Made by a program: the position numbers and the translations under genes. Positions 1 to 64,000 of a stretch of 64,000 nucleotides of DNA are shown piece after piece. The first letter of the stretch is position 1; the number at the start of each line of letters is the position of its first letter. Below the pieces are notes generated by a model. That model was given only the letters and a program-made list of their open reading frames with translations. It made no database searches and was not told the origin of the DNA. The DNA is from Pyropia yezoensis (lineage: Eukaryota; Rhodophyta; Bangiophyceae; Bangiales; Bangiaceae). Location of the stretch: positions 33,210,283 to 33,274,282 of the forward strand of contig CM020619.1 of the NCBI GenBank assembly GCA_009829735.1. The letters are read 5' to 3'.

Positions 1-1061
1 GCCACCCCGCGCGTACATTGGCCTCGGACGGGTGGCGAAGGGCGGGGAGGAAAAGCCCAGAAGGCATCTTCATTGTGATCAGGGAGTCCAAATGGGCGCC
101 GCGCCTACGCGCTGGCAACTCGGCGGCGGGATAGAGGGGAGCCGCGACGTGTGGAGTTTTGATTGGACTTCCCTGCGCCCAGCACATGGGGTTGCCGTCG
201 GATAGTGCGGGGGAGTCGTGCACCTATGCAGGCAACACGGTTAAGATCGAGCCACGGGACCCATGCGGTTGTGATGGTGGCGTCCGCCTGGGCGGCCGGC
301 CCCAGTGGTGGCGGTCGATAGTGGGCTTTGGGGGAGGGGGCAGGGCTCCCCCGCAACGAACGCGACAGGGATCCCCGTGACAGGCGGGAGCATGGGTGAC
401 ACGCCTGCGCCAGATCCGACACAGGCGGCAAGAACTTACTCCCTCCCCCTTTGTGCGGGTGTATGAAGGGGGCAATCAGTACGTGCGGGCCGACAGCATC
501 ATGGCGATGCGCTGAGTGCGCCGCTCGGAGAGGGCCCTCATGAGATATTCCGACAGAATCGCGTTCTGCGGCGATCGTCAAGTACATTGGTGTCAATCAT
601 GTCTATTTGACGCGTACGACCGTTCACGATCGACTTGATATAGTCGACATGTCGCCCTTGATCGTTTCATAGTGGTTCACGCAGGGGCTTGCTCAGTTGT
701 GATCTGTGACGATCGCGCTCCATGTCCGGACCGCGTGACTTTCGTCATTGTGATCCCCCGAATAGTCTGTCTATTCGTTGGACTTGGTCCGACGTCGTCC
801 AGCGACTACTCGAAAACTTCATGAACGGATTCAGCCTTTGGAGATGCCGTTCTAGATAAGTCCGCCTAAACAGGTTAGGGACACCGGAGTCCGGATGGTC
901 CTCCAGTCAGACGCCGCCACGTGCGCTCAACTCAGCCTGAAATGAAACTTGCTTAGGGATGGTCCCGCTGTCGCACGCTGTGCTCTAAGAAGGACCTTGA
1001 AGCGAAATGGCGCGCTTCCTGTGCCGAAAGTCTGAAGGAAAGCACAACTTTCTTGCAGGGC
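1..1061. other. No gene recognised
   Basis: I see no convincing coding region or RNA gene here. The short open frames are GC-driven and show no recognisable domain. A C/G-rich patch lies around 280-380. Confidence 0.5.
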
Positions 1062-1067
1062 AAAAAA
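1062..1067 (-). terminator. Pol III T-run terminator of the tRNA-Cys gene
   Basis: Six consecutive T residues on the minus strand lie six bases past the 3' end of the tRNA. This is the usual RNA polymerase III termination signal and supports a transcribed gene. Confidence 0.8.
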
Positions 1068-1073
1068 TGATGA

Positions 1074-1159
1074 AGGTTGAAACCGGGTTTGAACCGATGA
1101 CCTAGCGGACTGCAGCCGCTCGCTCTCACGCGCTTTTCGCACCACTGAGCTATTCAACC
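1074..1159 (-). tRNA. tRNA-Cys (anticodon GCA) with an enlarged D-loop, probable D-arm intron
   Basis: The minus strand folds into a complete cloverleaf. The acceptor stem is GGTTGAA/TTCAACC with discriminator U, the D-stem is GCTC/GAGC, the anticodon stem is AGCGG/CCGCT around loop CTGCAGT (anticodon GCA, cysteine), and the T-arm is ATCGG-TTCAAAC-CCGGT. All stems pair, with one wobble in the T-stem. Internal promoter boxes fit: A box TAGCTCAGTGG and B box GGTTCAAACC. The D-loop is 21 nt instead of the usual 7-11, an excess of about 13 nt inside AGTGGT...GAGC. The anticodon loop has no intron. In red algae such as Cyanidioschyzon, introns in the D-arm are established, so I infer a small D-loop intron. 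A retained oversized D-loop is the alternative. CCA is not encoded. Confidence 0.9.
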
Positions 1160-2112
1160 GCTACCTCTTGAAAGCGGCATCTCTTGTTAGACTCTACTGT
1201 TCATTTGAAATGCTCCGACTTGCGTTCCAAGATGTACTGCTTTGTATCTCTGGATGCAATTCTGACTGACAGCCATGGTTCCAACAAATAATGCTGCAGT
1301 CGGAGGCAGTGCTTTCGTGTGATTATCCGTCGAGCACAAGAATGAGCGCGGACCACATGAGCCGATCGAGAATAGAGCAGAGAGTGCGCGAGCCGTTTAC
1401 TATGAGACAAGCGAGTGATAAATAGAGTAGGTCGCAAACTGATCGCGTTCCCCAACACCCAGAAGGTGAACTCGTCGGATCGCCTCAGAGCCAACCAAGT
1501 AAGCACTTGTCGGCTAGAGCCTGAGACAGGTAGCATATGAACAAGCCCTTTGGTGGCGTCATAGATAGAAACACGTGCCCTTATGTTGTCTTTCTGATTT
1601 TCAAGCGACATATCATTGCAGGAAAACAGGGGAGCCGGGTCAACTCACCTCAGCACGAGGCAAAGACCGTTTCGAAAAGGACAGAATTACGGCATGGTGA
1701 TGGCGAAGCGCAGACTAGAAGGCAAGTGGCAGCTCTTGTAAGGGCGAGCTTCTCCGTGTTATCACTGTGAAGCAGTTTGATGTGTTACCTCGGGACAAAA
1801 GGCCCGAATGTCCTCGCTTTCTCGAAAAACTACGCCAGAAGAGGCCTCCCATCAGTTGCACGACTCTGATATTTCGTCCCAGGCTGTAGTGCTCACGGAA
1901 TTTAAATGAGATCCCTTAGCTCATGTTCAAAGTACAGGGAGGGGGGCACCGGGATGGATCCGCCAGGGCCACTATACTTCATGAGTGCTCTCAATGCACC
2001 CGGTTGGTCAGAGAATAGTGGCACGCACGTGCACCGGTGGCCAATTGACTTACTATCTGGTAGCGTGCACGCCAGCCCGCACCATTGCCCTAACCCGACT
2101 GGGCATTAACAT
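1160..2112. other. No gene recognised
   Basis: Only short open frames without recognisable motifs are present. The minus-strand frame at 1201-1611 is AT-richer and shows no domain. Confidence 0.5.
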
Positions 2113-3091
2113 TCACAAGCTATGGAAAAAAATGTCCGGCAGGCAGTCCCGCTCCTCACATAGCGCCATGAAAGGACCGCTCAAGGTTGCAAGCATGCGC
2201 ACCTGCGCCCGACGACGGGCTTCCAGAACGCTCAATGCGTTCTCATTCGGGCTCATTTGCGGCGACTCCAGGGCCCAGTCGAGGCGTTGCAGGCCTTGAA
2301 GCGCCATGTGCTTCCCCACATTGATGGCGCGGTGCCGCCTACAGTTGTCCTCCATCAAGATCAAGTTGGTCGTTCTGCTGTGGCGCCTCTTCACGAACGC
2401 TAAGAGTCACTCGTGAGTGATGTCCATATGCTTGACCAGGTTGAGTTGCCAATCGATGCGCAGCAGAGAAGTTCTGCCACGCGAGGAGATCGCAGCCGAA
2501 ACGAACAGTGCTCAAAGTTCAGACTTGAACAATGGGCACAGACAAGCAGGCAACAAACGATCGCTTGGTGGCCTCCAAGCTCGATCTTCTCCCCTAGCCG
2601 GGCGGACCGTGAACGAGCTCTCGTCGGAAAAGCCTACAGCCGCCAACTCAGCCAGGGACCATGCGGAATTTGCCCGACTGCAAGCTAGGCGGCCTGGCAC
2701 GTGGGATGGCGTCAAGTAGGCATAGTGACTTCGGCATCGTTGAGAAGCGCCATTCGATGGAGGTAGCACCTTACGGAGCGTCGACCGACAAGCCGAAGCA
2801 TGCTGCCTTTGATCTGCACCGTCAGCTGCTCAGGGGTGGCGCGCCGACTCCGAGGGACCACCAGCTGCAGGTGCCGCACCCCCCGGCGTTGAGGAGGCAC
2901 GGCCGCCCTGACCGATGGGAGGGGGACGGGAAAAATCTGCGACGCACACGCGTAGCAGTCTCGGAAACGCAACCAATGGGCACTTGCAGCACCTCAGCCA
3001 CCCTGCGGTTCGTCAGAGACGCCTGGAGTTGTGCCGCCAGGGCCGCCCTGGTCGCCGTAGGCACCTCTCTGCCGCGCTTGGGACGCTCCAT
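2113..3091 (-). pseudogene. Decayed Tc1/mariner-type transposase (DDE_3)
   Basis: Three or four minus-strand reading frames in order resemble one Tc1-like transposase of about 330 residues. The first frame starts at the ATG at 3091 and gives a helix-turn-helix start with RGR near the N terminus and NRRVAEVLQV. The next frame (2972-2712) gives RRATPEQLTVQ and RRSVRCYLHRMAL, typical of the second HTH. Around 2680-2560 come RANSAWSLAEL and FSDESSFTVRP, the first catalytic Asp region. Around 2360-2200 comes LMEDNCRRHRA followed by LDWALESPQMSPNENALSVL, the second Asp and the final acidic block. The switches of frame show at least three frameshifts, so the gene is dead. I could not identify terminal inverted repeats. 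The family assignment comes from these motif strings, not from a search. Confidence 0.7.
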
Positions 3092-4761
3092 GGTTGTTTA
3101 CATGGGCGAAGAAGGCGGTGTGCTTGCGTCAACCTGACACAATCCCCGCGCCAGACCAGGTCAATGGGCAGCATTCGCAAGAGACTGGGGGGGCGCAGTC
3201 GGCATCGAATTCGGGCGGATCAATACTTTGGTCTTCCCCCTGTACCCCGTCAGTCTCCAGCGCGTAATATTCTTCAACCCAGTGACGTCCTATTAGCCCA
3301 ATGCCGCCTTGATTTTTGTCGGATACATCTTGTCAAGGCTGTGATCTGCGGTATAAACTCAATCCTCTCAGACACGTGTCAGTACCCCTCGAGGGAAGGG
3401 GACAGGTAACACAGAAAAGGGAACTACGACAGTGAAATCTTTGTTGCCTCACGTGCTTGACAGCAGGAGGCACCTTGTTCAGACAAGCGTTCCCCAATTG
3501 GTGGGCATGAAGGTCAAACTCCACTAGGCTACGCCGGGTAGGACCAGGAATCGCGTCCCAGTCGTAGTCCTCTACTGGCTTCACTCGCGCTATAATTATG
3601 ACTGCGGCGGAGCTGCCTCCGGCACGCTTAGTTGAGAGGGCGTTTCTTGCGCATGCTGGGTTTCACGGGCTCCCTCGTCTCCTCGTTGGCCCACGAAGAT
3701 CAGTTCGATCGCTATGAGCGGCAATTCTGTCACCGCATTGTCTTAAGAGCGAGGTGTCAGGTCTTCTTCTTCTGTTGGGCCACATGAAGTTGACTAATGT
3801 ACACGTGGTTACCTGCCCCCGTTGTCTCGGCCGCGTGCGGCAGGTGAGAATAGAAAAGAGTGGAAAAGAATGCAAAGAGGAGAGTCAACCGTTCCTCAAA
3901 GAACGGCTGCCGGAACCAGACACCACACCCTCGTGCGGTGTCACCCCCCTCACCTCATCCCCTCGCACAGCGCCCAGAGGCCCCCACCCTCGCCCGTTGC
4001 ACCCCCCAAACACTCAATCTCCATCACGCCCGGGGTGGACTAGGTTAGAAAGGGGTGGGCCCGGCGCAGGGGGCGTTTCTTCGCGTCTCGGGGGGTTCGG
4101 TCCCCCCTTGTCTGCGACTCAACCACCTGTGGCAATGGCTCGGCCCTCTGAGTCTTGGAGCGTGTTTAATTCTCAGAGTACGCGCGAAAACCCTTCCCCG
4201 GGGGATCCCAGGGATTCCTGAGAATGCCAGAGGCCAAAGCGACAGGAATAGGGTCAATCTCGGGGGAAGGGCTGTCGCCTTCAGACCCCGGCGGGAGGGG
4301 GTCGGAGGGGGATGGGACAAGGCGACAGGAGGCCGACGGGGCAGCAAGAGCCTTGGGATCCATAGGAAACGCAGAGAAAGTAGATCAAGTTGTATCTCAA
4401 TGGTAGTTCTCAGGAAGTCATACTAGTCGCATGGCATAGTCGATTACATTTGAGTACATTGACGATGACGTGGGTTCGATTGCTTCGAGAGCTGTGCGTT
4501 TTGACCAATGAGCCGGGGTACAGCAATACAGAAGGCGCAACCCCAGGTCGGAGGAGGCGTTCGGAAAATACCGTTGCCCCCACGCATTGAATGACCTCAT
4601 TCCCAAGATGAACGACACGCCTTCGTGAGGCCCATGAAAAATACGAGAGTAGTCCGCAAGCTCTCCTCATAGATAGACTCTGCTCCCTGCTGTCAATCTT
4701 CGATGTTTATTTTCAAGGTCGCATTGCTTTGCAACAGACGTCCCATGGTTTCTCGAAGTCG
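3092..4761. other. No gene recognised
   Basis: No coding region that I can support. A C-rich stretch at about 3925-4020 and a G-rich one at about 4250-4350 give rise to overlapping spurious frames on both strands. A short string at 3349-3372 (a GGTATAAACTC core) recurs near 7571. Confidence 0.45.
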
Positions 4762-5820
4762 CTAAATGCCTGCCCAGGTCGCCATCCTTGTACTAGCCTT
4801 TGCCGACTTCCACGTGGGAGAATTAGTTGTCCGCCAGTCGTCAGCTTTGAGTGCCAGTGCCTGCGTTCGCACCAGCTTGGCCGCGGACTGGAGTTCGGCC
4901 CCAGCAGCGCACGTGCTCGCGTTCTGGTTTTCGTGGCCATGCCACGCCTCAATTGCTTGCTCCTCGTACAGTCCGATGCTACCAAACCAATCCAGAACGT
5001 CAAGCGCATGGCAGCAAAAAAATGTGAAACTTAAGGGAGGCGCCAAACCATGGCCACCTTTGTCCAGTCCAAGCGATTCTTGGATATCCTTCATGTGAGG
5101 AGGATGGACCCTGGCCCATGGGCTCTTTTCATCCTGCTACTGAATATCAAAGTCTCCAGTTCGTGGAATCGGCTTGGACTCCTTGCCAAGAAAAAGCCCC
5201 TTAACAAGGGCCCCAGAGTCCCACAGTGCTGCTGCTCGTTCCTTCACGACGTTACGGGCCTTGACGAGGTGGGCGCCAATCTGGTTGACCTGACATTCCT
5301 TTGAAGCCATGTTCTGCAGCCGGCGCCGCTTCGCGCGCAGCGCGGGCAAGCTCGCTATACCGCTTTTGAAGACGCCAAAGACCGAGCGGATCTTGTTATA
5401 CTGCGACGAGCCCAATCCGATATCGGCAATCATCACAACTTGCTGGTCCACGGGAAGCCGAGCAGGATGTTCCAGCCGCCGTGCCTTCGGCGACTGCTCG
5501 AAGACAGAGGTCCCGCCCACTCTAGCAAGTGCGAGCACCCGGTTGACCTGCAACAAGCGCTGGTACTACAGCTGCTTGTTCACCGTCTTCTTTTGGGGGA
5601 CTATGAATTGTACGTTGTGCACTCCCCTACAGTTAATGTGCCCCACACGAGTTTCGCTTGGAATTGTCTTGAGCAGTACCGCACCCACGATTCACTTCAG
5701 GCTCACTTCATTCTCCTCGCTCCAATATTTCGCAGAACGGAATTTCCGAAGAAATTCGGCAACCGGATGAGACCCGTCGTCGCCGCTCTCGCCCACCGCC
5801 AAGGCACTTTGTTCAGGCAC
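4762..5820 (-). pseudogene. Unidentified broken coding fragment, possibly from a mobile element
   Basis: Minus-strand blocks with protein-like composition follow one another. One near 5820-5700 contains AEFLRKFRSAKYWSEE, one at 5556-5137 contains DIGLGSSQYNKIRSVFGVFK and a basic LRAKRRRLQ, and one at 5094-4762 contains LYEEQAIEAWHG and LVRTQALALKADD. The last block reminds me of C-terminal segments of large uncharacterised repeat-encoded proteins found in several algae and invertebrates, which end in a similar EQ-x2-EAxH motif, but I cannot name the family. The blocks are not in one continuous frame, so the region is treated as a fossil. No function is assigned. Confidence 0.35.
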
Positions 5821-8692
5821 CGAGGAAGAAGAGGGGCAAGCGATGTGGCGTGCCTTCGCTGAGGGCTCTGGCCCGCGCTTGTGCATGCGCGAGCAGGCGC
5901 CCAGCCGTGGCCATTTGTTCCTCCGGGGATTTAAAAAGATGTTGATACGAAAGGCAAGGATCGGCTCGGGAGAGAGGCGTGCGTGGGGTGGGGAAAGGAA
6001 AGCCCACGGCGGAGGTCTGAGTACTTGCGGGGGGGGGGGCGTATGCGGAGAGGACGCTGCCTGGTCAAGCGTTAGCATTACCCGCTCAACCTTATAGGTA
6101 GCCCACTGCCGTCTACCCCCAGGCTGTGTTCGCACTGTGTGACGCGCAGTGCTGCCACAGCGGTGGATGTGGCCGTCGGCGGGTTTTCTTGAATACCTTT
6201 CCGCCAAGCTTGGAGGTCCGAGCCTCGCTTCAAAAAAAGCAAAAAGCAAGGGGAGCAAGTGAACGCCAGGACCTTGCCAGATAAAGTATTTACTATCTCC
6301 GACGCAGTCAATCTACATGCACAGAAAAGCAAGCAGAACGGGCAAGAAACAAATGCGCCGGTCAGCACCAGTCCAGAGAATTGTGCAGCTCTCCGCCCAC
6401 GACCGCATACCGGTAAGGAGACGGGCGCCCACCCGCCAGCGTAAGAACCATCAGCGCAAACAACGACATGCGAACTCACCTTAGGGAAACACTACTCGGC
6501 TCCCCCATCTTGAAGTTTGAAGTGTCTCAGAAATAGGAGGGGGGAGGTGGAATGGGGGAGGGGGAATATCGGACGGCTTCGTGAAGGGCGGAAAACGGGC
6601 GGAGTGGTGGAGGGGGGGAAGGGGTACAAGCGTCACGCAAATGGTGTGGTAGACTCACAACGGGAGGACACACTGAAGCGCAAAAATCCGGGTGGCCGCG
6701 TCACCGGGGCCGCGCACGACCGACCCTCACGGCCTCTGTGGCGTGGGGTGAAAAATGGGGTGAAGAAAGACCCCAATTTTATTCTCAGCCACTCACAGGG
6801 CTGCACGTTTCTTGAAAAGCACTGGTGTAAAGAAATCCAGGCTGCACACCTTGACTAGGCGTTCCGGCTGCTCGGGTTGCGGGTCTCGGACCTTCCCTCG
6901 CCGTGTGACGCCAGAGCAGGAAAAGCTTGACCGGTCCCAGGAGTCCAGACCTCAGGAAGTCCCGTGGAGCCACTCGCGGCCGTGCCTCGGGTACCGGTAC
7001 CGCCCATAGGAAGGAGGGTGTACACTCAGTTGCCGTGTGTAGGTCCAGGAGTTAACATACCAGGGAAGGGTCCTGAAAGTTCAGGGGTAGAACCGACAGG
7101 AGGGCATCGTCCGCTTCGAGCCGACTCAAATGCTGTTGACCCCGGGGAAGGTCGCACAGGAGTGTCAGCTGGAGGAACCGGAGCAGGAGGTACTTGGCCG
7201 CCTGGAAGCTCCGGCCCACTACCGGGTGTCGCGCCCGTGACTGCTTCACGCATTGGGGTAACGCCGGGTTGCGAACTGTCCCCAGCAGTGACCAGGAACG
7301 CGTCAAGGGATGCAGCGTCTGCTCATTCTGGCACCGTCGTGCCAGGAGGGGTAGCCATGTTCGTCTCTTGACAGCCACAATCCAATTGCCTGCGAGCCCA
7401 AGGATCGTCAGACCGCAAGAGAGGGGTTGGAGAACCAGGAATGGGATTCCCGTGAACGGGTGCGAATGATTCCCAAACCACCAAAGAAGACAAAACAGGA
7501 AGAACACAACCGCTGCTCTCAAATATCTGTCCTCAAACACTCCAATCCCCGACTGCTCCACCAACTATGTGGTATAAACTCGATCCTCTGAGTCCCAATC
7601 TTGGCTAATCCAGGGGTCAGCACGAACAACAACCAATCGAACGTGATGTGCGCACCAAGGACTGCAGAGGGGGCGACAGATGCAGCCGCAGCCTACGACA
7701 GAGTGGTTGCCGCACGGCTGGCCGTGGCAGGGGGGCAGCCGAGGCCGCCGTTGTTCTCGGCGCGAGTACCGTTCATCAGTCAACTGGAGAGTGCAACCCG
7801 CTGGATAGTTTGAACATAAGTTGACCGCGTCGTAATCGAGCCGAGAGATTCACATCGTGCGAAGGCACGTAGCGCTCCAAAAGTGCCTTGTACACGTCGT
7901 ATCCAATGCTACAGATTCCGGCCCAGGCAATGTTCACAGCCTTACTCCCGAATCAGCAGCGCAGCGTTTGCAGAAAAGTCAAATGAAAAGAACTCACGCT
8001 TCCGCATTCGGGCATAGTTTTTCAAGATTTAGTATCACTTTTCCCGACAGTCTTCCTCTACTGTCCATCTTGTCCTGTACCCGTGCGAAAAGCGCTACCT
8101 TCGCGGGTATTTGGCCCGCTTATAATACACGAGAATTGCTCCTCCGAAAAAGAAGGCACATACTCTTGACATAGAGGCTTCATCAAAGCGTTAGAAAGAT
8201 GTTGCTCGAGGTTTATCCCTCGGGTTATTGTATTCTGATGAGAACTGGATGGGTTTAGGACCCTGTTGTTACTCGTATCCCCTGCTGGATCGGGGCGCTC
8301 TCCACGCGTGGGAATGGTTCGTTGACTCTCGATAAGCGCCCCATTCGAGGCAGAGAGCACCTTCTTAAGTGACGTCGAGTCCTCGCTGCCACTTCAAAGT
8401 TCATTACATCACAAAAAGAGGACCTCGAACTCACATTCTCATTTCGGAGTGTGCCCCTGGTCTGTTTGGTCGCGCTATTCATGCGTCTTTTCGTACGTAC
8501 CACGCTATGTTCGCGACTTAGTGACGAGTGACGCTGCTCTTGATGGATGGGACGGCAGACACAGCTAGGGCGCTCGAGCCAGGTCTTTTCCGGCACCGTC
8601 GCCGCGGCCGACGGGGTGGTGCGGTAGGGTACGCCGAATCCGACTTTCATTAATCACGCCCCAGGTGAGTTGCGTTGCTCCACACCAGCTAC
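5821..8692. other. No gene recognised; purine-rich tracts
   Basis: No gene can be supported across these 2.9 kb. G-rich tracts lie at 6030-6042 and 6535-6620. The minus-strand frame at 7052-7564 shows no domain that I recognise. A short string matching the primer-binding site of the LTR elements lies at 7549-7560. Confidence 0.4.
7549..7567 (-). other. PBS-like string, possible relic of a third LTR element
   Basis: The minus strand reads TGGTGGAGCAG here, the first 11 bases of the 19-nt primer-binding site used by both LTR families further on. It sits beside a GTGGTATAAACTC string that could be an LTR edge. No gag or pol similarity was seen next to it, so this is only a possible fossil. Confidence 0.2.
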
Positions 8693-8721
8693 CATCTGAT
8701 GCCGTCTGGTGTCATCAGATG
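8693..8721. repeat. Perfect 9-bp hairpin upstream of the Tab2 gene
   Basis: CATCTGATG (8693-8701) and CATCAGATG (8713-8721) are exact reverse complements separated by 11 nt. The hairpin lies about 370 bp before the likely Tab2 start codon and could be a regulatory palindrome. Function is unknown. Confidence 0.5.
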
Positions 8722-9088
8722 AAGGAGGGCTTATCTGTGTGAAGAGACATGATGAAGGTTTGCTTCAGTATCTTCCTTGTGTACCATACCTTGCGAACTT
8801 TCAATCTCAATAGATACGAATGATTCTTGTGTGATTCTGGACATTAAGTGCAATACATGGAAAGTGCGCAAGCACTCTGTACACCATGCAATTTGTTTAC
8901 GAAAGTATAGTATCTTTCCCTCTAGCAAATGTGGTACGACCGATCACCCGCTCGCGAGCTGGAGTTTCCCGTGCTTGCATCACACCTCTGTGCTCACCTC
9001 CGCCTTCATCTCACCTGCTCCTTCTGCCTTGACCCCACCTCCTTCCGTTGGATTGCTTCCTGGTAGGCCGCACAAGGGGATGGCCACC
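8722..9088 (+). promoter_or_regulatory. 5' flank of the Tab2 gene
   Basis: This stretch is AT-richer than its surroundings and becomes pyrimidine-rich from about 8950 to 9060 (repeated CTCACCTCC, TTCATCTCACCTG), as is common close to plant and algal transcription starts. No TATA box is obvious. The reading frame is open through here from 8777, but the encoded residues do not resemble the family. Confidence 0.35.
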
Positions 9089-10222
9089 ATGGCTTTCGCG
9101 GCGTCGGCGTTTTGCCCGGCAGTGCAGCGGGGAGCTCCGGGCACTCTCACTGCCGCGGTCATCAGCACTGGTCGGCCGCCCGCAGTTGGGTGGCCGCGGA
9201 GCAATGCCCCTCAGCCTGGCGCGCCCCGCCGGCGGAGGTTCTTGCCGTCGCGGCAGCCATCGCCGTCAGCCCAACTGTCGGAGCCATCCCCTACCGCCCC
9301 CCCGCCCACTCCTGCCGAGGCGTACTCCCCCGCTGGCACGGTGTCCCCCATCTGGGAGCTTGATTTCTACTCGCGTCCCGTATACGGCAGCGACGGAAAG
9401 AAGCGGTGGGAGCTTCTGATCACGGACAAGAACGGGGTGTGGAGCCATGTGGAGGTGTTTGCCAACGCGGACGTCAATTCTGCCAATCTCCGCTCCCGGG
9501 TGGCGGCGGTGATTGCGGACGCGGAGGAGAAGCCAACGACCATCCGCTTCTTTCGGGCTGCCATGTTCAACATGATCTCCATTGCCCTGTCGGGCCTCGA
9601 CGTGGTGGCTGCGCCCTCGCGCCGTACGTACGCCCTGTTTGACATGGTTGCCGACCGACAGGCCAACGTCTATCCGTCCCTGGAGGGTTACCGGGCACCC
9701 TCTGGCGGGGAGGGGCTCCCCGGCTTTCTCCGGGCTAGTGCCGGCGTCATGGACGTGTCAACGACGACGCCCATGCCTGACGCCCTCCGCGGGGAATCGT
9801 TTGCGTTTGTGCAGTTGCCCATGTCTACGGCGTTGGGGTTCTTTGAGGCCGACGCGACGGGTGAGTTCTTTGGAGACGCCTGCCGGGTGGACCCGGCCAT
9901 GGCCGATGCGGACCCGCTCCTCACGGGGCTGTGCGTCTACTCCAAGCGGGCCAAGGGCGTTGCCGCGTGGATGTCAGGGGCCGAGGTGGTGGCGGTGAAG
10001 GCAGACGTCGCCACAAAGGAGGTGGTGTTGCTTTGTGGGCTGTCCACCTCGTACTTGTTTGCGCGGCTGGTGGGTCGCATCCGGGAGGAGGGCAAGGCGT
10101 TCGAAAAGGCCAAGGAGGCGTCAGGGGGAATCCACTTCCTGGCTGTAATGGTGGAAGAGGGCAGTGACGAGGTGGAAGGCTTTTGGCTGCTCAGGGAACC
10201 TCGGGGGCTGGACTCTCTGTGA
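9089..10222 (+). CDS. Tab2/Atab2 family RNA-binding protein (DUF1092), plastid-targeted
   Basis: The family binds A/U-rich RNA and activates translation of photosystem I (psaB) and, in plants, photosystem II messages in the plastid. It is also conserved in cyanobacteria. The protein is about 377 residues and intron-free. Residues 1-85 are rich in Ala, Ser, Pro and Arg and look like a transit peptide. The conserved domain opens with WELDFYSRPV (about residue 89), continues with KKRWELLITD, TTIRFFRAAM, PSRRTYALFDMV and LPxxL-like segments, then DALRGESFAFVQLP, and closes with the family's C-terminal GGIHFLAVMVEEGSDEVEGF and WLL. The ATG at 9089 is chosen for its perfect context GCCACCATGG; an in-frame ATG at 9080 would add three residues. 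The gene converges with the organellar DNA polymerase. Family assignment is strong from motifs; the exact target RNA is inferred. Confidence 0.88.
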   Translation: MAFAASAFCPAVQRGAPGTLTAAVISTGRPPAVGWPRSNAPQPGAPRRRRFLPSRQPSPSAQLSEPSPTAPPPTPAEAYSPAGTVSPIWELDFYSRPVYGSDGKKRWELLITDKNGVWSHVEVFANADVNSANLRSRVAAVIADAEEKPTTIRFFRAAMFNMISIALSGLDVVAAPSRRTYALFDMVADRQANVYPSLEGYRAPSGGEGLPGFLRASAGVMDVSTTTPMPDALRGESFAFVQLPMSTALGFFEADATGEFFGDACRVDPAMADADPLLTGLCVYSKRAKGVAAWMSGAEVVAVKADVATKEVVLLCGLSTSYLFARLVGRIREEGKAFEKAKEASGGIHFLAVMVEEGSDEVEGFWLLREPRGLDSL

Positions 10223-10570
10223 CAATGCCTTCGGACGTTTTCCTCTTTTGTGCTTACGCTTGCGCTAGTGGGGGCGCCATATGCGTCAGCGACCGTCTTC
10301 TGTTTTGGGCACGCAACGGTCCTGGCATGTGACGGCGTAAGGGCACTGGCCCCCGTCTGGCGGCGTGGTCAGTGATGTACCTCTCTTCTACTTGAATGCT
10401 GAACACTCGAAAAATAACCACAAGCGCCAAGTCGGGCAGGGGGATTTTCATGCATGAAAGGACGTGGCAGGGGACACTACGAAGACTTGACGGCGTGAAG
10501 AATCATGGCAGAAACCACAGGACCTCTCCCCACATCGCGCCTCATGGACGCCGCACGTGCCTCTGCCTGC
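10223..10570. other. Intergenic region between two convergent genes
   Basis: These 348 bp separate the stop codons of the Tab2 gene (plus) and the DNA polymerase gene (minus) and must hold both 3' untranslated regions. I see no clear AATAAA signal on either strand and no further gene. Confidence 0.5.
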
Positions 10571-13384
10571 CTATTTGGCATCGTACCAGGTGCGCGCGGC
10601 CTTCGCATCCACTGGCAGCTCCACTGACAGTTCCACCCCCTCCAGAGGCGACTTCATCACCCGAGTCACCAGAGGGAGAGCATCGTCCACCGAACCGGTA
10701 GGCCCTTCCAATATGATCTCGTCGTGCACTTGCAGGATGACACGCCAGCCCAGCCGCTGGAGCACTGGATGAGCATGCAGGCCGAGCATCGCCGCCATGA
10801 CCAGGTCCGCCGCGGACCCTTGCAGAGGCGCATTAATCGCCGCGCGCTCCGCGTGCGCAACGGCAACGCGGCGGTCAAAGCTGCCACTACGGCCCCCGCC
10901 GCCGCCCCTGCGCACAGCCCGCTGCACCAGCATGTCGGGCAGGTGCCGGCGGCGGCCAAGGAGGGTCTCCACATAGCCCGTCTCGCGCGCACGCGCAAGG
11001 GTGGACTCCTGCCACGCACGCACCTCGAAGCGGTCCGAGTACCAGCGGGTGACCGTTTCTGTCGCGTCTTTGACAGAGATGCCCCAGTCTTTTGCTAGGC
11101 CGTTCGTGGTTTTCCCATAAGCGATGGAAAAGTTCAGCGTCTTGGCCCGTCGCCGCTCCATTCCAAAGGCGTCCTTGAGGAGCGGCACTGTCTCTGCCCC
11201 CTCGGTGCCGCCACTCTCCCCCTCACCAGCGCTCTCTGCCTCGAGGCGTACGGTGCCATTGGCCACCGCCGCCGCCACATGTGGGTACATGCTGACAGCA
11301 GTGCGGCTGTGAAAGTCCCCGCCCGCAGCAAACGCGTCGAGCATCGACGTGCAGCCGCTGAGATGGGCGAGCAGCCGCAACTCGAGCTGCCCATAGTCCG
11401 CCACGATGAGCGCATTGCCTGGAGCGGCGGTGAAAGCCGACCGAACTTTGTAGAGGTCCTTCTCGAGCGCTGGCTGGTTCTGCAGGTTGGGACGCCGGCA
11501 GCTGAGGCGGCCAGTCTCAGTGTTGATGTTGAGCGATGCGTGGATGCGGCCGTCCGCGTCAGGGTGCAACTGCAGGGGGTTGAGAAAGGAGGTGATCATG
11601 TGGGAGACGGCGCGTGCCTCGCAGAGAGACTCCAGCGCCTCACACGCTTCCGGGTCGGCCGCACCGCCATAGACGGGAGGGGACGCCGAGGGAGAACCGG
11701 CCAGCTGGCGGAGCACCGAGTTGTTTGCCGAAGGGTAGCCCTTCTTGGTGAAGACCGTTGGAATGAAGCCCTGGCTCACCAGCGTCACCTGTCGGATATC
11801 CCGCTTGGGCTTGCGTCCACCGGTGGGGGAGGTGCAGGGCGCGGCTTCGCTGTTTTCCTCCTCTGCAGGGTCACCAGGGCCATCGAAAGACTCGGCGTCA
11901 GCAGCCAAGGTCGGCGACGCGCTTGTCCGCAACGCCGCCTGGTCCACCGCAAACGTATGCTCCTTCGGGAAGCGCACCACGCCCTTGCGAGAGCTGGGAA
12001 AGTGTCCGCCAAACAAGAGCTGCTGCAACTGCCGGTCGCTATGAACATTCATGTAGCGCGCGTCGGGGCAGTGAGCAGAGGCCCAGCGTCGAAACTTTTC
12101 CTCCAATAAAACACGGGACTTGACGGCATCAGCCTCCTTGGTGCGTAGGAGCGGAAGGTCCACCGCAAAGCCCACCCGTTCCATGTCGGTGAGCATCTCA
12201 CCAAAAGGCACAAACATGCTCGTGTACAAGTCCCAGAGGGTGCCACTGCCATCGGCGCACAGGTACTGCCCTTTCAGTCGCGCCCGCAACTCCTTGTAAA
12301 GGCGGAGAGTCAGAGCCGCATCGTGTGTCGCGTAGTCCACCCATTCCACCACCGTCGCCGGGTCCGTCTGGAGAGCCAACGGCGAGGGAACAGAAAGCAT
12401 CTTGCCAATAGCGCCCGACTTGAGCGTCGGCGCCACGCCAAACCGTTCCTCCATGGGCCGCTTGGCCTCGGCCAAGAGTACCTCGCCGAGCGCTCCAAGC
12501 GAGTACTTGAGGCGAGCAGTGCACTCGAGCCGCCCCATGTGCATCGTGTCGCCCGCAAAGCCAGCCGCGTCAATGCCCCCATTCGCCAACACCGCCCGGT
12601 CAAACGAGTAGTTGTGCCACACCTTTGGGTGCGTCGCGTCCTCCAGGTAGTCCCGCAGGTAGTGGAGCGCCGCACCCGGCCCTGTATTGTCCACCCACAG
12701 GTGTGGGCCGGCGCCAAAGTCCACCTCCGCTCCCGCGTAGGCGGTGGCGCAAATGACGCTACCGGCGCCGACGGGGGATTCGACCTTCGGGTTCACGCCC
12801 TCCGTTTCCGTGTCCCACGCGACGGGGGTGCCACTCGATGTGACGGCGGGGGAGTTGAGGACGGCCAATGCGCGCTCCGCCGACCGCTCATCATTGACAA
12901 TCGTGACACCGGGGAAGGCCGAGCGGGGAAGACCGGCGGGGCCCAGGGGCTCGGTTGCCGCATGCCGGCCAGGCCGTGGGGACGGCGTTGGGGCTGCCGC
13001 AACCGGGGCGGCCGCGGCCGTCGCCGGGGCAGTCGCTGCGGCAGGTAGCGCCAGCGGCGACGGCGGTGGCGGCGGTTGTCGCCGAGCAATGACGCCCACC
13101 CCCAGCGGATGCGCCCCCTCCTCCCTCGACCGTGGAGCGGTGACAAGCCATGGGAGCGCCCCTCCGCTGGGCGCAGGGCGGGCCTGAGAGGAAGCAACGG
13201 ACCCAGTCCCCCACCCCCACCGAAGAAGACCAAGCGCAGCAAAACAAGAGCATGCCACAAGCACACCCCAGGCAGCCGCGGGGACCACAACCCACCCACC
13301 ACAGGCGTCAGACAACACGAAAACACCATGTGAATGGGTAAGCGGCCTGTGACAGACGGGACACACCTTCGCCGCCACGTCCAA
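10571..13384 (-). CDS. Plant and protist organellar DNA polymerase (POP), family A
   Basis: Replicative DNA polymerase of plastids and/or mitochondria, related to bacterial Pol I but with its own 3'-5' proofreading domain. In the open frame of about 937 residues the exonuclease motifs are WDTETE (Asp191, Glu193), WHNYSFDRAVL (about 256-266) and YATHD (351-355). The polymerase motifs are A, VADYGQLELR (Asp about 663); B, RRRAKTLNFSIAYGKT (about 743-758); and C, QVHDEI (His-Asp-Glu about 887-889). All expected catalytic residues are present. Residues 65-160 are low-complexity Pro/Ala-rich. Acidic or Gly-rich inserts occur before the polymerase domain, after motif A and before the last helices. 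The frame begins at a TTG and has no ATG before about residue 281, and an in-frame stop lies just upstream, so a 5' exon must supply the start. See the candidate at 13493-13613. Confidence 0.9.
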   Translation of the reverse strand: MDVAAKVCPVCHRPLTHSHGVFVLSDACGGWVVVPAAAWGVLVACSCFAALGLLRWGWGTGSVASSQARPAPSGGALPWLVTAPRSREEGAHPLGVGVIARRQPPPPPSPLALPAAATAPATAAAAPVAAAPTPSPRPGRHAATEPLGPAGLPRSAFPGVTIVNDERSAERALAVLNSPAVTSSGTPVAWDTETEGVNPKVESPVGAGSVICATAYAGAEVDFGAGPHLWVDNTGPGAALHYLRDYLEDATHPKVWHNYSFDRAVLANGGIDAAGFAGDTMHMGRLECTARLKYSLGALGEVLLAEAKRPMEERFGVAPTLKSGAIGKMLSVPSPLALQTDPATVVEWVDYATHDAALTLRLYKELRARLKGQYLCADGSGTLWDLYTSMFVPFGEMLTDMERVGFAVDLPLLRTKEADAVKSRVLLEEKFRRWASAHCPDARYMNVHSDRQLQQLLFGGHFPSSRKGVVRFPKEHTFAVDQAALRTSASPTLAADAESFDGPGDPAEEENSEAAPCTSPTGGRKPKRDIRQVTLVSQGFIPTVFTKKGYPSANNSVLRQLAGSPSASPPVYGGAADPEACEALESLCEARAVSHMITSFLNPLQLHPDADGRIHASLNINTETGRLSCRRPNLQNQPALEKDLYKVRSAFTAAPGNALIVADYGQLELRLLAHLSGCTSMLDAFAAGGDFHSRTAVSMYPHVAAAVANGTVRLEAESAGEGESGGTEGAETVPLLKDAFGMERRRAKTLNFSIAYGKTTNGLAKDWGISVKDATETVTRWYSDRFEVRAWQESTLARARETGYVETLLGRRRHLPDMLVQRAVRRGGGGGRSGSFDRRVAVAHAERAAINAPLQGSAADLVMAAMLGLHAHPVLQRLGWRVILQVHDEIILEGPTGSVDDALPLVTRVMKSPLEGVELSVELPVDAKAARTWYDAK

Positions 13385-13492
13385 GCGCCCTCCACCACCC
13401 TGAGCAGTCCCTCCCGCCCATTAACCGCCCCCACATCAAACCACTTCCCACTGCAACTCTCCAAAAAAAAAAAAGGGAACGTACAGCTACAC

Positions 13493-13613
13493 CTGCAAAG
13501 GCTGACGCACTCGCCGACCGCACCGCCCCCCCTGAGCTGGAGCCGCCTGCCCCCCGACGTGGCGCAGGAGCCCACGCCGGCCGCCACAGCACCCCCGCTG
13601 CCGGCACCCGCAT
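13493..13613 (-). CDS. Candidate first coding exon of the organellar DNA polymerase (transit peptide)
   Basis: The polymerase frame lacks its own ATG. Upstream on the same strand, the ATG at 13613 opens a frame beginning MRVPAAGVLWRPAWAPAPRR and continuing through an Arg/Ser/Ala-rich, acid-free stretch, typical of an organellar targeting peptide. It runs into CAG|GTGTAG, a plausible donor whose intron would start at 13492. Acceptor AGs that keep the polymerase frame open occur with exon starts at 13410 and 13389, giving an intron of 82 or 103 nt. A 12-T tract lies inside the intron. The joining is inference; the acceptor is not certain. Confidence 0.4.
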
Positions 13614-13958
13614 GTGCGCGGCCTACCCGCCACGCGCGCGCGCGCCCCGCCGCCACCCAGGCGGCGGTGGGGACAGCCAGCAATAGCAGCAGCTTGCCCC
13701 GGCTTAACCCCCCCTCACCACAGGCTCACCGCCCAAGATGCCGAGGTGGCCCCGGAGATGGGAGCGGCAGTGACAAAAACACTCGTTCCGCGGCCGTCAC
13801 GCCCGACCTCACGGCCCCCGCGTGGATCAGTGACTTGGGCAAGGGGATGGAGACGCGGCGACTCACACTCGTGAGGGCATATGCATTACCCACCGACGTG
13901 GACTAACGGGAAAACCCAAACCATGCCACAATTAGCGAAGGTCTTCTACACAAATATT
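13614..13958. other. 5' flank of the DNA polymerase gene
   Basis: GC-rich sequence upstream of the putative polymerase start codon. It contains alternating GC runs (CGCGCGCGCG near 13633) and no recognisable gene. It should hold the polymerase promoter on the minus strand, but I cannot point to a motif. Confidence 0.35.
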
Positions 13959-14073
13959 GTGCGTCCCGCAAAAAGTGGACGTGCACGGGTCGTGCACTGC
14001 CGGTTTGATTGGTCCAGTGGCCGATAATTTACATGATCACGACACGAGCACGTCCACTTTTTACGGGACGCAC
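13959..14073. mobile_element. 115-bp MITE with 26-bp terminal inverted repeats
   Basis: The ends 13959-13984 and 14048-14073 are reverse complements with one mismatch in 26 (they begin GTGCGTCCCG and carry an AAAAAGTGGACG core). Only about 63 bp lie between them and there is no coding capacity, so this is a miniature inverted-repeat element. The inverted-repeat pattern and the AT-rich flanks fit a Tc1/mariner-type parent. A related terminus occurs at 14881-14900. Confidence 0.75.
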
Positions 14074-14083
14074 TATATGAGAT

Positions 14084-14127
14084 GCATGCTTGTACTTTGG
14101 CTTGGGCATGCTTGTACTTTGGCTTGG
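14084..14127 (+). repeat. Two perfect tandem copies of a 22-bp unit
   Basis: The units 14084-14105 and 14106-14127 are identical (they start GCATGCTTGTAC and end GGCTTGG). They lie 10 bp beyond the MITE. Confidence 0.85.
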
Positions 14128-15543
14128 GGATTAATATCACGCCCCCGCATGTGATGTAATGTCACGTATTTCGCGTGATCTCATGCGTGATTTAGCACGT
14201 GATCATACGTCACGCCTAGGCCGCAAAGTAGGCTTGTGCTGCACGCCCAGGGCGTGCACTTAGCTGAACGCCTCGGGCGGGATTACGCGTGTTTTAGGGC
14301 GTGTCACACCTACACGCCCGAGATTTCGGGGCGTGCACTAGGGCGGGATCGTACTTTCAATTGACTCGCATACAGTCTGATACTTCGCATCACGCAATGA
14401 AGCCCTAATTGAATGGTCGTCAAGGGCCCATGCCAGAGAGGCCATCCAGTTCTGTATACCGGGCGGGAGCAATGCTACGTGCATCCAGACTGGGATTGCC
14501 TGCGCCCAGCTCATGCACATGTCGTGGTTGTCGTGGGGCCTTCGAGGCTGTCGCGCCGGACGTGGCATTCTGCTTTCTCGCTTTTTTGGCGCAGTGGGGG
14601 CCAAAGCAGGCGTGTCAGCTCCACGGGCGCCGCCACAAGTGACTGTGGCCAGTGCGCCCGATTCTGACAGATAAAGTCTGGCACGACCCAAACAACCACC
14701 GGAAGCTGAAGTCAATGGTGGTAGAGCTTGTTCTTTATTTGCACTCGTCTGGTAAAATTGTGTTAAGTTCTTGGGGCATGCAGGGCGTGAAGAACTTTTG
14801 AGGGCGTGCTTAAGGCGTGTTTAGGCCGTCTCATGACGGTAGCCAGAAAAGTGCACGTCTCCGACAAGAGACAGGATTACTGTGCATCCCCCAAAAAGTA
14901 GCTCATGTATGTTGTCATGCGTGACATGCGATGCAACATGTTTCGTGCACGACAGCGGCATGTCAAAAATACAACCACTCGAGCACTTCACTCTACACGT
15001 TCAGAAGTGTAAGCAGGTGGGCGATCCACATGAAGCTTCGTACGAAAATGCATCAGGAATGCACAGATCTGGAACATGAAGAGGTACACTACGTACTAGA
15101 ATCTACTTTAATACTATTGCATATCCAAGAACCAACCAAGCCAATGGCGGGAGATGTTTAGTTTCTTCGCTAATTGGTTGCCATTTCAGCTGACGGCTGA
15201 ACAGGGACGTCGGACGTCGGCCACCGTCGTCGACACCACCGTTGTCGTCACCGTCTTCTTCCCGCCGGGCGTCCCCGTGACGAGGGCACCCCCACCAGCC
15301 GACCTCGGCGCATGCTCCCCCCTCCAGCCCCGATCAACTTCCCACCCACTCCCAACCCGATCGCCGACTGCGCTCCAGCCATAAGAATGAGCCATGAGAC
15401 AGGTGCCTCATGGTGGGAATCATTGGTGGGGGGCCATTAGATATGTGTGGAACGCTGGTGCCCTGCCGCACCGCATGATCTGCGCGTGATGCAATTAATT
15501 CTGACAATGCTCGAGTGATGCGGCATGCCAATGTTTTATTTTT
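14128..15543. other. No gene recognised; clustered CGTGA/GGCGTG motifs
   Basis: From 14135 to 14345, and again at 14775-14835, the hexamer GGCGTG, its complement CACGCC and CGTGAT/ATCACG variants recur about every 10-20 bp in both orientations. A transposon-like terminus (TGTGCATCCCCC) lies at 14881-14892. No gene is supported. Pyrimidine-rich sequence fills 15240-15380, upstream of the next gene. Confidence 0.45.
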
Positions 15544-17143
15544 ATGATGTCCTGGATCTGGTCGAAAAATGCAGCAGATGGTGCTCCCACCTTTCCCTCT
15601 CCCGCCCAGGTGCCCGGTGTCGGCCATCCAGATGCAGCCGCCGGCGCTGGCGTGACAGGTCCGAAGACACCTGCGTGCGGGGCGTGCGGCTACCAGAAGA
15701 TTGGTGCCCACGGGAAGGGGCACTTTTTTGGCCAGTGCGCTGTGGTGGCAGGAAACCTGCAGTGCGCGAGCACCTTGACTGCTGGCCACTTTTTTTACAC
15801 CGGGGCGCATTGCCAAAACCAGCACTGCGTGTGCCGTATGATGTACGTTCATGTGTACATACTTTTTATTTCTGTGGCGGTAAGATGAGGGCGCATGGTG
15901 AGATATCGCTATAGCAGCTTGTTGACCAGTTCATTTTTCTACGCACTGGGTACGCTTCTCTGTGTTGTTTTTTTTACTGTCGTTTGTGTTTGTTCGTTGT
16001 GACATTTTATTATTGTTGCCTGCTGTGCTTCTGTGTAGGTGTCCCAAGTGCCGCCGTCCGGGTCACACGCAGAAGACAATTGCGCTGGACCCCAGGCTTT
16101 TCAAGCGCGTCATAACAGAGAAAGGCGTCTCCTTCAACAAGAAGGGACACAAGCGCCTGGAATATTCCAACTATGTTTGCCAGGGCTCTACGCCGGCCTT
16201 CTTCCTCGCAGAAGTTCAGAGGGTTCGCGCGATGTACGCCGAAGAGGACGCGGCGCTGAATCAGACGGCCAGCGAACGGGCGGGGCTCGTGTCGAACATT
16301 GTTGGAGCGGTCGCCCCCGTCACCACGACGGTGTCTACCCTACATTCACTGGGGTCTTCGGCGTCCGGGTTGGCGACGCCCAATTTAGTGGCAACTGGCG
16401 AGCAGGCGCGTTTGGCCGACTCTGGGCTCTCCGCCTGTGCCTCTGCGCTGGGTGGAGCCATTTCGGCCGCTACCGGCCGCTCCAGCGGCATCATTGACGA
16501 TCTTGCACCGGCAGCGGCCCTGGCAAATTTACACGGCGCCGAAGCCGCCGCCCAGCGGGTGGAAGCGAAGCGGCTGAGCCAGTCGGCTCTGTCTCTCTCA
16601 GCCCCCAGTGGTTCTCACCGCATGTATGTTGATTTATCTTTTCTTTTTTACTTCTGCTTGGCGGAGGAACGGGTCTGATGGAGGTGCTGTGCGGACAAGA
16701 CACTGACTGTTGCGACCAGAGTGCTATCTATTCTTTTCCACTGGCTTTGATTGTCTCCACGGTGGTTCTGTCGACTTGGTTTGTTCTGTTTGCCTGGCGA
16801 TCGTCGTGACATCAGTGCGGAGCGACGGGCTAAGTACGACGCTGAGATCTTGAGAGCGGCGGCAGGGGCCGACGTTCCTCCCGTGGCGCCTTTCCCTGCT
16901 CGTCTGCGCCTGTCACCGGCAGAGTCCGCTATTGATCTGACTGAGTTTATTTTCGGTGATGAGCAGAGCGGGGAGCGAGTATCTTCTTTGGCCGTGGTGA
17001 CGACCGCCGCGACCAAGTTTGGTATCCGTGGGTCGACTTTGAGTGGGTCGGGTGACGTTGGTCTGTTGACAAGCCAGCTGCTCGATGGTGTGGAAGAGAA
17101 GGCCGATGCTCGGTCCAGCTACGAAGCGAGCTGTCATGACTGA
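15544..17143 (+). CDS. Unrecognised Cys-rich protein in three exons
   Basis: I do not recognise this family. Three open blocks join in phase: exon 1 15544-15842, exon 2 16039-16623, exon 3 16816-17143, total 1212 nt (403 residues plus stop). Intron 1 (196 nt) runs from GTACGT to a TGTGTAG acceptor. Intron 2 (192 nt) runs from GTATGT to CATCAG, with T-rich sequence inside. Exon 1 and the start of exon 2 form a probable zinc-binding region: PACGACGYQK, HFFGQC, LQC, HCQNQHCVC, then CPKCRRPGH. Exon 2 continues with a basic stretch (ALDPRLFKRVITEKG, NKKGHKRLEY), a helical AEVQRVRAMYAEED and then a long Ala/Ser/Thr/Gly-rich linker. Exon 3 has ERRAKYDAEIL and DLTEFIFGDE. A nuclear, nucleic-acid-binding role is possible but not shown. 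The ATG at 15544 (or 15547) is the first in frame; an earlier exon cannot be excluded. Confidence 0.6.
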
Positions 17144-17262
17144 ATCCGCGCACTGCGCGAGAAGAGCACGTGAGATCGGGTGCTCGTGGCTGTTTCTGCG
17201 TTTGCTACTTTTTTTTTATTGCTCCATCTTTTCTCTTTTTCCTTGCTTTCGGTCGATAAAAT

Positions 17263-17731
17263 TGTGGCAAAAACCACAAGCACACACGGCACCCAAGTTG
17301 GGGCGGGGTGCCAGGGCTGCCTCCCGTGTCGGGGGAACCGGAAGAAGTGCAAGTCGCACACACTCTGTCCCTGTTGTGGGGCAAACCCCCCACGGACAAA
17401 CAAGAGGATGGTGTGTGGTCCAACAGTTTCTTGGTCGGGACGGGGACGCAGGGCCAAGCCCCGCTGTCCCTCCCCTTATCCCCCCAGGGTCCACTCAGAA
17501 TCTCGCCACTCAGAATCTCCCACCCCAGCACCTGCCCACCGGGCCACACGAAAATTCAAGACGATAAATGCAGAAAACCCTCAAATCCAAGTTGGATTTA
17601 CTACTAAGCTAACTATCCCAAACTTAGGGAATATGGACCCAAATGCAGGGGGAGGAACGGATCAGGCTAGTGGCCTGCCGCCCCTTGCATGGCACGTGTT
17701 GCCCCCCTACCTGGGGGTCAATACTGCCACA
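17263..17731 (-). repeat. A1 3' LTR (469 bp)
   Basis: Bounded by the inverted ends TGTGGCA and TGCCACA. A direct copy of 25773-26241 with about two differences. It is preceded, in the element's sense, by the polypurine tract at 17732-17744. Confidence 0.92.
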
Positions 17732-17744
17732 CTCCCCTCTCCTC
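17732..17744 (-). other. A1 polypurine tract
   Basis: The minus strand reads GAGGAGAGGGGAG directly against the 3' LTR, the usual primer for plus-strand synthesis. A 14-bp palindrome (GTGCGTAAACGCAC, 17778-17791) lies close by. Confidence 0.85.
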
Positions 17745-18069
17745 AGTTCCGACCGACCCGGTCGGCCCTGTGAGGGGGTGCGTAAACGCACGTCTCGGCG
17801 TTGGGGGCGCGACTTGCTGTCCCCCAGCGTGTGCGTAACGCGGATGTGGAGGCGGTCACGTTGACCGCCCCTCTCCTCAAGCTTGCCCACTCGGCAGCTT
17901 GCTTTCTTCAGTTCACACTTCACCTTCACCACCACCTCCTTTTCACTTTCCACTGGGCCGCCCCACGCTGGGGAGGCCACCCGTATACCCACGATCCGAG
18001 TCCCCCTCAACTCGAGGCGGGTCTCGTGCTGCGATAGCCAGAGCTTCTCTCCCCAACTTGGGGAGAGTC
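17745..18069 (+). promoter_or_regulatory. Putative leader/promoter of the A1 antisense ORF
   Basis: Sequence between the 3' LTR and the antisense ORF. From about 17900 to 17960 it is strongly pyrimidine-rich (repeated CTTCACC, CACCACCTCC), resembling the pyrimidine patches at plant core promoters. An antisense protein cannot be made from the genomic RNA, so a promoter here or in the LTR's opposite strand is required if it is expressed. This is inference. Confidence 0.35.
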
Positions 18070-20014
18070 ATGGCGACTCCGGGAGTGGAGACGGACTCTC
18101 TTGACGAGCGCATGGAGGACACCTCCTACGGTGCAGCACCCGCCGGGACTTCCGGCGGGGGCTCCGCGATTGCTCCGGGGGATGGGACTCCCGCGTCACC
18201 CGGCTTTGGGTTGACGGCGGGATCTCCCCCGGAGGCGGGACAAGTTGTCCCGCGTGAGGCCTTGGGGCGGTGGTTACACCCCGCTTGGCCTCTTTATGAG
18301 GAGGGGTTGACTGTTCTTCGCTGTGGCCGACTTGGCGCAGCGATGGGCCGGGTATGGGACCGCCTACGGGAGAAGTATCCCCGTAGGGTCGGGTTCCCGG
18401 CCGGCTTCAGGACGGACCAGTTTTGCCTTCCTGGACGACGAGGAGGTTGAAGACGTCCAACGTGCCAAGGCCATGGTGGACCGCGGGGGAACTATCCCGG
18501 GTCCCGGCGACTTGCCGACCTTCACGTGGGACGCTGTGGCAGCTCGCCCACCGTACCTCCACGAGGCCGATCCGCACACTCATCACTTTGATGAGCGGAT
18601 GGAGAAAGACTTCCGGCGAGGTCCCTACTTGGTGACCTCGGCTCAACTTGAGTTTCCTCAACAGTCTGCTGCCAGTAAGGAGCAGTACTATCCGAAGAAG
18701 CCCGAGTGGTGGCCTCAAGTTGAGGTCCCCTACGGGTTCCCGGCGTTGTTGCCCCGGTTGCTTGACCACTTCGACTCCGTCATGTTGACGGCTGCCCCTG
18801 ATCACCTGGTGTGGGCCATGTTGGCCACCCAGTGGCTCCTCGAGGTCATGTCGACCTGGGTGTCCTGTGTTCAGCGGCGGGGGATGCTCTGGCATCTCCC
18901 CCTCCGGCTCATCCAGGGTTTGGAACAGCTCACCCCTCAGCTAGTTGCTGAGGGGTGCTCATCAGGACAATTCACTCTACTTGAGGAGATGCTCCGGCTC
19001 CATAAGTTTATCGAGTGGGAGAGCATTGAGCACAAGTTGCGCCGCCCCACTCGTGGGCCCAAGGACGATGGCCCACTTCGCCAGTTCGTGTGGGTCGCTC
19101 GTGAACTTCACGACGGCCGTGTGGTCCTACGAGAGGGGTTGGGCATCGGGGACTACCCGTATGCCCCGGGGGTGGATCGCCACACTGCGCCACCCCCGGA
19201 CAAGCCCATAGTTATGGCCGTGCCGTCCTATGATGACCACATGACTCAACCCACTGCGGGAGCCCCAAGTCGGGGTCGCAGTTACACCCGGGTACCGCCA
19301 CCTCGGCGGGCCCCTCCGCTTTCTCCGGTTCCTTTCCAACCTCACGGGAACATCCCGATCAGCGTGGCCGTGGAGTCTTCCACCCCGGTGTCCCCCAACT
19401 TGGGGGCCACCCTCCTGACGGTATACCCCAAGTTGGTGTTGCCGCCCACGCCTCTAACCTCAGAGATGATGATCACCACGTTGGTGCGCACTATTTCCTG
19501 GTTGGCCGCGTCGACCGCAACCCTACAGAGTTCCGAGACTCCTCAACTTGAGGAGCGCGTTCGTACTGCAGTAGCGACCGCGAGTTGCGAGTCGGTGGCG
19601 GAGTTTATGACAGCCGAGTTGGCTCGTATTGGGGCTATTATGCCCCAGCCAGCCCCACTTTAGCGTGGCAAACGTCGCGCGAGCCGGGCATACTCGCCTC
19701 CTCGCCGTCGTCGCCGACACTCTCGGCGCTCTCCCTCCGTGTCGGAAGACGAGTTGTCTTACTCCGTCTCGGAGTCCTCTACCCCGTCGGAGACGGAGTC
19801 TGTCCAGCGTCTGCGTCGCAAACTTGCGCGCAAGACCAGGCAGAAGAGTGGCCACGGTCGGCGCCACTTGCGCGACCGTGAGGGGCGCGACGGTTCCGAC
19901 TTGGAGCCGCCGCCCCCTCCAACGAGTGGAGACCGTTATCGGCCTGGGTCTCGCCGCTCGCCTCCACGGGAGGGCGAGGGCCGTGGAGTGGGAGAGTCTA
20001 GCATGCGTGCCTAG
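18070..20014 (+). CDS. A1 antisense ORF region (protein of unknown function, opposite to gag-pol)
   Basis: A coding region of about 1.9 kb on the strand opposite to gag and pol, converging with pol. It has about two breaks. Parts in order: a short N-terminal region with an acidic MEDTS stretch; a segment with HPAWPLYEEGL and VWDRLREKYPRRVGF; the central domain (about 18707-19042) with PEWWPQVEVPYGFP, a hydrophobic helix, CVQRRGMLWHLP and FTLLEEMLRLHKFIEWESI; a proline-rich linker; a helical block (SEMMITTLVRTISWLAAS); and a tail rich in Arg and Ser with an acidic VSEDE stretch. Its central domain resembles that of the B-family antisense ORF. Antisense extra ORFs between pol and the 3' LTR are known in some plant Ty3/gypsy lineages. 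I recognise no named domain. It is present in A2 too (41110-43052). Confidence 0.65.
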
Positions 20015-20125
20015 TTGGCAGCTGCCTTTGTTGTGAGAGTGTGAGGGTTAGGGCTGTAGTTAAAAGCCACTCTGCGTACCACTTCGACTTGAAGCACTCT
20101 CGTGGCACTGTTGCTCGGCCTTCCC

Positions 20126-23100
20126 TCACGTTGAGGGAGGGCTGTTAGGGTCTATCCCATTCCGGGCACAGTACGCCCGGACCTCCTCAGCGGGAAGGTC
20201 CTCCACATACTCCCACGTATCATCCTTGGCTTTGTAGCCAAACCAACGCACCCTCAACATGAGGCGGTCAGTGTCTTCATCCCATCCGTGGTCGATGAAC
20301 TTATCGAACACGTACTCCTGTGGGCCCTGTTTGGCCGCAGGCAGTGAGGGGAGGCGCCACGATTCCAACGCACGCGCCCAAGCTGGGTCGCCTGCAGGCG
20401 GTGGTGCAACTTTGACCACGTCCTGTCCGTTCACTGTGCGGACCCCATCGTCACTTTCGATGGTGAAGCGCCGCCCATCAGTACGAAGGACCTGGTACGG
20501 TCCCTTCGTCTGGAATACCAGCTTACCCCCAGTTGGGGTGTGCGAGTGTACCAGCACCCAGTCACCCTGCTCGGGGACATGCTTAGCATTGCGCACCTTT
20601 TTGTCAAAGGTACGCTTGTAGCGCTTTTGTGCTTTGTCCATCTCAGCCCTGACTTTAGGGATGAGGTGCTCCAGCCTAGCAGCGAACTCCGCCTTACTCT
20701 CAGTAGGAGTAGGCGTACTGCCACTACCCTCCCCAGTTGGGAGCGACCGCCGCACGGCAATAGACCGCACACGACGGGGGGTCACAAAAGCGAGGGGTAC
20801 TTCCCCTGTAGATGAGTGAACCTGCGAATTGTAGGCAGTAGTAAGGATAGAAATGTATTGGTCCCACGTCTTCACGTGCTCACTCACATAGTGGCGCAGC
20901 TGCCTAACAATAGTTTTGTTGAAGCGCTCCACCTGCCCATTAGTTTGTGGGTGGTAGGGGGTGGCATAGTTTGCCTTAACCCCCAACATATCCAGCACTC
21001 CCTGAAACAGTACAGACGCAAATTGCGGTCCATTGTCCGATAGTGTACTATCTGGGATGCCATACGCGGCAACCCAGTGATCTAGGAAGGCTGACACGAC
21101 CGACATGGCCGTGATCTCTGCCAGTGGGATCGCTCGCGTAAGTTTCGTGAAGCGGTCACAGATGACCAGGAGGTACTGGTTGCCTTCCTCGGTCACTGGC
21201 AGTGGCCCAAGGATGTCCATCGCCAACGCGGCGAAGGGCTCCTTGGCCGGGAACAATAGCATAGCCGTACTAGGCCGCCGTTCCATCAGACGGTTCTGTG
21301 CACAACTTGTGCAGGCAGCCACCCAACTGTAGATGTCCACCACCATGGACGGCCAGTAGTACCTGGTCCTCAGGGTCTGGTACAGTTTACTAGACCCCAG
21401 GTGTCCACCCGTGGGAGCGTTGTGCTCCCTCTCAAGGATACTGTCCTTGAGGGATGCGGGGACGACAAGTTGTTCAGTCCCCTGGAATACCCCCCTCCTC
21501 ATGAGGAGGCCATCATCTCCCAGAAAGAAGCGCGTCTCAACCACCGTATCCAATGTATCCCTCTGCGACTTGCAGAAGGGATCCTCGGCCTGGGCCTTCA
21601 CCACCTCGTCCAGGGACAGGGGCAAGTACTTCTTGTCCAGCTGCTGCTGAAGCAACACACAACCAAGTTGGTCGTAGCTAGCGTCCACATCCAGGATGTA
21701 GTGGCCTCCCAACCTGGGAATTGCCAAGATGGGGGGCTTCAGCAGAAGGTCTCGAAGAGCCTCAAAGGATTCCTGCTCCACCCGACTTGGGGGAGGCAGG
21801 TTCTTCTGTAGCGTTGAGCTCACTAGCTCATTCAACGGCTTCGCCACCTTGGCGAAGCCCTTGGTGAAACGTCGGTACACGTTACACATCCCGAGGAAGC
21901 TCCTCATCTGGGTCTGGGTCCGGGGGTACTGAGCCATACGTATGGCCCTCAAGTTCTTCTCGTTAACACTGAGACGCCCCGGACGGACAACACGTCCCAA
22001 GTATTCCACCTCCTGAGTGACGAGGTGGCACTTACTCGCCTTCAGTGACACACCGGCGTCAGCAAGTAGCTTGAACACCTGGCCAAGATGGCCAATGTGC
22101 TCCTCCGGACTTCGGGAGAACACAATGATGTCGTCTAGGTACACAAGACAGATCTGCCACCGTACTCCGGCCAGAATCATGTCCATAGCGCGCTGGAAAG
22201 TTGCCGGCGCGTTACACAGACCAAACGGTAGGCGCTTGCACTGGTAGGTACCACAGTGACAGGTAAAGGTAGTTTTATGCCTGTCCTCCGGGGCAATGGG
22301 AATTTGCCAGTACCCCGCGTTACAGTCCAGGGTAGAGAACACGTTCGCCTCCCCCAGAGAGTCCAGACAGTCATCCATCCTAGGTAGGGGATAACTGTCC
22401 TTCACCGTGCTCTCGTTGAGCTTACGGTAGTCGATACAAAACCGGGGGGTTCCATCAACTTTGGGGACTATAACCACCGGACTCGCCCACTCGGCGTTGC
22501 TGGCCTCGATCACATCGAGGGCCTCCATGCGAGCAACTTGCTCCTTAACGAGGGCCCTTGAACGGGGTCCTCCCCTATACGGTTGTTGACGTATGGGGGG
22601 TGCACCGGGCTTCAACTCGATCCGGTGTTGGGTAGCTCTCATGAGTCCCAATTGACCATCCCACAACTTGTGATATTGGTCCAAGAGGCGTTCAACTTGA
22701 ACCCTCAACCTGGGGGGAACACCCTCCATGTTCACATGGGGCCGAGGAGAGGTGGCCGACTTGGCTTGATGCTTCTCCTTTCCGGACTTCGGGTCGCTAC
22801 TTGCGCCCGCGTTGAGGGTGACCGCTACTACCGGTCCCTCATGTTGGTCGATATAGCCGAACTTGGCTCCCGACTTGAAGTACTTGGGCGTCGGACTCAG
22901 GTTCATCACCTGGATCCTCCACGGGACTCCGGCTTTGGAGTCCATCGTGCCAAGGGCAACATGCACTTGGTGCTTGCGAGCAAGACGGGGGTTAGGGTGC
23001 ACCAACCCGTTCCCCGAAAAATCAGTTACAACGTCAACGTGCGCCACCGAGTTGGGGGGCAACGTGACCTTGCGGGCTAAACGCAGGGTAGCAGTAAACC

Positions 23101-23710
23101 CTTCCCTCACAGAGCAAACAGGCTTCGACTGTGAGACTGTCACAGGAGCCACAGACTTTCCCTTACCAAGGATGGGGATAGTCTCCCCATTCATCAACTT
23201 GACCCAGTACTCGGGGACACAGATCAATGGCACTTGTGTTACGACATAAGGGGTACCCAGAAGCAGGGGTACCGATATATTCTTAACTACACCATAGGTC
23301 ACGTCGACCTCATGGGTCCCCAACCTAGTTGGTAGGGTCACGGCACCAACGATGGGAAGTACCCCACCATTGATGTCAATCATATGGTCAGCCCTGGACC
23401 TCCAGCGTTGGAGCTTCACCTCCTTTGGTAATAGCGACTTGCGTATCAAGGAGGCTCCTGACCCGGTATCAAGCACGATACGGGCACAACAGGCGCGGCC
23501 GGGGGCTAGTTGCACCCGTCCAGCCACCTGGAAGTTCTCACCCGTCAGCACCGCGATGACCCGACGTGAGTTTACGTTCTTGGGGAGTCCTACCCGAGGT
23601 GGGCGGACTCCCTTAGGTCGCCGCAGTATCCGGCACGGTTGGTTCGTCCTCCTGGCCCACTTGGCCGAGGCTGCCGTTGTGAGCTTCGGACGGCCAGCTC
23701 CAACGGTCAT
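20126..23710 (-). CDS. A1 pol: protease, reverse transcriptase, integrase, chromodomain
   Basis: Aspartic protease VLDTGSGASLIRK; reverse transcriptase FCIDYRKLN, CNAGYWQIP and YLDDIIVFS; integrase with HLGSSKLYQTLRTRYYWP and the CTSCAQN zinc-binding pair, AMDILGPLPVTEEGN, LSDNGPQF and YHPQTNGQVERFNKTI (the D, D and E of the catalytic triad); and a C-terminal chromodomain with LRVRWFGYKAKDDTWEYVEDL. The chromodomain places it among chromoviruses, which use it to direct integration to marked chromatin. The ATG at 23710 overlaps the gag stop as ATGA. Domain identity is certain. Confidence 0.9.
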   Translation of the reverse strand: MTVGAGRPKLTTAASAKWARRTNQPCRILRRPKGVRPPRVGLPKNVNSRRVIAVLTGENFQVAGRVQLAPGRACCARIVLDTGSGASLIRKSLLPKEVKLQRWRSRADHMIDINGGVLPIVGAVTLPTRLGTHEVDVTYGVVKNISVPLLLGTPYVVTQVPLICVPEYWVKLMNGETIPILGKGKSVAPVTVSQSKPVCSVREGFTATLRLARKVTLPPNSVAHVDVVTDFSGNGLVHPNPRLARKHQVHVALGTMDSKAGVPWRIQVMNLSPTPKYFKSGAKFGYIDQHEGPVVAVTLNAGASSDPKSGKEKHQAKSATSPRPHVNMEGVPPRLRVQVERLLDQYHKLWDGQLGLMRATQHRIELKPGAPPIRQQPYRGGPRSRALVKEQVARMEALDVIEASNAEWASPVVIVPKVDGTPRFCIDYRKLNESTVKDSYPLPRMDDCLDSLGEANVFSTLDCNAGYWQIPIAPEDRHKTTFTCHCGTYQCKRLPFGLCNAPATFQRAMDMILAGVRWQICLVYLDDIIVFSRSPEEHIGHLGQVFKLLADAGVSLKASKCHLVTQEVEYLGRVVRPGRLSVNEKNLRAIRMAQYPRTQTQMRSFLGMCNVYRRFTKGFAKVAKPLNELVSSTLQKNLPPPSRVEQESFEALRDLLLKPPILAIPRLGGHYILDVDASYDQLGCVLLQQQLDKKYLPLSLDEVVKAQAEDPFCKSQRDTLDTVVETRFFLGDDGLLMRRGVFQGTEQLVVPASLKDSILEREHNAPTGGHLGSSKLYQTLRTRYYWPSMVVDIYSWVAACTSCAQNRLMERRPSTAMLLFPAKEPFAALAMDILGPLPVTEEGNQYLLVICDRFTKLTRAIPLAEITAMSVVSAFLDHWVAAYGIPDSTLSDNGPQFASVLFQGVLDMLGVKANYATPYHPQTNGQVERFNKTIVRQLRHYVSEHVKTWDQYISILTTAYNSQVHSSTGEVPLAFVTPRRVRSIAVRRSLPTGEGSGSTPTPTESKAEFAARLEHLIPKVRAEMDKAQKRYKRTFDKKVRNAKHVPEQGDWVLVHSHTPTGGKLVFQTKGPYQVLRTDGRRFTIESDDGVRTVNGQDVVKVAPPPAGDPAWARALESWRLPSLPAAKQGPQEYVFDKFIDHGWDEDTDRLMLRVRWFGYKAKDDTWEYVEDLPAEEVRAYCARNGIDPNSPPST

Positions 23711-25653
23711 TCGCTTCCCGCCGACTTGGCGTCCGAATCTGAGGGCGGGGAGGAAGACGACGAGTCCGAGGACGACGTGTCCGCCTCCTCCGCCAAGGGT
23801 GTGGCGACCGCGACGACCGGTCGAGACCAACCCTCGCGGCGTGAACGTACTTCGCTCGTGGCCGACTTCTTACTCGCATTCCTAACAAGTTGTTGGATGC
23901 GTTTACTCAACTTGGGGCAGTCATATGCCCAGTGTCCATCGGAGTTGCAGTTCCAACACCGATGGTCAGTTCCCGGAGGGGTCTTCCCAACTGGGGAAGA
24001 CGAAGATGTACCCTGGGACGTTCCCACGGCAGCTACCACCCTCTCCTTGCGGATTCGGCGTGCCTCTCTCAACTCTCTGGCCTGGCGCGCCTCCTCCCGT
24101 TCCTTGGCCAACTCGGCCTGACGCTCCTGGCGTTGTTCCTCCCGCAACTTGCGGTAGGCCTCGCCTCTGCGATAGGCGAACCTGGCCAACTCGGCCAGGG
24201 TCGCCCGGGCAGTGTTATGCTCCCGGGTCTCCATCCGGACTGACCAATGGAGTCCCTCCACAAACCGACTCTTCACCACAGCTTGTGGATGAAGAAACCC
24301 ACAAAGATTGTTGAGCTTACGGACTCGCTCCGCAAAGGACAACTCGTCCTCCGCCTCTTCCTGATGGGCTTGCGTAAACTCCTCGACTTGAGAAGCCAAC
24401 GCTGCCTCATCAACCATGGCTCTCAACAACCAGTTGACGAGCTCCAAATAGGACGTCACCTCCCCAGCGCCTCCACTTGAGGAGCTGGGCATGACGGACA
24501 TAAGTTCTGTCCGCAGGTCTCCCTTCGTAAACTCCTGTAGCATGTAGAAAGCCATGCCTTCACTTATGGCATTGTCGTCACAGGCTTTTGTGAAACGACG
24601 TAGGAACTCAAAGACACGGAGGGGGGGAGGTCCATCCCACTCCGCTCTGTGCCCAAAAGAATGAAGTGCATTCTTCTTGGCACGGCCCATAGCTCGGGCC
24701 TGAATAGGACCATACGCCACCGACTTGTTGTGGAGGGCGTAGGTCTCACAGTCAAAGATCCGCTGGTAGACCGGGTTGGCTACCTGAATCTTGGGCGGCA
24801 CCTCACGTTGAGGGAACAGCCGCTTTGGCACTGGGGTAAGTCCACCCTCAGTGCCTGTAGTCTGGTACGGCGAGCTTGGTGTAGCCGCCGGCGTTTCCGA
24901 GGGGAACTCCCCCGTGAAGGGCGTACGCCCCACCGCGTATGGTGTGGCTCCCTCGTTGGGAGTCACAGGTGTCGCCCCCAGTTCGGGGCGACCCGAGGTA
25001 GGCGTCAGGAGAGATTCCCCCTGCGCCTGTGGGCTCGAAAGCCCCAATCCGGTCTGGACATTAAGGCCATCTGGCAAACTCGCCACAATCTGATTCAGAA
25101 TAGTATTCGTCATCGTGACCACCAGGTCCGGCAAAGTCTGCCGCAACACATTGGTCGCCTCCCGACGGACAGTTTCCGCGAGGAGGGGATTGACGACTCC
25201 AGTTGAGTCTCAGTCCGCCTCCGGGAGTCCACCTGAGGGGTAAGCACGTTCCTCAGGGGTCTCAACCGGGGGCATGGGCGCGAGCCCATCGCCGACCTAC
25301 GGAGGTCCGCCGTCCTCCGAAAGCCTAGTTGGCGACAGCTCCGAGCCAAAGTTGGCTCCACCCCGAGTGGAACCCGCGAGGACAGTCCTCACCCCTTGGG
25401 ACGTTCCCGTTGAGTATACCACACGGTGGCCAGACTTCGGCCCACCCACATCAGAAGTGTCACCCGAGTGAACTCCCGACTGAGTCGGGGTGGCCTGTTG
25501 CCCGCCCGCACTTCCAGTCCTGCTGGCTTGAGGGACCTCTAGTCCCTCTGCGACCCCAGGTAAACCCACCTGTGTCTCACCAGTATTCAAAGGCACTGAA
25601 GTACGTGCGTCACCCGTGTACTCCCCGGACGACGGGGGGTCCGAGCTAGCCAT
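23707..25653 (-). CDS. A1 gag region with CCHC zinc knuckle
   Basis: Capsid/nucleocapsid region. An N-terminal Ser/Thr/Gly/Pro-rich part starts at the ATG at 25653. The capsid-like helical core contains VFEFLRRFTKAC and LNNLCGFLHP. A charged helix rich in Glu, Arg and Ala (about 24200-24080) is followed by the zinc knuckle CWNCNSDGHWAYDC and a Ser/Asp-rich tail. It is broken in about one place. Confidence 0.8.
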
Positions 25654-25733
25654 GTTGGCTGACGATCCGTATGACACGGTCCAAGACCACCGGTCCTCTA
25701 AGACAGAGGACCCCCTACACCCAGGCGCACCCG

Positions 25734-25750
25734 GAGGTAAAGTTTACCTC
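25734..25750 (-). repeat. 17-bp palindrome beside the A1 PBS
   Basis: GAGGTAAA-G-TTTACCTC is a perfect inverted repeat placed one base from the primer-binding site. The equivalent is kept beside the PBS in A3, and B has a different hairpin in the same place. Confidence 0.75.
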
Positions 25751-25751
25751 T

Positions 25752-25770
25752 GTCCCCTGCTGCTCCACCA
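25752..25770 (-). other. A1 primer-binding site
   Basis: The minus strand reads TGGTGGAGCAGCAGGGGAC two bases after the 5' LTR. Starting with TGG it is complementary to a tRNA 3' end (...CTGCTCC-A-CCA). The same 19 nt occur in family B. The tRNA species is not identified. Confidence 0.8.
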
Positions 25771-25772
25771 AA

Positions 25773-26241
25773 TGTGGCAAAAACCACAAGCACACACGGC
25801 ACCCAAGTTGGGGCGGTGTGCCAGGGCTGCCTCCCGTGTCGGGGGAACCGGAAGAAGTGCAAGTCGCACACACTCTGTCCCTGTTGTGGGGCAAACCCCC
25901 CACGGACAAACAAGAGGATGGTATGTGGTCCAACAGTTTCTTGGTCGGGACGGGGACGCAGGGCCAAGCCCCGCTGTCCCTCCCCTTATCCCCCCAGGGT
26001 CCACTCAGAATCTCGCCACTCAGAATCTCCCACCCCAGCACCTGCCCACCGGGCCACACGAAAATTCAAGACGATAAATGCAGAAAACCCTCAAATCCAA
26101 GTTGGATTTACTACTAAGCTAACTATCCCAAACTTAGGGAATATGGACCCAAATGCAGGGGGAGGAACGGATCAGGCTAGTGGCCTGCCGCCCCTTGCAT
26201 GGCACGTGTTGCCCCCCTACCTGGGGGTCAATACTGCCACA
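25773..26241 (-). repeat. A1 5' LTR (469 bp)
   Basis: Begins TGTGGCA and ends TGCCACA; near-identical to 17263-17731. Contains the element's promoter and polyadenylation regions by family knowledge. Confidence 0.92.
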
Positions 26242-26375
26242 AAGATCTGTGACCAATGACTTTTCATTGCCTATAGTTGCACTTTAGGGCACATGGCTCA
26301 GTGTGTGGGGGAAATGCCAATGGCTCGTGGTTCTTGTCATACGCGCAACGCCCATGCCGGGGGAGCTGGGAGTGC

Positions 26376-28680
26376 TCACAAAGGGGCTAGCGGGCGTGCG
26401 GGGGAAGCCGTGCGGGTGGCCGCCGCCGTGTCGGCGGCGTCGCCGCGGCCGCCGTCGTCGGCCGCCGACGCCTCCGCCGCACCGCATGGCGGCAGGTACT
26501 GCCGCACGGCCTTCCCCCAACGCATGGTCGTGCCGGGGGGGGCCTTACCGTCGGCCGCCGTGTCGAAGGCCGGCGGCGCGGCAAGCGGAGGCGGCGTGGT
26601 ACCCCCGCGGGCGGGCGGGTGCCGGCCAGTGGTACTGGCGGGGCCCCGCGGAGGTAAGGACGCTGCCGGTGCGGGTGCGGCGGCAGCCGCCGCCGCACCG
26701 CCGCGACCCGGTGTAAATGGGACCAGGGTGGGCTGAGGGGGGGCAGCGTTAAGCTCTCCCTCCTCCCCCCTCCGCGCGGCCCCCCCCCATACCCTGTGGC
26801 ACCTGGCGGAGGCGTGGGAGGGAGGCACTGCCCCCGAGCCTCACCTCCGCCGCGTCACGTCGACGCCCCCCCCTCGCCCGCGCTTGGGCCCCGGGGGTGC
26901 GTTCCCGGCGTGGAGAGAGGGGGGGGCGCTTGCCCCCTTCCCCCGGCCCCCCCCGGCCCGCCATGGGCGCCGCCGCCTGCGCCCGCCATCTTGTCGCCCG
27001 CGGTCGCCGCCGCCGTGCGGTACTTGGCGGCGGGCGGCCCGCTACCGTCGGCGCCCTCCTCGGTCAGCGCCGGGCCGCCGCCGCCGCCGTCGTCGCCGCT
27101 CTCACCGGCACCCCCGGCGCCGTCGCTGGGCGCCGGGCCGTCGGCGGGCGACAGCGGGGGCGGCGCCCAGGCGCCACCGCCACCGCCGCCACCCCCGCCA
27201 CGAGCGGCACGGGGGGGCCACCGGCGCCGCCGCCACTGCCGCCGGCACCGCCTCCGGCCGCCGTGCCGGAACGGCCACCAGCGGCGCCGCCGCCAGCGCC
27301 AGCGCCACTGCCACCTGCAGGGCCGCCGCCACCACCAGCGTCCCCCCCAACCGCACCGCCCTACCAGCCCCAGCAGCACTGCCCCCCCCACCAGCGGCAC
27401 GCACACCTCGGCATGACCCACCAGCACCCCTCCCACAAGGAGACGGTCCGCCTCCGGCAGCAGCCGGGCCGCCATTACCGGTACCTCACATGCCAGGGAC
27501 GGCCGACGCCGCGACGCCCCGCCCAGAAGCCCCGCGGCGGCCCCCGCCGCCCAGCTGCGACTATCCCCACCCGAAGGCCGTACTGAAGAACCCACAGCCG
27601 CCTCCGGGGCGTCAGCCGCCCCGGAAGCCGCCGCGGGAGCCCCATAAGCGAAAAGGAGGGCAGACGGGGGCCGCCCACCAGCGGCATTCGTCCCCCCACC
27701 GCCGCGCCCAAGCAGTCCCACCGGCCCCGCCGCGCACGAAAGGGTAGAGGGGGGCGGGGCCAAGCCAGCCCCGCCGCCCTCGGAGGATGAACTCCTCTGG
27801 GGCGCCCCTGGTGGAGCGCCCAACACCGACGCTTCGCGCCCCGCGGAAGCGCCTACCCCCCAAAACGGCGCAGAAGCGCGCGACAGAACCGAAAGATCAG
27901 GTGGCGACACATGGTTTTCACCATATGCCGCCACCTGATTGGCCCATTGTCGGGCGGTGGGAGGGGGGCTCGCGGGGGGGGGGTGTGTGTGTGTAGAATG
28001 AGGGGAGAGGCGGGAGGGGAGGGGTGGGGTGGGTGAGGTGGGTGGAGGTGGTGGTGGTTTGGTGGAAGATGGGGGGGGCGGGGAGTGGGGGGGGGGAGGA
28101 AAGTCGGGGCGGGACGGGAGGAAGGGGCGGGGGGGGGTGGAGGGCGAGCAGGTGCCACGGGGGGGCTGCTCGCGGTGGGACGGTTGATGACGAGCGGGGG
28201 TGGCGGGAAGGGCCGCCGTGCTGCGGCGGCGTGGGCGGCCCGGCCCGCGTGCACGGGGGGGGGAAGGAGGGGCGGCAGGGTGCGGCGGGGGGCGCCAGCC
28301 TCCCCGTCGGCCTCGACCCCCCCCCCCAACGACCACCCCCCCCCCCTCCCCCCCCCTCCTCTTTCAACCCCCCCCAGCCACTCAACTCACTCCCTCGCCC
28401 CCCCCCCCCCCCCCCCCTCGCTGTCCACCGGGCGGCCACTCCACGCCCGACCGCCGCCACGGCTCCCGCCGCGCCGCCGGCGAGCCCGGCCGTCGCGACC
28501 GCCGTGCCGCCCTTGTCCGCCGTCGCCGGGAGGATGTCGAGCTCGGCGGCCGTCGCCGCCGCCGCGTCCGCCATCAGCTGCTTGTCGCCACCCACGTCCA
28601 TGGCGACAACGGCCGGCCCGTTGCCGGCCCCGGCCGCCATTGCGGCCACGCCGCGGCCGTCCGACAGTTCGCCATTTGAT
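26376..28680. repeat. Extremely GC-rich low-complexity tract
   Basis: CCG/CGG trinucleotide-like sequence with long G runs (28060-28145) and C runs (28315-28425, up to about 20 in a row). It produces long overlapping open frames on both strands (for example minus 26855-28336) made of Pro, Gly, Ala and Arg. None shows a domain. A short GT run lies at 27986-27995. A host gene with low-complexity exons could be hidden here, but I cannot support one. Confidence 0.55.
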
Positions 28681-28835
28681 GCCAAGAAACGTCGCTGGGC
28701 GAGCCAATGCCCTCACATCGCCCAAAAAAGCAGGTTGAAAACAGAAAAACGATGCGATGTCAGTACAAGAAAAAAATCCCAGCATCTTGCTGTTCCAGGG
28801 TGAAACAGAGAAAAGCAATGATAAGGAAGCAGATG

Positions 28836-29954
28836 TCAAGGCGGCCCCAGCTGACCGGGAAGGGCCGGAAACACGTCCTCCAATGGCATCCCCTCCCCAG
28901 TCATCTCGGGGAGGTTTCGCAGGACCTGCCGTCGCGCCTCGCGATAATGGCCTCGTATCGATGACAAAGAAATGGAAGAAAATGCGAGAACATGAGCAAT
29001 ACGATCCGGCAACAGCGGATGCCAATACACCAAGCTGCGCAATCCATGCTTGTAGTCCTTAAAAACAGGCTCTATGGCAGAGAAGTCGGGTGAGTAAGGG
29101 GAGAGACGGATAAAAGCGACCCCAATCACCGCGAAAATCTCATCCGCAAACGCAGTGTGAACAGAGGCGTTATCGTATACCACCACGCAGTCACTGGGCT
29201 GCTCTGACCAAGGCAAGCCAGGGTGATACACATTCATTCTCCGCACAAGGCTGGTGCAAAACAAAACAAAATCATCACCATTCAATGCGGGGGGTACCTC
29301 GTCAACAAAGAGCTCCAAAATACAACGAGTATACGATATGGCCACCGTGGAAGAGAAGCGCACGCGGGCCCGAGGGTCCGGCGAGAGCGCTTCCAGTGGT
29401 CGACCAATGGGCGCCCAGCCGCGCCGGCGCACCATGGCCTGACCAGCCGCGTGCGTTTCGTCGAGGACGACGATGCAGCGATCTGGGACTTGACGGTACA
29501 GCCGACAAAAAGCCACCCTCAACTCCTGCGACCTGTCCAGCGCCAGTCGCTCCACCTGCTTCACCGAAAATCCGATCTTGTTCAGCATTCGAGACAGAGT
29601 GCTTGTCGACACTGGCCAGCTCTGCTCCCAGCCAGGCAGGCCCGCCAGCTTCCCAAATATTGCCTCTTTTTCCCGAAGAAACATTTCTGGGTGGGTGCGC
29701 ACAAGGGTGTTGAGCGCCGCCAAAAACTCTGGATTGAAGACCGCGGCGTCCGCATGCGCGTTGTGGATGACATCATTGTTCCACGGGGAGCCGTGGCACT
29801 CAAAATTGGCCCACCACTGCTTCGCAGCTGCAAGACTGCACCCGACGTGCTCCAAAATGGACGCCCATGATTTTCCTTGGCGCCGGTTCTCGATGACCTG
29901 CCATCGGATAGCAAAAGGGTACATGGTTGTGTAGAGGAGGAAGGCTGCACGCAT
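28836..29954 (-). CDS. IS630/Tc1-like DDE transposase (DDE_3)
   Basis: Intact single-exon frame of about 372 residues from the ATG at 29954; the frame is open further upstream without another ATG. The N terminus carries a helix-turn-helix region (AIRWQVIENRRQGKSWASIL, LAAAKQWWANF) followed by a second segment with STLSRMLNKIGFSVK. The catalytic core shows VVLDETHAAG (first Asp), WAPIGRP, CVVVYDNASVHTAF (second Asp) and LSPYSPDFSAIEPVFKDYKHG (final acidic residue). This order is that of the DDE_3 superfamily which cuts at TA dinucleotides. I could not find inverted repeats flanking it, so it is either immobile or domesticated, or its ends lie in the GC-rich tract. It differs from the decayed copy at 2113-3091, belonging to another subgroup. 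Confidence 0.8.
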   Translation of the reverse strand: MRAAFLLYTTMYPFAIRWQVIENRRQGKSWASILEHVGCSLAAAKQWWANFECHGSPWNNDVIHNAHADAAVFNPEFLAALNTLVRTHPEMFLREKEAIFGKLAGLPGWEQSWPVSTSTLSRMLNKIGFSVKQVERLALDRSQELRVAFCRLYRQVPDRCIVVLDETHAAGQAMVRRRGWAPIGRPLEALSPDPRARVRFSSTVAISYTRCILELFVDEVPPALNGDDFVLFCTSLVRRMNVYHPGLPWSEQPSDCVVVYDNASVHTAFADEIFAVIGVAFIRLSPYSPDFSAIEPVFKDYKHGLRSLVYWHPLLPDRIAHVLAFSSISLSSIRGHYREARRQVLRNLPEMTGEGMPLEDVFPALPGQLGPP

Positions 29955-30594
29955 CAGCGCCGACACCCAATGTTCACAAGTCGACTTGGTCTGGCGACTT
30001 GGCCTGGAACCGGCCACGACCGCCGGCGACCGAACTGGACATACTACGGATATTTTTCAAATTCCATAATTACCGAAATATATAGCGACAAAATGTTAAT
30101 ATATTTCGATAACCGTCGCTTAATGGCGCGCTCGTCCCAGCGCGCGGTTCAGCAGAGGCTGTGCTGCATCTCACGGGATCCGACGTCCAACCAGAAGTAA
30201 GTACTCTTCCTGGGTAATCACGAAGGGCTCCGTGGAAGGACAAACCGGCCACGCGATAGCCACGAAATGAAGCCTCCCGCTTACAGACAGAGTGGAATCA
30301 CGTCAGGCTAAGAAAGGCCCTTGCGGCCGTTCACTTCGCAGCCTGCCCCAGCGCCGCCTAGAGACGCGGCAGAAGCGGGTCGCGCGAGCCCAGCGCCGTA
30401 GATTTTTGGATGCAAACACGCATTTCGGGCCCAAGTAGCGAATCAGCACCGGGGAGACTGGAGCGACGAGGAATTCTTTGCGTCTGGCTGCATTTTCTTC
30501 GCGCTTACTTCGTTCCAAAAGCATGTACATGCGTACATTGGCCAGAAGAGATTTATATAGTTTTTTTATTAGTACCAGTGAAGGACTGAGGAGT
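29955..30594. other. 5' flank of the transposase; no other gene
   Basis: AT-rich sequence at 30040-30125 contains a 10-bp hairpin. The rest (30130-30590) holds short unremarkable frames. Confidence 0.4.
30074..30108. repeat. 10-bp inverted repeat upstream of the transposase
   Basis: CGAAATATAT (30074-30083) and ATATATTTCG (30099-30108) pair perfectly around a 15-nt loop. It lies about 120 bp upstream of the transposase start and may be a terminal or subterminal site of the element. Confidence 0.6.
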
Positions 30595-31230
30595 CACGCA
30601 AGGTCCACATCAGTACCTGCATCCCAAGCACAATCCAGGCGGCCCTGGAGGGCCTGGTGTTGCAACAGCGGTGGACGGCGCGATCTCAGCCGAGTTTGGT
30701 TTTCTGCCGGTCAGTTAGCACACATCTCTGCTCCGGCTGGCGTCCCAGGCATCACTGAAGCCCGGCGGCCAGGTCTGCACCTGGTCCTTCTCGGGAGCAC
30801 GACTGCGGCAGGAACAGGGGCATGATCGGCCTCCCTGCCAAGCACTTTTCTGTCCGCTGGACCGGAGAATGGCTCTGAGCCACACACAGCGATCTGGGGT
30901 CGCGCCCGTCCCTGGTCTTCATGCTTTTTTCGTTCCGCGCCAGACACGAATAGAGCACCCCACTCCCTGGGTGGTGTGCTGCAGCCTGATTAGGTCCCCA
31001 GTCTTCCATCTCTCTTGGCAATGTTCCGCTGCTTTTCCAGGGACACGGGGTTGGGACGTGAAGCCATCTCGCGGTCAATATTGTGCAGCGAATGAGAGGC
31101 TCCCATTGTGCACGAGTGCTGACGAATTTCCTGGCAATTTACAGCTTCCACGCACGTGCCAGGCATGTGGTGCACACGAATTGCACGTTCACAACTGCGA
31201 CACGTATTCTTTTTAAGGGATGCACAATAA
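30595..31230. mobile_element. Unnamed repeat R, copy 1 (DNA-transposon-like relic)
   Basis: Clearly but distantly similar to 32130-32840 in the same orientation. Shared landmarks are GCGCGATCT followed by GCCGGTC, the GGCAATGTTCCGC/TGCAATGTTCCGC pair, GCAGC(G/C)AATGAGA, and CACACGAATTGCAC near the end. It ends in GGGATGCACAATAA, the reverse of the terminus type at 14881. On the minus strand both copies keep a similar peptide (RPAxNQxRLRSRxP), which suggests decayed coding sequence. The left boundary is approximate. Confidence 0.5.
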
Positions 31231-32129
31231 TAAACTAGACCACCCACCGACGGTCATCACCGCACGCGTGCGCCACTCCCCCTGTCGGCGTTGTCGCCGC
31301 CTCCGTCGCTGATGCCGCCCTCATCAGCGTCGCCGCCCCCGCCTTCGATGCCGCCCCCGTCGACTTCGCCGCCCCCGTCGGCGTCGCTGCCCCCGTTGTC
31401 GTCCGTGCCGTCGTCGTCCCCCCCCCGCTGCCGTCGTCGCCTATCTGTCGCCATCGGTGATCCCCCCATCGTCGGCGTCGCCGCCCCCGTCGTTATCCCC
31501 GCCGTCGTTGTCACCCCCCCTCAAATTTCACTCGCCTCACGCCCTCGTCTTTCTCCCCCCCTGCATGGGTCGTAGTTTCCACTCGTTTTGTACAGCCTGC
31601 GTTTCTTGGTTCTCACTCCTCCTGTTGGTGTTTCCCTTTGCGTATCTTTTTCTGCCTTTTCGTATACGCTCAGGTCGTTGACTACCCTTGTGTGTACCCT
31701 TCGCCTCGCTCCACCCTCTTCCATGCCCTGCGTCCTCCTTGTGATCTTTCTTGCCTATTTGATAGAAACCTCTGCGATGTCCATCCCCTCTACTTTTGCC
31801 ACGCCCCCAAGCCTCCCTAGTTACAGACCGCTCGTTTTTCCACATCGTTCCTTCCCCGAGGCGCTCAACGATCATGCGGAGGGTGCGTTGCCGTGGACAG
31901 AGATGAAGTAGGGCGGCCCCGCTTCGACTGAGATGAAGTGCGGGGCGAAGAAGAACTGTTCGGCCACTCTGTCGTCGGCTTTCTGCGACAAAAGTTAGTG
32001 CTTGGCGATCTTCGCTCGGTCTTCCACCGGCGTACAGCCAATCAAGAGGAGTCATTGAACAAGGTTTTCATTGTACGCATGTACGTTTCTGCACATGTGG
32101 AATTTCTAAGAAAGTAAAAAGTGAGTTTT
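31231..32129. other. Trinucleotide-like repeat and pyrimidine-rich sequence, no gene
   Basis: From about 31275 to 31520 the sequence is an imperfect repeat of CCGCC(C)TCGTCG-type units, encoding Ser/Pro on one strand and Gly/Asp on the other. After that comes T/C-rich sequence to about 31830. No gene can be supported. Confidence 0.5.
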
Positions 32130-32840
32130 TCACTCACTCAGGCACTCAAGCTTGGGCGTCGTCGCGCAAGGCCTCCAGGGTCACCGGCGTCCCATGGCCA
32201 TCACGGTACTTCACGGGCAGCCACAGACAGCTTTAAGGCGCAACAGCATCGGGCCGCGCGATCTGAGGCGCTTCTGATTTCTAGCCGGTCTGCTGGCACA
32301 GATATCTGCACCTGCTGACCTCGCATGGGTCACTGATGCGCTTCCGGGAGCGCAGCACCAGCTCCCTTGCGGGTTCACGACAGCGACAGGAACAAATGCA
32401 CGCTGAGCCTGCAATTAGAGCAAAGTTTGTGCCTGTTGGACTTGAGGGTGGCACAGAGCCAAACAAAGCCGGCGAAGAGCCACACAAAGCCAACCGGTGT
32501 GCCTCTGCACGGTTTCTGCATGACTCTTTGGCTTCGGGAAGGTCACAACTGCGTCATGCTGCCCCTTGCGTGGTGTGAGACACCTCCCGCAGGCCCTTAA
32601 GCTGGAATCTGTTCTGTCTGTGTTCTGCAATGTTCCGCCGTTTCTGTATGTGGGCTAGACATTCACAGGTGAAGATCTTCCGATGAAAATTTAGCAGCCA
32701 ATGAGACGCATCCCTTGCACATTAACTGCTCAAGAATTGCCCCTGAACATGCATCTCTCCTTCACGTTCCAGGCATGTCATGCACACGAATTGCACCTTC
32801 ATGACTGCTGCAGGTCTACCTTTTGGGGGATGCACAATAA
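32130..32840. mobile_element. Unnamed repeat R, copy 2 (DNA-transposon-like relic)
   Basis: Diverged copy of 30595-31230 in direct orientation, ending in the same GGGATGCACAATAA (32827-32840). It has no open frame of useful length. The left boundary is approximate. Confidence 0.5.
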
Positions 32841-33816
32841 GTCCGGGTTCTTGCGCCCGTGCACCGGCGTCGTCTTGCAAGCCAAGCTCGAAGCACACCT
32901 GTGTTTCGTCCGAGAACATTTTCTTTTGTTCTGTGTGCTACTTGGAGGTGCACAGGTGCATTTTTTGAGGGGACAGCGTCACACGTCCAGCGTGCCTCAA
33001 GACGGCGGACAGCGCGGGTCGCCCGCCTCTGCGCGCCACACAAACGCTCGGCTGCGACCACCGCCGTGAGGCGCTGGAGGCGGCAAACCACCCGACGCCT
33101 GCGCCCCTGCGCGTCCCCGTGCAGCCGCACTGCGCGAGCGCATCGACGACCAGCACCGCGCGATCTGCCCTCTCTACAGTAACCCTTCGCTCTTTTACCC
33201 GCCCTCGCATTTTGGTGCGCCTGTCCGCCGCAGGCACCGTTCGCTCGTCCCCCGCCCTCACCTGCAGCCCCCTGCCCACGCGTGCCGCGTGCGTCGTGCT
33301 GCGGCGTTCTCCCCCACCCCCCTCCCACCCACATCGTTACGCGGACGCGTGCCGTGCGCGTCGTGCCGCGCGCCCCCCCGACCCCCCCGCGTACCCCTAT
33401 TGTCTCGCCGAGGCGTGCTTTGCGCATCGAGCCGGGTTCCCTCCCCGCCCTCTCCCACCCGCAACGCCCCGCCATCCCGAACTGTGTGCGTCGCGCGGCT
33501 TCGCGCTCACTTCTTCAGTTGCCCATGCCGTCACGCTCATGTGGTCTTTCCGCCTGCCCCCCTCCCATGCAACGTTCTTCCCCCCTCTTCCCTCCCCCCC
33601 TTCGGCTCTTTTTTCCGGCTACTGCTGAGCTTCCTTGTGGCCACTGGATGCCTGTGCTCCCTCTGCGTTGCTGATCACACGGCCTGCCTGGGACAGCCTC
33701 CTGCAGCTATCATTGGTGCTGTGTTTGCAGCTACGGCCAAGACGGACAGGTATGTGTGCACATGGGACATCACTTTCATTGCGCAGGGTTGACAGCCGCG
33801 GGATGGGACATCCACC
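32841..33816. other. No gene recognised; left flank of element A2
   Basis: C-rich sequence from 33240 to 33610 gives spurious overlapping frames. The stretch 33690-33810 has a protein-like frame of about 30 residues without recognisable motif, directly before the A2 insertion. Confidence 0.4.
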
Positions 33817-34287
33817 TGCGGTAGTATTGACCCCCAGGTAGGGGGGGGCAACACGTGCCGTGCAAGGGGCGGCAGTCCACTAGCCTGACCTGTTCCTCCC
33901 CCTGCATTTGGGCCCATAATCCCTAAGTTTGGGATAATTAGCTTTGTAGTAAATCCAATGTGGATTTGAGGGTTGTCTGCATTTATCGTCTTGAATTTTC
34001 GTGTGCCCCGGTGGGCAGCTTCTGGGGTGGGAGATTCTGAGTGGCGAGATTCTGAGGGGACCCTGGTGGGATAAGGGGAGGGACAGCGCGGCTAGGCCTC
34101 GCTTCCCCGTCCCGACCAAGAAACTGTTGGCCCACACACCATCTCCTTGTTTGTCAGTGGGGGGATTGCCCCACACCAGGGACAGAGTGTGTGCGACTTG
34201 CACTTCTTCCGGTTCCCGCGACACGGGAGGCAGCCCTTGCGCACCGCCCCAACTTGGGTGTCACGTGTGCGAGTGGTTTTTGCCACA
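33817..34287 (+). repeat. A2 5' LTR
   Basis: 471 bp similar to the reverse complement of the A1 LTR, ending TGCCACA. It is followed by a PBS (34290-34308) with one mismatch to the 19-nt site of A1. Confidence 0.85.
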
Positions 34288-34406
34288 ATTAGTGGAGCAG
34301 CAGGGGACAGAGGTAAACTTTACCTCCGGGTGCACCCGGGTGTAGGGGGCCCTCTGTCTCAGAGGAACGGTGGACTTGGATCGTGTCATACGGATCGTTA
34401 GCCAAC

Positions 34407-34763
34407 ATGGCTGGTTCGGACCCCCCGTCGTCTGGGGAGTCCACGGGTGACGCACGTACTTCAGTGCCTTTGAATACTGGTGTGACACAGGATGTTCCTG
34501 GGGTCGCAGAGGAACTAGAGGTCCCTCAAGCCAGCAGGCCTGGAGATACGGGCAGGCAGCTGGCCACCCCGACTCACTCGGGAGTTCATTCGGGTAACAC
34601 CCCTGATGTTGGTGGACCGATGTCCGGCCACCGAGTGGTACACTGAACGGGAACGTCCCAAGGTGAGGGGACTGTCCCCGCGGGATCCACACGGGTTGGA
34701 GCCAACTTTGGCTTGGAGCCGTCGCCAAATATGCCTTCGGAGGACGGGGGACCTCCGTAGGTC
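34407..34763 (+). pseudogene. A2 gag, 5' part
   Basis: Homologous to the N-terminal Ser/Thr/Pro-rich part of A1 gag, on plus. A3 sequence in opposite orientation follows directly. Confidence 0.75.
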
Positions 34764-37700
34764 GGCTCTGACTTGCAGAAGGAGTCTTCGGCTTTGGCCG
34801 TCACCACCTCGTCCAGGGACAGGGGCAAGTACTTCTTGTTCCCTGGCGCCTCGGGGTTCAACGCCTGACGCGAGCGCGTGACTACCCCCACGATGGGGAT
34901 GTTTTCATCGACTGAGTCAGTGTCCAGCCCCTCGGTAGGTACCCGAGAAAGGCCGTCGGCTAGGGCATGTTACCTGCCGGGACGGTACTCAATATCAAAG
35001 TTGAAGGGTGCCAGTCGCACCCTCCACCGGTTGAGACGAGTGTTCGTGCAATCCGTCTTAAAGATGAACTGCAACGCGCGGTGGTCACAGCGGATGAGGA
35101 ATTTCTCACCCTATAGGTATTGACGAAGTGACGTCACCGCCCACACCACTGCGAGTCCTTCCAACTCGGTGACTCCGTAGTTCTCTCCAGCCGAGTTCAG
35201 CCCCTTGCTGAATTATCCCACCGGCAAGTAATCCTTGTCCGGCTCCTGCTGAAGCAACACACAACCAAGTTGGTCCTAGCTAGCATCCACATCCAGGATG
35301 TAGTGGCCTCCCAACCTGGGAACAGCCAGGATAGGGGGCTTCAGCAGTAGATCCCGAAGAGTCTCAAAGGATTCCTGCTCCACCCGACTTTGGGGAGGCA
35401 GGTTCTTCGGTAGCGTTGAGCTCACTAACTCATTCAACGGCTTCGCCACCTTGGCAAAGCCCTTGGTGAAACGTCGGTACACGTTACACATCCCAAGGAA
35501 GCTCCTCATCTGGGTCTGGGTCCGGGAGTACTGAGCCTTACGGATGGCTCTCAAGTTTTTCTCATTGACACTGAGACGCCCCGGACGGACAACATTTCCC
35601 AAGTATTCCACCTCCTGAGTGACGAGGTGGCACTTACTCGCCTTCAGTGACACACCGGCGTCAGCAAGTAGCTTGAACACCTGGCCAAGATGGCCAATGT
35701 GCTCCTCCGGACTTCGGGAGAACACAATGATATCGTCCAGGTACACAAGGCAGATCTGCCACCGTACTCCGGCCAGAATCATGTCCATGGCGCGCTGAAA
35801 AGCTGCCGGCGGGTTGCACAGGCCAAACGGTAGTCCTTTGCACTGGTAGGTACCACAGTGACAGGTAAAGGTAGTTTTATGCCTCTCTTCCGGGGCAATG
35901 GGAATTTGCCAATACCCCGCGTTACAGTCCAGGGAAGAGAACACGTTTGCCTTCCCCAGTGAGTCCAAACAGTCGTCCATCCTAGGTAGGGGATAACTGT
36001 CCTTCACCGTGCTCTCGTTGAGCTTACAGTAGTCGATACAGAACCGTGGGGTCCCATCATCTTTGGGGACAATGACCACCGGACTCGCCCACTCGTCGTT
36101 GCTGGGCTCAATCACATCGAGGGCCTCCATGCGATCAACTTGCTCCTTAACGAGAGCCCTTGAACGGGGTCCTCCCCTATACGGTTGTTGACGTATAGGG
36201 GGTGCACCGGGCTTCAACTCGATCCGGTGTTCGGTGGCTCTCATGAGTCCCAAGTGACCATCCCACAACTTGTGATATTGGTCCAAGAGGCGTTCAACTT
36301 GAACCCTCAACCTGGGTGGAACATTCTCCTTGTTCAAGTGGGGTCGAGGAGAGGTGGCCGACTTGGCTTGGTGCTTCTCCTTTCCGGACTTCGGGTCGCT
36401 ACTTGCGCCCGCGTTGAGGGTGACCGCTACTACCGGTCCCTCGTGTTGGTCGATATAGCCGAACTTGGCTCCCGACTTGAAGCACTTGGGCGACGAGCTC
36501 AGGTTCATCACCTGGATCCTCCACGGGACTCCGGCTTTGGAGTCCATCGTGCCAAGGGCAACATGCACTTGGTGCTTGCGAGCAAGACGGGGGTAAGGGT
36601 GCACCAACCCGTTCCCCGTATAATCAGTTACAACGTCAACGTGCGCCACCGAGTTGGGGCGCAGCGTGACCCTTTCGGGCTAAACGCAGGGTAGCAGCAA
36701 ACCCATCTCCCACGTAGCAAACAGGCTTCGACTGTGAGACTGTCGCAGGAGCCACAGACGTTCCCTTACTAAGGATGGGGATGGTCTCCCCATTCATCAC
36801 CTTGATCCAATACTCCGGCCGACAAATCAGAGCCACTTGTGTTTCAGCATAAGGGGGACCCAGAAGCAGGGGTGCCGATATGTTCTCGACTAATCCATAG
36901 GTCACGTCGACGTCATGGGACCCCAACCTGGTTGGTAGGGTTACGGCACCAACAATGGGAAGTACCCCACCATTGATGTCGATCATAAGGTCGGCCTTGG
37001 ACCTCCAGCGTTGGAGCTTCATCTCCTTGGGTAATAGCGACTTGCGCATCAAAGAGGCTCCTGAACCGATATCAAGTACGATACGGGAACAACAGGCACG
37101 GCCGGGGGCTAGTTGCACCCGTCCAGCCACCTGGAAGTTCTCACCCGTCAGCACCGCGATGACCCGACGTGGGTTTACGTTCTTGGGGAGTCCTACCCGA
37201 GGTGGGCAGACTCCCTTAGGTCGCCGCAGTATCCGGCAGGGTTGGTTCGTCCTCTTGACCCGCTTTGCCGAGGCTGCCGTTGTCAGCTTAGGACGGCCAG
37301 CTCCAACGGTCATTCGTTTCCCGCCGACTTGGCGTCGGAATCCGAGGGCGAAGGGGAAGCCGACGAGTCCGGGGACAACGTGTCCGCCCCCTCCGCCGTG
37401 GGTGTGGCGACCACCACTACCGGTCGAGGTCCACCCTCGTGGCGTGAACGTACTTCGTTCGTAGCCGACTTCTTACTCGCATTCTTATCAAGTTGTTGAA
37501 TGCGTCTACTCAATTTGGGACAATCATTTGCCCAGTGTCCATCGGAGTTGCAGTTCCAACACCGATTGTCAGTTCCCGGAGGAGTCTTCCCGACTTACGA
37601 AGCCGATGAGGTACCCTGGGACGTTCCCACGGCAGCTACTACCTTATCCTTGCGGATTCGGCGTGCCTCTCGTGGCTCTCTGGCCTGGCGCACCTCTTCT

Positions 37701-39844
37701 CGTTCCTTGGCCAACTCGGCCTGACGCTCCTGGCGTTGTCCCTCCCGCAATTTGCGGTAGGCCTCACCTCTGCGGTAGGCGAACCCAGCCGACCCGGCCA
37801 GTGTCGCTCGGGCAGTATTATGCTCCCGGGTCTCCATACGGACTGACCAATGGAGTCCCTCTACAAACCGACTCTTCACCACAGGTTGCGGATGAAGAAA
37901 GCCGCAAAAATTGTTGAGCTTACGGACCCGCTTCGCAAAGGACAACTCGTCCTCAGTCTCTTCTTGATGAGCTTGCGTAAACTCCTCGACTTGAGAAGTA
38001 AACGCCGCTTCATTCACCATGGCTCTCAACAACCAGTTGACGTGCTCCAAGTAGGACGTCTTCTCACCAGCGCCTTCACTTGAGGATCCGGGCATGACGG
38101 AAATGAGTTCTGTCCGTAGGTCGCCCTTGGTAAACTCCTGTAGCATGTAGAAAGCCATGCCCTCACTTATGGCATTTTCATCGCGGGCTCTTGTGAAACG
38201 ACGTAGGAACTCAAAGACACGGGGGAAGGGAGCTCCATCCCACTCCGCTTTGTGCCCATAAGAGTGAAGTGCATTCTGCTTGGCACGGCCCATGTCTCGG
38301 GCCTGAATAGGACCATACGCCACCGACTTGTTGTGGAGGGCGTAGGTCTTACAGTCAAAGATCCTCTACTAGACCGGGTTGGGTACCTGGATCTTTGGCG
38401 GCACCTCATGTTGAGGGAACAGCCGCTGTGGCACTGGGGCAAGTTCGCCCTCAGTGCCCATAGTCTGGCGCGGCGCGCTTGGTGTAGCCGCCGGCGATTC
38501 CGGGGGGAACTTCCCCATGAAGGGCGTACGCCCCACCAAGTATGGTGTGGCTCCCTCGTTGGGAGTTACAGGTGTCGCCCCCAGTTCGGGGCGACCAGAG
38601 GTAGGCGTGAGGAGGGATTCCCTCTGCGCCTGCGGGCTCGAAAGCCCCGATCCGGTCTGGACATGAAGGCCATCTGGCAAACTCGCCACAATCTGATTCA
38701 GAATTGTATTCGTCATCGTGACCACCAGGTCCGGCGAAGTCTGCCGCAACACATTGGTCGCCTCCCGACGGACAGTTTCCGCGAGGAGTGAATTGACGAC
38801 TCTAGTTGAGTCTCGGTCCGCCTCCGGGAGTCCACCTGAGGGGTAACCACGTTCCTCAGGGGTCTCAACCGGGGGCATGGGCGCGAGCCCATCCCCGACC
38901 AACGGAGGTCCGCCGTCCTCCGAAAGCCTAGTTCGCGACGGCTCCGAGCCAAAGTTGGCTCCACCCCGAGTGGAACCCGCGGGGACAGTCCTCACCCCTT
39001 GGGACGTTCCCGTTGAGTATACCACACGGTGGCCAGACTTCGGCCCACCCACATCAGAAGTGTCACCCGAGCGAACTCCCAACTGAGTCGGGGTGGCCTG
39101 TTGCCCGCCCGCACTTCCAGTCCTGCTGGCTTGAGGGACCTCTAGTCCCTCTGCGACCCCAGGTAAACCCACCTGTGTCTCACCAGTATTCAAAGGCACT
39201 GAAGTACGTGCGTCACCCGTGTACTCCCCGGACGACGGGGGGTCCGAACGAGCCATGTTGGCTGATGATCCGTATGACACGGTCCAAGTCCACCGTTCCT
39301 CTGAGACAGAGGACCCCCTACACCCGGGTGCACCCGGAGGTAAAGTTTACCTCTGTCCCCTGCTGCTCCACCAAATGTGGCAAAAGCCACAAGCACACAC
39401 GGCACCCAAGTTGGGCCGGTGCGCCAGGGCTGCCTCCCGTGTCGGGGGAACCGGAAGAAGTGCAAGTCGCACGCACTCTGTCCCCGTTGTGGGGCAAACC
39501 CCCCACGGACAAACAAGAGGATGGTGTGTGGTCCAACAGTTTCTTGGTCGGGACGGGGACGCAGGGCCAAGCCCCGCAGTCCCTCCCCTTATCCCCCCAG
39601 GATCCCCTCAGAATCTCGCCACTCAGAATCTCCCACCCCAGCACCTGCCCACCGGGCCACACGAAAATTCAAGACGATAAATGCAGAAAACCCTCAAATC
39701 CAAGTTGGATTTACTACTAAGCTAACTATCCCAAACTTAGGGAATATGGACCCAAATGCAGGATGAGGAACGGATCAGGCTAGTGGCCTGCCGCCCCTTG
39801 CATGGCACGTGATGCCCCCCTCCCTGGGGGTCAATACTGCCACA
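34764..39844 (-). mobile_element. A3: partial, inverted A-family element inside A2
   Basis: Reading on minus: 5' LTR (39376-39844), PBS (39355-39373), gag (about 39258-37310) with the knuckle region, protease (LDIGSGASLMRK), reverse transcriptase (YLDDIIVFS) and the RNase H region to about 34764. The outer LTR end at 39844 meets A2 integrase sequence exactly, as expected for an integrated terminus. Gag stop and pol ATG overlap as ATGA, as in A1. Its LTR is close to the A1 LTR, so it is younger than A2. It is broken in several places. Confidence 0.75.
39376..39844 (-). repeat. A3 5' LTR (469 bp)
   Basis: Starts TGTGGCA and ends TGCCACA on plus; same length as the A1 LTRs and a few percent different. 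Confidence 0.88.
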
Positions 39845-40998
39845 GGCGGCCTACTACGGCTATGCTATTGCTCCCGGCCAAGGAGCCCTTCGCCGCGTTG
39901 GCGATGGACATCCTTGGGCCACTGCCAGTGACCGAGGAGGGCAACCAGTACCTCCTGGTCATCTGTGACCGCTTCACGAAACTTACGCGAGCGATCCCAC
40001 TGGCAGAGATCACGGCCATGTCGGTCGTGTCAGCCTTCCTAGATTACTGGGTTGCCGCCTATGGCATCCCGGACAGTACAATGTCGGACAATGGACCGCA
40101 GTTGGCGTCCATACTGTGTCAGGGAGTGCTGGATATGTTGGGGGTTCAGGCAAACTATGCCACCCCCTACCACCCACAAACTAATGGGAAGGTGGAGCGC
40201 TTCAACAAAACTATTGTTCGGCAGCTGCGCCACTATGTGAGTGAGCACGTGAAAATGTGGCACCAACACATTTCTATTCTTACGACCGCCTACAATTCGA
40301 AGGTTCACTCATCTGCTGGGGCAGTACCCCTCGCTTTTGCGACCCCCCGTCGCGTGCGGTCAATTGCCGTACGGCGGCCGCTCCCAACTAGGGAGGCCGA
40401 TGCCAGTACCCCTACTCCCACTGAGGGTAAGGTGGAGTTCGCTGCCAGGCTCGAAAAACTCATCCCTAAAGTCAGGGCTGAGATGGACAAAGCACAAAAG
40501 CGCTACAAGCGTACCTTTGACAAAAAGGTGCGCAATGCTAAGCATGTCCCCGAGCAGGGTGACTGGGTGCTGTTACACTCGCACACCCCAACTGGGGGCA
40601 AGTTGGTATTCCAGATGAAGGGGCCATACCAGGTCCCTCGTACCGATGGGAGACGGTTTACCATCGAAAGTGACGATGCGGTCCGCACAGTGAACGGACA
40701 GGACGTGGTTAAAGTTGTACCACCTCTGGCAGGCGACCCGGCTTGGGCCCGTGCGCTGAAAGCTTGGCCCCTGCCTTCGGTACCTGCGGCCACACAGGGC
40801 CCGCAGGAGTACGTGTTCGATAAGTTCATCCACCACGGGTGGGACGAGGACACTAACCGCTCCATGTGGAGGGTCCGTTGGTTTGGCTACAAAGCCAAGG
40901 ATTATACGTGGGAGTATGTGGAGGACCTTCCCGCTGAGAAGGTCCGGGCGTACCGTGCCCGGAATGATATCGACCTTAACTGCCCTCCCTTAACGTGA
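39845..40998 (+). pseudogene. A2 pol, integrase and chromodomain part
   Basis: Contains AMDILGPLPVTEEGN, MSDNGPQL and YHPQTNGKVERFNKTI (catalytic D, D, E region) and a chromodomain (WRVRWFGYKAKDYTWEYVEDL). It is homologous to the same part of A1 pol and follows the A3 LTR end directly. Confidence 0.85.
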
Positions 40999-41109
40999 GG
41001 GAAGGCCGAGTAACAGTGCCAAGAGAGTGCTTTAAGTCGAAGTGGTACGCAGAGTGGCTTTTAACTACAGCCCTAACCCACGCACTCTCACAACAAAGGC
41101 ATCTGTCAA

Positions 41110-43052
41110 CTAGGCACGCATGCTAGGCTCCCCAATTCCACGGCCCTCGCCCTCACGCGGAGGCAAGCGGCGAGACCCACGCCGATAACGTTCCCCATCC
41201 GTCGGGGGGGGCGGCGGCTCCACCTCGGAACCGTCGCGCCCCTCACGGTCGCGCAAGTGGCGACGACCGCGGCTACTCTTCTGCTTGGTTTTGCGCGCAA
41301 GTTGGCGACGCAGGCGCCGGACCGACTCCGACTCCGACGGGATAGAGGACTCCGAGACGGAGTAAGAAAACTCGTCTTCCGACACGGAGGGAGACCGCCG
41401 CAAGTGACGGCGACGACGGCGAGGAGGCGAGTATGCCCGGCTTGCCCGACGCTTGCCGCGCCCAAGTGGGGCCGACTGGGGCACAATCGACCAATACGAG
41501 CGAACTCGGTCGTCATGAACCCCTCTACCGACTCGCAACGCGCGGCCGCCACAACAGCACGAACGCGCTTCTCAAGTTGAGGAGTCTCGGAAACTTGAAG
41601 GATTGCAGCCGACGCGGCCAACCTAGAAATGGTTCGCACCAACGTGGTGATCACCATCTCGGAGGTCAAGGGCGTGGCCGGCAGTACCAACTTGGGGTAG
41701 ACCGTAAGTAGGGTGGCCCCCAAGTCGGAGGACACCGGAGTGGACGACTCAACGGCAACGCCTATTGGGATGTCCCCGTGCGGCTGGAAAGGGAAAGGAG
41801 CAAGCGGAGGGGCTCGCCGAGTAGGCGGAGCTCGAGAGTAACTGCGACCCCTATTCGGGGCCCCCGCAGTGGGTTAAGTCATGTAGTCATCGTGGGAGGC
41901 CACGGCCACCACGATTGCCATGTCCGGGGGAGGCGCTGTGTGGCGATCCACCCCCGGGGCATACGGGTAGTCCCCGATGCCCAACTCATCCTTGAGTACC
42001 ACGCGGCCGTCGTGAAGTTCACGACCGACCCAGACGAACTGTCGAAGTGTGCCATCGTCCTTGGGCCCGAGGGATGATCGGCGCAACTTGTGCTCGATGC
42101 TCTCCCGCTCGATGAGCTTGTCGAGACGGAGCATCTACTCAAGTAGAGTGAGCTGGCCCGATGAGCACCCCTCAGCAACTAGCTGAGGGGTGAGCTGCCC
42201 CAAACCTTGGATAAGCCGAGGAGATAGATGCCAGAGCATCCCCCGCCGCTGGACACAAGACACCCAGGTCGACATGACCTCGAGGTGCCACTGGGTTGCC
42301 AACTTGGCGAACACCAGGAGGTCCGGGCTAGCCGTCAACATGACGGAGCCGAAGTAGTCGAGCAACCGTGGTAGTTGCGCCAGAAACCCGTGGGGGACCT
42401 CGACTTGAAGCCACCACTCGGGCTTCATGGGACGCTTCTGTACCTTGCTAGCAGGTGACTGCTGCTGAAACATGAGTTGAGCCGAGGTCACCAAGTAGGG
42501 ACCTCGCCGGCAGTCCTTCTCCATCCGCACGTCAAAGTGATGAGTGTGCGGATCGACGTCGCGAAGGTATGGGGGGCGAGTTGCCACCGCGTCCTAAGTG
42601 AAGGTTGGCACGTCGCCACTGCCCGCGATAGTACCCCCGCGGTCCACCATGGTCTTGACCCGCTGAACGTCTTCGACCTCGTCCTCATCCAGGAAGGCAA
42701 ACTGGTCCGTCCGGAAGTCTGGAGGAAACCGGACCCTGCGGGGGAACTTCTCCCGTAGACGGTCCCATACGCGACTCATCGCTGTGCCAAGTCGGCCACA
42801 GCGGAGAACCATCAACCCCTCCTCATACAAAGGCCAAGCGGGGTAAAACCACCGTCCCAAGGACTCACGTTAAGCAACGCGACCCGCCTCCGGGGGAGAT
42901 CCCGCCGCCGACCCAAAGCCGGCTGACGCGGGCATCCCATCCCCCCGAGCGACCGCGGAGCCCCCGCCGGAAGTCTCGGCGGGCGCTGCATCGTAGGACG
43001 TATCCTCCATACGTTCGTACGAGGAGTCAGTCTCCACCCCCGGGGTCACCAT
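41110..43052 (-). pseudogene. A2 antisense ORF region
   Basis: Same layout as 18070-20014 in A1, opposite to A2 gag-pol and converging with it. The central domain (CVQRRGMLWHLSP-like, WW motif), the helical block and the Arg/Ser-rich tail with SVSEDE can all be recognised. It is broken in several places. Confidence 0.7.
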
Positions 43053-43329
43053 GGCTCTCCCCAAGTTACGGAGAGACGACCTGGTTGCAGTTGCACGAGC
43101 CCCACCTCGAGTTGAGGAGGGCTCAGATTGCGGGCAGACGGGTGGCGTTCCCAGCGTGGGGCGGCCCAGGGTAAGGTGAAGGGGAGGTGTTAGTGGTGGT
43201 GAGGTGAGTACCGATAAGAGCAAGCTGCCAAGTGGGCAAGCTTGAGCAGATGGGCGGTCAACGTGACCGCCCCCCCGTCCACGTGACGTACCGGGGGGAT
43301 AGCAAGTCGCGCCCCCAACGCCGCCATGT

Positions 43330-43692
43330 TGTAGCAATATGGTTGGCCGTATTGTAACCCTAATATTAGGGGGGCTACTTGTAACCCTTAACTTTCAATT
43401 TGATAGTTCGTACTGGTCACGGTATCTATAAGTTACGTATGACCAGAGGGACTTGCATCTTGGGGTGGAGGGTAGTTAGTAGTGTCTCCGAGGGTTTATA
43501 ACGTGGGGGCCGGCGGCGAATCCACCGCCGGCCAAGGTAGAACAACAAACCCCTCCCATTTGGGCTCCCATCTTGGTCCCGTGGCTTGCGCTCCAAGGAC
43601 AGCAACCTTGGCCTCCCGGTGACGTTGGTGCCGATCCCCCTTGGTGAGTGTTCCCTGAGAGTGGACGTGCGACGGATCCCTATTGTGCTACA
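43330..43692 (+). repeat. B 5' LTR (363 bp)
   Basis: Ends TGTAGCA...TGCTACA. Matches 63014-63376 with about one visible difference. Confidence 0.92.
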
Positions 43693-43693
43693 T

Positions 43694-43712
43694 TGGTGGA
43701 GCAGCAGGGGAC
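43694..43712 (+). other. B primer-binding site
   Basis: TGGTGGAGCAGCAGGGGAC begins one base after the LTR and is identical to the A1 site. The hairpin GACGG-GTTT-CCGTC (43710-43723) starts within its last bases, followed by GTCACC-CTTGT-GGTGAC (43721-43737). Confidence 0.85.
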
Positions 43713-43917
43713 GGGTTTCCGTCACCCTTGTGGTGACGCCGTCTTCGGCCCTGGCACACGGATAGGGATCCGGTCCTTTTCTTGTACTCGTGGTGTTGCG
43801 ACCTGATCGATTGTGTTGAGTTTTTACCTTTGACTGTGATCTACTGTTACTCTCCCCAATCTACCCCCTCGCTCTCTTATTCGTGGTGATTGTTACGTCG
43901 GTTGACTGATTGTGACT

Positions 43918-46101
43918 ATGTCTACCCAAGAGACGGGGAACGTTCAAGATGACGGATCGGCGTCGACGCCGACCCCGGAGGTGACTACGGGAACCGAGAT
44001 CGGGAACCCGATCGACAACATTGAGACGCCAATGCTCTCAGGTGCCGGATCGACGTTTGGCACGGCTCGGACGGCAGGAGGCGGGGGCCCGCCTCAACTG
44101 TCGTCGACCGACCTCACTCCGCCGCCTCCTTCACCAGGGGATTCCCTGATGGCATCATTGGCCCGCATCGAGGCCCGGTTTTCCGGACTCGACGCTCGCC
44201 AAGAGCGGACGGAGGACGCAATGGCCGTGTTGATGTCAACACGCCACACGACGGGACCCCGACGTGTTCCTCCCACACCGGTACGGTTCGAACCGGCCGG
44301 ACAACTTTCGGAGTCCACCAGGGTCAACCCCGGTGTTGCTACTCCTGGACAACCCCCGGACACAATGGGATATGGATCCGACTCGTCGGCAGAGTTGGAA
44401 CGGAGCCACACGGAGCGATACGCTCGGAGCACCCGAAGCGGACTCCGCGGACACGACCCGGCGGATACTTACGCCGGTGGAGAGTCGGTTATTGGCGGAG
44501 GGGGTACCCTCTCACAGTATCCCCACGACAAAGGAGGCCAGGCAACTCGGATTCCCGAAGTGCCGATGCCTGAAGTACCATCTTCAGTGGTGGAAGCTAT
44601 AACCGCGCAGGTAACTGCGAGCCTACTGAAGCGGATGGAGTCCGATGAGTTTGCTCATCAACTGGCTAAGCGACTGGATATCCAGGACGCTGACACGGAG
44701 ATCGTCAACGAAGTCTTCAGGTCGGTACTGACTCCCGAACGTTATCGTTTGGAAGACCGATCTACCACCGTATCGGAATCGATGCGTAATACGTCGCACC
44801 GAGCGATCCGCTCTATGCAGACCCTTATGAAGGGAGTCCCTATGTTCGGGGGCCCCAACGGACGTCCGTTGGCAGTCATCGGCTTCTTGACTAGCTTCAA
44901 GGCAGCCGCAGACAAGGCGCTCGTCAACGAAGGGCTGGCCCTGGAGATCCTCCCTTTCTTTGTTGATGAACGGGTGCGAGGAATTCTTCGCCAGGCATCC
45001 CCGATGCCGGGAATGAGGGTCGTGGCCACCCCCATGGATTACCGTGGGATTCTCAAGGAGCTGCTGAGCAGTTACCTCAACGAGGACAAGTGCGAGGACC
45101 ACCACCGGGCCCTGCGCACTGCCACCGCCCAGAGCTGGGAGGATGAGGAGATGTTTGGACGCCAGATCCAAAAGCTCGACTACGAGCTGGGGAAGCTTCT
45201 CAGAGAAGGGGAGCTACGGGCCATCCTGTTCGCAGGAGTACCCAACTACGTGCGGATATCCGCACGGGGCGCCAACACGGCACGGACGAACTTCAGTCGA
45301 CTGATGCATATGTGCAAGTCCCTAGGGGATGCCTACCGGGTGCTACACCCGGAGTGCGCCTTGGCCCCGAAGCCCAAGGGTGAGGGAGGCAAGCACCATC
45401 TTACCCCGGTACCGAGGCAAGAGAAGGTGGAACGTAAGGCCGCACCAGTACTGGTGGCGACCGAACATACCCCTACGGGCGAGGATGAACCTCTAGTTGA
45501 CCAACAGGGCCACCTGTTGCTACCGGCGACGCCGGTGATTGATGAGCACGGTACGGTAGCGTACATTGCCCCGGCTGGGACCCGGTTCCAGGTCAACGAG
45601 GGAGCGGGACGGCGCGTCCCGTATGTGCGGACGACGGGGTATGCCGCGGTTACGGGTAACCCCCACCAGCCCCTGCCTACATGGGCAGTACGTACGGAGG
45701 CACCTCCGCAGATTGCGGGCCGACCCAACCGGTTGGGGGAGTCCATGTTCCGGTTGACCCAAGGACCCAAGGCCTACCAGGGAGCAGGCACTCGGGCGCC
45801 CGAGGGAGGCAACCGCATCTACGGGGCTACCCCGATGCGAACTCAAGAAGGGACCGGCACGTCCGGATGTATGTTGTGTGGGGATCCCCAGCACTGGGTG
45901 TCTTCCTGCCCACTCATCCCCGAGGAGTCTCGGCGGGCAGCGGCGCACCGCAAGGCATCCACCGGGGGGTATCCCGCCAGAGCACCCGGACACGCACCGG
46001 GTAGGCAGCCAGCTCCAGGTGGAGTACTGGCCGTCGAGGAGGCACCTCCGCAGCCGGATGTCCCGGCGGACAGCACCCTACCAAAGGCGGGAAACGAGTA
46101 A
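43918..46101 (+). CDS. B gag (about 727 residues) with zinc knuckle
   Basis: Starts MSTQETGNVQDDG. The N-terminal third is low-complexity Thr/Pro/Ser-rich. The capsid-like core runs through SVVEAITAQVTASLLKRMES and RAIRSMQTLMKGVPMFGG to FSRLMHMCKSLGDAYRVL, and the C-terminal CCHC knuckle is CMLCGDPQHWVSSC. It is long for a Ty3/gypsy gag. Its stop codon lies 8 nt before the pol ATG. Confidence 0.85.
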   Translation: MSTQETGNVQDDGSASTPTPEVTTGTEIGNPIDNIETPMLSGAGSTFGTARTAGGGGPPQLSSTDLTPPPPSPGDSLMASLARIEARFSGLDARQERTEDAMAVLMSTRHTTGPRRVPPTPVRFEPAGQLSESTRVNPGVATPGQPPDTMGYGSDSSAELERSHTERYARSTRSGLRGHDPADTYAGGESVIGGGGTLSQYPHDKGGQATRIPEVPMPEVPSSVVEAITAQVTASLLKRMESDEFAHQLAKRLDIQDADTEIVNEVFRSVLTPERYRLEDRSTTVSESMRNTSHRAIRSMQTLMKGVPMFGGPNGRPLAVIGFLTSFKAAADKALVNEGLALEILPFFVDERVRGILRQASPMPGMRVVATPMDYRGILKELLSSYLNEDKCEDHHRALRTATAQSWEDEEMFGRQIQKLDYELGKLLREGELRAILFAGVPNYVRISARGANTARTNFSRLMHMCKSLGDAYRVLHPECALAPKPKGEGGKHHLTPVPRQEKVERKAAPVLVATEHTPTGEDEPLVDQQGHLLLPATPVIDEHGTVAYIAPAGTRFQVNEGAGRRVPYVRTTGYAAVTGNPHQPLPTWAVRTEAPPQIAGRPNRLGESMFRLTQGPKAYQGAGTRAPEGGNRIYGATPMRTQEGTGTSGCMLCGDPQHWVSSCPLIPEESRRAAAHRKASTGGYPARAPGHAPGRQPAPGGVLAVEEAPPQPDVPADSTLPKAGNE

Positions 46102-46109
46102 GAGGAAGG

Positions 46110-49100
46110 ATGACCGGGGGGCGCTGGGGTCACCCAAGCAAGCCACCCCGGAGTACCGCGGGGAAAGCCCCACGGAAAGCGCGGTTGAGCCGACGCCGCA
46201 TCAACCCCCGGGTACACCTTCCGGCCCCGACGACACGGCGTCAGGGGATTGATGACCAACCACCAAGGTTGGGAGGAGAGGACGGGAAGCCCCGTCACAT
46301 GGAACCAGACAAGGGCCCTGTTCAGGATGCCCGAGCTACACCGGATATCGGTGTAGGCCACGTGCTGTTTACCTTGGAGAACTTCAAGGTATCAGCCACA
46401 CTGGGGGTTGACCCCCAGTCGACACGATCGTACTACCCTGTACTGGATACAGGGGCTGCACCCAACCTTATCCGGAAGGATACCCTCCCGGACAAGTGGC
46501 TTCCGCGAGTCAGAGTGACTCGGGGACCCACCATCAAGGACGCGAATGGTCGCCTCATTCGTACGACCGCAGCGATGTCGCTGCGGGTTACCATCGGGGA
46601 ACTCACCACGGAAGTCGACTTCCTGGTGTGTGAGACCCTATCGGTGCCCTGCATACTGGGGTGCACCTTCATCAACGTTCACGTTGATGCAATCCGGCCA
46701 GGCTGGAGGACCGTCGAGCTTCAAGAAGCCGACGGGACGAAGCGAGGACACACGGCTATCGTCAGGGACCTGACGCTACAAGGGAGCCACGTTAACGTGG
46801 CTGAGGTGTACGCAAGTGTCGAGCCGAAGACACTTCGGTTGGCCAAGCGAACTCGCTTTGAGCCGTTGTCGGAGACAGTCCTCCCGGTTAACTGTGACCT
46901 CGCAGGCATCTGCAGAGTCAAGTCCAACTTGCGGACGTACAAGCGCCATGGGTTGACCATGGCCAACGGTCTCATAGACCTCCCATCAGGAGGGTCGTCC
47001 CTCCTAGTGATGGCAAACTATCGCCGTAAGGCAGTCACCCTCCCGAAGGGAACTATCCTCGGGATTGCCGAGCTCTACGAAGGAGATATCCTTACCCCTG
47101 ACAAGGAAGGTCAAGTGGACCCACTTGAGGTGCTGGCGGTCGCCGAGACCACCGAGCGACAGAAACCCGATGACGGGAAGCCTAGTCGACTATCATTACC
47201 GGCGGATATTCCGCCGAAGGACCAAGAAGCATTAAAGGTACTGGCCGAGGCTGACCTCGACCACCTTCCCCCTTCGGTAGCCGAAGGGGTACGACGGATG
47301 TTAAGAAAGCATGACGTCATGTGGACAGGCGGAGCCCTGGGTACCATTGGGGCAACCCAACATCGTATTGACCTGGTACCAGGCGCACGCCCCGCCCGGT
47401 CACAACCGCACCGAGCGGGACCTATGCAACGAGAGATCGTTGATGGAGAAGGGAAGAGGATGAGTGAAGCGAAGGTGATGAGACCTTCGATGTCGGAGTG
47501 GGGTGCCCCAGTCGTTATCGTACCGAAGAGGGATCAAACCCCTCGGTTTTGCATCGATTATCGACGCCTCAACTTGGTTGCCAAAAAGGACTCCTACCCT
47601 TTGCCAAGGATGGATGAATGCATCGACTCCCTGGGGGAAGCTACGGTGTTTACCACCATCGAATGCAATGCCGGATACTGGCAGATCCCGGTGGCGGACT
47701 AGGATATCCCCAAGACGGCATTCGTCTGTCACAGTGGAGTGTACGAGTTCCTAAGGATGCCCTTCGGGTTGTCCAACGCCCCCGCTACATTCGAGCGGGC
47801 TATCGACATTATACTGTCGGGGGTGAAGTGGCGCAACTGCCTAGTGTACCTCGATGACGTCATCGTCTTCTCGCGTAACATGGATGACCATGTGCAACAT
47901 GTTGACGAGGTACTCACCCTCTTGAGGAACGCCGGGGTAACCCTGCGTCTGAAGAAGTGCGCCTTCTTCCAACAGACGGTCGAGTATCTGGGCCACCAGA
48001 TAATTCCTGGTAAACTAGGGGTACTCGAAGCCAATACCCGGGCACTCCGGGATGCCCGGTTCCCTAACACCCAGACGCAGCTCAAGAGCTTCCTTGGAAT
48101 GTGCAATGTATACCGACGGTTCGTCAAGGACTTCGCTCGGATAGCTAAACCGTTAACGGTTCTTACGAGCAGTACCCTGCGCAAGGTACTCCAACCCTCT
48201 TCGCCTAGCGAAGAGGAGGCATTCGAGTCGCTGAAGCGAGCCCTACTATCCCCACCCGTCCTTGCGTTACCGCACCGACGGGGTACCTTCGTCATCGACG
48301 TCGATGCGTGCGACACCCAAGTGGGATGCACCCTGCTACAGGGGGAGACGTTGATCGGTACCGATAACGTTATCCCGGACCTACGTCCGGTAGGATACTT
48401 CAGCCGGACACTCAACCCGGCTGAGCGTAACTATAGTGCCACCGAGCGTGAATGCCTCGGAGTTATATGGGCAGTGCAACTGCTCCGTCCATACCTGGAG
48501 GGCTCCAGGTTCATCGTGAGGTCCGACCACGAACCCCTACGATGGCTCCTCAACCTTGGTGACAAGGATTCCGATAGCCATGGGAGGCTAGCCCGATGGA
48601 GGCTAAAAATGGCCGAGCACGACTACCGTACCGTGTATAAGGCTGGGTCAACCCACTATCTCGGAGACGCATTGTCTCGCCTCGACACCCCGAGCGGGGA
48701 TACCCGCCCGGTGGACGAGGACATCCCGGTGGTACCGGTCTGCATGGTGGGTAACGCCACCCAAGGTATGGTTGACCATACCATGGCACACCGAGCATGC
48801 CCACTAACCCTCGCGGACTTCCGCGAGGCACAAGCCAATGACGACGACTGTAGACGTCATCGCGCTAACCTCCTGGCCTGTACGGCCGGCATCTTCTCCG
48901 AGAACGAAGACGGACTCATAAACCGGCGGGCACCCGCCGATGGACGACATCAAGTCGTGGTTCCCGTGTCCTTACGGCAAGCCGTCATGGAACGAGAACA
49001 CGAGAACCCCACAGCCGGACACCCGGGGGGTTCACGTATGTTCGCAGCAATGCGAAGGTTCTTCTACTGGCCAGCAATGGCCGTCGACGTGGTCGACCAC

Positions 49101-50276
49101 GTAAGCGGATGCCTCCCCTGTGCGCGTAACCGCATGAGTCTACATAGGCAGGCGTCTGCCATGAAGCTATTCCCACCCGATGGGCCCAACGAGCAAGTCG
49201 CTATCGACATACTCGGGCCACTTCCGGTAACGGAAGAAGGGAACAGGTACATCCTGGTCATGTCTGACCGCCTCACTAAGCTGTCACGAGCGGCAGCCAT
49301 CCCGAATGATACGGCATACACCATCATGCACGCAGTGGTTGACCACTGGATCAGTGCATACGGAGTCATGAAGCAACTCCTCTCCGATAACGGAGCAAAC
49401 CTTACGTCAGCATTCTGCACTAAGGTCCTGGGCATGTTCGGTATCGAACCACGTCGGGCATCCGACTACCACCCGCAAACCAACGGGCAGGTGGAGCGGC
49501 TCAACCGCACCATCGTCAAGATGCTACAGTGCTACGTGGCAGAGCACACGAACACTTGGAACAGGCTTCTGTCCGTACTCACCCTGGCATACAATGCCAG
49601 GCCGCATCGGAGCACGAACATCGCTCCGCTGGAGTGGGTCATGCCACTAGGCGTCGGTAACCTGACGCTGCCACCAGGCAGGTGCACTCGGTATGATACA
49701 CCGAAAGGCCGACCGGCCGAACGTATCCACCTAGCTTGGTTGGCCAAGCTATCGTGGATGATTCCTAAGCTCAAGGGTGCCCTTGACAGAACACAACTTC
49801 GATATAAGAAGAACTTCGACGCCCGGTTACGGGTGCGCAACGCAACCCTGATGACAGGTGACTGGGTCTACATCAGACACCAGAAGTTCCGGGGGAACAA
49901 GCTCATGCAACCGGTCAAGGGACCGTACCAGATTCTCCACAGAGATGACCACTCTGTTATCTTACACTCCGATACGGAGATCCAACGCATCAGTGTGAAT
50001 GATGTCACACCTGCTCCGAAGCCGGAACAGCCTCAGCCGGTACCGGCTGGGTTGCTACATGAAGCTATTACAACCCACCGGTCAGATGACCCGGTGGGAC
50101 CGGATGGGATTCCATACCAAGTAGAGAGCGTGGTCGGACACACCGACCCGGACCTACCAGGACCCTGGTACGTCAAGGTTATGTGGGTCGGATACGACTC
50201 ACCCACCTGGGAACAGGCGGCAAATATACCCCGCCAACTCCTCATGCCTTACATGAGGCGACGACGCCTACTGTAA
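46110..50276 (+). CDS. B pol: protease, RT, RNase H, integrase, chromodomain
   Basis: Protease VLDTGAAPNLIRKD; reverse transcriptase FCIDYRRLN, PLPRMDECIDSLGEA and YLDDVIVFSRN; RNase H FVIDVDACDTQVGC, FSRTLNPAERNYSATEREC and VRSDHEPLRWL; integrase with HPGGSRMFAAMRRFFYWP and LPCARN, AIDILGPLPVTEEGN, LLSDNGANLTS and YHPQTNGQVERLNRTI; terminal chromodomain YVKVMWVGYDSPTWEQA. The region has about one break. All family domains are in the chromovirus order. Confidence 0.88.
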
Positions 50277-50730
50277 CAACCCAACCGACACCGACTTCGG
50301 CTGTTGGGGGGTGAGGCTTATACCTACTAAGTAGGGTGTGACATGGTTACGGCTGACTTAGGTTTCTAAGTCAAATCAGACTTAGGTTTCTAAGTCGAAC
50401 CAAGCTTAGGTAACTAAGTAAAACCTGAACCTTAATAAGTTAACTTAAAGGTAAAGGCTAACTTCGATAATATCGAAGTAACTAGGGGGCTTACACGGGA
50501 GGATGACCTCCCCAAGCCAAGACACAAAGTGAGGGAGGATGACCTCCCCAAGTATGAACCAACCGGAAGAAGTTGGGCGGGAGGCAAGGCACCACTGAGC
50601 CAGAAGGGGTACTCCCCAGGGCAGCAAACAGAGGCAAGCAATGCCCCCAAAGGGGATGAGTTTATACTCACTACTACCCGGCCACCATTAGGGTCACCGG
50701 GGCCCTCTCCCGCACTAACAATAGCGCTCC
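50277..50730. promoter_or_regulatory. Hairpin-rich junction between B pol and antisense ORF
   Basis: The 454 bp between the two convergent stops hold several perfect inverted repeats. GACTTAG-GTTT-CTAAGTC occurs at 50355-50372 and 50379-50396, with a related unit at 50403-50420 (period exactly 24 nt). ACTTCGATA-A-TATCGAAGT lies at 50461-50479, and GGGAGG-ATGA-CCTCCC at 50497-50512 and again at 50533-50548. The same set recurs in the second copy (59599-60052). A bidirectional 3'-end or insulating role is possible. Confidence 0.7.
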
Positions 50731-52317
50731 TTAGTGGGTAGACCCACTGCCCGAGGGAGGCCCACTCACGCGTAAGCGCGTATACCTCCGTGCTCCCACC
50801 GGTCGGCAATCTCACGACGGTCAATCACCCGAGTTACCTCGGTGCATAGCTGGACGAGGGTGCTGCGGCCAGCCTCCACGTCCTCCAGAGCTTTCTGGAG
50901 GCGGTCCAGCACGCCACCGAAGCAAACGCGCTGACCCAACTAGCGCAGCACCTGGGGGATATCCCCCAGCTAACAGAGAGACCCTCCCGCATTGCGCGGG
51001 CAACAAGGGCTTCAACGCCCTCATACCAGAGACGGGGACCCCCGTCTTGTATGACAGGGGCGGGAGCGGACACTGGCGCAGCCAGAGGAGCCAGAGGAGC
51101 CGACACGGCTACCACCGGAGCCGGTGGCACCTGATACGAGGCTCGGTAGGACCCTACCGAAGGGGCTCCACCGTATCCCCGGCGGGGCTCCGCCCGACGA
51201 CGGGACACCTCACGCTCCCCACCCGCAGAGCTCCACTCTCGGGGACGACGGCCAACCGCCGCCGGTATCGGGTTACCGAACCACGGGGCAAGGACCTGAA
51301 GAGGGTCATGGATAACCATGGGAATACCCAGGTCAGGAACGGCCTCGGTGGACGCCCACCCATGGCAACTAGGCTCACCCGGCTGAGTACGCCGGATACG
51401 CAACGAGTGACGAGGCAAGGGGGTAGCCCAGCCTGCAGGTCCCGGTACGGGCGAAGGGCCAACACCCCAGCCCAGTTCACGGCATCGTGAACAGCCAGCA
51501 GGGCCTCGAACTCCCGGGCCAACCCGGTCTTGGCAGCTATCAGGTCCACGCCCAACTGCGCGATGTGCCGACGGACACCCGTCGGAAGATGAAACAGGCG
51601 CCCCTGCCGGCGGACGGACAGCAAGAAGGGAGGACGCCTGCCCGAGGGTAACCTCAAGGGTGAAGGTACCCTGCAACGGGTGGACCGGCCGGGAGGCCAA
51701 CACACTCCCGAAGTATCGGAGACAGGAGCCGGTGTCAAACCGGAAAGCAGGGGCGGGTTCCCACCCCTCCTGCCATAGCGGCGGGCGCACGGGAGTGTAT
51801 ACCGGCGCACGACCGTTGCCGGTCTGCAACGCACACGTTATATCCGTGCGAAACGCATCCGCCATGACACCATGGTTACGTCGCCAGCTCGACGCCGACT
51901 TCAACCCCGCCATAGGCGGGTAGGGAGCCGTCAACGACAGATACGGGGATACCCCCGGGGTAGATATCAAAGTCGGGATAACCGACCGGTACTGCCCACC
52001 GTCTCCCCAACGCAACCGGCTCCGCCGCCGCCGCAATCCCCGAGCACTAGCCGGGTAGTCAATCTCCCGCGGCAACGCGGGAGCCATCAGGTTCGCATAC
52101 CCCGAAGGCGGGTCGAGGTAGACCTCACCCCGTCCCACCCTAGTACGCCAGAGCTGCGCATCCCCGGTCGTCCGGCTGACTCAGGATCCAATGGTGTTCC
52201 ACTCGCACCGCGTTCGGCTGGTTGACCAGCCGCACCAACTCCCCGCTCCCAACTCGGGTCCACCTTGACGCGCCGGAGGACTCTCCACGGGGATGGGGCA
52301 GGTGGAAGTCCACCCGC
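50731..52317 (-). pseudogene. B antisense ORF, first copy, cut by the assembly gap
   Basis: Homologous to 60053-62422. Its upstream part is hidden by the Ns. It is broken in several places, mainly towards the gap. Confidence 0.7.
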
Positions 52318-52817
52318 NNNNNNNNNNNNNNNNNNNNNNNNNNNNNNNNNNNNNNNNNNNNNNNNNNNNNNNNNNNNNNNNNNNNNNNNNNNNNNNNNNN
52401 NNNNNNNNNNNNNNNNNNNNNNNNNNNNNNNNNNNNNNNNNNNNNNNNNNNNNNNNNNNNNNNNNNNNNNNNNNNNNNNNNNNNNNNNNNNNNNNNNNNN
52501 NNNNNNNNNNNNNNNNNNNNNNNNNNNNNNNNNNNNNNNNNNNNNNNNNNNNNNNNNNNNNNNNNNNNNNNNNNNNNNNNNNNNNNNNNNNNNNNNNNNN
52601 NNNNNNNNNNNNNNNNNNNNNNNNNNNNNNNNNNNNNNNNNNNNNNNNNNNNNNNNNNNNNNNNNNNNNNNNNNNNNNNNNNNNNNNNNNNNNNNNNNNN
52701 NNNNNNNNNNNNNNNNNNNNNNNNNNNNNNNNNNNNNNNNNNNNNNNNNNNNNNNNNNNNNNNNNNNNNNNNNNNNNNNNNNNNNNNNNNNNNNNNNNNN
52801 NNNNNNNNNNNNNNNNN
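52318..52817. other. Assembly gap (500 Ns)
   Basis: A round placeholder length. By comparison with the second copy (61638-63180), about 1543 bp would be expected here if the arrangement is a true tandem. Confidence 0.98.
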
Positions 52818-53012
52818 TATAACGTGGGGGCCGGCGGCGAATCCACCGCCGGCCAAGGTAGAACAACAAACCCCTCCCATTTGGGCTCCCATCTTGGTCC
52901 CGTGGCTTGCGCTCCAAGGACAGCAACCTTGGCCTCCGGTGACGTTGGTGCCGATCCCCCTTGGTGAGTGTTCCCTGAGAGTGGACGTGCGACGGATCCC
53001 TATTGTGCTACA
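52818..53012 (+). repeat. B internal LTR, 3' part
   Basis: Corresponds to the last 196 bp of the 363-bp LTR; its start is lost in the gap. Followed by the same PBS. Confidence 0.88.
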
Positions 53013-53238
53013 TTGGTGGAGCAGCAGGGGACGGGTTTCCGTCACCCTTTGTGGTGACGCCGTCTTCGGCCCTGGCACACGGATAGGGATCCGGTCCTTT
53101 TCTTGTACTCGTGGTGTTGCGACCTGATCGATTGTGTTGAGTTTTTACCTTTGACTGTGATCTACTGTTACTCTCCCCAATCTACCCCCTCGCTCTCTTA
53201 TTCGTGGTGATTGTTACGTCGGTTGACTGATTGTGACT

Positions 53239-55423
53239 ATGTCTACCCAAGAGACGGGGAACGTTCAAGATGACGGATCGGCGTCGACGCCGACCCCGGA
53301 GGTGACTACGGGAACCGAGATCGGGAACCCGATCGAACAACATTGAGACGCCAATGCTCTCAGGTGCCGGATCGACGTTTGGCACGGCTCGGACGGCAGG
53401 AGGCGGGGGCCCGCCCTCAACTGTCGTCGACCGACCTCACTCCGCCGCCTCCTTCACCAGGGGATTCCCTGATGGCATCATTGGCCCGCATCGAGGCCCG
53501 GTTTTCCGGACTCGACGCTCGCCAAGAGCGGACGGAGGACGCAATGGCCGTGTTGATGTCAACACGCCACACGACGGGACCCCGACGTGTTCCTCCCACA
53601 CCGGTACGGTTCGAACCGGCCGGACAACTTTCGGAGTCCACCAGGGTCAACCCCGGTGTTGCTACTCCTGGACAACCCCCGGACACAATGGGATATGGAT
53701 CCGACTCGTCGGCAGAGTTGGAACGGAGCCACACGGAGCGATACGCTCGGAGCACCCGAAGCGGACTCCGCGGACACGACCCCGGCGGATACTTACGCCG
53801 GTGGAGAGTCGGTTATTGGCGGAGGGGGTACCCTCTCACAGTATCCCCACGACAAAGGAGGCCAGGCAACTCGGATTCCCGAAGTGCCGATGCCTGAAGT
53901 ACCATCTTCAGTGGTGGAAGCTATAACCGCGCAGGTAACTGCGAGCCTACTGAAGCGGATGGAGTCCGATGAGTTTGCTCATCAACTGGCTAAGCGACTG
54001 GATATCCAGGACGCTGACACGGAGATCGTCAACGAAGTCTTCAGGTCGGTACTGACTCCCGAACGTTATCGTTTGGAAGACCGATCTACCACCGTATCGG
54101 AATCGATGCGTAATACGTCGCACCGAGCGATCCGCTCTATGCAGACCCTTATGAAGGGAGTCCCTATGTTCGGGGGGCCCCAACGGACGTCCGTTGGCAG
54201 TCATCGGCTTCTTGACTAGCTTCAAGGCAGCCGCAGACAAGGCGCTCGTCAACGAAGGGCTGGCCCTGGAGATCCTCCCTTTCTTTGTTGATGAACGGGT
54301 GCGAGGAATTCTTCGCCAGGCATCCCCGATGCCGGGAATGAGGGTCGTGGCCACCCCCATGGATTACCGTGGGATTCTCAAGGAGCTGCTGAGCAGTTAC
54401 CTCAACGAGGACAAGTGCGAGGACCACCACCGGGCCCTGCGCACTGCCACCGCCCAGAGCTGGGAGGATGAGGAGATGTTTGGACGCCAGATCCAAAAGC
54501 TCGACTACGAGCTGGGGAAGCTTCTCAGAGAAGGGGAGCTACGGCCATCCTGTTCGCAGGAGTACCCAACTACGTGCGGATATCCGCACGGGGCGCCAAC
54601 ACGGCACGGACGAACTTCAGTCGACTGATGCATATGTGCAAGTCCCTAGGGGATGCCTACCGGGTGCTACACCCGGAGTGCGCCTTGGCCCGAAGCCCAA
54701 GGGTGAGGGAGGCAAGCACCATCTTACCCGGTACCGAGGCAAGAGAAGGTGGAACGTAAGGCCGCACCAGTACTGGTGGCGACCGAACATACCCCTACGG
54801 GCGAGGATGAACCTCTAGTTGACCAACAGGGCCACCTGTTGCTACCGGCGACGCCGGTGATTGATGAGCACGGTACGGTAGCGTACATTGCCCCGGCTGG
54901 GACCCGGTTCCAGGTCAACGAGGGAGCGGACGGCGCGTCCCGTATGTGCGGACGACGGGGTATGCCGCGGTTACGGGTAACCCCACCAGCCCCTGCCTAC
55001 ATGGGGCAGTACGTACGGAGGCACCTCCGCAGATTGCGGGCCGACCCAACCGGTTGGGGGAGTCCATGTTCCGGTTGACCCAAGGACCCAAGGCCTACCA
55101 GGGAGCAGGCACTCGGGCGCCCGAGGGAGGCAACCGCATCTACGGGGCTACCCCCGATGCGAACTCAAGAAGGGACCGGCACGTCCGGATGTATGTTGTG
55201 TGGGGATCCCCAGCACTGGGTGTCTTCCTGCCCACTCATCCCCGAGGAGTCTCGGCGGGCAGCGGCGCACCGCAAGGCATCCACCGGGGGGGTATCCCGC
55301 CAGAGCACCCGGACACGCACCGGGTAGGCAGCCAGCTCCAGTGGAGTACTGGCCGTCGAGGAGGCACCTCCGCAGCCGGATGTCCCGGCGGACAGCACCC
55401 TACCAAAGGCGGGAAACGAGTAA
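53239..55423 (+). pseudogene. B gag, second copy
   Basis: Almost identical to 43918-46101 but broken in several places. The differences are mostly small length differences and lie nearer the gap than the clean pol that follows, which points to low consensus quality as much as to decay. Confidence 0.75.
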
Positions 55424-55431
55424 GAGGAAGG

Positions 55432-58400
55432 ATGACCGGGGGGCGCTGGGGTCACCCAAGCAAGCCACCCCGGAGTACCGCGGGGAAAGCCCCACGGAAA
55501 GCGCGGTTGAGCCGACGCCGCATCAACCCCCGGGTACACCTTCCGGCCCCGACGACACGGCGTCAGGGGATTGATGACCAACCACCAAGGTTGGGAGGAG
55601 AGGACGGGAAGCCCCGTCACATGGAACCAGACAAGGGCCCTGTTCAGGATGCCCGAGCTACACCGGATATCGGTGTAGGCCACGTGCTGTTTACCTTGGA
55701 GAACTTCAAGGTATCAGCCACACTGGGGGTTGACCCCCAGTCGACACGATCGTACTACCCTGTACTGGATACAGGGGCTGCACCCAACCTTATCCGGAAG
55801 GATACCCTCCCGGACAAGTGGCTTCCGCGAGTCAGAGTGACTCGGGGACCCACCATCAAGGACGCGAATGGTCGCCTCATTCGTACGACCGCAGCGATGT
55901 CGCTGCGGGTTACCATCGGGGAACTCACCACGGAAGTCGACTTCCTGGTGTGTGAGACCCTATCGGTGCCCTGCATACTGGGGTGCACCTTCATCAACGT
56001 TCACGTTGATGCAATCCGGCCAGGCTGGAGGACCGTCGAGCTTCAAGAAGCCGACGGGACGAAGCGAGGACACACGGCTATCGTCAGGGACCTGACGCTA
56101 CAAGGGAGCCACGTTAACGTGGCTGAGGTGTACGCAAGTGTCGAGCCGAAGACACTTCGGTTGGCCAAGCGAACTCGCTTTGAGCCGTTGTCGGAGACAG
56201 TCCTCCCGGTTAACTGTGACCTCGCAGGCATCTGCAGAGTCAAGTCCAACTTGCGGACGTACAAGCGCCATGGGTTGACCATGGCCAACGGTCTCATAGA
56301 CCTCCCATCAGGAGGGTCGTCCCTCCTAGTGATGGCAAACTATCGCCGTAAGGCAGTCACCCTCCCGAAGGGAACTATCCTCGGGATTGCCGAGCTCTAC
56401 GAAGGAGATATCCTTACCCCTGACAAGGAAGGTCAAGTGGACCCACTTGAGGTGCTGGCGGTCGCCGAGACCACCGAGCGACAGAAACCCGATGACGGGA
56501 AGCCTAGTCGACTATCATTACCGGCGGATATTCCGCCGAAGGACCAAGAAGCATTAAAGGTACTGGCCGAGGCTGACCTCGACCACCTTCCCCCTTCGGT
56601 AGCCGAAGGGGTACGACGGATGTTAAGAAAGCATGACGTCATGTGGACAGGCGGAGCCCTGGGTACCATTGGGGCAACCCAACATCGTATTGACCTGGTA
56701 CCAGGCGCACGCCCCGCCCGGTCACAACCGCACCGAGCGGGACCTATGCAACGAGAGATCGTTGATGGAGAAGGGAAGAGGATGAGTGAAGCGAAGGTGA
56801 TGAGACCTTCGATGTCGGAGTGGGGTGCCCCAGTCGTTATCGTACCGAAGAGGGATCAAACCCCTCGGTTTTGCATCGATTATCGACGCCTCAACTTGGT
56901 TGCCAAAAAGGACTCCTACCCTTTGCCAAGGATGGATGAATGCATCGACTCCCTGGGGGAAGCTACGGTGTTTACCACCATCGAATGCAATGCCGGATAC
57001 TGGCAGATCCCGGTGGCGGACTAGGATATCCCCAAGACGGCATTCGTCTGTCACAGTGGAGTGTACGAGTTCCTAAGGATGCCCTTCGGGTTGTCCAACG
57101 CCCCCGCTACATTCGAGCGGGCTATCGACATTATACTGTCGGGGGTGAAGTGGCGCAACTGCCTAGTGTACCTCGATGACGTCATCGTCTTCTCGCGTAA
57201 CATGGATGACCATGTGCAACATGTTGACGAGGTACTCACCCTCTTGAGGAACGCCGGGGTAACCCTGCGTCTGAAGAAGTGCGCCTTCTTCCAACAGACG
57301 GTCGAGTATCTGGGCCACCAGATAATTCCTGGTAAACTAGGGGTACTCGAAGCCAATACCCGGGCACTCCGGGATGCCCGGTTCCCTAACACCCAGACGC
57401 AGCTCAAGAGCTTCCTTGGAATGTGCAATGTATACCGACGGTTCGTCAAGGACTTCGCTCGGATAGCTAAACCGTTAACGGTTCTTACGAGCAGTACCCT
57501 GCGCAAGGTACTCCAACCCTCTTCGCCTAGCGAAGAGGAGGCATTCGAGTCGCTGAAGCGAGCCCTACTATCCCCACCCGTCCTTGCGTTACCGCACCGA
57601 CGGGGTACCTTCGTCATCGACGTCGATGCGTGCGACACCCAAGTGGGATGCACCCTGCTACAGGGGGAGACGTTGATCGGTACCGATAACGTTATCCCGG
57701 ACCTACGTCCGGTAGGATACTTCAGCCGGACACTCAACCCGGCTGAGCGTAACTATAGTGCCACCGAGCGTGAATGCCTCGGAGTTATATGGGCAGTGCA
57801 ACTGCTCCGTCCATACCTGGAGGGCTCCAGGTTCATCGTGAGGTCCGACCACGAACCCCTACGATGGCTCCTCAACCTTGGTGACAAGGATTCCGATAGC
57901 CATGGGAGGCTAGCCCGATGGAGGCTAAAAATGGCCGAGCACGACTACCGTACCGTGTATAAGGCTGGGTCAACCCACTATCTCGGAGACGCATTGTCTC
58001 GCCTCGACACCCCGAGCGGGGATACCCGCCCGGTGGACGAGGACATCCCGGTGGTACCGGTCTGCATGGTGGGTAACGCCACCCAAGGTATGGTTGACCA
58101 TACCATGGCACACCGAGCATGCCCACTAACCCTCGCGGACTTCCGCGAGGCACAAGCCAATGACGACGACTGTAGACGTCATCGCGCTAACCTCCTGGCC
58201 TGTACGGCCGGCATCTTCTCCGAGAACGAAGACGGACTCATAAACCGGCGGGCACCCGCCGATGGACGACATCAAGTCGTGGTTCCCGTGTCCTTACGGC
58301 AAGCCGTCATGGAACGAGAACACGAGAACCCCACAGCCGGACACCCGGGGGGTTCACGTATGTTCGCAGCAATGCGAAGGTTCTTCTACTGGCCAGCAAT

Positions 58401-59598
58401 GGCCGTCGACGTGGTCGACCACGTAAGCGGATGCCTCCCCTGTGCGCGTAACCGCATGAGTCTACATAGGCAGGCGTCTGCCATGAAGCTATTCCCACCC
58501 GATGGGCCCAACGAGCAAGTCGCTATCGACATACTCGGGCCACTTCCGGTAACGGAAGAAGGGAACAGGTACATCCTGGTCATGTCTGACCGCCTCACTA
58601 AGCTGTCACGAGCGGCAGCCATCCCGAATGATACGGCATACACCATCATGCACGCAGTGGTTGACCACTGGATCAGTGCATACGGAGTCATGAAGCAACT
58701 CCTCTCCGATAACGGAGCAAACCTTACGTCAGCATTCTGCACTAAGGTCCTGGGCATGTTCGGTATCGAACCACGTCGGGCATCCGACTACCACCCGCAA
58801 ACCAACGGGCAGGTGGAGCGGCTCAACCGCACCATCGTCAAGATGCTACAGTGCTACGTGGCAGAGCACACGAACACTTGGAACAGGCTTCTGTCCGTAC
58901 TCACCCTGGCATACAATGCCAGGCCGCATCGGAGCACGAACATCGCTCCGCTGGAGTGGGTCATGCCACTAGGCGTCGGTAACCTGACGCTGCCACCAGG
59001 CAGGTGCACTCGGTATGATACACCGAAAGGCCGACCGGCCGAACGTATCCACCTAGCTTGGTTGGCCAAGCTATCGTGGATGATTCCTAAGCTCAAGGGT
59101 GCCCTTGACAGAACACAACTTCGATATAAGAAGAACTTCGACGCCCGGTTACGGGTGCGCAACGCAACCCTGATGACAGGTGACTGGGTCTACATCAGAC
59201 ACCAGAAGTTCCGGGGGAACAAGCTCATGCAACCGGTCAAGGGACCGTACCAGATTCTCCACAGAGATGACCACTCTGTTATCTTACACTCCGATACGGA
59301 GATCCAACGCATCAGTGTGAATGATGTCACACCTGCTCCGAAGCCGGAACAGCCTCAGCCGGTACCGGCTGGGTTGCTACATGAAGCTATTACAACCCAC
59401 CGGTCAGATGACCCGGTGGGACCGGATGGGATTCCATACCAAGTAGAGAGCGTGGTCGGACACACCGACCCGGACCTACCAGGACCCTGGTACGTCAAGG
59501 TTATGTGGGTCGGATACGACTCACCCACCTGGGAACAGGCGGCAAATATACCCCGCCAACTCCTCATGCCTTACATGAGGCGACGACGCCTACTGTAA
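55432..59598 (+). CDS. B pol, second copy
   Basis: Indistinguishable by eye from 46110-50276, with the same domains and about one break. See that entry. Confidence 0.85.
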
Positions 59599-60052
59599 CA
59601 ACCCAACCGACACCGACTTCGGCTGTTGGGGGGTGAGGCTTATACCTACTAAGTAGGGTGTGACATGGTTACGGCTGACTTAGGTTTCTAAGTCAAATCA
59701 GACTTAGGTTTCTAAGTCGAACCAAGCTTAGGTAACTAAGTAAAACCTGAACCTTAATAAGTTAACTTAAAGGTAAAGGCTAACTTCGATAATATCGAAG
59801 TAACTAGGGGGCTTACACGGGAGGATGACCTCCCCTAGCCAAGACACAAAGTGAGGGAGGATGACCTCCCCAAGTATGAACCAACCGGAAGAAGTAGGGC
59901 GGGAGGCAAGGCACCACTGAGCCAGAAGGGGTACTCCCCAGGGCAGCAAACAGAGGCAAGCAATGCCCCCAAAGGGGATGAGTTTATACTCACTACTACC
60001 CGGCCACCATTAGGGTCACCGGGGCCCTCTCCCGCACTAACAATAGCGCTCC
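59599..60052. promoter_or_regulatory. Hairpin-rich pol/antisense junction, second copy
   Basis: Same series of inverted repeats as 50277-50730, including the three 24-nt-spaced hairpins. Confidence 0.7.
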
Positions 60053-62422
60053 TTAGTGGGTAGACCCACTGCCCGAGGGAGGCCACTCACGCGTAAGCGC
60101 GTATACCTCCGTGCTCCACCGGTCGGCAATCTCACGACGGTCAATCACCCGAGTTACCTCGGTGCATAGCTGGACGAGGGTGCTGCGGCCAGCCTCCACG
60201 TCCTCCAGAGCTTTCTGGAGGCGGTCCAGCACGCCACCGAAGCAACGCGCTGACCCAACTAGCGCAGCACCTGGGGGGATATCCCCCCAGCTAACAGAGA
60301 GACCCTCCCGCATTGCGCGGGCAACAAGGGCTTCAACGCCCTCATACCAGAGACGGGGACCCCCGTCTTGTATGACAGGGGCGGGAGCGGACACTGGCGC
60401 AGCCAGAGGAGCCAGAGGAGCCGACACGGCTACCACCGGAGCCGGTGGCACCTGATACGAGGCTCGGTAGGACCCTACCGAAGGGGCTCCACCGTATCCC
60501 CGGCGGGGCTCCGCCCGACGACGGGACACCTCACGCTCCCCACCCGCAGAGCTCCACTCTCGGGGACGACGGCCAACCGCCGCCGGTATCGGGTTACCGA
60601 ACCACGGGGCAAGGACCTGAAGAGGGTCATGGATAACCATGGGAATACCCAGGTCAGGAACGGCCTCGGTGGACGCCCACCCATGGCAACTAGGCTCACC
60701 CGGCTGAGTACGCCGGATACGCAACGAGTGACGAGGCAAGGGGGTAGCCCCAGCCTGCAGGTCCCGGTACGGGCGAAGGGCCAACACCCCAGCCCAGTTC
60801 ACGGCATCGTGAACAGCCAGCAGGGCCTCGAACTCCCGGGCCAACCCGGTCTTGGCAGCTATCAGGTCCACGCCCAACTGCGCGATGTGCCGACGGACAC
60901 CCGTCGGAAGATGAAACAGGCGCCCCTGCCGGCGGACGGACAGCAAGAAGGAGGACGCCTGCCCGAGGGTAACCTCAAGGGTGAAGGTACCCTGCAACGG
61001 GTGGACCGGCCGGGAGGCCAACACACTCCCGAAGTATCGGAGACAGGAGCCGGTGTCAAACCGGAAAGCAGGGGCGGGTTCCCACCCCTCCTGCCATAGC
61101 GGCGGGCGCACGGGAGTGTATACCGGCGCACGACCGTTGCCGGTCTGCAACGCACACGTTATATCCGTGCGAAACGCATCCGCCATGACACCATGGTTAC
61201 GTCGCCAGCTCGACGCCGACTTCAACCCCGCCATAGGCGGGTAGGGAGCCGTCAACGACAGATACGGGGATACCCCCGGGTAGATATCAAAGTCGGGATA
61301 CCGACCGGTACTGCCCACCGTCTCCCCAAACGCAACCGGCTCCGCCGCCGCCGCAATCCCCCGAGCACTAGCCGGGTAGTCAATCTCCCGCGGCAACGCG
61401 GGAGCCATCAGGTCGCATACCCCGAAGGCGGGGTCGAGGTAGACCTCACCCCGTCCCACCCTAGTACGCCAGAGCTGCGCATCCCGGTCGTCCGGCTGAC
61501 TCAGGATCCAATGGTGTTCCACTCGCACCGCGTTCGGCTGGTTGACCAGCCGCACCAACTCCCGCTCCCAACTCGGGTCCACCTTGACGCGCCGGGAGGA
61601 CTCTCCACGGGGATGGGGCAGGTGGAAGTCCACCCGCATCCGCCCATCGGACTCCATTGACTCTTGCACAGTCAGGCCTCGAACCCGAGCCACCAAGTCG
61701 AACATCGACATGGCGGGTTGACCCGCCGCCACGGCGACGCCGCCACCCAATGGGGCAACCCGGGCAGGACCAGGAAGTATAGGGGGCGCCGGGGGATGCC
61801 CCACCGGAAAAGGGGCCGGCGCCGGAGTCGCACGCGGCCGAGGAGGAAGAAGAAGGACGGGCGCCCGCCCGGAGTAACTGCCGGAGTCCACAGCCATCGG
61901 TGTAGACCCACCTTGACCACCAGACGCCCGCGGCACCGCGGGCAGAGCATCGCCGCCACCCGGACCCGAAGTGGGTCCCACGGGGGCAGCACGGGTAGAC
62001 CCGCTACCCGCCGCAGCGGACACACCAACCGGGCGGGCACCCGCGCCGTCTTGACCCGCCGGACTGGACGGGGTGCCAACACCACCATCCGCCACGCCGG
62101 CGACACCGTCTTGAGGTAGAGCCACGCCGGTACCGGCGACAGAAGCCATCCGGGCCGCCGGAGGAGAAGCGGTAGAAGCCACCGCTGCACGCGGTTGACC
62201 GCCACCCGACGGAGCCGTCGTGCCGCTACACACGGACGACAACCCGCCCGGCGCGCCGTCCGGGGCCACACGAACGGTCACCCGGTCGTCCTCGTCCTCC
62301 GACGAGCTCGCTAGGAAGCACTCGGCGGCGGTGGCGGAGACGGGAACGTCGTCCACCATCACCTCTTCCCCCTCTTCAGGCAGGAGATCGACCTCGCCCC
62401 CGGGTACCTGGGGGTCCGACAT
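60053..62422 (-). CDS. B antisense ORF (789 residues, unknown function)
   Basis: A single open frame from ATG (62422) to stop on the strand opposite to gag-pol. Residues 1-240 are low-complexity (Gly/Ala/Pro/Ser) with an acidic SSSEDEDDR near 40-47. Residues about 238-420 begin MSMFDLVARVRGLTVQ and include VEHHWILSQPDD and GRGEVYLDPAFG. Residues 442-550 are the domain shared with family A: LWQEGWEPAP, CLRYFGSVLAS, SVRRQGRLFHLP, and FEALLAVHDAVNWAGVLALR. An Arg-rich and Pro/Ala-rich linker follows, and the C terminus is helical (FGGVLDRLQKALEDVEAG). No named domain or catalytic motif was recognised. Its length and low-complexity-plus-core layout suggest a structural or nucleic-acid-associated role, but that is speculation. 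Confidence 0.75.
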   Translation of the reverse strand: MSDPQVPGGEVDLLPEEGEEVMVDDVPVSATAAECFLASSSEDEDDRVTVRVAPDGAPGGLSSVCSGTTAPSGGGQPRAAVASTASPPAARMASVAGTGVALPQDGVAGVADGGVGTPSSPAGQDGAGARPVGVSAAAGSGSTRAAPVGPTSGPGGGDALPAVPRASGGQGGSTPMAVDSGSYSGRAPVLLLPPRPRATPAPAPFPVGHPPAPPILPGPARVAPLGGGVAVAAGQPAMSMFDLVARVRGLTVQESMESDGRMRVDFHLPHPRGESSRRVKVDPSWERELVRLVNQPNAVRVEHHWILSQPDDRDAQLWRTRVGRGEVYLDPAFGVCDLMAPALPREIDYPASARGIAAAAEPVAFGETVGSTGRYPDFDIYPGVSPYLSLTAPYPPMAGLKSASSWRRNHGVMADAFRTDITCALQTGNGRAPVYTPVRPPLWQEGWEPAPAFRFDTGSCLRYFGSVLASRPVHPLQGTFTLEVTLGQASSFLLSVRRQGRLFHLPTGVRRHIAQLGVDLIAAKTGLAREFEALLAVHDAVNWAGVLALRPYRDLQAGATPLPRHSLRIRRTQPGEPSCHGWASTEAVPDLGIPMVIHDPLQVLAPWFGNPIPAAVGRRPREWSSAGGEREVSRRRAEPRRGYGGAPSVGSYRASYQVPPAPVVAVSAPLAPLAAPVSAPAPVIQDGGPRLWYEGVEALVARAMREGLSVSWGDIPPGAALVGSARCFGGVLDRLQKALEDVEAGRSTLVQLCTEVTRVIDRREIADRWSTEVYALTREWPPSGSGSTH

Positions 62423-63001
62423 GGTGCAACCGGGGTGGCAGGGGCGCCCCTTGCAGAAAAGCCGAGGCCGGCTCGACCCGGTACGAGGAACGCTCGCGCG
62501 GACGAGCCAGGGAAGCGCGGGCGCCCGCGCTTATGACCACAAACGGCCACGAGAAGCGCCTCAGGCAGGCGGGTCAACCCGCGCCCCACGAGGCTACGAA
62601 CGGGCTCCACCCAGGCACCTGGGCGGGCCGGGGCCACACCCCCGTACGGGGCAACCAAGAGGGGTTCACCCCGAAACCGCCCCCGCGAAAAGCGGGAGCG
62701 GCCGCCCCCATTCACTCGGTAACACGAGAGGGACTCCCCTACCACCAGACACCTGGTGGCGGATCCGCTTGCACCACCCCTCGGAAAGGGGGGTCGGGAA
62801 CAGAACCCGCATCGGGAATTTAACGGTCCGGAAAACGGATCGTGTGTGTACCACACAAAGGGGGGCACCCCCCTCAGACAACCTCGAAAAGGGGTGTCTG
62901 TCGCGACGGGGCGCAAAGGCCCACCCGACTGGTAAACGGTCACGCGACCCACTTACATTCGGTAACCCGAATGCAACTCGACCCGAGGACGGGCCGAATC
63001 T
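62423..63001 (-). promoter_or_regulatory. Putative leader of the B antisense ORF
   Basis: About 580 bp between the antisense start codon and the polypurine tract. GC-rich with several GGGG/CCCC runs and no open frame of interest. It would hold the antisense promoter if one exists. Confidence 0.3.
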
Positions 63002-63011
63002 AAGGGGGGGA
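63002..63011 (+). other. B polypurine tract
   Basis: AAGGGGGGGA lies two bases before the 3' LTR. Confidence 0.8.
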
Positions 63012-63013
63012 TA

Positions 63014-63376
63014 TGTAGCAATATGGTTGGCCGTATTGTAACCCTAATATTAGGGGGGCTACTTGTAACCCTTAACTTTCAATTTGATAGTTCGTACTGG
63101 TCACGGTATCTATAAGTTACGTATGACCAGAGGGACTTGCATCTTGGGGTGGAGGGTAGTTAGTAGTGTCTCCGAGGGTTTATAACGTGGGGGCCGGCGG
63201 CGAATCCACCGCCGGCCAAGGTAGAACAACAAACCCCTCCCATTTGGGCTCCCATCTTGGTCCCGTGGCTTGCGCTCCAAGGACAGCAACCTTGGCCTCC
63301 TGGTGACGTTGGTGCCGATCCCCCTTGGTGAGTGTTCCCTGAGAGTGGACGTGCGACGGATCCCTATTGTGCTACA
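63014..63376 (+). repeat. B 3' LTR (363 bp)
   Basis: TGTAGCA...TGCTACA; near-identical to 43330-43692. Followed by the CATGT target duplication. Confidence 0.92.
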
Positions 63377-63426
63377 CATGTGCGTTTCTACACCCCCTCG
63401 CAGGGCCAACCGGGTTCGTCCGAACT

Positions 63427-63439
63427 GAGGAGAGGGGAG
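63427..63439 (+). other. A2 polypurine tract
   Basis: GAGGAGAGGGGAG, identical to that of A1, directly before the A2 3' LTR. Confidence 0.85.
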
Positions 63440-63909
63440 TGTGGCAGTATTGACCCCCAGGTAAAGGGGCAACACGTGCCATGCAAGGGGCGGCAGGCCA
63501 GTAGCCTGACCCGTTCCTCCCCATGCATTTGGGTCCATAATCCCTAAGTTAAGGATAGTTAGCTTAGAAGTAAATCCAACGTGGATTTGAGGGTTTTCTG
63601 CATAAGATCGCCTAGCTTTTTCGTTTGGCCCGGTAGGCAGGTGCTGGGGTGGGAGATTCTGGGAGGCGAGATTCTGAGGGGACCCTGGGGGGATAAGGGG
63701 AGGAACAGCGGGGCTTGGCCCTGCGTCCCCGTCGCGACGAAGAAACTGTTGGACCACACACCATCCTCTTATTTGCTAGTGCGGGGATTGCCCCACAACA
63801 GGGACAGAGTGTGTGCGACTTGCACTTCATCCGGTTCCCGCGACACGGGAGGCAGCCCTCGTGCACCGCCCCAACCTGGGTGCCGTGTGTGCTAGTGGTT
63901 TTTGCCACA
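63440..63909 (+). repeat. A2 3' LTR (470 bp)
   Basis: TGTGGCA...TGCCACA in plus orientation. It closes element A2 opened at 33817; the two differ at many sites, indicating age. Confidence 0.85.
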
Positions 63910-64000
63910 ACACCCGCCGCTCAGATCCCGCGCGACCTTGGCCGCGAACCGTGCACGCTCCACAATGCGGTGGACGCTGGCCTTGCGCAGCGGTCGCAAC
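63910..64000 (-). other. Right flank of A2, possible coding fragment
   Basis: The minus strand is open over 90 bp and gives KASVHRIVERARFAAKVARD, which looks protein-like. It runs off the window, so I do not assign a product. Confidence 0.25.

What the first reader, a model, noticed from the sequence alone, without database searches (positions are those of the whole stretch)
18070..20014. Antisense ORF between pol and 3' LTR, with a core domain shared by two different chromovirus families
Seen: family A (18070-20014, and 41110-43052) and family B (60053-62422) each have a long coding region opposite to gag-pol in the same place. Their LTRs, gags and lengths differ, yet the central domains correspond: A 18707-19042 and B 60773-61099 share W-x(n)-W, a hydrophobic helix, V-[QR]-R-[RQ]-G-x-L-[WF]-H-L-P and then F-x2-L...W. 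Known: antisense extra ORFs occur in some plant Ty3/gypsy lineages. Inference: an old, selected antisense gene in algal chromoviruses whose product is not described to my knowledge. A complementary-strand gene needs its own promoter, so it could also regulate gag-pol by convergent transcription.
Basis: partly seen in the sequence, partly recalled or inferred. Interest (0 to 1): 0.88.

Follow-up and report, generated by a model that had tools for sequence, protein, structure and literature searches.

The report
Conserved backwards gene in seaweed retrotransposons
Families of jumping genes in what appears to be the nori seaweed genome carry an extra gene written backwards behind their usual genes, and it has been preserved about as carefully as the neighbouring enzyme gene, so it very probably makes an undescribed protein that these elements need.

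Summary
Family A and family B elements carry a long antisense coding region between pol and the 3' LTR, and the two products share a homologous core (BLASTP E = 3e-8; 0 of 1000 shuffles reach the score). Both A copies in the window are broken, but 86 of the 94 A places scored in the genome keep a stop-free frame of at least 722 codons, and 45 of 57 scored B places have no stop. Among 25 A copies dN/dS is 0.064, and 77 of 87 shared variable sites are third codon positions. In 19 of these copies the neighbouring end of pol gives 0.094 and the antisense gene 0.074. Relatives were found in Pyropia vietnamensis (genomic context not seen) and in a further family of this genome. Pfam, PHROGs and PDB sequence searches gave no accepted match, and the Retand antisense domain TRP28 was not found. 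As a kind, antisense ORFs in this position are known in land plants and a fungus. New here are the protein family, its apparent red algal host, the chromodomain element, and the measured selection. Function is inferred: most likely an accessory, perhaps nuclear, protein. Promoter and convergent regulation could not be tested.

The parts
17263..26241 (-). Family A element, copy 1 (gag-pol on the minus strand)
   Evidence: LTR pair 17260-17731 / 25770-26241, 99.4% identical; ends TGTGGCA...TGCCACA; flanks AAAAT / AAGAT, 4 of 5 matching
17263..17731 (-). 3' LTR of A copy 1; purine-rich tract next to it on the minus strand (17732-17746)
17732..18069 (+). Leader of the antisense gene (3' untranslated part of the sense RNA)
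   Evidence: position between LTR and ATG; aligned in 12 copies
18070..20014 (+). Antisense gene of family A, broken in this copy; intact copies elsewhere encode 647 aa from ATG
18485..19027 (+). Core of the A product that is homologous to the B product
   Evidence: BLASTP E = 3e-8; shuffles
20015..20125 (.). Spacer between the two convergent stop codons in A
   Evidence: mean pairwise difference 0.0168 in 19 copies
20126..23830 (-). pol of A: RT, RNase H, integrase, C-terminal chromodomain
   Evidence: Pfam; chromodomain structures, best E = 7.8e-5
23707..25149 (-). gag of A with zinc knuckle
   Evidence: PF00098 over its cut-off
41110..43052 (-). Antisense gene of a second, broken A-type copy (another subfamily, 85% identical to an intact A copy)
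60053..62422 (-). Antisense gene of family B, open, 789 aa
60785..61327 (-). Core of the B product homologous to A
57061..59598 (+). pol of B copy 1 (RT end, RNase H, integrase, very weak chromodomain match)
62423..63013 (-). Leader of the B antisense gene, up to the 3' LTR
63014..63376 (+). 3' LTR of B copy 1
   Evidence: 99.7% identical to 43330-43692; ends TGTAGCA...TGCTACA
50731..52317 (-). Antisense gene of B copy 2, running into an assembly gap

Best explanation
This is a true protein-coding gene of the elements themselves, placed antisense between pol and the 3' LTR. SHOWN: the frame is open in most of the best-scoring copies of A and B; in A it is under strong purifying selection, about as strong as on the neighbouring end of pol; the core is homologous between A and B and in proteins of a second Pyropia species. 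INFERRED: it came down with gag and pol from a common ancestor of A and B (all three are homologous); the product is an accessory protein that helps the element encoding it. The most likely way is a nuclear role (control of element transcription, or of the incoming DNA and its integration), made from a promoter lying in the leader or 3' LTR and read towards pol. Hints for a nuclear role are weak: the A product has an acidic N-terminus and a strongly basic Arg/Ser-rich tail like a nuclear localisation or nucleic-acid-binding tail. The tail is absent in B and is the least constrained part of A, so it cannot be the essential part.
For: Selection: dN/dS 0.064 over 300 pairs of 25 A copies, shared variable sites by codon position 6/4/77; for 30 B copies 0.484 and 16/8/43. 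In the 19 A copies whose pol side aligns without gaps: antisense 0.074, pol end 0.094. Fixed differences between two A subgroups 0/2/21; the window's own broken copy A2, not chosen by any search, gives 0.244 against L009 and 0.255 against L015, with 156 of 281 differences to L009 at third positions. Open frames: 86 of 94 scored A places, 45 of 57 scored B places. Homology A-B. Pyropia vietnamensis relatives, 32-59% identical to B. Further family in the same genome: two places 99% identical to P0011 with 850- and 895-codon frames. Antisense-gene hit beside an integrase on the opposite strand at six further loci. Acidic N-terminus and basic tail.
Against: No RNA or protein evidence: transcription, promoter and place in the cell are untested. 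B lacks the basic tail, and in A the last part (residues 561-647) has the highest ratio, 0.249. Selection shows only that the protein matters, not what it does. Structure models are unusable (mean pLDDT 31.0 and 32.5). B's ratio of 0.484 is only moderate; most variable sites there are private to single copies. The copies for the main dN/dS came from a search ranked by protein score, which favours low dN; the pol end, the subgroup differences and A2 are the controls for that. Many places listed for the A2-type piece carry stops. The genomic context of the P. vietnamensis proteins was not seen.
Confidence: 0.6

Rival explanations
1. The region acts as RNA: antisense transcripts pair with gag-pol RNA and regulate it, and the open frame is incidental.
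For: Convergent layout with a 111-base spacer in A. Antisense control RNAs are discussed for other elements (PMC7264820, passages seen). The spacer is itself well conserved.
Against: Selection acts on the protein reading: in A third positions vary while first and second hardly do. An RNA function alone would not give that. Both could hold together.
Confidence: 0.06
2. A structural or particle protein (a second Gag-like or Env-like protein) and not a nuclear regulator.
For: Helical core in both models with a similar order of helices, at low confidence; constraint like that of the pol end.
Against: No similarity to gag A or B (best E 0.38); no Pfam zinc knuckle; best 19-residue hydropathy 1.2-1.5, low for a membrane helix.
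Confidence: 0.17
3. A host gene captured by the ancestor of these elements and now used by the element or merely carried along.
For: Capture is one of the origins discussed for extra ORFs (PMC7264820, PMC11963269, passages seen).
Against: The 11 proteins that the three capped searches found are 7 Pyropia vietnamensis hypothetical proteins and 4 unnamed contig proteins, with no Pfam domain listed; no clear host gene among them, though their context was not seen. Mere carriage is refuted by the selection.
Confidence: 0.1
4. Artefact: open antisense frame from codon bias of a coding strand opposite.
For: GC-rich window (59.5%) with long chance frames in places.
Against: Nothing is coded opposite: the three opposite frames hold 10, 16 and 25 stops in A, and pol ends before the ORF. 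In A dN/dS is lowest in the antisense frame (0.064 against 0.165-5.2 in the other five); in B too, but by little (0.484 against 0.530 in one opposite frame).
Confidence: 0.01

Closest known systems
Antisense additional ORFs between pol and 3' LTR (aORF-3R: Grande gene23, RIRE2, PvRetro13, Boty)
   Same: Same place and orientation; present in most copies of their families; conserved; function not known (PMC7264820, passages and section 7 seen).
   Different: Those are in land plants and a fungus. Apart from TRP28 they were not compared by sequence here; no Pfam domain matches. Here the product is a family without a described domain in an apparent red alga, with dN/dS measured.
Retand lineage with TRP28 (Transposase_28, PF04195) antisense ORFs
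   Same: Antisense ORF in nearly all recent elements, long pol-3'LTR region, tandem repeats there in about half (PMC11963269, passages seen); B also has a small 24-base tandem repeat in its spacer.
   Different: No TRP28 match in the genome or in the products; Retand is a non-chromovirus, and A carries a chromodomain.
HBZ / APH-2 antisense proteins of HTLV-type retroviruses
   Same: Antisense protein gene; nuclear (PMC11963269, passages seen); HBZ's acidic plus basic regions (recalled) resemble the layout of A.
   Different: No Pfam bZIP match in A or B; splicing and a 3' LTR promoter are not shown here. Not compared by sequence.

Membership tests
Antisense additional ORF (aORF-3R) of Ty3/gypsy elements | ORF antisense to gag-pol between pol and 3' LTR | tested here: met
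Antisense additional ORF (aORF-3R) of Ty3/gypsy elements | Present and conserved in most copies of the family | tested here: met
   86 of 94 and 45 of 57 scored places stop-free; these are the best-scoring places, not all copies; dN/dS. Many A2-type places carry stops
Antisense additional ORF (aORF-3R) of Ty3/gypsy elements | Transcribed from its own antisense promoter (as in Grande) | not testable with these tools
   no RNA data
Retand antisense ORF (TRP28) | TRP28 domain (PF04195) | tested here: not met
   no hit in Pfam scans; 0 matches at E up to 1 in the whole genome (its control rang only in E. coli, below the cut-off, so there was no true positive control)
Retand antisense ORF (TRP28) | Element is a non-chromovirus | tested here: not met
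   chromodomain at the end of pol A
Chromovirus (chromodomain Ty3/gypsy) | Chromodomain at the C-terminus of the integrase | tested here: met
   A: 26 PDB sequences at E up to 1, mostly chromodomain proteins by name, best 7.8e-5 HP1 and 8.1e-5 Clr4; Pfam Chromo only 19.4 bits, below its 25.1 cut-off. B: 12.0 bits, E 0.21, so not shown for B
Chromovirus (chromodomain Ty3/gypsy) | RT places the element in the chromovirus clade | not tested
   no RT tree was built
HBZ-like antisense regulator | bZIP domain | tested here: not met
   no Pfam bZIP match
HBZ-like antisense regulator | Nuclear regulator of element transcription | not testable with these tools
   basic tail in A only

The most novel reading that the evidence does not exclude
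Red algal chromodomain retrotransposons invented, independently of land plants, fungi and retroviruses, an antisense accessory gene of a wholly new protein family. It is as indispensable as pol to the lineages that carry it and has been kept through the split into several element families and at least two host species. Antisense accessory genes would then be a recurrent, convergent solution of LTR elements, and this abundant naturally replicated set would let their function be tested by comparison.
Probability: 0.6. Interest if true: 0.75.

Novelty: new variant of a known kind. Interest (0 to 1): 0.66.

Why it matters
Antisense extra ORFs in LTR elements have been known for years without a function, as the passages seen of two papers say. 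This case supplies a protein-level selection measure with the end of pol as yardstick, and a homologous core across element families and a second host species. It makes the protein a clear target and suggests that such genes arise convergently. It also suggests that some 'hypothetical proteins' of Pyropia annotations are element proteins.

Tried and rejected
Structured leader: the A and B leaders fold far better than shuffles (antisense strand z -5.6 and -5.1; complement of A -4.1), and A has a stem-loop just before the antisense ATG. But 300-base windows all along both elements mostly fold better than shuffles on both strands (mostly z -1 to -5, extremes +0.6 and -9.1), so the leader is not special.

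Shared C-terminal domain: both models put three helices near the C-terminus, but the two stretches score no better than shuffles (20 against a mean of 25.8). Rejected as evidence of homology.

Antisense protein derived from gag or pol: best E 0.035 (pol A) and 0.38 (gag B). Rejected.

DUF6214: 2 of 13 members match, at E 0.014 and 0.065, below its cut-off. Rejected as chance.

Structure: two AlphaFold jobs gave unusable models; no fold search was run on them. PDB sequence searches gave one match at E = 0.36 and none.

Literature: four searches ran; their listings show no red algal case. Five others failed (82, 83, 85, 91, 92). So 'undescribed' rests on these four listings only.

Full report
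What was checked. The window is G000:C2:33210283-33274282 of a genome of 107.5 Mb in 11 contigs. No tool named the species.

Anatomy. Family A copy 1 runs from 17263 to 26241 on the minus strand, with 469-bp LTRs (TGTGGCA...TGCCACA) that are 99.4% identical, gag with a zinc knuckle and pol with RT, RNase H and integrase. The end of pol matches chromodomains of solved structures (26 sequences at E up to 1, mostly chromodomain proteins by name; best HP1 7.8e-5 and Clr4 8.1e-5), though Pfam's own model stays below its cut-off. Between pol and the 3' LTR lies the antisense region, with a 338-base leader and a 111-base spacer between the convergent stops. Family B copy 1 is on the plus strand; its antisense ORF 60053-62422 is open over 789 codons, with 591 bases of leader; its chromodomain match is too weak to count (12.0 bits). 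The gags (24.7%, E = 2.9e-16) and pols (34-57%) of A and B are homologous, and both have the same sequence after the 5' LTR. A and B are therefore distant relatives, and the simplest account is that the antisense gene came down with gag and pol.

Is it open more often than chance allows? In this window A is broken twice. In the genome, 94 places were scored with the 450-codon piece of A, and 86 of these have a frame of at least 722 codons with no stop inside (counted by me from the table; 7 have shorter frames and 1 carries a stop). Of the 30 loci fetched (L003-L032), 23 have a frame of exactly 724 codons with the first ATG at codon 78, giving 647 aa. For B, 57 places were scored and 45 have no stop. 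These are the best-scoring places, ranked by similarity to the query, and not a census. In L009 the other five frames hold 10-25 stops; in B 7-23.

Are the two products related? BLASTP of the A piece with the B product gives E = 3e-8, 24% over 186 columns. Profile comparison gives E = 1.1e-5 and probability 82%. With composition kept, 0 of 1000 global and 0 of 1000 local-window shuffles reach the score (127 against maxima of 76 and 66 for the core, 94 and 100 for the full lengths). The C-terminal parts show no similarity.

Is it selected as a protein? 25 A copies of equal length (24 of them stop-free) and 30 B copies (23 stop-free) were compared with the Nei-Gojobori method. The 25 are those of the 30 fetched A loci that align to L009 without gaps over 1944 bases; L003, L004, L005, L006 and L019 were left out there and, except L019, treated apart. 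A: dN 0.0051, dS 0.0792, ratio 0.064; the other five frames give 0.165 to 5.2. Variable sites shared by at least two copies fall 6/4/77 on codon positions 1/2/3 (binomial p 1.4e-26). B: ratio 0.484 (other frames 0.530 to 1.61), shared sites 16/8/43 (p 2.4e-7). B copies carry mostly private changes, as expected of copies decaying after insertion. Within A the ratio is 0.094, 0.056, 0.007 and 0.043 for residues 1-60, 61-330, 331-470 and 471-560, and 0.249 for the basic tail 561-647; within B it is 0.43-0.56 throughout.

Controls. Because the copies were retrieved by protein score, which favours low dN, I looked for measures that the search could not bias in the same way. (1) The pol end next to the ORF in the 19 of 25 copies with ungapped identity above 0.85 to L015 on that side (6 dropped, at 0.80-0.82): pol 0.094, antisense 0.074 in the same copies. 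Only the last 1032 bases of pol were compared. (2) Two subgroups of A, told apart by their leaders, differ by fixed changes 0/2/21. (3) The window's own A2, broken and chosen by no search, differs from L009 by 72/53/156, dN/dS 0.244. The other broken copies give 0.141 (window A1), 0.040 (L004), 0.173 (L005) and 0.247 (L006) against L009, and 0.084-0.302 against L015; they include decay after insertion. Against an easy reading: the short spacer is also well conserved (mean difference 0.0168 against 0.0227 for the whole ORF), so not all conservation near the ORF is coding.

How widespread is it? Protein searches, each capped at about 8000 candidates, gave 1 hit for A, 7 for B and 10 for the masked profile of both: 11 different proteins in all, 7 of them hypothetical proteins of Pyropia vietnamensis and 4 from unnamed contigs. 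Their genomic context was not seen. One of the latter, P0011, matches 126 scored places in this genome: two at 99% with 850- and 895-codon frames, one at 75%, one at 59% and the other 122 at 50-55%, B copies among them; the two at 99% are a further family. A DNA search with A2 shows 39 other copies at 88-92%, and a protein search with its open piece shows three stop-free places with 729-731-codon frames at 69-73%, among 158 places of which many carry stops. By comparing the tables by hand, I found six integrase places with an antisense-gene hit 0.7-1.3 kb downstream on the opposite strand (C1:2308514, C1:11126985, C1:21098634, C1:37983379, C2:18674745, C2:22066326). Both lists are incomplete, so the other 144 integrase places say nothing.

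What could it do? No accepted match in Pfam, PHROGs or PDB sequences. The A product has an acidic N-terminus (-7 in the first 40 residues) and a basic Arg/Ser-rich tail (+10 in one 40-residue stretch); B has the acidic N-terminus (-10) but not the tail; neither has a convincing membrane helix. AlphaFold gave no usable model for either. I commit to an accessory protein, probably nuclear, at 0.6. The gene and its selection are shown; the rest is inference by analogy with Grande gene23, whose product is nuclear and which has its own antisense promoter (PMC7264820, passages seen).

Known or new? Antisense ORFs in exactly this place are a recognised class in land plants and in Boty of a fungus (PMC7264820, passages and section 7 seen), and in Retand nearly all recent elements carry one with TRP28 (PMC11963269, passages seen). 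TRP28 was not found here. So this is a new variant of a known kind: a new protein family, in chromodomain elements of an apparent red alga, with selection measured. The paper searches that ran listed no red algal case; five others failed, so I do not claim that none is in print.

Noticed in passing
window 52318-52817: A run of exactly 500 N, an assembly gap, lies between the B copy 2 antisense gene and the LTR shared with B copy 1; the near-perfect tandem of two B elements (99.6% over 8.8 kb) could be partly an assembly product.
   Followed up: partly
window 33812-43323: Mosaic of A sequences: A LTRs at 33817-34290 and 39373-39844 face opposite ways, and the LTR ending at 39844 abuts an inverted 3.5-kb piece (pol end plus antisense gene) that stops just before the B LTR.
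   Followed up: partly
window 50355-50425 and 59677-59747: Three copies of a 24-base unit containing an inverted repeat, in the spacer between pol and the antisense gene of both B copies.
   Followed up: no
window 17433-26132 and 53100-63299: Nearly all 300-base windows of both elements fold better than dinucleotide shuffles, on both strands (z mostly -1 to -5).
   Followed up: partly
window 8777-10222 (+) and 10571-13384 (-): Host-like genes left of the elements: a Tab2/Atab2 RNA-binding protein and a family A DNA polymerase with 3'-5' exonuclease.
   Followed up: no
window 28836-30017 (-): An ORF with a DDE_3 transposase domain, between the A copies.
   Followed up: no
proteins P0005, P0006, P0008, P0010: Pyropia vietnamensis gene models of this family lack pieces of the conserved core, possibly false introns in the annotation.
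   Followed up: no
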